A stretch of 39,008 nucleotides of DNA from NCBI GenBank assembly GCA_017541275.1, contig JAFXZM010000018.1, positions 1 through 39,008 of the forward strand, in the 5' to 3' direction. The translations under genes were made by a program, and so were the position numbers. Origin of the DNA: Oscillospiraceae bacterium. Its GTDB lineage: Bacteria > Bacillota > Clostridia > Oscillospirales > Ruminococcaceae. Below, one piece after another: positions 1 to 39,008 of the stretch. How positions within the stretch are numbered: the first letter of the stretch is position 1; each line of letters begins with the position of its first letter. The notes beneath the pieces are model-generated. The model was not told the origin of the DNA. It made no database searches and saw only the letters and a list, made by a program, of their open reading frames with translations.

Positions 1-80
1 CACTGATCGCAGAGTTTTCGTTCGCCTGACCAAAAGGAACAGGTTGCACAGTAGCCGGAATTGCAGGGGAACTGATACAT
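1..80 (-). CDS. Partial Cys-rich small protein (N-terminus only)
   Basis: Only the first 26 codons lie in the window; the gene runs off the left edge. The ATG at 80 is preceded by a strong ribosome site (GGGAGG, about 7 nt away) and an extended -10 promoter further upstream. The visible peptide has Cys at residues 6, 11, 14 and 24, a spacing that could bind metal. I do not recognise the family and no function can be assigned from this fragment. Confidence 0.6.
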   Translation of the reverse strand, partial: MYQFPCNSGYCATCSFWSGERKLCDQ

Positions 81-136
81 ATACGTACCTCCCTATAAAT
101 GGCTGAACTCCGATCACAGTGTTCTTTAATATCTGT

Positions 137-145
137 ATTATACCA
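137..145 (-). promoter_or_regulatory. Extended -10 promoter for the partial Cys-rich gene
   Basis: Read on the minus strand this is TGGTATAAT, a TGn-extended -10 element about 60 nt upstream of the ATG at 80. No good -35 is seen at 17 bp, which fits an extended -10 promoter. Confidence 0.55.
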
Positions 146-297
146 TAAACACTGCGGCTCGCAGCAATAAAATGTGAAATGTGATTATATTTATGCAATC
201 TGCACAAAACAACGGCCGCCGAAATGTGCAAGATGCAGAATACAATCTTCAAATTGCCGGCTTGACATCGATCTTTCGCCGGCAGGATAAAATAAAA

Positions 298-1701
298 TTA
301 CTGTCCCGTGGAATCGTCTTTCTTTGCTGTTGAGCACACGGTATTATAGATACTACTGGCAACTGCCGGCGCAATGGTTTCTATAATGCTTGAGTACCAG
401 TGCGCATCATAATATAGATACTTTCGATACTTTTCGTTGAGAGCGAAAACCACACAGCTATCTCCTTCCTTGGGGGGCGGATTAATTAGGTTGATTGATT
501 CCACATCGGGAATCCTCATATCGAATGCGTCAAAATAAAAGTAAAGATCCATAATGCCTGCGGTTGTTAGAAACCTCACATTCGGGACGGTGGCTGTTGG
601 ATCCTGACTCAGATACTCACTCTTAATGGTCCAATATTCGAGGCTTTCTAAGGAATCATTACCTATTGACGGCATATCGAATTTTCCCATGAAGCCTTCG
701 ACAATTCGACAGATATCATCATACTCTGCTATGCTGAGCTGTTTGGCTGTTGTTACCCCCTCATGAGCAAGATTCCGGATCATTTGAATGATCTCTTCCG
801 GAGCCGGATCATCCTGACAGATCATATCGGAATACTTTTTGTCTGAAGGATAACAATGAATAGAAACATCAATACTGCCGTTGATATCGAACATTTCGCC
901 ACGGGTAAAGTGAAGAAAGAATTTTTGGCTGTGAAGTTCGATCATGTGTTTTATCACATATAATCCGTCTCGGTGTGGTGCACTGATCTCCTCAAAGCAG
1001 TCGTTATATAAATTGACCATAATATCTCGTAGCTGCGCATATTCTTCTTCGCAGTCATTCGTTTTGATCCGGAAACTGTAAGGCTGCTTCGTAAGCCAGC
1101 CAATTTTCTGGATCATTTGAATAACCTCTTCCGGAGCCGGATCGTCCTGGCAGATCAAATCGAAATACGCTCTGTATGAATTATCGCAGTAAAGAGTAAC
1201 ATCAATATTGCCGTTGATGTCAAACATTTCGCCGCGGGTAAAGCGAAGAACGATCTTCCTGTCGTGAAGCACGATCATGTGTTCGATAACACACGATTTG
1301 GATGAATACGCTGCGCTGATCTCCTGATAACAGTCATGATACACATTGAGCAGAATTTCTCGGATCTGCTCAAATTCTTCTTCGCAGTCATTTGTCGTAA
1401 TGCGGAAATAATACGGCAGTTTTGTAAGCCAGGCAAGCTGAAACAGCATTTGAATGATCTCTTTCGTATCGTCTGTTCTCGGGTCGAAGCTTGTTTCTAG
1501 TAATTCGTCAACATCACGGCGGTAGATTTCCACATGAAAACGATGAGGACTAAGTCGAACCTGCCTGGAAAACGAGATTTCGATGCTCTTGTGATTGAGT
1601 TCGATGATTTGGAGTTCTGTTCCTTCGTTCCAGAACTGCTCAAACGCGGTAAGGAATACTCTGTTGATTTCGATCCACTCTTCCTGAGAAAAATAAAACA
1701 T
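298..1701 (-). CDS. Repeat-containing protein of unknown function (467 aa)
   Basis: I do not recognise this family. The start is well supported: ATAAGGAGG lies 7 nt before the ATG at 1701. The protein has no signal peptide or clear membrane segment and looks cytosolic. Residues 91-201 and 202-312 are two tandem repeats of exactly 111 residues. Both share WLTK, TNDCEEE, FTRGEMFDING and CQDDPAPEE; a more divergent, partial copy may occupy residues 12-90. The remaining 155 residues are not repetitive. It is acidic, rich in Cys and aromatic residues, and AT-richer than the rest of the window. The repeats suggest recent internal duplication. It sits in an accessory segment beside a decayed gene and another unknown protein. 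A binding or immunity-type role is possible, but nothing in the sequence proves it. Confidence 0.75.
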   Translation of the reverse strand: MFYFSQEEWIEINRVFLTAFEQFWNEGTELQIIELNHKSIEISFSRQVRLSPHRFHVEIYRRDVDELLETSFDPRTDDTKEIIQMLFQLAWLTKLPYYFRITTNDCEEEFEQIREILLNVYHDCYQEISAAYSSKSCVIEHMIVLHDRKIVLRFTRGEMFDINGNIDVTLYCDNSYRAYFDLICQDDPAPEEVIQMIQKIGWLTKQPYSFRIKTNDCEEEYAQLRDIMVNLYNDCFEEISAPHRDGLYVIKHMIELHSQKFFLHFTRGEMFDINGSIDVSIHCYPSDKKYSDMICQDDPAPEEIIQMIRNLAHEGVTTAKQLSIAEYDDICRIVEGFMGKFDMPSIGNDSLESLEYWTIKSEYLSQDPTATVPNVRFLTTAGIMDLYFYFDAFDMRIPDVESINLINPPPKEGDSCVVFALNEKYRKYLYYDAHWYSSIIETIAPAVASSIYNTVCSTAKKDDSTGQ

Positions 1702-1761
1702 ACCGTTACCTCCTTATAGCACGGACGACTCTTCTGAAATGGCTCTTTCCACTGTATGCCA

Positions 1762-1770
1762 ATTATAGCA
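1762..1770 (-). promoter_or_regulatory. Extended -10 promoter for the 467-aa repeat protein
   Basis: The minus strand reads TGCTATAAT about 60 nt upstream of the ATG at 1701. The region upstream is T-rich with no clear consensus -35. Confidence 0.6.
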
Positions 1771-1870
1771 TACGGTATAGAGCAAAAAACACCCATGTCT
1801 GTAACATTTCTTCCTGAATTGAAGTAGATTTACAGCCTGTGCTGGTATTACTCGTATAAAAGTTTCCTCT

Positions 1871-2472
1871 TTATAAATCGTAATTGTTGCGGATATCCTC
1901 GATAAGAAGAACTATTCTATCAGGATACAAGAATTGATAGAGTTCGCTGAACATCTCCTCAAATGGCTTACCAATCTCGACAGTACGCTCAAATGAAGGC
2001 GTTCTTCCTGAATGAGAGCGAACACTCAAGGAAGCAGATTACTGTTTTTCTCGTAAATCACCTTTGTCGAGTATTCCTCGCCAAGTTCCGGAATCTCCTT
2101 ATTGACACCGTAAAAGCTATAATCAGCAGTACCTTCCTGTACAGCTTTATCCAATAAAACTGTAATCTCTTTTTGGATTTTGTCGAACTTCGGATCAAAG
2201 TGTTTCTTATTATAAATCGCCTTTGCCTCTTGGGGAAACAATGCTATGAATAGATCGACAGCAAATATTTCCTCAAAATAATTCCTCCCTGAAACCGGAC
2301 GGGTAAAACTTTGATTGTAGTCAATATCATGTAAATTGATACGAACTTTGTCAAGCCCAGAAGAAACTGCTATAATTTGCGCGGCATATTGACTATAATC
2401 TGTCCGAAAACGGAAGCTGTATATTCCGATATCGCTCTTGAACGCTTCGTTGACAGCTTTGAGAAATAAAGA
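1871..2472 (-). pseudogene. Decayed gene remnant, two frames, no start codon
   Basis: Directly after the TAA that ends the 225-aa gene (2473-2475), the same minus-strand frame stays open for 148 codons (2472-2026). It has protein-like composition (examples: AVNEAFKSDIG, HFDPKFDKIQKEI) but no ATG and no ribosome site at its head. Near its TGA (2026-2028) a second frame takes over and runs to a TAA at 1871-1873, ending PFEEMFSELYQF...LLIEDIRNNYDL. The simplest reading is one former gene that lost its 5' end and then gained a frameshift. A readthrough extension of the upstream protein is an alternative. I do not recognise the family. Confidence 0.6.
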
Positions 2473-3150
2473 TTATATCTGATGAAAGTCGGAAGCATCG
2501 TATTGAGTTTGCGGATAAAACCTGTTTATTCCTTCTCTTTCTTTTACTTGTAATGCCTCTTCGCGGTCGCAGAATTCGCAATACATATTCCAGACGAGAT
2601 CAGGGGTATTTGTGGCTTCGCTTAAATGAAAGGCTTCGTCGGTATACTCAAAGTGTATATAAAAATGAACCTGTTTGAAATCGTCTGAAAATTCGGTGAT
2701 CAGTAAAACGTATCTTCCGATTTCGTCGCTTGGATCATAATGATCGTCAAATGTTTCCGGATAACAGCAAATGAAGAATTGTCGTTTTTGTTCGATTGAA
2801 TCGGTCACAATGTCGCTGTTCGTTTCCAAGCGGCTGTACCAGTATGACGCAAACGAAGTTATAGTAAGAATGCTTCGGTCAGAACAGCCAAGAAAAACAG
2901 AGATTTTTCTGTCCGCTTCTTCCCAATCCTCACTTTTATCAATATTTGGGATGAGGTGGTTATCGTGTATGGGGTCGTAAAAGAATGTAACAATATGTGA
3001 AGCGGTTGCTATGTCCATCGCAGCAATGCATTCCCTGTTGTCAACGATAAACTTACAGCAGGCAAGTTTTTCGTCTGAAGCATTTGCCCGCTCGAAAAGA
3101 TCATCGAACATGGACGCAACTGAATTGATGTTACGGGTATTATTTTCCAT
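2473..3150 (-). CDS. Hypothetical protein, 225 aa
   Basis: The start is set at ATG 3150 because AGGAGG lies just upstream; a longer frame back to 3288 has no ribosome site and would cross promoter-like sequence. The product is an acidic cytosolic protein rich in Asp, Glu, Phe and Tyr, with no signal peptide, membrane helix or motif that I can name. The Cys pairs near residues 31-32 and 128-129 are not arranged as a metal site. It is AT-rich like its neighbours in 1-4500. It is immediately followed, in the same frame after a TAA, by a 148-codon open remnant, so the present C-terminus may result from a nonsense mutation or fusion. Function unknown. Confidence 0.65.
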   Translation of the reverse strand: MENNTRNINSVASMFDDLFERANASDEKLACCKFIVDNRECIAAMDIATASHIVTFFYDPIHDNHLIPNIDKSEDWEEADRKISVFLGCSDRSILTITSFASYWYSRLETNSDIVTDSIEQKRQFFICCYPETFDDHYDPSDEIGRYVLLITEFSDDFKQVHFYIHFEYTDEAFHLSEATNTPDLVWNMYCEFCDREEALQVKEREGINRFYPQTQYDASDFHQI

Positions 3151-3195
3151 ATAAGTACCTCCTGACCATAAAAACGGCTTCCTGTTTACGGTTCC

Positions 3196-3204
3196 ATCAT
3201 AGCA
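3196..3204 (-). promoter_or_regulatory. Extended -10 element (proximal) for the 225-aa gene
   Basis: The minus strand reads TGCTATGAT about 46 nt upstream of the ATG at 3150. Confidence 0.45.
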
Positions 3205-3335
3205 TAAAAGAACTGCAATTCCGAAGATGTGATCGGAAAATGGAAAAATCTCCCTTATGCACAAAATAGCAACACTAAAAATGTGCATAATGCCAATACC
3301 TTTATCCTTAGTATTCGATATCCGTATTTGTCTAT

Positions 3336-3344
3336 ATTATAGCA
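3336..3344 (-). promoter_or_regulatory. Extended -10 element (distal) upstream of the 225-aa gene
   Basis: The minus strand reads TGCTATAAT, a strong extended -10. It lies about 190 nt from the start codon, so it would give a long leader or serve a small transcript. Confidence 0.4.
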
Positions 3345-3371
3345 CAAGGCACTGGTCAAAAAGTGAACATA

Positions 3372-3403
3372 TAAAAACAGCATGGGACATCTTCGCCCCA
3401 TGC
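3372..3403 (-). terminator. Intrinsic terminator after the WYL regulator gene
   Basis: Minus strand: stem GCATGGG / CCCATGC followed by TGTTTTTATA, about 28 nt beyond the stop of the gene at 3431. Confidence 0.75.
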
Positions 3404-3430
3404 CATTTCCGACATATCATCAGACTACCG

Positions 3431-4459
3431 TTATTCGGTTTCATATTTATTGAGCGCACTACGAAGCGTTTCCGCAATCTGTTCTCGCAGGCTCTGCGGC
3501 GTCAACACCTCAACTGCATCTGAAAACTGTACTGCCCACAGCCGCATATCGTTTTCGCTCGCGTAAACGTGCACAAGAATCATATCATCCGGCTTCTGCT
3601 CAATTTGCAGATCAGTGCCAAAGCTGTCCACAATATCGTTCATCATGTTCTGATTGCAGCGGAAGGTGATATGTCTTCTCTCTCCGCTCCAGAGATTCGG
3701 GTGTGCTTTGACGTATTCGGAAAGCTGCAAGCCATTCTCAAAGCCACGCAATTTCCGAATTTTTCTCGCCGATTTATCCGTAACGCTGCTGTCTGTAATG
3801 CGGTCAATGCGGAAATGCGTCAGATCATCATACTGATCCAGATTGCAGATCAGATACTGATGCCCGTTTTTTGCAATGATCTGGTACGGACTGACAGTAT
3901 ACCTCCGCGGATTGCCGTCAGCGTTTTCTTTCGGATACAGCTCACAGTCAATGCCGGTGTCACAGTATTGAAACGAAAGCTGCCGGCTGTTTGCAATTGC
4001 CTGACGGATGTTTTCAATCGTGTAGAGGATTGCTCCGTTTACCGGGCGATCATAGATATTCATGTCAATTTTAGTAGTAACTGACTGGAAATGCTTGCTG
4101 GTCAGCGCTTCAATCTTTTGAATCAGCTCGGAACGGTGCCGCTGAGACAGTCCATCAGCAAACAGAACACTGTCAATCAGCAGAGACAGCTCACCGTATT
4201 CAAATTCGTGAGAATAATACCAATTTGATTGAACATTATCTTTTACGTTTTCAGCTTTAAGCTGATAGATCGGAAACTCGAGCTCGATCAGCTTCTCTAT
4301 GTTCCGTTTGACAGTTTTGCGGTCAACTGTCATATCGAATTCGGATTGCATCAATCTTACGATCTGCTGCTGTGTCAGAGTGTGGTATGAATCTGAATGC
4401 TTTTTCAGGATTTCCAAAATGCAGACGATGTGCTTTCTGTTAGGTGTATTGTTCGCCAT
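3431..4459 (-). CDS. WYL-domain transcriptional regulator
   Basis: A 342-aa DNA-binding regulator. Residues about 1-65 form a winged helix-turn-helix of the DeoR/HTH_11 type. A WYL domain follows around residues 135-230, with the typical stretch GHQYLICNLDQYDD and the FRIDRI motif; a WCX-like C-terminal extension runs to the end. WYL domains usually bind ligands, often nucleic-acid or nucleotide signals, and such proteins often control defence or DNA-damage genes. A GAGGTGA ribosome site supports ATG 4459, and a consensus promoter lies just upstream. The gene is flanked by accessory genes of unknown function, so it may regulate them, but no shared operator is visible. Family assignment is firm; the target is unknown. 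Confidence 0.88.
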   Translation of the reverse strand: MANNTPNRKHIVCILEILKKHSDSYHTLTQQQIVRLMQSEFDMTVDRKTVKRNIEKLIELEFPIYQLKAENVKDNVQSNWYYSHEFEYGELSLLIDSVLFADGLSQRHRSELIQKIEALTSKHFQSVTTKIDMNIYDRPVNGAILYTIENIRQAIANSRQLSFQYCDTGIDCELYPKENADGNPRRYTVSPYQIIAKNGHQYLICNLDQYDDLTHFRIDRITDSSVTDKSARKIRKLRGFENGLQLSEYVKAHPNLWSGERRHITFRCNQNMMNDIVDSFGTDLQIEQKPDDMILVHVYASENDMRLWAVQFSDAVEVLTPQSLREQIAETLRSALNKYETE

Positions 4460-4488
4460 GGCAGTTCACCTCACGATAGTATATCACC

Positions 4489-4517
4489 ATTATACACGAT
4501 ATTTTCAGGCATTTCAA
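4489..4517 (-). promoter_or_regulatory. Sigma-A promoter for the WYL regulator
   Basis: Minus strand TTGAAA (4512-4517), 17-bp spacer, TATAAT (4489-4494), about 30 nt upstream of the start codon. Confidence 0.8.
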
Positions 4518-4650
4518 GTGCATCATGCAGATTAGGCTGTAGGGATACTATATTATTTTATATTAAGCAAGATCATCATAGTGAGGATTGCCGAATCACT
4601 GCGAAATTCTCAAAATCTTCTCCGTAGTGTCCAAGCCGGGCATATAAACG

Positions 4651-4690
4651 AAATACGCTGTCTTCCGTGATTTCGGAAAACAGCGTATTT
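4651..4690 (-). terminator. Terminator downstream of the tRNA-Ser/tRNA-Ala pair
   Basis: An 11-bp stem (AAATACGCTGT with ACAGCGTATTT) encloses a second TTCCG/CGGAA stem. The T-rich outer arms let it act in both directions. It lies 15 nt beyond tRNA-Ala. Confidence 0.75.
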
Positions 4691-4704
4691 TCGTGAATTT
4701 CATA

Positions 4705-4780
4705 TGGTGGAGCATACGGGATTCGAACCCGTGACCCCCACACTGCCAGTGTGGTGCGCTCCCAGCTGCGCTAATGCCCC
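4705..4780 (-). tRNA. tRNA-Ala (GGC)
   Basis: The minus strand folds as a complete cloverleaf: acceptor GGGGCAT/ATGCTCC, D-stem GCGC/GCGC, anticodon stem CCACA/TGTGG with loop CTGGCAG (anticodon GGC), and T-arm ACGGG-TTCGAAT-CCCGT. Discriminator A is followed by an encoded CCA. It is cotranscribed with tRNA-Ser from the promoter at 4925-4953. Confidence 0.95.
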
Positions 4781-4785
4781 GGAAA

Positions 4786-4876
4786 TGGCGGAGATGGTGG
4801 GATTCGAACCCACGGGACGTTTTACCGCCCAAACGATTTCGAGTCGTTCTCGTTATGACCACTTCGATACATCTCC
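4786..4876 (-). tRNA. tRNA-Ser (CGA)
   Basis: Minus-strand class II tRNA with acceptor GGAGATG/CATCTCC, anticodon stem AACGA/TCGTT and loop CTCGAAA (anticodon CGA, reading UCG). The long variable arm is diagnostic of tRNA-Ser. Discriminator G is followed by an encoded CCA. Confidence 0.95.
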
Positions 4877-4924
4877 GAATGCGGTTGAGCGAAACCCAAG
4901 GTAAGATTTCCCGCCAGCCATATT

Positions 4925-4953
4925 AGTATAGCATATTCCGGAAAAAAAATCAA
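4925..4953 (-). promoter_or_regulatory. Promoter for the tRNA-Ser/tRNA-Ala operon
   Basis: Minus strand TTGATT (4948-4953), 17-bp spacer, TATACT (4925-4930) preceded by TGC. It lies about 50 nt upstream of tRNA-Ser. Confidence 0.75.
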
Positions 4954-5045
4954 GACCTTTTTGAAAAAAACTTGAATTTTTTGCGGAACGGGCAGGGGCA
5001 GAACGGAGAACAGCGGTATAATCGGCGAAAAAACGGGAAAATCCA

Positions 5046-5074
5046 TTGACAAAGCACATAAAACATGGTATGAT
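5046..5074 (+). promoter_or_regulatory. Sigma-A promoter for radC-uvrB
   Basis: TTGACA (5046-5051), 17-bp spacer ending TGG, TATGAT (5069-5074), 58 nt upstream of the radC start. Confidence 0.85.
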
Positions 5075-5132
5075 ATGAGACAGAAAGAACGTGGTTTGCG
5101 CACACAGGCGCCTGCTGACAGGAGAACAGAAT

Positions 5133-5852
5133 ATGAAAAAGGAACAGGAAAACAACCGGGAGCCGAAAAAAACGAAGCCGGTGCATGAGGGTCACAGGGC
5201 CCGGATGCGTGAACGCTATCTGAAGACCGGCCTGAACGGCTTTCAGGCGCATGAAATGCTGGAGATGCTGCTGTTTTATGCGATCCCGCGGAAGGATACG
5301 AATGCGCTTGCGCATAGTCTGCTCGATCGGTTTGGTTCGCTGGAACGGGTATTTGCGGCTGAGCCGCATCTGCTGAAGGCGATTCCGGGGATGAACGGGA
5401 ACGCCGTAGTACTGTTCCGCATGCTGCGCGACCTGTATCATCATCAGATCATAGACAGTCAGCTTCATACCCCGCTTGGCTCAGGGCAGCTTGCGGGTGC
5501 TTTTTTTTCCCGGCTGTACCAATATGAGCAGCGCGAAATCATCCGTGCGGCATTTCTTGACGATCAGCTTCGGCTGCTGAATTGTGTCGTTGTGGACGAA
5601 GGGCATCCGACGGCCTCGGAGCTGTATATCCGGCAGCTTACGGATGAGGCGGTTCAGTCTTCGGGCAATCTGCTGATTCTTGCGCACAATCACCCGCAAG
5701 GCCGGCTGGCTGCCTCTGCGAAGGATATCAGTGCGACGCGCCTTCTGGCAGCGGGCTTGCGGCGCAGCGGCATCAGCATGGTCGATCATATTATTCTTGC
5801 CGGCGGGGAATTCATCTCGCTGCGTGAAAAAGGCGTTTTTATCGGTGTGTAA
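5133..5852 (+). CDS. radC: RadC-family JAB/MPN domain protein
   Basis: A 239-aa member of the RadC (UPF0758) family. The start at 5133 is chosen because AGGAGA precedes it; an earlier in-frame start at 5091 has no ribosome site. Residues about 25-105 form the N-terminal helical HhH-like region. The C-terminal JAB1/MPN metalloprotease-like domain carries H185-N-H187-P-x-G and D198, the HxH-x10-D zinc site of RadC proteins. Despite the historic name, a DNA-repair role is not well established for the family. Here it lies 24 bp upstream of uvrB and probably shares its promoter, which keeps a repair link plausible. Confidence 0.9.
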   Translation: MKKEQENNREPKKTKPVHEGHRARMRERYLKTGLNGFQAHEMLEMLLFYAIPRKDTNALAHSLLDRFGSLERVFAAEPHLLKAIPGMNGNAVVLFRMLRDLYHHQIIDSQLHTPLGSGQLAGAFFSRLYQYEQREIIRAAFLDDQLRLLNCVVVDEGHPTASELYIRQLTDEAVQSSGNLLILAHNHPQGRLAASAKDISATRLLAAGLRRSGISMVDHIILAGGEFISLREKGVFIGV

Positions 5853-5876
5853 TAATTCTTTCCGGAGGTTCGGTTT

Positions 5877-7838
5877 ATGGAACAAATCCCGTTCCGGCTG
5901 CATGCGCCCTATGCGGCAGCCGGCGATCAGCCCAAAGCGATCCGGCAGCTCATAGAGGGATATGAGACCGGAAAAAAGCAGCAGGTTCTGCTCGGTGTCA
6001 CCGGCTCCGGCAAAACCTTTACCATGGCAAATCTGATTGCCGCCCGCAATAAGCCGACACTTGTGCTGGCACATAATAAAATTCTCGCCGCGCAGCTCTG
6101 TTCAGAATTCAAAGAATTCTTTCCGGAGAACGCGGTTGAATATTTCGTATCATATTATGATTATTACCAGCCGGAGGCATATATTCCCAGCACAGACAGC
6201 TATATCGAAAAGGATTCGGCGATCAATGACGAGATCGACCGGCTGCGGCATTCGGCGACGATGTCGTTGGCTGAGCGGCGCGATGTCATCATCGTGTCTT
6301 CGGTTTCGTGCATTTATTCGCTCGGCTCACCGGAGGAATACCGCGGCATGTCAGTGTCTCTGCGGCCGGGTGCGGAGATGTCCCGCGAAAAGCTGATCGA
6401 GGAGCTGGTGCGCATTCAGTATCAGCGCAATGACATTGCGCTGGAACGCGGCAAATTCCGGGTACACGGCGATGTCATCGACATCTGTCCGGTCAATACG
6501 ACCGAAAATGCTGTGCGCGTGGAGTTTTTCGGAGATGAGATTGACCGCATCAGTGAGATCGCACTGGTGTCCGGTGAAACAGTATCCGTACTGCGCCATG
6601 CAGTGATTTTCCCCGCGAGCCACTATGTTGTAGGGGGCGATCAGCTTGAGGATGCGATTGCCGATCTGGAGGAGGAGCTTGCGGAGCGTGTTGCGTATTT
6701 TCACGCGAATCACCGGCCTTTGGAAGCGGAGCGCATCGCACAGCGCACGCATTATGATATTGAAATGCTGCGTGAGATCGGCATGTGCAGCGGCGTGGAG
6801 AATTACTCCCGCGTACTGGAGCGCAGAGCACCGGGCTCGCGGCCGTTCACGCTGCTCGATCATTTCCCGGAGGATTTCCTGCTGATCGTGGACGAATCGC
6901 ATGTGACGCTGCCGCAGGTCGGCTCGATGTACGCAGGCGACCGCGCACGAAAGGAAACGCTGGTCGAATACGGCTTCCGTCTGCCGAGCGCATTCGATAA
7001 CCGGCCGCTGAATTTCGAGGAATTCAAGGCGAAGATTCATGAAGCGCTGTATGTCAGTGCGACGCCGGGCAAGCTCGAAAAGGAATTCGCACAGCAGGTT
7101 GTCGAGCAGGTCATTCGCCCGACGGGTCTGGTTGACCCGCGGGTCTCGGTCAGGCCGGTCACCGGACAGATCGAAGATCTGCTGTCTGAGATCAACATTC
7201 GCACTGACCGGAACGAACGTGTGCTCATCACAACGCTGACAAAGAAAATGGCGGAGGATCTGACGCAGTTTCTCTCGAATATGAATATCCGCGTGCGGTA
7301 TCTGCACCACGATGTCGATACGGTCGAGCGCATGGAGATCATCCGCGATCTGCGCCTCGGCGAATTCGATGTACTGGTCGGCATCAACCTGCTGCGCGAG
7401 GGTCTTGATCTGCCGGAGGTCTCGCTGGTCGCAATCCTCGATGCAGACAAGGAAGGTTTCCTGCGATCGGAGACCTCGCTGATTCAGACGATCGGACGCG
7501 CAGCGAGAAATGCGCACGGTGAGGTCATCCTGTATGCAGACGAAGTGACCGGCAGCATGGAGCGGGCAATCCGAGAGACCGAACGCCGCCGCAGCCTGCA
7601 AATCGCATATAACGAGGCGCACGGCATCGTCCCGCAGACGATCATCAAGGACGTGCGCGATGTGCTGGAAATATCCACAAAGGAAAAGACGGAAAAGAAG
7701 CTCAGCAAAAAGATGAACCGGCAGGAGCGCGATGCACTCATCAAAGAGCTGACCGAGCAGATGAAGGAAGCGGCCAAGCTGTTGGAATTCGAGCATGCCG
7801 CCTATCTGCGCGACAAGATCCGGGAACTTCAGGGATAA
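5877..7838 (+). CDS. uvrB: Excinuclease ABC subunit B
   Basis: UvrB is the helicase-like damage-verification subunit of nucleotide excision repair; it receives damaged DNA from UvrA and recruits UvrC. The 653-aa length is normal. Walker A is GVTGSGKT at residues 40-47. The beta-hairpin that grips damaged DNA follows ([10 protein letters not shown], near residue 93). Motif II is DESH, the C-terminal helicase motifs are intact (QTIGRAARN), and a UVR domain for UvrC contact ends the protein (about 615-653). GGAGG precedes the start. It is downstream of radC and 15 nt upstream of a membrane-protein gene, so the three likely form one transcript ending at the terminator at 8694. Confidence 0.98.
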
Positions 7839-7853
7839 CGAAGGAAGCATATA

Positions 7854-8684
7854 ATGATAGAAGCATTCCCCTCCGCCGTTCCGGAAATCGACTTTTCAGC
7901 GGCGACACTTCTTGGTTATTTTCTGACGGGGCTTGTATTTCTGCTGCTGCCGCTTGCGGCCTGTTTCGTGATGTACCGGCTCCGCGCGCTGCGGGTGTTT
8001 CCGGTCATTGCAGGCGCTGTGACCTATTTTCTCGCAGTGCAGATGAACAATCTGACAGTCAATATCATGTTTTCTCCTGCGACAGTTGCAGTCCGCTCTG
8101 TCATAGCAGTCGTCACAGTCGGCATTTTTGAAGAAACCGGCCGCTATCTTGCCATGCGTTTTCCGGTATCGGACGTGAATTGTTCCGCGGCGGCTTTCTG
8201 TTACGGCATCGGGCACGGCGGTCTGGAATGCATCATCCGTGCTGTGCAGACCTTCCGGATTTTTCATTACGGGACACAGTGCAGCAGCGCCGGCGTTTCG
8301 TATTACACCGACGGACATTCCGCAGAGCGTGCGGAGGAGATCGTCAAAACGCTTCAGCGTTATGCGGACAGAAGTCTTCCGCTCAGCCTGATGCATATGC
8401 TGAATGCCGCCGGGAATTTCGGTTTTCACATTGCACTCTCTCTGCTGATCTACAGACGGATGCAGGAAGGACGCGCAAAAAGCGGCGTCATTATCGCGAT
8501 TCTGCTGCATTACGGACTAAACGAGCTGTACAATTCCGCAGCCGTGTTCGTCGGAGACTGGGCGGCGGTCACGGCCGGTCTGCTCTGCACCGGCGGCATC
8601 ATGCTGCTGGTGATGCGGAAGCTCATCGACGGCCGCGGCATCATTGCGGAGATACAGGACATGCAGTATCCCGCTATCGAATGA
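7854..8684 (+). CDS. YhfC-family integral membrane protein (putative intramembrane protease)
   Basis: A 276-aa protein with about seven hydrophobic helices. The motif FEETGRYLAM (EExxR type) in the middle and the following GIGHGGLE are hallmarks of the YhfC group, a relative of the CPBP/PrsW putative glutamic or metallo intramembrane proteases. Substrates of this group are mostly unknown. It starts 15 nt after uvrB and precedes a strong terminator, so it is cotranscribed with a repair gene, perhaps only by chance. Family placement is good; activity is inferred from the conserved Glu and His residues. Confidence 0.8.
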   Translation: MIEAFPSAVPEIDFSAATLLGYFLTGLVFLLLPLAACFVMYRLRALRVFPVIAGAVTYFLAVQMNNLTVNIMFSPATVAVRSVIAVVTVGIFEETGRYLAMRFPVSDVNCSAAAFCYGIGHGGLECIIRAVQTFRIFHYGTQCSSAGVSYYTDGHSAERAEEIVKTLQRYADRSLPLSLMHMLNAAGNFGFHIALSLLIYRRMQEGRAKSGVIIAILLHYGLNELYNSAAVFVGDWAAVTAGLLCTGGIMLLVMRKLIDGRGIIAEIQDMQYPAIE

Positions 8685-8693
8685 TGATAGACT

Positions 8694-8742
8694 AAAAAAT
8701 ACGTATCTTCTGCTATTCTGATGCAGAGGATACGTATTTTTG
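8694..8742 (+). terminator. Intrinsic terminator of the radC-uvrB-yhfC operon
   Basis: A 13-bp stem (AAAAATACGTATC with GATACGTATTTTT) carries an inner TTCTGC/GCAGAG pairing and a T-run. The A/T arms allow termination in both directions. Confidence 0.85.
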
Positions 8743-8779
8743 TTTGACGGGATTGATCGGAAGGGTGCGCAGTGATGCC

Positions 8780-9421
8780 TCACTGTAACGCCGGAACAGG
8801 CGAGCCGCATTCCGGGCAGAATTTGCCGGTCAGCGATTTGGTGCCGCAGTTCGGGCAGTCCCACTGCTCCGGGAAAAACGGCGGGGCAGCCATTCCGCAT
8901 TCCGGACAGAATTTTGCATGCAGCCCCTCCTGACCGCAGGCGCAGTTCCATGTTTCGCGGTCGATGCGGACAGCCTGTTTTTGCTGCATCTGCTGCATCA
9001 TCATGCCGAGGCCCATGAAGCCGTTTACGGGGCCGGAGACAGTATCCGGTTTGAAGGTCGTGCAGGTGACCGCGCCCATCATCTGCGTATTCTGCAAATT
9101 GACGAAGTCTTTCCGTGCATCAAACCATGCATCCTCCAGAATCGTCTGCATCTGACTGTGCGGCAGCACGATGACCGTGCCGTTTTCGAGCATGATCTCG
9201 CTCCGGAGCGGAGGCGGGGCGGGCTGCGCATCGGGATGCTCCGCAGCGAGCCGGCCAAGCGCATCGAGCGTCTGCGACAGGGACATGTCTATCAGCGGCA
9301 GATGTTCGCTGTTATCAGCGGTGATGCGCCTGAGATCGGCACTTTTCTCATTCCGGATCTTCAGCGAATAGCTGACGGAGTCAGCACCGTTCCATTCAGC
9401 CTGCCTGATTTGTTCTTTCAT
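8780..9421 (-). CDS. Hypothetical protein with two C-terminal zinc ribbons
   Basis: A 213-aa protein of unknown role. The C-terminal 60 residues hold two zinc-ribbon knuckle pairs (CACG...FCPECG and CPNCG...FCPECG). A Met/Gln-rich linker (GMMMQQMQQKQ) separates them from an N-terminal domain with no recognised motif. AAAGGAGC lies upstream of ATG 9421. Such double ribbons are common on proteins that bind nucleic acid or other proteins, or on SPFH-related scaffolds; none of these can be chosen here. It follows the coiled-coil protein gene at 9698-10207 on the same strand, but a stem-loop and a possible promoter lie between them. Confidence 0.75.
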   Translation of the reverse strand: MKEQIRQAEWNGADSVSYSLKIRNEKSADLRRITADNSEHLPLIDMSLSQTLDALGRLAAEHPDAQPAPPPLRSEIMLENGTVIVLPHSQMQTILEDAWFDARKDFVNLQNTQMMGAVTCTTFKPDTVSGPVNGFMGLGMMMQQMQQKQAVRIDRETWNCACGQEGLHAKFCPECGMAAPPFFPEQWDCPNCGTKSLTGKFCPECGSPVPALQ

Positions 9422-9454
9422 GTGAATCCGCTCCTTTTGGCATAACAGAAAACA

Positions 9455-9495
9455 GTTCCGACCGCACCGGTATTTGCACCGGCACCGGTCGGAAC
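9455..9495 (-). terminator. GC-rich stem-loop upstream of the zinc-ribbon gene
   Basis: A 10-bp perfect stem GTTCCGACCG/CGGTCGGAAC with further CACCGG pairing inside. On the minus strand it is followed by TGTTTTCTGTT, so it could end transcription from 9698-10207 or attenuate the gene at 9421. Confidence 0.55.
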
Positions 9496-9549
9496 CTACA
9501 TGATCAGAATGCCGGCATGAAACCGAACCTCCGCCGGCAAAAGGTTTTT

Positions 9550-9578
9550 ATTACAGTCTCACAAAGCATATTCATCAA
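9550..9578 (-). promoter_or_regulatory. Possible promoter for the zinc-ribbon gene
   Basis: Minus strand TTGATG (9573-9578), 17-bp spacer, TGTAAT (9550-9555). The match is moderate. Confidence 0.35.
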
Positions 9579-9697
9579 GAGGAAAACATTAAACCCTGAC
9601 GTTACGAAATAACGGGTTGAGGAATAACGGACAACAAATACATTCAACACATTATCTTTTCTAAAAAAGAGGTGTGAGAGAGTAATCGGAAAGCAGA

Positions 9698-10207
9698 TCA
9701 GATATTCACATCAAATTCGACGGTATTGTTAATCAGATCAAGCGCGGTCTGTGCTTCTGCGAGCTTTTCAGAAATTTCATTGTAATACTTTCCGGCCTCC
9801 GCGATGTCATAATTCGCATAGCGGTAGTCGATGACGGAGCCGCTGCGGGAATAGCCGGTATTTTCGCGCACCTTGGGCAGAGCGTCCTTCATGCCGCAGA
9901 GCAGATTATACTGTCTGGAGAGCTGCGGGAGATACACAAGCAGTTCGTCGATTGTGATGCCGAAGCCCGGAACGACAGTGACCGTGTTGAACACATTGAT
10001 CGCGTGCTTGACCTTCCGGATCTTCAGTTCAAGTTCGGACTGTGCGCTGCGCATTTCGGCGAGATTGTATGCCGGCCGCACCGTTTCGGGATCCTCCTGA
10101 AGCGCGGCGATAAAGCTGCGGGTGTTTTCCTCGCGAACCTGTAAGGTGCGGAGCTCATCGTTCAGCTTGCGGAGCAGCTTGGCTGCCTGAGCAGAAGTCA
10201 TTTTCAT
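9698..10207 (-). CDS. Coiled-coil protein of unknown function (169 aa)
   Basis: A mostly helical, charged protein. Residues about 5-95 and 125-165 show heptad-like patterns typical of coiled coils. GGGAGG precedes ATG 10207. The layout faintly recalls DIP1984-family (septicolysin-like) proteins, but I cannot confirm that by eye. There is no signal peptide or membrane helix. It is transcribed toward the zinc-ribbon gene and away from nrdG. Function unknown. Confidence 0.65.
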   Translation of the reverse strand: MKMTSAQAAKLLRKLNDELRTLQVREENTRSFIAALQEDPETVRPAYNLAEMRSAQSELELKIRKVKHAINVFNTVTVVPGFGITIDELLVYLPQLSRQYNLLCGMKDALPKVRENTGYSRSGSVIDYRYANYDIAEAGKYYNEISEKLAEAQTALDLINNTVEFDVNI

Positions 10208-10352
10208 CGGTATTACCTCCCTGATTCAAAAGTTATTACACACGCACAGAAGCGGCTTTCCCGTCTGTGACAGCACAAACAAAGTCATTTTTCACATGAA
10301 AATGCAGCATTCTGTGCGGGATCGGCAAAAAAGCGGCACAGTTTTCCGGTGT

Positions 10353-10874
10353 TCAGCCGTCGCGCCACTCAACGGGGGCGCCGTTCTTCAGGCTTTTGGG
10401 GACATTCAGGAGCCTTTGGTTTTCCGAGCCGCGGAAGCGCAGCCGGAGATTCCGGAGCTCGTCCGCATATTCGCCGTCCACGAGCACATCGAGCATGGAG
10501 AGCATCTCATCGGTGACCTCGCATCGAGCGCGGGAATCGCCGGTGAGCTCCTCGAAGGTGTAGCCGGAGTAGCACCAGATATCCTTTTGCGGGAGCTCTT
10601 TGCGCACTCTGCGCAGCAGCGTGACGAGCACGCGCTGATTATCCGGCTCAAAGGGCTCGCCGCCGAGCAGGGTCAGCCCGCGGATATAGGGGCGGCTGAG
10701 CGCGTCAATGAGCTCCTGCTCGGTCTGTGCGGTATAGGGTGTGCCGTAGCCGAAATCCCATGTTTCGGGATTGAAGCAGTTTTTGCAGTGATGCGTGCAG
10801 CCGGAGACAAACAGGCTCACGCGCACGCCGGTTCCGTCGGCGATATCGGTTTTTTTGATGTTCGCAACATTCAC
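10353..10874 (-). CDS. nrdG: Anaerobic ribonucleotide reductase activating protein
   Basis: NrdG is the radical-SAM activase that uses a [4Fe-4S] cluster and S-adenosylmethionine to put the glycyl radical on NrdD. The cluster motif CTHHCKNC (CX3CX2C) lies at residues 26-33, followed by LTLLGGEPF, the GGE SAM-binding motif. Length (173 aa) is normal. Its ATG overlaps the nrdD stop by 4 nt, so translation is coupled, and the pair is expressed from the nrdD promoter with NrdR sites. Confidence 0.95.
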   Translation of the reverse strand: MNVANIKKTDIADGTGVRVSLFVSGCTHHCKNCFNPETWDFGYGTPYTAQTEQELIDALSRPYIRGLTLLGGEPFEPDNQRVLVTLLRRVRKELPQKDIWCYSGYTFEELTGDSRARCEVTDEMLSMLDVLVDGEYADELRNLRLRFRGSENQRLLNVPKSLKNGAPVEWRDG

Positions 10875-13048
10875 AGATGCAGCACCCGGTCCTTTATTTC
10901 GGCAGTTCTGCCCTGATTCCAGTACTGCGTGCCGATATAGCCGCAGGTACGGCGGGCAATGTTCATCTTCGACTGATCGCGGTTATGGCAGTTCGGGCAT
11001 TCCCAGACGAGCTTGCCGTCCTCCTCAACGGTGACGATTTCGCCGTCGAAGCCGCAGCACTGGCAGTAATCGCTCTTGGTGTTCAGCTCGGCGTACATGA
11101 TATGCTCATAGATAAACTTCATGACTTCGAGCACGGCATCGAGATTATCCTGCATATCCGGCACTTCGATATAGCTGATTGCGCCGCCGGGCGAGAGCCG
11201 CTGGAACTGCGCTTCAAAAGCGAGCTTTTCAAAGGCGTCGATATGCTCGGTCACATGGATGTGATAGGAGTTTGTGATATAGCTCTTGTCGGTGATGCCG
11301 GGGATGATGCCGAAGCGCTTTTGCAGGCACTTGGCGAATTTATAGGTCGTGGATTCGAGCGGTGTGCCGTAGAGGCTGAAGTCGATATGCTCCTTCGCCT
11401 TCCATTTTGCGCATGCATCGTTCATATGCTGCATGACTTCGAGTGCAAACGGGGTTGCGGAAACATCGGTATGCGATTTTCCGGTCATGGCCTTGACGCA
11501 CTCATAGAGGCCGGCATAGCCCAGCGAAATGGTCGAGTAGCCGCCGTAGAGCAGCTTGTCGATGGTTTCGCCCTTTTTCAGTCTTGCGAGCGCGCCGTAC
11601 TGCCAGAGGATCGGTGCGGCATCGGAATAGGTTCCCTTGAGGCGGTTATGGCGGCACATCAGTGCGCGGTAGCAGAGCTCCAGACGCTCATCAAAGATCT
11701 TCCAGAACTGCTCGAAATCGCCGCCGGAGGACAGTGCGATATCGGGCAGATTGATGGTGACAACGCCCTGATTGAAGCGGCCGTAATACTTGGGCTTGTT
11801 CGTTTCCGGATCGACATACGGGGTGAGGAAGCTGCGGCAGCCCATGCAGGTGTAGCAGTTGCCGCTTCCGTTCTTATCGACCTTGTATTCGAGCATTTTC
11901 TTCTCGGAGATATAGTCCGGCACCATGCGCTTCGCGGTGCATTTGGCGGCGAGGCGGGTGAGATACCAGTATTCGCTGTCCTCATGGATATTCTGTTCTT
12001 CGAGCACATAGATGAGCTTGGGGAAGGCAGGTGTAATCCACATGCCGGCCTCATTCTTGACGCCCTGGATGCGCTGAAGCAGAATCTCCTCAATGATGAC
12101 GGCGAGGTCTTTCTTTTCCTGCTCATTGCGCGCTTCACCGAGATACATGAACACGGTGACGAACGGCGCCTGACCGTTTGTGGTCATGAGCGTAACGACC
12201 TGATACTGAATCGTCTGGACGCCGCGGCGGATCTCATCGCGGAGGCGCTCCTCGACGATGCGCTCGATTGCCTCAGGGGACGCAAAGCCGCCGAAGTCCT
12301 TGGCTTCCTCTCTGACCTCTTTCCGGATTTTCTCGCGGCTGATCTGCACAAACGGAGCCAGATGCGTTAGGGAGATCGACTGTCCGCCGTACTGACTGGA
12401 GGCGACCTGTGCAATGATCTGTGTTGCGATATTGCATGCCGTGGAGAAGCTGTGCGGCTTTTCGATGAGCGTGCCGCTGATGACGGTGCCGTTCTGGAGC
12501 ATATCCTCCAGATTGACAAGGTCGCAGTTGTGCATATGCTGTGCAAAGTAGTCGGCATCGTGGAAATGGATGATGCCCTCCTCATGCGCCTCGACGATTT
12601 CGGGCGGAAGGAGCAGGCGCTTGGTGAGGTCTTTGCTGACCTCTCCGGCCATATAGTCGCGCTGAACGCTGTTGACGGTCGGGTTCTTGTTGGAATTCTC
12701 CTGCTTGACCTCCTCATTGTTGCATTCAATGAGGGTGAGAATCTGATCGTCGGTCGTATTGGTTTTTCTGACCATAGCGCGTGTAAAACGGTAGGTGATA
12801 TACTTGCGGGCGACAGAATATGCCTGAAGCCCCATGATCTGGTTTTCGACGAGGTCCTGAATCTCCTCGACGCTCGGTGCGCGGTTCATATCGAGACATG
12901 CATGCTCGACATTTGCGGCCGCTGCATGAATCTGCTGCGGTGTAAGCCGGTCGGATTCCGGCACTTCGCGGTTGGCCTTGGAAATGGCTGCAATAATCTT
13001 GGTGATGTCAAAAACAGCCTCAGCGCCGCTTCTCTTGATGATTTTCAT
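10871..13048 (-). CDS. nrdD: Anaerobic (class III) ribonucleoside-triphosphate reductase
   Basis: NrdD reduces ribonucleoside triphosphates to deoxyribonucleotides without oxygen, using a glycyl radical. The start is taken at 13048, where AAGGAGG is 9 nt away; the ATG 9 nt upstream abuts that site and is too close. The product is 725 aa. Residues 1-92 are an ATP-cone allosteric domain. Near the C-terminus, CQCC and CPNC form the zinc site, and the RTCGYIG motif carries the radical Gly at about residue 703. It is coupled to nrdG by a 4-nt overlap. The promoter overlaps NrdR boxes, so repression by NrdR-dATP is likely. Confidence 0.97.
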   Translation of the reverse strand: MKIIKRSGAEAVFDITKIIAAISKANREVPESDRLTPQQIHAAAANVEHACLDMNRAPSVEEIQDLVENQIMGLQAYSVARKYITYRFTRAMVRKTNTTDDQILTLIECNNEEVKQENSNKNPTVNSVQRDYMAGEVSKDLTKRLLLPPEIVEAHEEGIIHFHDADYFAQHMHNCDLVNLEDMLQNGTVISGTLIEKPHSFSTACNIATQIIAQVASSQYGGQSISLTHLAPFVQISREKIRKEVREEAKDFGGFASPEAIERIVEERLRDEIRRGVQTIQYQVVTLMTTNGQAPFVTVFMYLGEARNEQEKKDLAVIIEEILLQRIQGVKNEAGMWITPAFPKLIYVLEEQNIHEDSEYWYLTRLAAKCTAKRMVPDYISEKKMLEYKVDKNGSGNCYTCMGCRSFLTPYVDPETNKPKYYGRFNQGVVTINLPDIALSSGGDFEQFWKIFDERLELCYRALMCRHNRLKGTYSDAAPILWQYGALARLKKGETIDKLLYGGYSTISLGYAGLYECVKAMTGKSHTDVSATPFALEVMQHMNDACAKWKAKEHIDFSLYGTPLESTTYKFAKCLQKRFGIIPGITDKSYITNSYHIHVTEHIDAFEKLAFEAQFQRLSPGGAISYIEVPDMQDNLDAVLEVMKFIYEHIMYAELNTKSDYCQCCGFDGEIVTVEEDGKLVWECPNCHNRDQSKMNIARRTCGYIGTQYWNQGRTAEIKDRVLHL

Positions 13049-13086
13049 AGCTTCCATCCTCCTTCGCACTTGTCCGTGCAAGGATT

Positions 13087-13115
13087 ATTATACACTATAT
13101 CTTGTGCTTTGTCAA
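13087..13115 (-). promoter_or_regulatory. Promoter of nrdDG
   Basis: Minus strand TTGACA (13110-13115), 17-bp spacer, TATAAT (13087-13092), about 40 nt upstream of nrdD. Both elements are consensus. Confidence 0.9.
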
Positions 13116-13139
13116 GAGGGTGCGCACAATATTTGCCGA
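13091..13139 (-). promoter_or_regulatory. Tandem NrdR boxes overlapping the nrdD promoter
   Basis: Box 1 (13091-13106) reads CACAAGATATAGTGTA and fills the promoter spacer, close to the NrdR consensus acaCwAtATaTwGtgt. A weaker half-conserved box containing AATATTGTG lies 32 bp upstream (about 13124-13139). Three helical turns is the usual NrdR spacing. Confidence 0.75.
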
Positions 13140-13232
13140 ATTTCTGAAATTTCCCGAAAAAGCAAGCAGCACAAGGGATTTTGTGCTGCAAATGCATTAT
13201 ATGTTAATTATATGAAATAAGAACAAGAATAC

Positions 13233-13775
13233 TCAGCGTATAGTGAGCACCTCATCCAGCGGTTTCCGGGGCGGTGCAGAGGGTTCTGCGGCGGGATAAC
13301 CGACCGCGATCAGTGCAGCGGCCTGCTCGTCCCGGGCGAGGCCGGCGATTTCGGCAGTCTTTTCCGGATCAAAAATGCCCATGATAAGCGTGCCGAGGCC
13401 GAGGTCATGCGCCGCGAGGCAGAAGGTCTGGCAGGCGATGCCCGCGTCGAAGGACTGCCAGTGCGTGCCGAGCGCGGTCGTGAAGCTGCCGTCATCGTTA
13501 TAGCCCGCGATGCCCTGCTTGCTTGCGAGAACAACCACGGCGGCCGCATTGCGGATATTGTTCATATTCTTGGAGAACTGCATGGTTGCCTCTGCGGCAA
13601 TGCGCTCCTTCAGCGCGGGGTCGAGGATCACATAATACCGTGCAGTCTGCGAATTCTTCCACGAGGGTGCAAGCTGTGCCGCCGAGACGATCTGACGGAT
13701 CTGCTCCTCCGTGACGGGCTGCTCCGTATAGCTGCGGATGCTGCGTCTGGTTTCGATGCCTGTTCTGAGTTCCAT
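13233..13775 (-). CDS. Nitroreductase-family flavoprotein
   Basis: A 180-aa FMN-dependent nitroreductase-like oxidoreductase that would use NAD(P)H. The start at 13775 has GAGGAGG 9 nt upstream. The N-terminal ETRRSIRSY is the FMN-phosphate-binding signature, with PSWKNSQ (active-site loop) and GLGTLIMG (a later FMN contact) following. The natural substrate of this family usually cannot be told from sequence. It begins just after the stop of the dockerin gene (13790) on the same strand and may be cotranscribed with it. Confidence 0.9.
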   Translation of the reverse strand: MELRTGIETRRSIRSYTEQPVTEEQIRQIVSAAQLAPSWKNSQTARYYVILDPALKERIAAEATMQFSKNMNNIRNAAAVVVLASKQGIAGYNDDGSFTTALGTHWQSFDAGIACQTFCLAAHDLGLGTLIMGIFDPEKTAEIAGLARDEQAAALIAVGYPAAEPSAPPRKPLDEVLTIR

Positions 13776-13789
13776 AAGATTGTTCCTCC

Positions 13790-15394
13790 TCAATGTTTTT
13801 CTCCGATATAAAAGATATCCGACATGCCGCGCAGGGAGGACTTGCTCCCGTTGAATCCGTCGGGCTGGTTGATGACATATCCGCAGAATACAAGCTGACT
13901 GGTCTTGCCGCCGTCGAGGTTAAAGGCCTCCCTGCAGCCGATAAAATGGAAAAGATCTGCGAATTCCTCTGCGGTGAGCCCCTGTGAGCCGCCCATGCCG
14001 CGGCCGTCCGCTGTGATGAAGCAGTAATGACCGGGTTCATAGTATCCGAAGCCGGAGCGCGGCTCCTTTGCGGTCAGATGCGAGGCCGTCCAGCCGCTCT
14101 GCAATTCGCCGTTCCGAACCAGTGCGGGGCCGAACGCGAAGGAATGCAGGATGCCCTTTTCATAGGCCGCAGCCTCATCAAATTCGTCCTTCGAGAAGGT
14201 CTCGACAGAGCCGTCGCGGTAAAGTGCGGCAACATCGTTCCAGGGTGTGCTGCGCCACGTGTAGCCGTCTCGGATGACAACGCCGTTCGTTCTGCCGCCC
14301 ATGAAATCGCCGTTGATCGCGAGCACCGCATCCGTCCGATCACACATGTCGATCATGTTTTCCTGAAGTCCGGTCACCAGTCCGTTCGCATAGGTTTCCG
14401 GGTTTCCGTCCTGTGCAAAGGCATATTGGAAGCAGTCGGCCGAGCGGAGATAGATATCTGCAATGGTAATGCGGCTTGAATTGTCCGGCGAGTACATGTG
14501 CATGATATTAATGTAAATATCATGGCTGCGGTAGCTGCTTACGGTCTGCTCAACCTTGCCCGGATCTGCAAAAAGATCGGGCCATTTGGCACCGAAGCCC
14601 GACGTATCATACTGCTTCGGGCAGAGCTTTTCCCATGTGACGGGCTTTCCCGCGAGGCTGTGTACGGCGTATTGCAGAATGTACTGTGCATCCCTTGCAT
14701 CGACGCTGCCGCTCCAATCCACATCGGCTGCCGCCTCCTGTGCTTCGGTCAGCGGGCTGGGCTTGCCGGCAAGCACATCGACGCATGCACGGAGGAGCAT
14801 CTGTGCGTCCCTTGCATTGACCTCTCCGCTGTCGTCGATATCGCCGGTCAGCAGCTCATGCTCGGCGGGGTAGCGTGTGATTCCATAGACAGTCGAGCCG
14901 TTAAAGATTTCCGTATTCGACAGCTTTCTGCCCCAGTGAACGGAGCTGTTGTAGTTTCCCTCGGCGACGATCACGCCGTCATCGAGCACCTCCGTCACGA
15001 TTACCGAATGGCCGCCCTCGTTGACGCGCAGGATGTCGCCGACGCGGATATTCCGCAGGTCGTAATAATAGCGTGCCGGCAGCTCACCGAAGGCCGCATC
15101 GCTCAAAATAAAGGCAAATGCGGCACATCCGCCGGCGTAGGTCGGGTATCCGTCTTCCATGTGCTGGAAGATATAGGTATCCTCGTTTGTGAAGCGCATT
15201 CCCTCCGGATACTGCGACTTCATGGCCATGAGCGCAGCATGCACCGCCTCAGGAGAGAGGTCAGGCTCAGAGGCTGCGTCAGGAGCCGTTGTGTCCGCAG
15301 CGGCCGGATATGACATCGCAGCGGGTGCAGCAAGCAGGATGCCGGCGCTCAGAAGCGCGGCGAGCCTGCGGAATCTGTTGTGCTGTCGTTTCAT
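13790..15394 (-). CDS. Secreted dockerin protein with CHAP/NlpC-like and NAGPA-type domains
   Basis: A 534-aa exported protein. AAGGAGA precedes ATG 15394, and residues 1-33 are a signal peptide (RFRR, hydrophobic core, AAA). Residues about 60-176 resemble a papain-like amidase (CHAP/NlpC type): Cys90 in AGGCAAFAF and His129 in GGHSVIV are the likely catalytic pair. A type I dockerin follows at about 183-250, with two Ca-binding repeats (DIDDSGEVNARD and DVDWSGSVDARD). From about 285 to the end lies a phosphodiester-glycosidase (NAGPA/DUF2233) domain with NGDF, GVVIRDG and NLDGG motifs. A central dockerin between two putative enzyme domains is unusual. It suggests cell-wall or glycan processing attached to a cellulosome scaffold. 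Domain calls are by eye. Confidence 0.85.
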   Translation of the reverse strand: MKRQHNRFRRLAALLSAGILLAAPAAMSYPAAADTTAPDAASEPDLSPEAVHAALMAMKSQYPEGMRFTNEDTYIFQHMEDGYPTYAGGCAAFAFILSDAAFGELPARYYYDLRNIRVGDILRVNEGGHSVIVTEVLDDGVIVAEGNYNSSVHWGRKLSNTEIFNGSTVYGITRYPAEHELLTGDIDDSGEVNARDAQMLLRACVDVLAGKPSPLTEAQEAAADVDWSGSVDARDAQYILQYAVHSLAGKPVTWEKLCPKQYDTSGFGAKWPDLFADPGKVEQTVSSYRSHDIYINIMHMYSPDNSSRITIADIYLRSADCFQYAFAQDGNPETYANGLVTGLQENMIDMCDRTDAVLAINGDFMGGRTNGVVIRDGYTWRSTPWNDVAALYRDGSVETFSKDEFDEAAAYEKGILHSFAFGPALVRNGELQSGWTASHLTAKEPRSGFGYYEPGHYCFITADGRGMGGSQGLTAEEFADLFHFIGCREAFNLDGGKTSQLVFCGYVINQPDGFNGSKSSLRGMSDIFYIGEKH

Positions 15395-15447
15395 GATGTA
15401 ATTCTCCTTAGAAGGGATTTCTGCTGCTGCCGGATACGGCAAAGCGG

Positions 15448-15463
15448 AACAGTGTATACTGTT
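15448..15463. promoter_or_regulatory. Candidate operator dyad at the dockerin-gene start site
   Basis: AACAGTGTATACTGTT is a 16-bp inverted repeat (7 of 8 pairs) that abuts the -10 box and covers the expected transcription start. The protein that would bind is unknown. Confidence 0.5.
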
Positions 15464-15492
15464 ATTATACATAATGCGGTTCAAAATGTCAA
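15464..15492 (-). promoter_or_regulatory. Sigma-A promoter of the dockerin gene
   Basis: Minus strand TTGACA (15487-15492), 17-bp spacer, TATAAT (15464-15469). Both elements are perfect matches to consensus. Confidence 0.9.
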
Positions 15493-15785
15493 GAGAATAA
15501 CTGTAATTGTTAGCTATAGCCTGCGGTTTGGGCACGTTGTATACCGGGAGCGGCTTTATCATTTTTTTGAAATGCGATTGGCAGCGCTTCCGGCCGCAGG
15601 GGTTGTATGCAAACCCGTGCGCAGACGGCGAAACTCTCTTGCGTTCAAAAGCGCAAAAAGAGGGGGCATGGTGGAGAGAAAAATAATAAGTATTGCTCTT
15701 GTACAGACTGATATTTGAACAAAAAATCCCGGATTATCCACTCCCCGGCACAACAGAATTCCTGCACCTGCGGCAGAGCCGGCGC

Positions 15786-15814
15786 TTGACTTTCTTCGGA
15801 ATGCATGCTATAAT
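15786..15814 (+). promoter_or_regulatory. Promoter for the TM1266-type gene and the downstream cluster
   Basis: TTGACT (15786-15791), 17-bp spacer ending TGC, TATAAT (15809-15814), 33 nt upstream of the first gene. It is the only strong plus-strand promoter found before the hydE-nitrogenase-like-hyp train. Confidence 0.88.
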
Positions 15815-15846
15815 AAAGAAAACACCGACCGGGAGGCAAATGCCGT

Positions 15847-16095
15847 ATGGAGACCAGAACCGCAGTGATTGCGATTATTGTCCGGAATCCGGATTCCGCA
15901 GAGGGCATCAATGCGCTGCTGCACGAGTTTGCGGAGTATATCATCGGCAGAATGGGCGTGCCCTACCGCGTGAAAAAGCTGAATCTCATCAGCATCGCGG
16001 TCGATGCGCCGCAGAATATCATCAATACGCTTGCCGGAAGAATCGGCAGACTGCCGGGCGTTGAGGCAAAAACCGTTTACGCGCCGGCGGAATGA
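15847..16095 (+). CDS. TM1266-type putative iron-only hydrogenase system regulator
   Basis: An 82-aa protein matching the small TM1266 family, which has an ACT/NikR-C-like ferredoxin fold and is found beside [FeFe]-hydrogenase maturation genes. Typical features are the N-terminal beta strand AVIAIIVRN, a central INALLHEFAEYIIGRMG helix and the closing LPGVEAKTVYAP. GGGAGG lies upstream of ATG 15847; another ATG at 15840 is out of frame. It sits 208 nt before hydE, separated by a terminator-like hairpin. It may bind a small ligand and sense the state of the pathway; this is inferred from family and context. Confidence 0.85.
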   Translation: METRTAVIAIIVRNPDSAEGINALLHEFAEYIIGRMGVPYRVKKLNLISIAVDAPQNIINTLAGRIGRLPGVEAKTVYAPAE

Positions 16096-16165
16096 TACCG
16101 CTGAATCCGTCCACACCGATAGCTGTGCTTGAGGCTGCTGCACGGAGCATGAAAACTGAACATAT

Positions 16166-16286
16166 CCTGTCTCCTGACACCGAAAACGCGCTGCGTCTGA
16201 GGTAAAAGATTGGCAGTCCCGTTTGCATTCCGACGCATAATAAGGGGGCGGTCTGTCTTTCCGGAGACAGGCCGCCTGTTTTGTTT
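16166..16286 (+). promoter_or_regulatory. Terminator-like hairpin with competing upstream arm (possible attenuator)
   Basis: A 12-bp stem (16247-16258 with 16265-16276, one G-U pair) with a 6-nt loop and a TGTTTTGTTT tail forms an intrinsic terminator 17 nt before the hydE start. Upstream, CCTGTCTCC (16166-16174) is exactly complementary to GGAGACAGG (16263-16271) in its 3' half, so two mutually exclusive folds exist. The leader could therefore switch hydE and the following genes on or off. No known riboswitch class is recognised. Confidence 0.6.
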
Positions 16287-16303
16287 ATGAGGAGGGAGCA
16301 GGG

Positions 16304-17353
16304 ATGCAGCCGGAAAAGCAGGCACTTCTGCAAAAACTGACCGCACATGAAAAACTGAACAAAGCGCAGTGGATGACGCTGCTGACTGATGTGACGGAGG
16401 ATGACCGCGCAGAGGCAGCAAAGGCCGCAAGAGCCGAAGCTTTGCAGATATTCGGGAACAAGGTTTTTATCCGCGGCATCGTGGAATTCTCGAATTACTG
16501 CAAAAATGACTGCCTGTACTGCGGCATCCGGCGCTCGAATGCGAATGCACAGCGCTACCGCCTGACGGATGACGAGATTCTGGAATGCTGTGATGAAGGC
16601 TATGCGATCGGCTACCGGACATTTGTGCTGCAAAGCGGCGAGGATTTCACCTACACGGCATCGCATATCGCGGAGCTGGTGCGGCGCATCAAGGCCGCGC
16701 ACCCGGACTGTGCCGTGACACTCTCGCTGGGCGAGCGGGAATATGACGAGCTGAAGCTGATGCGTGCGGCGGGCGCTGACCGCTATCTGCTGCGGCATGA
16801 AACTGCAAACGCAGCGCATTACGGGATGCTGCACCCGCCGCAGATGTCGTTTGCGCACCGGATGGAGTGTCTCCGCGGCCTGAAAAGGCTGGGCTATCAG
16901 ACCGGCGCGGGCATGATGATCGGTGCACCGTATCAGACGGCGGAGCATCTGGCGGAGGACATGTGCTTTTTGCAGGAATTCCGCCCGGAAATGATCGGCA
17001 TGGGGCCGTTTCTGCCGCATAAGGACACGCCTTTTGCAAAGGAGCCAAAGGGCTCCTATGAGCTGACGCTCTACCTGCTGAGCCTTTGCCGCCTGATGCT
17101 GCCGCATGTACTGCTGCCCGCGACGACTGCGCTCGGTACGATTCATCCGCAGGGGCGGGAGCAGGGGATTCTGGCGGGCGCGAATGTCATCATGCCGAAC
17201 CTCTCGCCGACAGCCGTGCGGAAAAAATATATGCTTTACGATAACAAGATCTGCACGGAGGATCAGTCGTCCGACTGCCGCTTCTGTTTGCAGCAGCGGA
17301 TGAAGTCGATCGGCTATGAGGTTGCCGTGACGAGAGGAGATTATGCAGAATGA
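16304..17353 (+). CDS. hydE: [FeFe]-hydrogenase H-cluster maturase HydE (radical SAM)
   Basis: HydE is a radical-SAM enzyme that acts on an Fe(CO)2(CN)-cysteine unit during assembly of the [FeFe]-hydrogenase two-iron site. The 349-aa protein has the radical-SAM motif C66-x3-C70-x2-C73 inside [16 protein letters not shown], typical of HydE. It keeps the accessory cluster site C317-x7-C325-x2-C328 seen in Thermotoga HydE but absent from many homologues. GGAGGGAGC precedes ATG 16304. Its stop overlaps the ATG of the H-like gene by 4 nt (ATGA), so it is tied to the nitrogenase-like genes rather than to hydF or hydG, which are not in the window. It could be a true HydE or a paralogue recruited to another iron cofactor. 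Confidence 0.93.
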
Positions 17354-18102
17354 AAAAGCTGGCGATCTACGGAAAGGGCGGAATCGGCAAATCGACGATC
17401 TCCTGCAATATTTCGGCTGCATTGGCCGCAAGAGGGCTGCGGGTCATGCAGATCGGCTGTGACCCGAAGGCGGATTCGACCGCTCTGCTGCACGGCGGTA
17501 CGCGCATCCCGACGGTACTGGAGCTGGAGCGGCAAAAGGGCATGGGCGTAACGCTTGACGACCTTGTGCATACCGGAGAGGGCGGTGTGCTGTGTGCAGA
17601 GGCCGGCGGGCCGCTGCCGGGCGTGGGCTGTGCGGGGCGCGGCATCATCAATGCGCTCGAAATGCTGAAGCGGCTCGGCGCATATGAGCGGTATCAGCCG
17701 GATATTGTGATATACGATGTGCTGGGCGATGTGGTCTGCGGCGGCTTTGCGATGCCGATGCGGGCAGGCTGTGCCGACAAGGTGTTTGTGGTGACCTCCG
17801 GCGAAAAAATGGCGAAATATGCGGCGGGCAATATCTGCATGGCCGTTGAGAATTTTCAGAACCGCGGCTATGCCTCGCTCGGCGGCATCATCCTGAACCG
17901 CAGGGGCACGGAGGGCGAGGACGCTGCCGTGCAGATGCTCGCGGACGATTTCCATACGAAGATCATCGGGGCGCTCGACCGGAGTGCGGAGATCGCGGAG
18001 GCGGAAAAGCATGACTGCACCCTCCGGGCGATTGCGCCGGACTGCACCGCAGCAAAGCAGCTCGATGCGATTGCAGCGGCAGTGCTGGAGGCCGTATCAT
18101 GA
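17350..18102 (+). CDS. Nitrogenase-like iron protein H1 (NifH/CfbC/BchL superfamily)
   Basis: A 250-aa P-loop ATPase expected to form a homodimer around one [4Fe-4S] cluster and to pass electrons to a component-1-like partner. It has the P-loop GKGGIGKST at residues 8-16, switch I DPKADST near 38-44, and the two cluster Cys at 94 (GCAGRG) and 130 (DVVCGGFA). It is shorter than NifH (about 290 aa) and lacks most of the C-terminal tail. The start overlaps the hydE stop; the stop overlaps the D1 start. A second copy (H2, 21143-21904) lies 3 kb downstream, and each copy heads its own D-K pair. True NifH is unlikely because the partners lack cofactor ligands. Confidence 0.95.
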
Positions 18103-19409
18103 GCACCGTACAGGAGCGCCCGCGCAGCATCCGCATTGCCGATGCGGACGGGACGGCTTTTTTTCCGTCCGGACTGGAATACAATACGCCGGTGCGCGGC
18201 ATGTGGAATATCGTCCACACAGGGATGCTCGTGCCCGGCGCGCATCAGATTTTCGCATGTGCGCAGGGCTGTCTGCGCGGTGTCATTCTGACAGCCGCTG
18301 AAATGAATGCCCTTGACCGCCTGAGCTGGATCTCGGTTTCCGAGCAGGATATGTATGACGGCAGCCTCGAATATGATATCATCGGCGGCTGCGCGGAGAT
18401 TCTGCACAAACTGCCGGAGCAGCCGAAGATCGTGCTGCTGTTTCTGAGCTGCATCCACCTGTTTGCGGGTGTTGATTTCGATATGATTCTCCGCACGCTG
18501 CATGAGCAGTTTCCGCAGGTGAAATTTGTGGACTGCTACATGACCCCGACCATGCGGCAGACAGTTCCGCCGGCCTTTCAGATGGCGGCGCAGCTTTATG
18601 CGGCACTCGAAGCGCGTCCGAATAATCCGAAGGCGGTGAGCATCATCGGCAACGACCGCCCCACGGATGAACAGTCGGAGCTTGTGCGCCTCATCCGTGA
18701 AAACGGCTTTGTGCTGCACGATCTCACGCTCTGCAAAACCTATGACGCATATCAGCGCATGGCAGAAAGCGCACTGAGCATAACCTATACGCCGATCGGC
18801 CGGTATGCCGGTGAAGCGCTGGAGCAGCGGCTCGGCATTCCGCAGCTTTATCTGCCAAACAGCTTTGATTATGCGCAGATACGGGAGAATTACCGGCAGC
18901 TCTGCAATTTGCTCGGCATGGCCTGTCCGGATTTCAAGGCGGAAATGCAGGCCGCAGATGCAGCGCTCGACGCGGCACAGCGCGAAATCGGCAGTACGGC
19001 GGTTGCAATAGACTTCACCGCTGTCACGCGGCCGTTTGAGCTGGCACTGCTGCTCTGCGAACACGGCTTCAGCGTGAAATATGTCATTGCGGATGCGGCG
19101 GGGGAGGAGCGCGCTGCTCTTGACCGTCTGCGGACGCTTTGTCCCGATCTGGAAATTCTCTCCGCAGTGAATGTGAATATGCTGCATCTGCATGACGAGC
19201 CGCATGAGCCGGTGCTGGCGGTCGGGCAGAAGGCCGCGTACTATTTCGCGACCGATCATTTTGTGAATATTGTTGTCAACGGCGGATATTACGGCTTTGC
19301 GGGCATACAGGCGCTCGCAAAGCTGATGACAGAGGCCTTCCGCGAACCGAAGGACAGCCGGACTGTGCTGCGGCACAAGGGACTCGGCTGCGCATCCTGT
19401 CTGCTGTGA
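18099..19409 (+). CDS. Nitrogenase component-1-like protein D1
   Basis: A 436-aa protein of the NifD/NifE/BchN/CfbD fold. Cys54 and Cys58 (ACAQGC) and Cys118 (FLSCIHL) match the regions of NifD cluster ligands Cys88 and Cys154; there is no clear match to Cys62. Aligning by eye on LGIP (residues 245-248), NifD Cys275 becomes Tyr230, and the NifD His442 position (HGYDGF) reads GGYYGF. FeMo-cofactor could therefore not be bound in the usual way. The C-terminus ends GCASCLL, a CxxC tail not typical of NifD. GGAGG and a 4-nt overlap couple it to H1. The substrate is unknown: an unassigned reductase or a cofactor scaffold are both open. Confidence 0.9.
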
Positions 19410-19423
19410 GGGAGGTGCCGGAA

Positions 19424-20578
19424 ATGAAAAATGTATCGCGCATTATTCCGTGCTGCGCGGCGGATACCTCCGGTGTCTGCTCGGCACTTTATGAGCTCGG
19501 CGGCATGACAGTCGTGCATGATGCCTCCGGCTGCAACTCGACCTATGCGACGCATGACGAGCCGCGCTGGTACGACATGCATTCGATGATCTTTATTTCC
19601 GCGCTGACCGAGCTGGACGCGATTCTGGGCGATGACGAAAAGCTCATTGCGGATGTGACCGCAGCAGCACATGATCTGCGGCCGCGCTTCATTGCGGTCT
19701 GCGGCTCGCCGATGCCGATGATGACCGGCACGGATTTTGATGCGGCGGCTGCGGAGATCGAACGGCGCACCGGCATCCGCACGCTTGCGATGCACACGAA
19801 CGGCACGCATTCCTATATCCCCGGTGCTTCCGAGGCGTTCTGCGCGATTGCAAAGGAATATGTGCGGCCGGCTGCGGAGACTGTACCGGGCGGTGTGAAC
19901 ATTCTCGGTGCAACGCCGCTCGATCTCGGCCTGACCGGAACCGCAGAAAGCCTGCGGGCATGGCTCAGGGAGAGCGGCTTCCGGGTCGTATCCTGCTTTG
20001 CAATGGGTGACAAGCTCGATTCGCTCATGCAGGCGGCATCTGCGCAGGTGAATCTTGTGATTTCGCAGACAGGGCTTGCCGCTGCGCAGTATTTGTATGA
20101 TGCATTCGGCATTCCGTATGTCTGCGGACTGCCGGTGGGTGCGCAGTTCTCCGCAGTCATTGCAAAGGCGCTGCGGTCTGCGGCGAAGACCGGCACATGC
20201 AGCTTTCCCTGTGCGCAGGGCAATTCTGCGGCGCACGGTGCGGTCACGGTCATCGGCGAGAGCATCATTTCGGGTTCCGTCGCGGCAGAGGCTGCAATGC
20301 AGACCGGGAAGCCGGTGCGTGTCATCTGTCCGCTGCCGTTTGATGCTGCCTGCATGAACGGTGTCACGGAAAGTCCGGCATCGGAGGAGGAGATCGCGCG
20401 TGACCTTGCCGGCAATCCGCCGGAGACCGTCATCGCAGACCCGCTGTACCGCTATATTCTCCCGCAGGGGACAAGGCATATGGAGCTGCCGCATTTCGCG
20501 TTTTCGGGGCGCTGCTTTGACAGGCGCATCCCCGACCTCTGCGGCAAACAGTTTGCATCATTTATTAAGGAGATATAA
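19424..20578 (+). CDS. Nitrogenase component-1-like protein K1
   Basis: A 384-aa partner of D1 with the NifK/NifN-type fold. ATG 19424 has GGAGGTG just upstream; the GTG at 19406 overlapping the D1 stop is a possible alternative. Cys11, Cys37 and Cys93 have nearly the spacing of the NifK P-cluster ligands (70, 95, 153), so a cluster at the D-K interface is likely. Shared features with K2 are Cys19, Cys37, DEPRW at residues 45-49, DAILG, IGATPL and a C-terminal PHFAxSGR. It is much shorter than NifK (about 520 aa). Together with H1 and D1 it forms a complete two-component reductase set. Confidence 0.9.
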   Translation: MKNVSRIIPCCAADTSGVCSALYELGGMTVVHDASGCNSTYATHDEPRWYDMHSMIFISALTELDAILGDDEKLIADVTAAAHDLRPRFIAVCGSPMPMMTGTDFDAAAAEIERRTGIRTLAMHTNGTHSYIPGASEAFCAIAKEYVRPAAETVPGGVNILGATPLDLGLTGTAESLRAWLRESGFRVVSCFAMGDKLDSLMQAASAQVNLVISQTGLAAAQYLYDAFGIPYVCGLPVGAQFSAVIAKALRSAAKTGTCSFPCAQGNSAAHGAVTVIGESIISGSVAAEAAMQTGKPVRVICPLPFDAACMNGVTESPASEEEIARDLAGNPPETVIADPLYRYILPQGTRHMELPHFAFSGRCFDRRIPDLCGKQFASFIKEI

Positions 20579-20580
20579 TC

Positions 20581-21126
20581 ATGGGCTTATTTGCAAAGCT
20601 GTTCGGAAAAAAGGAAGAGAAACCGAAACCGGAGGAATCCCAAAAGGATGAACGCATCACATTCGATTCCCCGCACGGCAAGTTTTATTATATAAATAAC
20701 GTGAATGAGATCGGCTATGAGTGCGATACCGACTGGTATCCGGACCGCAGCGGGATGGACAGTGTGGGCGCGTATATCGACACGGATACGCCGGAAACAA
20801 CCGAGGCAAAGCAGTGCTATGCAAGGCTGGAAGCGCTGTTTGCCGACAAAGAACGCATTGATTCTGAGGTGAAGCGGCTGGCCGCGGCGTACTTTATGTC
20901 GAAGCCGGAGCTGCTTCTGGTCAAGCGTTCTCAGGAGGAACAGATCGCGCACACAAAGCTGCTCAGTATCAGTGTTTACCGGAACGGCGATGCGTCGTTC
21001 TTGCTGGACATGACCTGGGCGGATGCGGATTTGATTATTGTGTATTTCAAGGCAGACGGCAGCAGGGAGATCACATACCATACCGGCGAGCGCGAGACAT
21101 TCAAAGAATGCTGCGAAAAACTGTAA
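20581..21126 (+). CDS. Hypothetical protein, 181 aa, between the two nitrogenase-like sets
   Basis: Starts 2 nt after the K1 stop with AAGGAGA upstream, so it is clearly in the transcript. The N-terminus is a basic stretch ([15 protein letters not shown]), then a compact domain begins around residue 28 ([10 protein letters not shown]). It weakly resembles DUF2262-like proteins, judged by eye only. It has no metal-binding motif, membrane helix or signal peptide. Its codon use matches the neighbours. An accessory role for the nitrogenase-like sets is suggested by position alone; it could equally be a passenger. Confidence 0.75.
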
Positions 21127-21142
21127 AAACGGTGAGAAGATC

Positions 21143-21904
21143 ATGATTAAAATTGCAATTTACGGCAAGGGCGGCATCGGCAAATCGACCTGTACCGCGA
21201 ATCTTTCGGCGGCATTTGCGTCGCTGGGCAGAAAGGTCATCCAGATCGGCTGCGACCCGAAGGCGGATTCCACAATCAATCTGCTCGGCGGCAGGCCGGT
21301 GACGCCGGTCATGGACTATATGCGGATGCATGACGATGACCCCGAACACATTGAGGAGATCTCGCGCATCGGCTTCGGCGGAGTGCTGTGTATTGAGACA
21401 GGCGGCCCGACACCCGGGCTCGGCTGTGCAGGGCGCGGCATCATCACGACCTTCAGCCTGCTGGAGCAGCTCAATCTCTTTGAGGAATACAAGCCCGATG
21501 TCGTGATGTACGACGTGCTGGGCGATGTGGTCTGCGGCGGGTTTGCGGCGCCGATCCGGGAGGGCTATGCGGAGCAGGTGCTCATCGTGACCTCCGGCGA
21601 AAAAATGGCGCTTTATGCGGCGAACAACATTAACAATGCGGTCAGAAACTTCGCGGACCGCAGCTATGCAAAGGTGCGCGGCATCATCATGAACCGCCGG
21701 AATGTGGAGGATGAGGAAGCGAAGGTGCGCGCATTTGCGGCATCTGCGGGACTGGAGATCACCGCGGATATCCCGCGCTCGGACGACATTATCCGCTGCG
21801 AAGATCAGGGCAGAACGGTCATCGAGGGCGCACCGGACTGTGAGGCTGCAAAGCGCTTTCTTGCACTCGCGGAGAAGCTGATCGCGGAGGAGCGGAGCGA
21901 ATGA
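21143..21904 (+). CDS. Nitrogenase-like iron protein H2
   Basis: A 253-aa second copy of the ATP-dependent iron protein. ATG 21143 is preceded by GGTGAG; longer in-frame starts would run into the upstream gene. P-loop GKGGIGKST at 8-16, switch I CDPKADST, cluster Cys95 (GCAGRG) and Cys131 (DVVCGGFA). It is clearly related to H1 over its whole length but keeps a segment [13 protein letters not shown] (about 61-73) nearer to the NifH layout. The stop overlaps the D2 start, so H2, D2 and K2 are translationally coupled. Whether H1 and H2 each serve only their own D-K pair cannot be told from sequence. Confidence 0.95.
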
Positions 21905-23193
21905 ATCACGCATATTACATAACGGCGGCCGATCTGGCGGAGCGCGGTGCGGACAATATTCCGGACGAGCTGCGGTCTGCAAAGCACATGATCTACAGCT
22001 CTCCGGCGACGCTCGATTACAACTCGCCGGGTGCAAAGGGCTTCGGGGTGAAGCGTGCGGGTCTGGTCATTCCGGAATCGGTGATGCTGCTGGTCGCGCC
22101 GGGCTGCTGCGGCCGGAATACTGCGCTGCTGAACGAGCTGGGCTACAGTGAGCGATTTTTCTATCTGATGCTCGATGACACCGATATTGTCACCGGCAGA
22201 TATCTGAACAAAATCCCGAAGGCCTGCGCGGAGATTGCAGAGGAGCTTGACAAAAAGCCGTCCGTCATCGTCATCTGCGTGACCTGTGTGGATGCGCTGC
22301 TCGGCACGGACATGGAGCGTGTGTGCCGGAGCTGTGAGGAGGCATCGGGCATTCCGTCGATTCCGGCGTACATGTATGCGCTGACGCGGGAAAAGCGTCT
22401 GCCGCCGATGGCAATGGTGCGGCAGGCGGTCTATTCGCTGCTGGAGCCGCAGAAGCGCCTGCCGAATGAATGTGCGCTGCTTGGATATTTCTCGGCACTC
22501 GACGACGGCTGCGAGCTGTATGCACTGCTGAAAGCAGCGGGAATCCGCAAGATCCATGAGATCGGGCGGTGCGGCACATTTGAAGAATACAAGGAGATTT
22601 CCCGTGCGAATTTCAGCATTGTGCTGAATGCGGAGGCGCGGTATGCGGCGCAGGATATGCAGAAAAAGCTCGGAATTCCGTTTATTGAGCTGACAAGGCT
22701 GTACCGCATTGACAAAATCCGCACGCAGTACAGGCTGCTCGGGCAGGCGATCGGCGCGAAGCTGGACGATGCCGCGTATTATGCGGAAGCAGCGCAGAAA
22801 ATCGCAGATTTTCGGGAAAAACACGGCGTTCTGCGATTCGCGGTCGGGGAAATGCTCAATGCGGACAGCTTTGAGCTGGCGCTGTCACTGCTGGAATACG
22901 GGCATCAGGTCAGCGAGATTTACGGGACGGTCGGGGAGCGGAATTTTGTGTTTGTGAAGCGCATTGCAGCGGTCTCGCCGCAGACGCGCATTTACTCGAA
23001 TCTGCATCCGTCAATGCTCGGCTATGCGCGTGACTGCGAGATCGACGCCGCAATCGGCAATGACGCGAAATATTACCATAAAGATCTGCCGGGCATCGGC
23101 TTTCAGGAGGAGGCGCAGCCCTTTGGCTACCGCGGCGTGAACCTGCTCTTTGACGGTCTGGACGCGGCGCTGACGGAAGGAGCGGGAGCATGA
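21901..23193 (+). CDS. Nitrogenase component-1-like protein D2
   Basis: A 430-aa NifD/NifE-fold protein, paralogous to D1. Candidate cluster ligands are Cys69/Cys70 (APGCCGR) and Cys126/Cys129 ([14 protein letters not shown]); the second region resembles NifD around Cys154. Another CxxC pair is at 142/145. Aligned by eye on KLGIP, the FeMo-cofactor Cys275 position is Leu and the His442 position is Phe (PFGYRG), so no FeMo-cofactor is expected. It overlaps H2 upstream and K2 downstream by ATGA junctions with strong GGAGGAG signals. The role is unknown; its Cys set differs from D1, so the two complexes probably do different steps. Confidence 0.9.
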
Positions 23194-24215
23194 GCAGTCT
23201 GCTGAAGCATCTGTCGCCCCTCGCGCCGGACGATTCCGGTGCGTGCGGTGTGTTTTATGAGCTGGGCGGCATCACGGTCATCTGCGATGCCGGCGGCTGT
23301 GCGGGCAATGTCTGCGGCTTTGACGAGCCGCGCTGGCATGAAAAGCAGTCGGCGCTGTTCAGTGCGGGTCTGCGCGATATGGACGCGATTTTAGGCCGCG
23401 ATGACCGGTTGGTCGAAAAGCTGCGGCTGATCTGTCAGCAGATTGAAGCGCCGTTTACAGCGATTGTCGGGACACCTGTTCCGGCTGTTATCGCGACCGA
23501 TTTTCACGCGCTGCAGCGAATGGCCGAGCGTAAGACCGGCCTGCCGTGCATCACGGTTGCGAGCGACGGCACAAAGCTCTATGATTACGGCGAAATGCTC
23601 GCCTATGAGGAGCTGTTCCGGCGGTTTGCGGCGGAGGCCCTGCCGGTCAAACCTGAAAAGGTCGGCGTGATCGGCGCGACGCCGCTGAATACGGGTCTGA
23701 CACGCGCCGACAGCATCATTTCGGCGTTGAAATCGCAGGGATACAGCGAGGTCGTGTGCTTTGGCATGGACAGCGGATTTGATGCGATTACCCGTGCATC
23801 GGAATGTGCGCATCTGCTGGTGATCTCACCGTCCGGCCTCCGGGCTGCGGAATATCTGCACCGGCGCTTCGGAACGCCGTATTCGGTCGGGTTCCCGGTT
23901 ATTCCGGCGCAGGCCGCAGAGGCGGCGGGGACGCTGCGCGGAAAGCGGGTGCTGATCGTGCATCAGCAGTTTGCGGCGAATGCGCTGCGCGGTATGCTGA
24001 CGGACTGCGAGGCCGATGCCGCGACATGGTTCATGCTTGACCGCGCATATGCCGCGCCGCAGGATTTTCGCATCCGGAGCGAGGCACATCTCTGCGAGGC
24101 TGCACAGCATTACGATGTGATCTTTGCAGATGCGGTGCTGAAGCGGGTGCTGCGAGGCTTTTCCGGCGAACTGATCGACTTCCCGCATTTTGCCGTCAGC
24201 GGCAGACTGAACTGA
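23190..24215 (+). CDS. Nitrogenase component-1-like protein K2
   Basis: A 341-aa partner of D2. It aligns with K1 through Cys19, YELGG, Cys37, DEPRW (45-49), FSAGL...DAILG, IGATPLNTGLT and the C-terminal FPHFAVSGR. Unlike K1 it lacks Cys at positions 11 and 93 (Leu and Val), so only one or two K-side cluster ligands remain. An interface cluster would then be held mostly by D2, or have an open iron site, as in dark-operative protochlorophyllide reductase where one ligand is not Cys. AAGGAGC precedes the start. The stop is 10 nt from hypF, which ties this set directly to Fe-cyanide synthesis genes. Confidence 0.9.
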   Translation: MSSLLKHLSPLAPDDSGACGVFYELGGITVICDAGGCAGNVCGFDEPRWHEKQSALFSAGLRDMDAILGRDDRLVEKLRLICQQIEAPFTAIVGTPVPAVIATDFHALQRMAERKTGLPCITVASDGTKLYDYGEMLAYEELFRRFAAEALPVKPEKVGVIGATPLNTGLTRADSIISALKSQGYSEVVCFGMDSGFDAITRASECAHLLVISPSGLRAAEYLHRRFGTPYSVGFPVIPAQAAEAAGTLRGKRVLIVHQQFAANALRGMLTDCEADAATWFMLDRAYAAPQDFRIRSEAHLCEAAQHYDVIFADAVLKRVLRGFSGELIDFPHFAVSGRLN

Positions 24216-24225
24216 GGTGCAGCGC

Positions 24226-26532
24226 ATGAAAACAATGAAGCTGCGTGTGTTCGGCATCGTTCAGGGCGTCGGGTTCCGGCCGTTTACGGCGGTCGCCGCA
24301 CAGCGCCACGGCGTCAGCGGGACTGTTGCGAACAAAGGCTCCTATGTGGAGATCGTCGCGCAGGGCGGGGCGGCGCAGCTTGCCGCATTTGCCGATGAAA
24401 TTCGGAATCACCCGCCGGAGCGCGCTGTTGTGCTTGATCTCGAACAGGCGGATATCAGTGACGAAAACACACGCAATTACAATGATTTCACGATTATTGA
24501 AAGCGAAAAGGAATACGGCAGGATATTTGTCTCACCGGACATCGCGACCTGCGGCAAATGCCGCGCGGAGCTGTATGACCCGAAAAACCGGCGATATCTG
24601 CACCCTTTCATCAACTGCACACAGTGCGGCCCCCGGCTGACGATTCTCGATACGATGCCGTATGACCGTGAGCGCACGAGCATGAAGGCCTTTCCGATGT
24701 GTCCGGAATGCGCGGCGGAGTATCACGACCCGGCGACCCGGCGATACGATGCACAGCCGGTCTGCTGCAATGACTGCGGCCCGCAGGTGCGCATTCTCGG
24801 CACAGAGCTGACCGGCGGCGATGCAGTCACGGCGGTGCGGCGGGCTGTCATGCAGGGGAAGATCGCGGCAGTCAAGGGCATCGGCGGCTTTCATCTCTGC
24901 TGCGATGCGAGGAATGCAGAGGCAGTGCGGCGGCTGCGGCAGCTCAAGCACAGGCCGATGAAGCCCTTTGCGGTCATGATGCGCGATATGGAGACCGTGC
25001 GGCGCGAGTGCGTTGTGCAGGCGGGGCAGGAGGCATATCTCACCGGCTGGCAGAAGCCGGTCATGCTGCTGGAAAAGTGCGCAGATATGTCACTTTGCGA
25101 TTTGATTGCACCGGATAACGAAACGGTCGGCGTGATGCTGCCCTATGCGCCGGTGCAGATGCTTTTGTTTGATTATCCGGACGGCATCGACATGACCGAC
25201 TGCATGGTGATGACGAGCGGCAACGCCCGCGGTGCGCCGATTTGCCGGAATGATGCCGATGCGCAGAAGGAGATCGCGGGATTCTGCGACCTGATTCTGA
25301 CGCATGACCGTGAGATTCTCATTCGTGCGGACGATTCCGTCTGCGACTGGCTGGAGGGCGCACCGTACATGATCCGGCGGTCACGCGGCTTTGCGCCGCT
25401 GCCGGTGATGCTGCGGGAGGCGGTCGGGCGGCAGGTGCTTGCGATCGGCGGCGAGCTGAAAAACAGCTTTTGCATTGCACGGCACGGAATGCTCTATGCT
25501 TCGCCCTATGTCGGCGACACGGCCGATCTGCGGACGGTTGCGGCGCTGCGGGAATCCGCAGAGCGCCTCTGCGGGCTGCTCGAAGCGGAGCCGGAGCTGG
25601 TTGTCTGCGATACGCACCCGCTTTACAATACTGTGACAGTCGCACAGGAAATCGCGCAGGAACGAGGTATTCCGCTGCTTCAGGTACAGCATCACTACGC
25701 GCATATCCTCTCGTGCATGGCCGAGAACGGCTGCACGGAGCGCGTGCTCGGCCTGAGCTTTGACGGCACCGGCTACGGCGATGACTGCACAGTCTGGGGC
25801 GGCGAGCTGCTGCTCTGTGACCCGCACGGCTATACCCGCACCGGCAGCGTTGAGCCGTTCATGCAGACCGGCGGCGACCTCTCCGCCAAGGAGGGCTGGC
25901 GCATCGCGGCGGCGCTGCTTGGGGACGATGCACTGTGCGAAGCGCTCGGCGTCTGCGCGGCGCAGGAATCGCGTGTCATCGGGAATATGGCGCGGCTCGG
26001 CGTGAATTCTGTGAAGTCCACAAGCTGCGGCAGAATATTTGATGCGGTGTCGGCGGTGCTGGGCATCCGGCGCGCCTCGACCTTTGAGGGGGAGGCTTCG
26101 GTCTCACTGATGACGCGGGCGGAGCAATTTGCAAAGCAAAACGGCGTATCTGCGTTAAAATTACCGTGCAGCGTGACCGAAAACGGCGGCTTTGTGACCA
26201 TGCAGACAACAGCGCTCGTACAGGAGACCGCACAGCGGTTTTGGCAGAGCTGCACACCGGAAAACCGCGATGCGCTGGCATATGCTTTTCATGATGCACT
26301 TGTCGAAATGCTTGTATCTGCGAGCGAAATCATACGCGAGCAGACCGGCATCGGCATCTGTGCGCTCAGCGGCGGCGTCTTTCAGAACCGTCTGCTGACA
26401 AGGATGACTGCGGAACGTCTGCGGGCTGCGGGCTTCCGCGTGCTTCTGCACCGGCTCATACCGCCCAACGACGGCGGCATCTGCATCGGGCAGGCTTATT
26501 ACGGATTAAATCATGATACGTTCAGGAGGTAA
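24226..26532 (+). CDS. hypF: Carbamoyltransferase HypF
   Basis: HypF turns carbamoyl phosphate into a carbamoyl-adenylate and moves the carbamoyl group to HypE, the first step to the cyanide ligands of [NiFe]-hydrogenases. The start at 24226 is 6 nt after GAGGTG; 768 aa is normal. In order: acylphosphatase domain (VQGVGFRPF at 12-20), two zinc fingers (Cys109/112/131/134 and 159/162/181/184), a YrdC-like domain (about 200-385) and a Kae1-like transferase domain (about 395-768, with HHYAHILS and FDGTGYGDD). All landmarks are intact. It follows K2 by 10 nt and its stop lies inside the ribosome site of hypC. Confidence 0.97.
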   Translation: MKTMKLRVFGIVQGVGFRPFTAVAAQRHGVSGTVANKGSYVEIVAQGGAAQLAAFADEIRNHPPERAVVLDLEQADISDENTRNYNDFTIIESEKEYGRIFVSPDIATCGKCRAELYDPKNRRYLHPFINCTQCGPRLTILDTMPYDRERTSMKAFPMCPECAAEYHDPATRRYDAQPVCCNDCGPQVRILGTELTGGDAVTAVRRAVMQGKIAAVKGIGGFHLCCDARNAEAVRRLRQLKHRPMKPFAVMMRDMETVRRECVVQAGQEAYLTGWQKPVMLLEKCADMSLCDLIAPDNETVGVMLPYAPVQMLLFDYPDGIDMTDCMVMTSGNARGAPICRNDADAQKEIAGFCDLILTHDREILIRADDSVCDWLEGAPYMIRRSRGFAPLPVMLREAVGRQVLAIGGELKNSFCIARHGMLYASPYVGDTADLRTVAALRESAERLCGLLEAEPELVVCDTHPLYNTVTVAQEIAQERGIPLLQVQHHYAHILSCMAENGCTERVLGLSFDGTGYGDDCTVWGGELLLCDPHGYTRTGSVEPFMQTGGDLSAKEGWRIAAALLGDDALCEALGVCAAQESRVIGNMARLGVNSVKSTSCGRIFDAVSAVLGIRRASTFEGEASVSLMTRAEQFAKQNGVSALKLPCSVTENGGFVTMQTTALVQETAQRFWQSCTPENRDALAYAFHDALVEMLVSASEIIREQTGIGICALSGGVFQNRLLTRMTAERLRAAGFRVLLHRLIPPNDGGICIGQAYYGLNHDTFRR

Positions 26533-26538
26533 AAAATT

Positions 26539-26748
26539 ATGTGTGTCGGATTATCTGCAAGAGTGGTCAATGTGACAAACGGAACGGCGCTGATCGACGC
26601 GAACGGTGCGCAGAGAGCGGTCAGTGCGGGAATTCTCGAAGACCTTGAACCGGGCGATTTCGTCATGGTGCATGCCGGCGTCGCGATCGCGAAGATCACG
26701 GCGGACGATGAACAGGAGGCCGACGACGTCATGGAGGAGCTGCTGTGA
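26539..26748 (+). CDS. hypC: Hydrogenase maturation chaperone HypC
   Basis: HypC is a small OB-fold chaperone that, with HypD, carries the Fe(CN)2CO unit and normally delivers it to the [NiFe]-hydrogenase large subunit. The 69-aa protein begins Met-Cys-Val-Gly: Cys2 is the essential iron-binding residue exposed after Met removal. AGGAGG overlaps the hypF stop. The stop overlaps the hypD GTG start. No hydrogenase large subunit is present in the window, so the recipient of the iron unit is open. Confidence 0.95.
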   Translation: MCVGLSARVVNVTNGTALIDANGAQRAVSAGILEDLEPGDFVMVHAGVAIAKITADDEQEADDVMEELL

Positions 26749-27791
26749 ACGATAGCATGAAGGCCGCAAGGGAGATCATTACCTCCTACAGCGGCAGGCC
26801 GCTCCGCATTATGGAGGTCTGCGGAACGCATACGCATGAGATTTTCCGGCTGGGGCTTCGCAGGCTGCTGCCGGAGCAGATCGAGCTGATCTCCGGGCCG
26901 GGATGTCCGGTCTGCGTGACGGCCGTCGGGTTTATTGACGAGGCCTGCTGGCTCGCGCTCGAAAAGCAGTGTATCATCTGCACTTTCGGCGACCTCATCC
27001 GCGTGCCGGGTACGGATATGAGCCTTGCGGGTGCGCGCGCAAAGGGCGCGGAGGTCAGGCCGGTATATTCGCCGCTGGATGCGGTCGAGCTGGCAAAGCA
27101 GAACCCTGACCGGCAGGTTGTATTTCTCGCGGTCGGCTTTGAAACGACCACGCCGGCGGCATGTCTCGCGGCAAAGCAGGCGAGGGAAGCCGGTCTGACG
27201 AATTTTTCGCTGCTGACTGCCAATAAGACCATGCCGAATGCATACAAGGCGCTGGTCGGCTCTGCGGATGCATTTCTGTATCCGGGGCATGTGAATGCGA
27301 TCACGGGCAATGCAGTCTGCAAGGAAATGTGCGAAAAATACGGTGTATCGGGCGTGGTTGCGGGATTCACCGCAGGCGAGCTGCTGACGGCGCTGGCCGT
27401 GACGGTCAGGCTGCTGGGCGAGGGCAAAACGCCGTTCTTCCGCAACTGCTATCCGCGTGTTGTCAGGGATGAGGGAAATCCCGCCGCGATCGCGCTGATG
27501 CACGAGGTCATGGAGCCATGCGACAGCGAGTGGCGCGGGCTTGGCATGATCCCGCAGTCCGGCATGAAGCTTCGTGCGGAATATGCGGAATACGATGCGC
27601 GGCTGAAGCATCAGATGCCGGTCATCACCGGAAAGCCGAATCCGGCATGCCGCTGCGGCGATGTGCTTCAGGGGAAGATCAGGCCGTGTGAATGCAAGGT
27701 GTTCGGTAAGGTATGCACACCGATGCATCCGGTCGGGGCATGTATGGTGTCCGACGAGGGCGCCTGCGCCGCATATTATCAGTATAGCTAA
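26745..27791 (+). CDS. hypD: Hydrogenase maturation protein HypD
   Basis: HypD is the [4Fe-4S] scaffold on which Fe(CN)2CO is built, in complex with HypC and HypE. Conserved sites are Cys26 in MEVCGTHTHEI, GPGCPVC (Cys54 and Cys57, the thiol-redox pair), and a C-terminal Cys cluster from about 301 (CRCGDVL...CECKVFGKVC...GACMV...GAC) that holds the iron-sulfur cluster. GTG 26745 is chosen because GGAGGAG lies 5 nt upstream and it overlaps the hypC stop; ATG 26757 is a less likely alternative. The protein is 348 aa and complete. It is followed by a perfect 18-bp palindrome. Confidence 0.96.
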   Translation: MNDSMKAAREIITSYSGRPLRIMEVCGTHTHEIFRLGLRRLLPEQIELISGPGCPVCVTAVGFIDEACWLALEKQCIICTFGDLIRVPGTDMSLAGARAKGAEVRPVYSPLDAVELAKQNPDRQVVFLAVGFETTTPAACLAAKQAREAGLTNFSLLTANKTMPNAYKALVGSADAFLYPGHVNAITGNAVCKEMCEKYGVSGVVAGFTAGELLTALAVTVRLLGEGKTPFFRNCYPRVVRDEGNPAAIALMHEVMEPCDSEWRGLGMIPQSGMKLRAEYAEYDARLKHQMPVITGKPNPACRCGDVLQGKIRPCECKVFGKVCTPMHPVGACMVSDEGACAAYYQYS

Positions 27792-27808
27792 GACGGCCAT
27801 GGCCGTCT
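27791..27808. promoter_or_regulatory. Perfect 18-bp palindrome after hypD
   Basis: AGACGGCCATGGCCGTCT is fully self-complementary and starts at the last base of the hypD stop. There is no T-run, so it is not a standard terminator. It could be an operator or an RNA-processing stem. Confidence 0.4.
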
Positions 27809-27825
27809 GCGCGGGGTGAATTGTC

Positions 27826-28515
27826 ATGGAATATCAAGACGTACAAAGGATTGCAAAAGAAACGATTTCCTATATAAAAACGGTTATCAGACCGAATATG
27901 AATCTGATTGATGTAAGGCATTTATGCGAAGAAAAAATGCTGTCATTGGGCGCAGATTCGTTTTGGTACTGGGATATCGGTGCATTTGTGTTTTCCGGCG
28001 ATGAAACAACTGTATCCGTTTCAGGACGGGAATACATTACCTCTGACAGATCAATCGGCAGCAATGACATGATTACGATTGACCTCAGTCCCCAGTGCAA
28101 TCATATCTGGGGTGACTATGCACGCACGATTGTGATTGAAAACGGCAAGGCTGCAGATAGTATAGAGCAGATTCAAAACGATGAATGGCGGAACGGTCTG
28201 CTGATGGAAGAACGGCTGCATCGCGAGCTCATTGCTTTTGTCACGCCTCAGACGTCATTTGAAGAACTCTATTTGCATATCAATGACTATATAATTGAAA
28301 ATGGTTTTATAAACCTCGACTTTATGGGGAATCTCGGACATTCGATTGTAAAGAATAAAGACGACCGTGTTTATATTGAAAAGGGAAATCACGCATTGCT
28401 GTCATCGGTTGACTTTTTTACATTCGAGCCGCATATCAGTATTCCAAATTCCAAATACGGATATAAAAAAGAGAACATCTATTATTTTTCGGACGGGAAG
28501 CTGGCTGAATTATAA
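27826..28515 (+). CDS. M24-family (methionine/Xaa-Pro aminopeptidase-like) protein
   Basis: A 229-aa creatinase/aminopeptidase-fold protein. Likely metal ligands are in order: Asp in TIDLSPQ, Asp in WGDYART, His in LGHSIV, Glu in FTFEPHI and a final Glu in KKENIYYF, matching the D-D-H-E-E set of M24 metallopeptidases. It lacks the N-terminal creatinase domain and is slightly shorter than a methionine aminopeptidase. It is markedly AT-richer than the hyp genes around it, which suggests a later insertion between hypD and hypE. GGGGTGA lies upstream of the ATG. A processing role in the cluster is possible but only positional. Confidence 0.8.
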   Translation: MEYQDVQRIAKETISYIKTVIRPNMNLIDVRHLCEEKMLSLGADSFWYWDIGAFVFSGDETTVSVSGREYITSDRSIGSNDMITIDLSPQCNHIWGDYARTIVIENGKAADSIEQIQNDEWRNGLLMEERLHRELIAFVTPQTSFEELYLHINDYIIENGFINLDFMGNLGHSIVKNKDDRVYIEKGNHALLSSVDFFTFEPHISIPNSKYGYKKENIYYFSDGKLAEL

Positions 28516-28618
28516 GATTGATTCTGAAAGCCTGCAAAAACGCGCATTTCTGTTTCACAGGAATGCAGCATAAATTCGGCTTTGAAAAAAACAAAAGCCG
28601 ATCGTAAGAGGTGTATCT

Positions 28619-28792
28619 ATGGAACCGCATGAATATACTGTCACGGACATTCAGGGCGATTACGCGCTGCTGACGCAGACCGACGCCGACGGCGCAGAGC
28701 CGTTTCCGGTCGCGCTGGCACTGCTGCCGCCCGGTACCGATACCGGAACCAGACTCACAGGATTTATGGGCTGCTTTGAGCCCGCAGAATAA
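28619..28792 (+). CDS. Small acidic protein, 57 aa (DUF3006-like)
   Basis: A short gene with AGGTG upstream of ATG 28619 and a stop 13 nt before hypE. The layout (EYTVTDIQGDYALL, then PVALALLPPGTDTG) resembles DUF3006-type small beta proteins, judged by eye. No Cys pair, signal peptide or membrane helix. It lies between the M24-like gene and hypE and shares the high GC of the hyp genes. Function unknown. Confidence 0.6.
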   Translation: MEPHEYTVTDIQGDYALLTQTDADGAEPFPVALALLPPGTDTGTRLTGFMGCFEPAE

Positions 28793-28805
28793 AAGGAGAA
28801 GAATC

Positions 28806-29813
28806 ATGAACGAAAAAACGGTCACGCTTGCGCACGGCGCGGGCGGCTCACAGACAAATGAACTGATCGACAGCGTGTTCAAGGCGCATTTCGCGAATCC
28901 GCTGTTTACGGGCGACGATGCGGCCGTTCTGCCGCGTCCGGAGGGACAGATTGCGGCCTCAACGGACGGCTTTATTGTGTCGCCGTGGAAATTCAACGGC
29001 GGAAACATCGGCAAGCTCTCGATCTGCGGAACAGTCAACGACCTCTCCTGCATGGGTGCGAAGCCGCTTTACCTGACCTGTGCATTCGTCATTGAGGAGG
29101 GCTTTCCGCTCGATGCGCTGGAGGAAATTGCCGCTGCTATGGAGAAAACCGCTGCCGAGGCCGGCGTGCGCGTCGTCGCGGGCGATACCAAGGTCGCCGG
29201 AAAAGGACAGTGTGACGGCGTGTTTATCACAACGACCGGCATCGGCGAGATCATGCCGCAGGCGCATACCTCCGGCACACTCGCAAAGCCCGGCGACGCG
29301 GTCATCGTGACGGGCGACGTCGGCAGACACGGCTGTACGATTCTGCTTGCGCGCAACGATTTCGGCATCGAATCCGATGTGGACAGTGATTGTGCGCCGC
29401 TCTGGGGCACCGTGCAAAGCCTGTACAGTGTTACTGACGAGATTCATGTGATTCGCGATGCAACGCGCGGCGGGGTCGGCACGGTGCTCTATGAGATTGC
29501 GGGGCAGAGCAGTGTCGGCATCACGCTCGATGCGGCATCCGTACCGGTAGACCCGCGTGTCAAAGGCGTCTGCGGCATGCTCGGACTGGAGCCGCTGTAT
29601 CTCGCCTGTGAGGGCAGACTGGTGATTATTGCGCCGCAGGAGCATGCCGACGCGATCGTTGCGGAGCTGCGCAGGGGCCGGTATTCGCAGAATGCTGCGG
29701 TGATCGGCAGAGTTACCGCCGAAAACGCAGGCAGGGTCATCATGGAGACCGAGATCGGCACACAGACTGTTCTCCCGCAGCCTAAGGGCGAGCTTCTGCC
29801 GCGCATCTGCTGA
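28806..29813 (+). CDS. hypE: Hydrogenase maturation protein HypE
   Basis: HypE accepts the carbamoyl group from HypF on its C-terminal Cys and dehydrates it with ATP to a thiocyanate, which supplies cyanide to iron on HypCD. The 335-aa protein begins with the ATP-binding LAHGAGGSQTNEL and GDDAAVL stretches and ends exactly in PRIC, the conserved catalytic tail (Cys335). AAGGAGAAG precedes ATG 28806. HypE is complete, so the window encodes a whole cyanide-ligand pathway (HypF, E, C, D) without the nickel-insertion proteins HypA and HypB. Confidence 0.97.
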   Translation: MNEKTVTLAHGAGGSQTNELIDSVFKAHFANPLFTGDDAAVLPRPEGQIAASTDGFIVSPWKFNGGNIGKLSICGTVNDLSCMGAKPLYLTCAFVIEEGFPLDALEEIAAAMEKTAAEAGVRVVAGDTKVAGKGQCDGVFITTTGIGEIMPQAHTSGTLAKPGDAVIVTGDVGRHGCTILLARNDFGIESDVDSDCAPLWGTVQSLYSVTDEIHVIRDATRGGVGTVLYEIAGQSSVGITLDAASVPVDPRVKGVCGMLGLEPLYLACEGRLVIIAPQEHADAIVAELRRGRYSQNAAVIGRVTAENAGRVIMETEIGTQTVLPQPKGELLPRIC

Positions 29814-29835
29814 AACAGCGCTCCGGGACGCACGG

Positions 29836-29864
29836 TTGCGTTTCGCGCCGGAATGTGATATACT
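29836..29864 (+). promoter_or_regulatory. Promoter of recG
   Basis: TTGCGT (29836-29841), 17-bp spacer, TATACT (29859-29864), 38 nt before the recG ATG. It marks the likely end of the hyp transcript. Confidence 0.65.
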
Positions 29865-29901
29865 GATACTGTCAGAAAAATCTGAAAGCAGAGGTCAGAC
29901 C

Positions 29902-31947
29902 ATGAACGAACTCTATCAGCCGATCGAAACGCTGCCGGGCGTCGGCGAAAAGCGTGCGCAGAAATACCGGAAAATGGGAATCGGGACACCGTATGACCTT
30001 CTGATGCATTTCCCGCGTACCTACATTGATTTTACCTCGCCTGTCATGATTGCGGATGCCGAAAACGGCGAGCCTGCTGCCGTTCGTGTGACCGTCAGGC
30101 AGAAGCTCGCGCCCTCATTTGTGCGGCGCGGCTTTTCGCTGTACCGGGTTGTCGTTTCGGACGGCGCTTCCGATTTTCTGCTGGTATTCTACAATACGCC
30201 GTATACCTATCAGGCGATGAAGCCCGGCGAGGAATACTATGTATACGGCAGACTGACCGGCGGCTTTCTGCGCAGGGAGATGCAGGCACCGCAGGTACAG
30301 CGGGTCGATCATGCCCTGCTGCTTCAGCCGGTCTATCCGCAGACGACAGGCCTCACCAGCGCGATGATTCGCACCAATGTGCAGAAGGCACTCAGCTATC
30401 TCGATCAGCAGCCCTTTGAAACGCTTCCGGCGGAGATGCTTGCGGGCTATCATCTTGTACCGCTTGTACAGGCACTTCACGATGTCCACAGGCCGGATTC
30501 CGCTGCGGTGCTCGAACGTGCGCGGCACCGGCTCGCGTTCGAGGAGCTGCTTCAGTTTCAGCTCGGTACGCTGATGCTGAAGCACCGCACTTCCGTGCAG
30601 ACCGCATCCGCCATGCAGCCCGCCGATCTCTCTGATTTTTATGCGGGACTGCCGTTCTCGCTGACCCATGCGCAGCAGCACGCGATCGAGGTCATCTGCC
30701 GCGATCTCTGCGCCGGCAAGCCGATGAACCGGCTGCTTCAGGGGGATGTCGGCAGCGGAAAAACGGCTGTTGCCGCCGCCGCCGCTGCCTTTGCAGCAAA
30801 GAATCATGTGCAGACGGTGCTGATGGCGCCGACAGAGATACTTGCACAGCAGCATTTGCAGACCATGACGGCGTTTCTTGCGCCGATCGGGATACAGCCC
30901 GTTCTGCTGACCGGCTCGACCAAAGCAAAGGAAAAGCGTGCGATCAGAAAGCAGATCGCGGAGGGCTCGGCTCCGGTGATTATCGGCACGCATGCAGTGA
31001 TTCAGAAGGATGTGGAGTTCGCATCACTCGGCCTTGTCATTACCGATGAACAGCATCGCTTCGGGGTTGCGCAGCGCGCCGCGCTTGCCGAAAAGGGCGG
31101 ATGTCCGCACAAGCTGGTCATGTCGGCCACACCGATTCCGCGTACCCTTGCATTGATTATTTACGGTGATCTTGATATCACCGTTCTCGATGAAATGCCC
31201 AAGGGCAGACTGCCGATCAAGACCTTTGCCGTGACCGGCGGCTACCGCGAGCGCGCATACGGCTTCATCCGGGAGCATCTGGATGCCGGCGAGCAGGCGT
31301 ATCTCGTCTGCGCGATGATCGAGGAATCCGATACGCTGGAAAATGTGCAGGCGGCGGAAACCTATGCGGAAACACTGAAAAACGGCCCGTTTACCGCATA
31401 CCGCGTCGGACTGCTGCACGGAAAAATGAAAGCGCAGGACAAGGATGCCGTCATGGCCGCGATGAAGGCGCATGAGCTCGATCTGCTCGTCTGTACAACG
31501 GTTGTCGAGGTCGGCGTCGATGTGCCGAACGCAACGCTGATTCTGATTGAAAATGCCGACCGATTCGGCCTTGCGCAGCTTCATCAGCTCCGCGGCCGTG
31601 TCGGCAGAGGACAGATGCAGAGCTACTGTATTCTGGTGACCGACAGCCGGCGGGAGGATGCCCGCGAACGCCTGAAGGTAATGAGCAGAACCGTCAACGG
31701 CTTCGCAATCGCAGAGGAGGATCTGAAGCTGCGCGGCCCCGGCGATTTCTTCGGGCACGCACAGCACGGCATGCCGCCGCTGATGCAGGCCGCCTTTTGC
31801 AGCAATATGCCGCTGGTTTCCGAAACACAGATGGCTGCAAAAGCGCTGCTGGAGCAGGACCCTGAGCTTCGTTCGCCGGCACTTCAGCCGCTGCGTACCG
31901 CCGTGCTTCAGCTCTTTGAGCGAAACGGCGAAAACGGTCTCAACTGA
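29902..31947 (+). CDS. recG: ATP-dependent DNA helicase RecG
   Basis: RecG is a superfamily-2 translocase that remodels stalled replication forks and Holliday junctions. ATG 29902 follows AGAGGTC; the upstream in-frame ATG overlaps the promoter. Length is 681 aa, as expected. The N-terminal wedge/OB domain covers about 1-160, Walker A is GDVGSGKTAVA, the motif II box is DEQHRFG, and the C-terminal motifs include HQLRGRVGRG and a terminal TRG-type region. It has its own promoter and is not part of the hyp cluster. Confidence 0.97.
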   Translation: MNELYQPIETLPGVGEKRAQKYRKMGIGTPYDLLMHFPRTYIDFTSPVMIADAENGEPAAVRVTVRQKLAPSFVRRGFSLYRVVVSDGASDFLLVFYNTPYTYQAMKPGEEYYVYGRLTGGFLRREMQAPQVQRVDHALLLQPVYPQTTGLTSAMIRTNVQKALSYLDQQPFETLPAEMLAGYHLVPLVQALHDVHRPDSAAVLERARHRLAFEELLQFQLGTLMLKHRTSVQTASAMQPADLSDFYAGLPFSLTHAQQHAIEVICRDLCAGKPMNRLLQGDVGSGKTAVAAAAAAFAAKNHVQTVLMAPTEILAQQHLQTMTAFLAPIGIQPVLLTGSTKAKEKRAIRKQIAEGSAPVIIGTHAVIQKDVEFASLGLVITDEQHRFGVAQRAALAEKGGCPHKLVMSATPIPRTLALIIYGDLDITVLDEMPKGRLPIKTFAVTGGYRERAYGFIREHLDAGEQAYLVCAMIEESDTLENVQAAETYAETLKNGPFTAYRVGLLHGKMKAQDKDAVMAAMKAHELDLLVCTTVVEVGVDVPNATLILIENADRFGLAQLHQLRGRVGRGQMQSYCILVTDSRREDARERLKVMSRTVNGFAIAEEDLKLRGPGDFFGHAQHGMPPLMQAAFCSNMPLVSETQMAAKALLEQDPELRSPALQPLRTAVLQLFERNGENGLN

Positions 31948-32017
31948 AGCGTGCTCCGCGATTGTTGATAAAGATTTGTGCAAAGTGCTGAAACTCGTTT
32001 TTTTTTTCAAAAACCAC

Positions 32018-32046
32018 TTGACTTTTCCTGTCAGTTCGTGTATAAT
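32018..32046 (+). promoter_or_regulatory. Promoter of the tRNA-Asp/Phe/Gly operon
   Basis: TTGACT (32018-32023), 17-bp spacer ending GTG, TATAAT (32041-32046), 52 nt before tRNA-Asp. A T-rich tract precedes the -35. Confidence 0.9.
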
Positions 32047-32098
32047 GACATAGTCGCCTGACGGAAGCAAGCCACTTCAAAGGGCGAAAGAAACAAAT

Positions 32099-32173
32099 GG
32101 CCTGGTAGTTCAGTTGGTTTAGAACGCCGCCCTGTCACGGCGGAGGTCGTGGGTTCGAGTCCCATCCAGGTCG
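32099..32173 (+). tRNA. tRNA-Asp (GTC)
   Basis: Cloverleaf with acceptor GGCCTGG/CCAGGTC, anticodon stem CCGCC/GGCGG and loop CTGTCAC (anticodon GTC), T-arm with TTCGAGT. CCA is not encoded. Confidence 0.95.
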
Positions 32174-32176
32174 TAT

Positions 32177-32249
32177 GCCTCTTTAGCTCAGTTGGTAGAG
32201 CAGGGGACTGAAAATCCCCGTGTCGTTGGTTCGATTCCGACAGGAGGCA
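32177..32249 (+). tRNA. tRNA-Phe (GAA)
   Basis: Cloverleaf with acceptor GCCTCTT/AGGAGGC, anticodon stem GGGGA/TCCCC and loop CTGAAAA (anticodon GAA), T-stem GTTGG/CCGAC. CCA is not encoded. Confidence 0.95.
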
Positions 32250-32257
32250 TCTCACAT

Positions 32258-32330
32258 GCGGATTTAGCTCATCTGGTAGAGCGCCACCTTGCCAAGGTGG
32301 AGGTAGCGGGTTCGAGCCCCGTAATCCGCT
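32258..32330 (+). tRNA. tRNA-Gly (GCC)
   Basis: Cloverleaf with acceptor GCGGATT/AATCCGC, anticodon stem CCACC/GGTGG and loop TTGCCAA (anticodon GCC). CCA is not encoded. Confidence 0.95.
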
Positions 32331-32363
32331 TTCTGCGGTTTGGAAATATCCTTATCGCGACGG

Positions 32364-32395
32364 AAATCCGGAACATCACTGTTCCGGATTTTTCT
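32364..32395 (+). terminator. Terminator of the tRNA-Asp/Phe/Gly operon
   Basis: A 12-bp stem AAATCCGGAACA/TGTTCCGGATTT with a 4-nt loop, followed by a T-run, 34 nt beyond tRNA-Gly. Confidence 0.9.
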
Positions 32396-32419
32396 ATTAT
32401 CTGCGCTGCGAATGATGAC

Positions 32420-32462
32420 AGCCGCGCCGCACGGGGGTGAATCCTGTGCGGCGCGGCTTTTC
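32420..32462. terminator. Strong GC-rich hairpin between convergent tRNA and pncB transcripts
   Basis: A 13-bp perfect stem AGCCGCGCCGCAC/GTGCGGCGCGGCT with a short T-run on the plus side. It lies 21 nt past the pncB stop and may stop transcripts from both sides. Confidence 0.7.
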
Positions 32463-32482
32463 TGTGTATTTCGGTGGTGTGT

Positions 32483-33670
32483 TCAGCGGCTCAGGCGGAA
32501 TTCCACTGCACGCTTGAGGTATTCGAGGTATGCTTCATCCCGGCACATTGCCTTTCCGATGTCATCGGAGAGCTTTGCGACCGGACGGCCGTTTACATAT
32601 TGCAGCTTGATGACGATGTTCAGCGCGGTCTCCTCGGTATCATTCGAGCAGAAGGTGCCGATGCCGAACGAAACCTTCGTTTTGCTGCTGAAATAGTCAT
32701 AGAGCTTCTGCGCGCGGTCGAAATCGAGGCTGTCGCTGAACAGCAGCAGCTTTGTTTTCGGATCGACACCGTATTTCTGATAGTGTGCGATGATCTTCTC
32801 GCCCCATGCATAGGGGTCGCCGCTGTCGTGACGGACGCCGGTGTAGTTGTTGACCATCGAGCGGTTAAAGTCGAGCAGGAACAGGTCAGTCGTGACGGTA
32901 TCCGTCAGCGCGGTGCCGTTGTCGCCCTGATACTCGTCGTACCAGTCCTGCATGGCGTAGTGATTCGTAAAGGCGAGGGGAATGGAGTCGATGCCCTGAT
33001 ACATCTGCACGAATTCGTGCGCATAGGTGCCGATCGGCGTGACATTGTACTTCATCGCAAGATAGACATTCGAGGTGCCGACGCATTTGTCAGTCTCCTG
33101 ACAGAGCCGCCGCACGACCACATCCTCCCATTCGCGCGACAGTCTTCTGCGGCAGCCGAATTCGGCAAATCTGAATGTATACGTGCCGTCGTTCAGTGCT
33201 TTGATCTTCGCGTTCAGCTTTTCCTCCGCCGATCTGCGCAGCCGTTCGTAATCAAACTGCATCCGGAAATAGACCTCGTTGACGATCTCCAGCAGGTAGA
33301 TCTCAAACTGCATCGCGGAGAACAGCGGGCCGTCCACAACGATTTGCAGCTCGCCGTTTTCATCGAGCTTTGCGGTCACATAATCGCGGATCGGATGCCA
33401 CAGGCGCAGAAATTCGACATAATCATCCTTGATGAAGCGGATCGAGCGCAGATAATCCAGCTCCTCCTTTTGGAAGCGCAGCGTGCAGAGATGGTCGATC
33501 TGCTCGTTGATCTCCTGCACCATCTCCGGCGTAAAGACAACGCCTTTGTTGCGGCATTTGAAATAATACTGGCCGCAGAGATCGGTGTGCTTGTGAAAAA
33601 TGACCTGATCCATATTGAATTTATACAGATCGGTGTCCAGCAGGGAAATGACAATCGGATCGAGTTTCAT
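32483..33670 (-). CDS. pncB: Nicotinate phosphoribosyltransferase
   Basis: PncB makes nicotinate mononucleotide from nicotinate and PRPP in NAD salvage. ATG 33670 has AAAGGAAG upstream; the extra N-terminal residues of the longer frame overlap the upstream gene and are not conserved-looking. The 395-aa protein starts SLLDTDLYKFNMDQV, a hallmark of the family, and contains VRHDSGDPYAWGEK, the phosphoribosyl-binding motif. It is the last gene of a four-gene minus-strand operon headed by an NrtR-like NUDIX protein, a known type of regulator of NAD genes. Confidence 0.95.
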   Translation of the reverse strand: MKLDPIVISLLDTDLYKFNMDQVIFHKHTDLCGQYYFKCRNKGVVFTPEMVQEINEQIDHLCTLRFQKEELDYLRSIRFIKDDYVEFLRLWHPIRDYVTAKLDENGELQIVVDGPLFSAMQFEIYLLEIVNEVYFRMQFDYERLRRSAEEKLNAKIKALNDGTYTFRFAEFGCRRRLSREWEDVVVRRLCQETDKCVGTSNVYLAMKYNVTPIGTYAHEFVQMYQGIDSIPLAFTNHYAMQDWYDEYQGDNGTALTDTVTTDLFLLDFNRSMVNNYTGVRHDSGDPYAWGEKIIAHYQKYGVDPKTKLLLFSDSLDFDRAQKLYDYFSSKTKVSFGIGTFCSNDTEETALNIVIKLQYVNGRPVAKLSDDIGKAMCRDEAYLEYLKRAVEFRLSR

Positions 33671-33689
33671 GGTATTCTTCCTTTCGTTA

Positions 33690-33998
33690 TCAGTATTGGC
33701 GGGCATAGAGCCCGTAAATGCACATGCAGTATTCGCCGAAGGCAAATTCGCGTTTTTTTTCGCCGATTACGGCTGTATAGACCGGAAATTTGTGCAGCGT
33801 GCCGTACAGCGGGTCTTTGACGGCTGCGATACGGCCGGTGCTTTCCCAGCGGTAATCGTAGAGATTCACGCCGAAGCAGGTTAATTCCTCGCGCGAGCTG
33901 TCGCCGCTCATGCCGGACGCCACATGCACCCGGCCTTTTTCCGCCTGAATGCGCCGTTCACTGCGGTTTTCGCGCTGTTTTTTGTTCTTGTGTGCCAT
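33690..33998 (-). CDS. Hypothetical protein, 102 aa, upstream of pncB
   Basis: Not recognised. The first 25 residues are basic (AHKNKKQRENRSERRIQ), the rest a compact domain with YDYRWESTGRIAAVKDPLY and a C-terminal FGEYCMCIYGLY. No signal peptide or membrane helix. The start is uncertain: ATG 33998 has only AGAGA upstream, and ATG 34022 is an alternative 10 nt past the previous stop. The stop is 19 nt from the pncB ATG, so it lies in the NAD-salvage operon; a link to NAD metabolism is by position only. Confidence 0.6.
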   Translation of the reverse strand: MAHKNKKQRENRSERRIQAEKGRVHVASGMSGDSSREELTCFGVNLYDYRWESTGRIAAVKDPLYGTLHKFPVYTAVIGEKKREFAFGEYCMCIYGLYARQY

Positions 33999-34032
33999 TG
34001 CCGCGTTCTCTGTCTGATGCATGATGATACTG

Positions 34033-34353
34033 TTACCAGCCGCTGAACCAGCCGAACGCATCCATATATTCCGGATGATAGACCTGATGCGGTTCCGGAC
34101 TGCCCATCGGGCCGTCGGAGTATTCGTAAACGAGCGTGCCCTTCTGGATCAATGATCTTGCAGTATCCGGAGCGGACGGATCACAGGCATCGAAGATTGC
34201 CTTTGTGATGACGTAATATTTTTTGTAGCAGACCATCGGTGACATGGCGGAGATGACCGCATAATACCTGCCGTCATCCGCTTTGCAGCAGTACCATGCG
34301 CTGTGGCCGGGCGTCTTGCCGCCGTTGCTGCGGATGCTTTTCCTGATCTCCAA
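34033..34353 (-). CDS. Hypothetical protein, 106 aa, with TTG start
   Basis: Not recognised. The start is a TTG at 34353 with AAGGAG 8 nt upstream; no ATG is placed better. The protein has an N-terminal SNGGKTPGHSAWYCC segment, then beta-rich sequence (YYAVISAMSPMVCYKKYYVI) and a C-terminal aromatic tail (AFGWFSGW). It lies 15 nt after the NUDIX gene stop and upstream of the 102-aa gene in the pncB operon. Function unknown. Confidence 0.6.
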   Translation of the reverse strand: MEIRKSIRSNGGKTPGHSAWYCCKADDGRYYAVISAMSPMVCYKKYYVITKAIFDACDPSAPDTARSLIQKGTLVYEYSDGPMGSPEPHQVYHPEYMDAFGWFSGW

Positions 34354-34368
34354 ATCCGTGCTCCTTTC

Positions 34369-35193
34369 TTATTCCGGTGTGCGTTTCCGGCGGTAGAGCC
34401 TTGCCGGACGGTGTCCCTCGCCGCGTACAAATTCATCGGTTTCCTCGACGTATCTGCTGATCATGCGCCGGAAATTTGCCGGCAGGACAGTGACGTTCAT
34501 GATCGTTTCCTGAACCTTCTGCAAGGCTGTCAGCGTGAATGTCTCCGGCAGGAAATCGAAGATTGCCGCAAAGCGTCCGGCCTCAGCGCGCAGTGCGGAC
34601 AGTGCCGCAGCGATGATTGCGGCGTGGTCGAATGCAAGTCCGCTGTTTTCGAGAATGCGGAAGGATGTACGCGAAAAGCGTGTTGCTTCCGCCGCAAGAA
34701 CGGCCTCCAGCCGGATATCATTGCAGGTCAGCGTCAGGTGATGCCTGCCGTCCGCACCGCAGGTAAAGCTGACGGTGAACCACTGCGCATCAGCGGCATC
34801 GTCATTCGCCTTTTGCCGGACGGATTCCCCGCTGATGATCGACGCATAGGCATTGGAGATGATCCAGCCGCGCGGGTCGCGTCCCGGCTGACTGAATATG
34901 CCGACGGGCATGATCGAGGCCGGCCGGATGTTTGTTTCCTCCTGAATTTCGCGCAGTGCGCATTCCTCAACGGTCTCGCCTCGCTGCAGAAATCCGCCCG
35001 GCAGCGCCCACATGTCCTTGAACGGATGCCGCCCGCGTCTGATGAGCAGCAGGAGCAGCTTGTTTTCCGGATTTTTCCGGTAGCTGGTTCTGTCCTCCGT
35101 CCGGATTGTGAATGCGGCGACATCAGTTGTTACGGACGGCCGGTCGTAGTCCTCAATGCGGTATTCTGACAGGAATTCTTTTTCGGTGTCCAT
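34369..35193 (-). CDS. NUDIX protein with C-terminal winged helix (NrtR-like)
   Basis: A 274-aa protein with an N-terminal NUDIX domain and a C-terminal winged-helix-like domain (about 205-270, with TLTALQKVQE, NFRRMISRYVEE and RPARLYRRK), the layout of NrtR. NrtR represses NAD-synthesis and salvage genes and responds to ADP-ribose. The NUDIX box is intact at 67-89 (G-x5-E...REIQEETNI), with Asn in place of the last Gly, so hydrolase activity may remain. GAGGAGG supports ATG 35193. It heads the operon containing pncB, which supports the assignment and suggests autoregulation. Confidence 0.85.
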   Translation of the reverse strand: MDTEKEFLSEYRIEDYDRPSVTTDVAAFTIRTEDRTSYRKNPENKLLLLLIRRGRHPFKDMWALPGGFLQRGETVEECALREIQEETNIRPASIMPVGIFSQPGRDPRGWIISNAYASIISGESVRQKANDDAADAQWFTVSFTCGADGRHHLTLTCNDIRLEAVLAAEATRFSRTSFRILENSGLAFDHAAIIAAALSALRAEAGRFAAIFDFLPETFTLTALQKVQETIMNVTVLPANFRRMISRYVEETDEFVRGEGHRPARLYRRKRTPE

Positions 35194-35224
35194 TGTGATC
35201 GCCTCCTCTGTTATTTCTGATATG

Positions 35225-35253
35225 ATAATAACACAAAATGAATAAGATGTCAA
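35225..35253 (-). promoter_or_regulatory. Promoter of the NrtR-like/pncB operon
   Basis: Minus strand TTGACA (35248-35253), 17-bp spacer, TATTAT (35225-35230). Upstream lies an AT-rich stretch (about 35262-35290) that could be an UP element or hold the regulator's site. Confidence 0.8.
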
Positions 35254-35380
35254 GTCTTTTACGATATCTTTTTATATTTTAATATTTAATCCGGCTTTTT
35301 CCGAAAATCTGTTACTTTTCTGTTTCCGATTCTGTCAGATATAGTGAGGGCAGATCAGCCTGAAAGGAGGGAGATGCGAA

Positions 35381-35941
35381 ATGACCGAGGACGAAAAGCT
35401 GCTGCGGCTGCTGCTGAAGCATGATGAATCAGCGCTTGCAAAGGCGGAGCAGCGGTACAGGAGGCTCTGCATAACAATGGCCTTCCGGATTCTGGGCGAT
35501 CGGCAGGATGCGGAGGAATGTGCCAATGATGTGCTGATGAAGCTTTGGGAAACAGTCCCGCCCGCAGAGCCGCGCTCCCTGACAGCGTATGTCTCCGGTC
35601 TGACGCGGAATCACGCGCTGAATATGCTGACTGCAAAAACCGCATCCAAGCGCGGCGGAAAGCAGTATGCAGCGGCGCTTGACGAGCTTTCGCCCTATCT
35701 TGCATCGGACGGCAATCCGGAGGACATGCTCAGTACGATCGCACTTCAGGAGGCACTGAACCGGTTTCTGCGGGCGCTCCCGAAGGAAACGAGGATGATC
35801 TTTCTGGCGCGGTATTATGCGATGCAGCCGATCCGGGAGATTGCCGCAGAGCACGCTTCGACCGTCGGGCGTGTAAAAATGATTCTGAAACGGACAAAGG
35901 AAAAGCTGCGTGCTTTTCTCAAAGAGGAGGGTCTGATATGA
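35381..35941 (+). CDS. ECF-type RNA polymerase sigma factor
   Basis: A 186-aa sigma-70 family factor of the extracytoplasmic-function type. Region 2 covers about 15-80 (ILGDRQDAEECANDVLMKLW, typical sigma-2) and region 4 about 120-180 (LPKETRMIFLARYY...IAAEHASTVGRVKMIL helix-turn-helix). AAAGGAGGG precedes the ATG. Its last codon overlaps the next gene (ATGA), a probable membrane anti-sigma factor. Such pairs sense envelope signals. A consensus promoter is not obvious upstream, as expected if it is self-activated. Confidence 0.92.
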   Translation: MTEDEKLLRLLLKHDESALAKAEQRYRRLCITMAFRILGDRQDAEECANDVLMKLWETVPPAEPRSLTAYVSGLTRNHALNMLTAKTASKRGGKQYAAALDELSPYLASDGNPEDMLSTIALQEALNRFLRALPKETRMIFLARYYAMQPIREIAAEHASTVGRVKMILKRTKEKLRAFLKEEGLI

Positions 35942-36774
35942 ACGAACAGATTTTTATGAAGGCACTCGGCGGCGTCCGGCAGGATATGCTGGACGAGCTT
36001 GCAGCGTGGCAGGAGGCCAGAAAACCAATCCGGGAGGGAGCTGCAAAATCCGAACGGCTCCGGGGTATCCGCCGGAATGCCTGCATCGGCGCAGCGGTTG
36101 CTGCATGTGCGGTGATCGCAGTTTCGATCGGCAGGGAAGCGATCGGACAGAGAAGTGCAGTGCCGGCCGGTATGACCGGTGAGATTTCTGCGGCGGAGCA
36201 GCTTCCTGTGTATGAACCGATTTCAATTATAGATTACCGGTTTGAGGGCATTGATGTTGCTGCGGACATTCCGGCAGACGGCATGGCGCAGGTTCTGCAT
36301 TCCGCTGCGGATGCACAGCCGTGGATTGAACTGGTCAGGCAGAGCGGCGAGTACGGCAGAGAAACCAATGACGGCTGCGCGGATTTCCGCACATTGATCG
36401 AAAATGCGGAGATTTATCAGAAATATGATCTTGTCATAGCCGCTGTTCCGTATCATTTCAGATATTCCGATTACGGGATTGCGATGTACCAATTTGCAGG
36501 CGCGGAAGTCACACAGGACGGAAAACTGACCGTTGAGACTGCTTTTCTGACAGTCGGAACGGATATGTATGAGTTCTGGCTCCAACAGATCGAGACAATC
36601 TGCTGCTGCTTTGCAGTGCCGAAAAACACGGTGCCGGAGATCACGGCGTTTCAATTCCATGATGTGATCTATGACTGCACGGATGATGTACCGGAGGGCT
36701 GCGATACGAATGAAGAACAGCTAGAGTTTCTGTATTCCCTGCCTAATTATACTGCATTCCGTAAACATTGCTGA
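35938..36774 (+). CDS. Probable anti-sigma factor, single-pass membrane protein
   Basis: A 278-aa protein coupled to the sigma gene by a 4-nt overlap. Residues 1-46 are cytosolic (likely sigma-binding), about 48-64 form one transmembrane helix (ACIGAAVAACAVIAVSI), and the remaining 210 residues would be outside the cell. The outer domain is acidic and not recognised. There is no zinc-binding ZAS motif, so this is a different anti-sigma class. Function is inferred from position and topology. A protein-like frame continues past its stop in another frame. Confidence 0.75.
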   Translation: MNEQIFMKALGGVRQDMLDELAAWQEARKPIREGAAKSERLRGIRRNACIGAAVAACAVIAVSIGREAIGQRSAVPAGMTGEISAAEQLPVYEPISIIDYRFEGIDVAADIPADGMAQVLHSAADAQPWIELVRQSGEYGRETNDGCADFRTLIENAEIYQKYDLVIAAVPYHFRYSDYGIAMYQFAGAEVTQDGKLTVETAFLTVGTDMYEFWLQQIETICCCFAVPKNTVPEITAFQFHDVIYDCTDDVPEGCDTNEEQLEFLYSLPNYTAFRKHC

Positions 36775-36787
36775 CAAAACCGGTATC

Positions 36788-36943
36788 ATGCTGCGGTATG
36801 AAGCGTACACCGCGAACGGCTCTGCGCAAAATCTGATCGAAGTCACTGACCTGAAGGCCGATCAGAAAATTGAGGTTAAACAATTTGAACCGCGCGATGT
36901 GAAAAAGCACAATATAATGTCAAAAGGTATCGCAGCGCGATGA
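36788..36943 (+). pseudogene. Possible C-terminal gene remnant after the anti-sigma gene
   Basis: A frame out of phase with the anti-sigma gene encodes about 51 residues with protein-like composition (examples: LRYEAYTANGS, IEVTDLKADQKIEVKQF) and ends at TGA 36941-36943. No ribosome site precedes it and the frame is open further upstream without a good start. It may be the tail of a decayed gene or of a frameshifted longer anti-sigma protein. Confidence 0.35.
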
Positions 36944-37138
36944 TTGATAATGGGCTCTCGCTCGCTTCGCTATGAGTTTGCACTGCAAACTCACCAAACC
37001 CGCCAAAGGGGCACTGTTCCTTTGAAATCTCGATATATGTAAAAATATGCTGATACGTTCTTTTTATATCATACTGGGGCCCGGGGAAAATGTCCCCGGC
37101 AGGGGCATGGGGACGGAGTCCCCATTTTGAATCCATCG
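36944..37138. repeat. Non-coding palindrome cluster
   Basis: A gene-free stretch packed with short inverted repeats: GAGTTTGCA/TGCAAACTC (36974-36992), CCGGGG/CCCCGG (37081-37099) and ATGGGGAC/GTCCCCAT (37107-37125, followed by TTTT). It looks like a degraded repetitive element; no terminal repeats of a known insertion sequence were seen. Confidence 0.5.
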
Positions 37139-37163
37139 GAGATACCGCTTTCTCGACAAACTG

Positions 37164-37190
37164 AGGCCGTCCTGTTTTTCAGGACGGCCT
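37164..37190 (-). terminator. Terminator after the AEC transporter gene
   Basis: An 11-bp perfect stem AGGCCGTCCTG/CAGGACGGCCT around a 5-nt loop, 5 nt beyond the transporter stop. Confidence 0.75.
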
Positions 37191-37194
37191 TGCA

Positions 37195-38172
37195 TTAGGT
37201 ACAGATCCAGATAATGAGCGGGAAGGAGACGAGCGAGAACAGTGTCGTCAAGAAAATGCCCTGTGAGGCGAGCTTTTCATTCCCGCCGTATTCGGTGGCG
37301 AACAGTGCGGTTGTATTGGCAACGGGCATGCAGCTCAGCAGCAGCAGTGTCGGCGCAAGCACCTCATGCGTGACGATCTGCCGGATGATCAGCCAGAAGA
37401 TCAGGGGCAGCGCGATCTGACGCAGCAGCACATAGATATTCATGCGCATGTTTGTCAGCATTTCTCCGGCCTTCATTCCGCTCAGGTTTGCGCCGACGAC
37501 CAGCATCGCAAGGGGAGAGGTCAGGCTGCCGAGCGTGGAGCAGGTATCGCTCAGAATCGCGGGGAGGTGAATGCGGAAGACAAATATCACGACGCCGACT
37601 GCCGTACAAAGGACGGCGGGCGTCAGCAGCAGCTTCTTCCACGGGATTCCCCGGAGCGTTTCGGAGATGCTGCCGCCCTCCTTCGAGGAAGTACCGCCCA
37701 TGAGCACAACGCCGAATGTATACACGAAAATATTGAATACACTGTTGAGAATCGCGGCGTAAAACAGCCCCTCAGAGCCGTAGACCGCCTCGACAACCGG
37801 GAATCCCATAAAGCCGACATTTCCGAATACTGTCATGAACAGATAGAGCCGCCGGTCTTTTTTTCCGGTGCCGGTGCCGTATACCAGCAGCACGGCGAGT
37901 ACGATCAGAAGGATGTAAAACAGGAATGAATAGAGAAACAGCGTCCCGACCGGGATGCCCGGCGCGGTATCGGCCTGCTCCTGCAATTCGACCGTTTTCA
38001 TCCGTTCGCAGAATGCGTCGATCATCATCATCGGCGTAGTGACATAAAGCAGCAGCTTTGTGAGCTTTTGCTTGGTGTGAACATCCAGCAGCTCAATTTT
38101 CGCCAGAACTGCACCCAGACAGAGGATCAGAAACAGCTTGGCCATCTGCTGAACGATAACATTGATATGCAT
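37195..38172 (-). CDS. AEC-family (auxin efflux carrier-like) transporter
   Basis: A 325-aa integral membrane protein with about 10 hydrophobic helices. It has the AEC/PIN-like pattern: an N-terminal LCLGAVLAK helix, the TPMMMIDAF segment, MTVFGNVGFMGFPVVEAVYG (the conserved N-x-x-F-x-G-x-P region), and a similar C-terminal half ending with LLLSCMPVANTTALFATEYGG. Bacterial members export organic acids or similar solutes; the substrate here is unknown. GAGGT precedes ATG 38172. It lies 66 nt after the thioredoxin gene on the same strand, with a hairpin between. Confidence 0.88.
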   Translation of the reverse strand: MHINVIVQQMAKLFLILCLGAVLAKIELLDVHTKQKLTKLLLYVTTPMMMIDAFCERMKTVELQEQADTAPGIPVGTLFLYSFLFYILLIVLAVLLVYGTGTGKKDRRLYLFMTVFGNVGFMGFPVVEAVYGSEGLFYAAILNSVFNIFVYTFGVVLMGGTSSKEGGSISETLRGIPWKKLLLTPAVLCTAVGVVIFVFRIHLPAILSDTCSTLGSLTSPLAMLVVGANLSGMKAGEMLTNMRMNIYVLLRQIALPLIFWLIIRQIVTHEVLAPTLLLLSCMPVANTTALFATEYGGNEKLASQGIFLTTLFSLVSFPLIIWICT

Positions 38173-38206
38173 AATACCTCGATTCGCAAAAAAGGGGACA
38201 TGCACA

Positions 38207-38230
38207 ACGCACTGCGCAGAGGCAGTGCGT
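38207..38230 (-). terminator. Hairpin between trxA and the AEC gene
   Basis: A 9-bp stem ACGCACTGC/GCAGTGCGT with a 6-nt loop. No clear T-run follows on the minus strand, so termination may be partial. Confidence 0.45.
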
Positions 38231-38238
38231 TTGCTGAA

Positions 38239-38553
38239 TCAGATGCCGAGCCGTTCAGCCAGTGCAGCCAGCGGCATCGCGCCGACCGCATGCTTTACGA
38301 CTTTGCCGTTCTCAAAAAGCAGAAATGCCGGAATGCTGCTGATTCCGAACTGTCCGGCGAATGCGCCGAGCTGATCGACGTCGGATTTGACGACCTTGAC
38401 ATTCGGATATTTTTGACTGAGCTCCTCCACAACCGGCGCCATCATGCGGCAAGGGCCGCACCAGCCTGCCCAGAAATCGACCAGAACCGGTCCCTCTGCC
38501 TGCAAAACCTCTGCCGTGAAGCGCTGTGCATCATCTGCGTGAATCACTGCCAT
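38239..38553 (-). CDS. trxA: Thioredoxin
   Basis: A 104-aa thioredoxin that reduces protein disulfides and supplies electrons to thiol enzymes. The active site WCGPC is at residues 31-35; FWAGW before it, the cis-Pro loop SSIPAFLLFENG and the final helix are all normal. AAGGAGG lies upstream of ATG 38553; the longer frame to 38676 overlaps the promoter. It has its own promoter and may be cotranscribed with the AEC transporter. Confidence 0.96.
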   Translation of the reverse strand: MAVIHADDAQRFTAEVLQAEGPVLVDFWAGWCGPCRMMAPVVEELSQKYPNVKVVKSDVDQLGAFAGQFGISSIPAFLLFENGKVVKHAVGAMPLAALAERLGI

Positions 38554-38632
38554 CGTGTAGTCCTCCTTTTTTGGTTTCCTGAGTATTATTGAATTCATAC
38601 AGGCAAAATATGCGGAGCTGCCTGTAATATTT

Positions 38633-38661
38633 ATTCTATCATATTCTGATTCGGTTGTCAA
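38633..38661 (-). promoter_or_regulatory. Promoter of trxA
   Basis: Minus strand TTGACA (38656-38661), 17-bp spacer, TAGAAT (38633-38638), about 80 nt before the start codon. Confidence 0.85.
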
Positions 38662-38696
38662 GATGCGGCCGGGCACAGCGAACCAATAGAAGTTTT

Positions 38697-38739
38697 GCCC
38701 CGAAGCGTTTCACAAAAGCGCTTCGGGGCATTGTTTTTT
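38697..38739 (+). terminator. Orphan plus-strand intrinsic terminator
   Basis: An 11-bp perfect stem GCCCCGAAGCG/CGCTTCGGGGC followed by ATTGTTTTTTA. No plus-strand gene is visible just upstream; it sits behind the minus-strand trxA promoter. Confidence 0.75.
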
Positions 38740-38887
38740 ATACTGGTGCTATCATAAATCAGAATTTGCTGGCAGGGCAGACCGCGGCTTGCTCTGTTGA
38801 ATTGGTATCAGGAATTCTAATTGTTTTTGTCATCTTCTCTTTATCCGGTGTCCTATCGTTTATTTTCGCGGGGCGCGGGGCGCGAAT

Positions 38888-38970
38888 GCGAGGGGAAGAA
38901 CCACAAGGCGAGGGAAGATCGCTCCCTGCGGTCACTCATTCTCCCCTCTCCTTAAGGTTCTCCCCCTCGC
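38888..38970. repeat. Long imperfect inverted repeat near the right edge
   Basis: GCGAGGGGAAGAACC (38888-38902) and GGTTCTCCCCCTCGC (38956-38970) pair at 14 of 15 positions. The 53 nt between them contain further GAGGGAAG/CTCCC-type pairing. The flanks are very G- or C-rich. No gene is seen from 38740 to 39008, so this may be a palindromic repetitive element. Confidence 0.6.
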
Positions 38971-39008
38971 GCTCCCTCTTTCCTTATCCTCACCTCTCTA
39001 AGCTCCGC

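Follow-up and report, generated by a model that had tools for sequence, protein, structure and literature searches.

A nitrogenase-like and Hyp gene block in the place of hydG: a probable HydG-independent route to the CO/CN-ligated iron of [FeFe]-hydrogenases

Introduction

Current understanding attributes every CO and CN ligand of the [FeFe]-hydrogenase H-cluster to HydG, and all five of them reportedly derive from tyrosine. The normal substrate of HydE is the Fe(CO)2(CN)(cysteine) synthon supplied by HydG. HypF and HypE turn carbamoyl phosphate into cyanide, and HypCD assemble an Fe(CN)2CO unit. What, then, is made by an operon in which hydE is followed by two nitrogenase-like H-D-K (HDK) sets and by hypFCDE? 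Such an operon was found in an Oscillospiraceae bacterium, within the window studied here (the whole 39,008-nucleotide stretch of contig JAFXZM010000018.1, assembly GCA_017541275.1).

A related puzzle has been described in acetogens, five of eight of which, including Clostridium carboxidivorans, possess HydE and HydF without HydG (PMC9431212, 2022). A radical SAM protein in HydG's role, for which a candidate of approximately 450 amino acids was present in seven of the eight, and stray CO and CN were proposed as explanations in that paper. C. carboxidivorans carries the HDK/Hyp block, which thus offers a testable answer to the acetogen puzzle. In the available excerpt of a transposon screen of C. 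autoethanogenum (PMC9004356), none of the block's genes was found.

Organization of the operon

The genes occupy positions 15847-29813, all on the + strand, in an operon-like arrangement:

15847..16095, +, TM1266-family [FeFe]-hydrogenase-system regulator, 82 aa (TIGR03959 100.7 bits, cut-off 60.8)
16304..17353, +, hydE, radical SAM H-cluster maturase (TIGR03956 547 bits, cut-off 254.6)
17350..18102, +, H1, nitrogenase-Fe-protein-like ATPase of set 1 (PF00142 287 bits; TIGR01287 301 bits, below its cut-off of 394)
18099..19409, +, D1, nitrogenase component-1-like subunit of set 1 (PF00148 72.9 bits, cut-off 28.6)
19406..20578, +, K1, second component-1-like subunit of set 1 (PF00148 109.7 bits, cut-off 28.6)
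20581..21126, +, X181, 181-aa ORF, window-specific (no Pfam or NCBIfam match)
21143..21904, +, H2, nitrogenase-Fe-protein-like ATPase of set 2 (PF00142 298 bits)
21901..23193, +, D2, component-1-like subunit of set 2 (PF00148 95 bits, cut-off 28.6)
23190..24215, +, K2, component-1-like subunit of set 2 (PF00148 63 bits, cut-off 28.6)
24217..26532, +, hypF, carbamoyltransferase of CN ligand synthesis (TIGR00143 722 bits, cut-off 466)
26539..26748, +, hypC, Fe(CN)2CO chaperone (TIGR00074 56.7 bits, cut-off 48)
26745..27791, +, hypD, Fe(CN)2CO scaffold (TIGR00075 405 bits, cut-off 193)
27826..28515, +, M24-peptidase-like ORF, 229 aa (PF00557 70.6 bits; GC 0.40, far below its surroundings)
28619..28792, +, 57-aa ORF between hypD and hypE (no Pfam match)
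28806..29813, +, hypE, CN ligand synthesis (TIGR02124 409 bits, cut-off 252)

Every gene named in the initial annotation is present on the + strand. The first of the 'two small genes' that it placed between hypD and hypE is the 229-aa M24-peptidase-like ORF. Four-base overlaps occur at six junctions (hydE/H1, H1/D1, D1/K1, H2/D2, D2/K2 and hypC/hypD). K1 starts with GTG, with an alternative ATG at 19424. Among 107 sources, many of them short contigs, orthologues of X181, the M24-like ORF and the 57-aa ORF were found in one (the window itself), two and eight (the window included) respectively. X181 and the M24-like ORF were therefore rejected as core parts, the latter also for its low GC; it is probably an insertion into the operon.

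Nitrogenase-like and Hyp proteins

The Fe-protein P-loop and two cluster cysteines are present in the H proteins, and a 15-residue segment and VCGGF are invariant across the 13 H rows compared. Both cluster cysteines of H1 are conserved in 90 of 90 orthologues and those of H2 in 83-84 of 84; H2 forms a clade of its own with 100/100 support. In D1, Cys58 and Cys118 are kept in 99/99 orthologues and Cys54 in 96/99; in D2, Cys69 and Cys70 in 82/82 and Cys126 and Cys129 in 83/83; in K2, Cys37 in 83/83 and Cys42 in 82/83. Only about four cluster-type cysteines are conserved in D1/K1, and K1 has the conserved motif HDASGCNSTYxTHDEPRW (AlphaFold model, mean pLDDT 79.6).

None of these proteins belongs to a named functional family by the curated NCBIfam models. 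H1 and H2 score 301 and 311 bits against the nifH cut-off of 394, the D/K proteins reach at most 63 bits against nif D/K cut-offs of 427 and more, and all H/D/K proteins fall below the cut-offs of the CfbC, BchL, BchX, CfbD, BchN and BchB models. A true nitrogenase or a known nitrogenase-like enzyme was thus rejected, the relatives in the PDB also being remote, and the view that the D/K proteins lie outside known functional clades holds. In profile searches, NifE ranked first or second among the PDB relatives of D1, K1, D2 and K2 (38-80 bits, very remote), an affinity that suggests a scaffolding role. Weak matches were also obtained to PDB entries 9fmg and 9d9u, which we take to be structures of the Mar nitrogenase-like enzyme.

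HypF, HypC, HypD and HypE all exceed their curated cut-offs with their catalytic cysteines conserved (the C-terminal Cys of HypE in 56/56 orthologues, Cys2 of HypC in 74/74); HypA and HypB were not among the operon genes identified. The CX3CX2C cysteines of HydE are kept in 61/61 orthologues. All 12 family genomes with this HDK family contain HydF and a PF02906 match; in the window's genome, HydF is on contig C46 and an [FeFe]-hydrogenase with H-cluster motifs on C11.

These Hyp proteins, apparently intact, might be taken to mature a [NiFe]-hydrogenase, but this is extremely improbable. Of 148 family genomes, the five with two HDK sets, and no others, have HypD but lack a NiFe hydrogenase: no match to the NiFe large subunit (PF00374) was found in the window's genome or the four others, whereas the six remaining HypD-bearing family genomes all have one. 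Service to a NiFe hydrogenase was accordingly rejected.

Distribution of the block

The arrangement is not that of a single strain, since 509 stretches with a K1 relative were found in genome_contigs. A genome scan with K1 gave 57 loci of at least 15 kb, of which 55 contain D2, 52 hypD and 40 hydE; these counts indicate that the gene arrangement is not due to chance. Its hosts include numerous bacteria of the rumen and gut, together with some acetogens.

Three types of locus were distinguished. Type A has two HDK sets and Hyp. Type B, the simpler relatives, has one HDK set (set 1) and a B12/siderophore-type importer in place of Hyp, with no Hyp within the loci and no HypD in the genomes; two loci, on a 3.3-kb contig (G022) and at a contig end (G141), were assigned to type B on the strength of their set-1 proteins, HypD being absent. 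Type C comprises related HDK sets with the same importer, in HydG-containing genomes or without hyd genes nearby; a plasmid search yielded one such locus, from Treponema saccharophilum. The ancestral function of the HDK sets may therefore differ. The importer genes of types B and C are of the BtuCDF/siderophore type, are annotated as an iron ABC transporter in Treponema, and in some type B genomes encode an ATPase with a TM1266-like domain.

Replacement of HydG

HydG, scored at a cut-off of 312 bits, and the HDK family are nearly mutually exclusive. Among 72 HydE-containing genomes of the family set, HydG was found in 0 of 12 with this HDK family and in 58 of 60 others (Fisher p 6e-12, a value that overstates independence because the genomes share ancestry). 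In the class set, it was found in 0 of 10 HDK core genomes versus 176 of 184 others. The database scan gave HydG in one of the 50 genomes listed (50 of 80 loci) and none in the other 49; Clostridium drakei has both systems. The three sets overlap: G000 (the window's genome), G063, G112 and G015 belong to the family set as well as the class set, and at least L081 and L103 of the database set appear to correspond to G065 and G406. The sole HydG match in the window's genome, which is 75.6% complete, was HydE itself (56.8 bits), and the exclusion argument rests on relatives of 86-99% completeness.

In the family set, the exclusion is specific to this HDK family. Of 26 genomes over the PF00148 cut-off, 14 were treated separately as carrying nitrogenase or other nitrogenase-like proteins; HydG is present in nine of these 14, and a general exclusion of HydG by PF00148 proteins was rejected. 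One of the 14, the HydG-containing G126, has a partial PF00148 match (L045) and no BLAST match to D1, K1, D2 or K2. The class set core consists of the 10 of 16 K1-profile matches that are linked to hyd or hyp genes; the others were set apart by neighbourhood, four as type C (G344, G269, G375 and G338) and two as weak matches (G463 and G473). HydG occurs in G344, G269, G375 and G463, hence in 4 of all 16. HydG can also be absent for other reasons, since eight HydE-containing genomes of this set lack both it and the HDK core (G262, G271, G296, G356, G379, G411, G453 and G477; four are less than 90% complete).

The block also occupies the position of hydG. HydG-containing relatives have the order regulator-hydE-hydG(-hydF), with a homologue of the regulator as first gene, and HDK family genomes have regulator-(hydF)-hydE-H1D1K1. 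Where a family genome has both genes, hydE and hydG are less than 1 kb apart in 36 of 58 cases, and H1 adjoins hydE in 8 of 12 HDK family genomes. Both states coexist within each of three genera, and the HydE tree needs five label changes, at least three of them forced by well-supported branches. Replacement of HydG by the HDK/Hyp block is thus strongly supported by gene content.

A hidden HydG, or stray CO and CN, would make the HDK/Hyp genes irrelevant to this loss. Besides the acetogen radical SAM candidate, about half of the HydG-less genomes contain matches of 170-222 bits (198 bits in C. carboxidivorans), which were not counted as HydG and are taken for putative ThiH. Such matches are also found in HydG-containing genomes, e.g. 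G108 and G096, and six genomes (G113, G065, G040, G030, G141 and G093) have no match besides HydE, which makes a hidden HydG highly improbable. About 1% HydA activation by HydE and HydF without HydG, from stray CO and CN, is cited in PMC9431212, so some HydG-free maturation needs no replacement.

Proposed route and alternatives

The block is best explained, with a probability of about three in four, as a way of supplying the [FeFe] H-cluster with CO/CN-ligated iron that needs no HydG, combining nitrogenase-like ATP-driven complexes with the NiFe-type Fe(CN)2CO machinery; its chemistry is inferred. The two D-K complexes would serve as scaffolds or converters in the manner of NifEN, with H1 and H2 providing the drive through ATP hydrolysis and low-potential electrons. 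Hyp-linked set 2 would receive or remodel the Fe(CN)2CO unit, and set 1, which is common to the simpler relatives and linked to hydE/hydF, would pass CO/CN-ligated iron on to HydE as a synthon. With HydF, HydE could then complete the [2Fe] unit as usual. In type B, the same job may be done by set 1 alone with the importer of the B12/siderophore class. An ATP-driven line around cyanide/CO-ligated iron, as first annotated, stays the likeliest reading, but its placement outside known hydrogenases does not: the hydG slot, the exclusion of HydG and the co-occurrence of [FeFe]-hydrogenases make the ordinary H-cluster the most likely destination.

Both nitrogenase and its Fe protein are capable of reducing CO2 to CO. 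The HDK sets might thus supply only CO, e.g. by CO2 reduction, with cyanide from Hyp and assembly on iron by HydE/HydF, so that HydG is still replaced and D-K carries no organometallic iron. The P-loop and cluster cysteines of the H proteins and the few cluster-type cysteines of D1/K1 would suit this account, which we consider fairly improbable: two distinct D-K sets are retained with Hyp in most long loci, type B has no evident cyanide source, and the NifE-like affinity points to scaffolding. Unlikely, too, is an independent metalloenzyme: the block would then produce, or itself form, a reductase that acts on another substrate by means of an Fe-CN/CO cofactor of its own, the loss of HydG being coincidental or compensated elsewhere. 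Nitrogenase-like enzymes do have diverse substrates, as far as the available part of PMC11423573 indicates, and type C sets stand beside the importer without hyd genes nearby; against this are the exclusion of HydG in three genome sets, the use of its slot, several switches, and linkage to hydE, hydF and the TM1266 regulator.

A Hyp-derived unit would naturally carry two cyanides and one CO per iron. The H-cluster of these [FeFe]-hydrogenases could therefore have a different diatomic ligand set, and four type A HydA have IPCT(A/S)KK in place of MPCTAKK as the second H-cluster motif. This appears distinctly unlikely, since HydE and HydF are retained, the HydA motifs are otherwise canonical, and MPCTAKK is kept in the window's HydA and in four from type B. 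The importer and its Treponema annotation could instead mean that HDK frees iron from an imported chelate, the hyd linkage reflecting only the iron need of maturation. This iron supply is very unlikely: it would not remove the need for HydG, Hyp is present in type A loci, and no such importer accompanies 56 of the 57 long loci (the exception, L125, is itself type B).

The HydG-independent route, if real, would be a previously undescribed, second and non-homologous way to build an organometallic cofactor; it would give nitrogenase-like proteins a new function and link the NiFe and FeFe hydrogenase pathways directly, in bacteria relevant to hydrogen in the rumen and to gas fermentation. A more speculative and improbable extension is that Hyp and set 2 of type A produce an organometallic precursor, iron with CO and CN ligands, and that type B imports such a precursor, or another small molecule that supplies its ligands, for conversion by set 1. 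Gut communities would in that case trade or scavenge H-cluster precursors as nutrients.

Comparison with known systems

NifEN, the FeMo-cofactor scaffold, is likewise a D-K-type scaffold served by an Fe protein (NifH) and is among the top two PDB relatives of D1, K1, D2 and K2, but the block's proteins are very remote from it, far under the NifE cut-off, and their operon lacks nif genes. MarBHDK, IsrBHDK, CfbCD and BchLNB share the H-D-K architecture and reduce a substrate; we know of no linkage of these systems to hyd or hyp genes. Mar and Isr lie beside a radical SAM gene, according to the available part of PMC11423573, but the D/K proteins of the block score under every curated NCBIfam cut-off. 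NifHEN-like pairs without an assigned role, reported in 2012 (PMC3464626), may be relatives, although the accessible text gives no link to HydE, Hyp or HydG.

The Hyp proteins resemble HypFCDE of [NiFe]-hydrogenase maturation in family membership and catalytic cysteines, and should make the Fe(CN)2CO unit, but their genes share an operon with hydE and two HDK sets. The presumed functional counterpart is HydG of the HydE-HydF-HydG system. HydG is one tyrosine-splitting radical SAM enzyme, whereas the block encodes ten proteins from other families, six of them nitrogenase-like subunits and four of them Hyp proteins; both share the operon slot and the partners (TM1266 regulator, HydE, HydF and HydA), and presumably the same product, CO/CN-ligated iron for HydE.

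Gene organization in the window

The initial annotation had described a gene train on a single strand, and this arrangement was borne out: the genes it named are present and all lie on the + strand, with recG as the next gene 3' of the train. The features concerned are as follows.

13790-15562, - strand: ORF encoding dockerin and phosphodiester glycosidase domains
15847-29813, + strand: gene train, in the order TM1266-family regulator, hydE, H1-D1-K1, 181-aa ORF, H2-D2-K2, hypF, hypC, hypD, M24-peptidase-like ORF, 57-aa ORF, hypE
27826-28515, + strand: the M24-peptidase-like ORF of the train

Overlaps of 4 bases are found at six junctions of the train. HydE and all four Hyp proteins exceeded curated NCBIfam cut-offs. 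Both H1 and H2 are full homologues of the Fe protein: the P-loop and cluster cysteines are present, and the nifH model gives scores of 301 and 311, against a cut-off of 394. D1, K1, D2 and K2 are members of PF00148 (the D/K domain), with scores far under every named-family NCBIfam cut-off.

The M24-peptidase-like ORF has a GC content of 0.40 within a 0.6-GC operon. It looks as if it were mobile, because a 62% identical copy in another locus (L050) sits between K1 and H2 instead. In one Clostridium (L103, L150), H1 and D1 read as a single ORF of 698 aa. The domains of the ORF on the opposite strand suggest a host with a cellulosome.

Orthologues of HydE, HypC, HypD and HypE retain the catalytic cysteines, among them the C-terminal cysteine of HypE in 56/56. 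Cys54, Cys58 and Cys118 are conserved in D1, and the cysteine of the K1 motif ASGCNS (Cys37 counted from the ATG at 19424) is present in 94/104 orthologues and invariant in 17 rows. Together, the conserved cysteines of D1 and K1 would be enough for one interface [4Fe-4S] cluster; D2 and K2 have six conserved cysteines. In profile searches of the PDB, NifE was the best relative of D1, K1 and K2, and with D2 the best match was 9p1x, followed by NifE; all of these matches are remote (38-80 bits). The structure model of K1 had a mean pLDDT of 79.6.

Locus types in the family

Seven models were searched in a draw of 148 genomes from the same taxonomic family. The [FeFe]-hydrogenase domain PF02906 was found in 144 genomes, HydF in 79, HydE in 72, HydG in 62, HypD in 11 and the NiFe large subunit in seven; PF00148 was above cut-off in 26. 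The divergent PF00148 matches of this set have two neighbourhood layouts.

Layouts of the nitrogenase-like (HDK) loci in the family set
Type A; five genomes (G000, the window's own, G035, G065, G071, G113); regulator-(hydF)-hydE-H1D1K1-H2D2K2-hypF-(hypC)-hypD-hypE
Type B; seven genomes (G022, G030, G032, G040, G063, G093, G141); one HDK set, akin to set 1

In two of the five type A genomes, including that of the window, hydF lies away from the locus. In the seven type B genomes, hyp genes are absent from the locus and HypD from the genome. A BtuCDF/siderophore-class substrate-binding protein, permease and ATPase are encoded in the locus wherever the contig is long enough (G030, G032, G040, G063 and G093); in G141 the substrate-binding protein is visible before the contig ends, and the G022 contig is 3.3 kb. 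Type B loci contain hydE in G030, G032, G040 and G093, and hydF in G032, G040 and G141. In G040, G063 and a further type B locus, L125, the last part of the importer ATPase ORF resembles TM1266.

Type B ABC-transporter ATPase ORFs with a C-terminal TM1266 match over about 75 residues
L039: 1770-2861
L041: 11266-12321
L125: 1626-3005

This C-terminus suggests that the importer is controlled by the same ligand as the TM1266 regulator.

Mutual exclusion with HydG

HydE, HydF and a PF02906 hydrogenase are present in all 12 type A and type B genomes. The HydA of the window's own genome carries the motifs TSCSPGW, MPCTAKK and EIMACPGGC, the second of which reads IPCT(A/S)KK in four type A relatives. 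By model search, HydG was above cut-off in none of these 12 genomes, as against 58 of the 60 remaining HydE-positive genomes of the family; the two exceptions are G016, which is 55% complete, and G049, where HydG occurs as three pieces, each under the cut-off. Fourteen further family genomes with other PF00148 proteins served as a control and do not avoid HydG, which nine of them have. The five type A genomes are the only ones of the set with HypD but no NiFe hydrogenase; in each of the remaining six with HypD there is a NiFe-type match, partial in most cases.

In a draw of 291 genomes across the class, a K1 profile matched 16, of which ten were assigned by neighbourhood to the hyd/hyp/set-1 core and six were set apart (two weak matches and four of type C, with a related HDK set and an importer). 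HydE is present in 10/10 core genomes and HydG in 0/10, compared with HydG in 176/184 other HydE-positive genomes; HydG also occurs in four of the six set apart, hence in 4/16 over all K1 matches. The Fisher p values for the family and class comparisons, 6e-12 and 2.7e-12, overstate independence because of common ancestry among the genomes and a slight overlap between the sets. Eight HydE-positive genomes of the class set have neither HydG nor the HDK core. Four of them (G262, G356, G411 and G477) are at least 91% complete and perhaps use a further route.

The operon place of hydG

Six HydG-positive loci of relatives (L184-L189) were examined. The operon runs regulator-hydE-hydG, often with hydF next: the three genes occur in L185, L186, L187 and L189, hydE-hydG in L184 and hydG-hydF in L188. 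The hydE-hydG distance is below 1 kb in 36 of the 58 family genomes carrying both, and H1 adjoins hydE in 8/12 type A and type B genomes. The HDK block thus occupies the operon place of hydG. Both states are found within three genera.

Genera with both states
Genus of the window: HDK in G000; HydG in G108
Genus of G035: HDK in G035; HydG in G143
Genus g182: HDK in G255, G332, G354 and G396; HydG in G282 and G437

In the four g182 genomes the block reads H2D2K2-hypFCDE-regulator-D1-K1-hydF, and since H1 is missing from the locus, a single Fe protein may serve both D-K complexes.

A HydE tree of 67 rows, its bootstrap not fully settled, needs five changes between the HDK and HydG labels, at least three of them forced by well-supported branches. 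On one side stand 22 of the 25 HDK-type HydE proteins, together with one HydG-type row. HydE of the type A Clostridium locus L103 groups with clostridial HydG-type HydE (support 98/94), which points to a separate acquisition of the block in that lineage.

Distribution and origin of the block

A K1-alignment scan of genome_contigs found 509 stretches encoding a K1 relative. The best 80 of the 509, which were retained, are mostly type A and include strains 8 and KH2T6 of Ruminococcus albus, the Clostridium species C. carboxidivorans, C. drakei, C. luticellarii and C. muellerianum, as well as three MAGs titled Lentisphaeria or Victivallales, a different phylum if the binning is right. Model search of 50 genomes from these best 80 found HydG in one, C. 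drakei.

In a midpoint-rooted tree of 51 H proteins, H2 forms one clade (100/100) and H1 of types A and B another (98/95), and the two are sisters (97/94). Type C falls just outside them and far from true NifH. Its loci (L153, L155, L156, L157 and L183) have H-D-K beside a substrate-binding protein, permease and ATPase, with no hyd genes nearby, and the type also occurs on a Treponema saccharophilum plasmid; no description of this nitrogenase-like group was found. Two loci more distant in sequence within the same family (L178 and L182) have the order H, permease, ATPase, D, K. A plausible history starts from a type C, importer-linked HDK set with another function, which came to be associated with hydE (type B); HDK duplication, joining with Hyp and loss of the importer from the locus would then have given type A.

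Proposed role in H-cluster assembly

HypFCDE produce an Fe(CN)2CO unit. In [FeFe]-hydrogenase maturation, HydE receives an Fe(CO)2(CN)(cysteine) synthon from HydG, the enzyme that produces it, and maturases can be bypassed with their synthetic products (PMC12752695). From gene content, we infer that the HDK block and Hyp together would make this synthon, or an equivalent, for HydE, so that HydG would not be needed. With H1 and H2 working on them, both D-K complexes would play a part like that of NifEN, as scaffolds or converters, and the candidate chemistries are cyanide-for-CO exchange, CO production or iron reduction.

A 2012 study described a linked pair of NifHEN-like sets, function unknown, in gut Firmicutes (PMC3464626). 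Judging by titles in reference lists, [FeFe]-hydrogenases have been reported for R. albus and for C. autoethanogenum. Searches of an open-access library, in which few subscription papers or preprints are included, listed no title or abstract linking nitrogenase-like genes, HydE/Hyp and HydG absence. Among eight Clostridium acetogens, HydE and HydF were present in all and HydG in three (PMC9431212). Its authors had no straightforward explanation for the missing HydG and considered mechanisms yet to be identified; one idea is an atypical radical SAM protein, and another is that HydE and HydF make do with stray CO and CN, for which a cited study found about 1% activation. C. carboxidivorans, one of the five listed there without HydG, carries a type A block (L116), and C. 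drakei, one of the three with HydG, has both HydG and the block; on these two species PMC9431212 and the present data agree.
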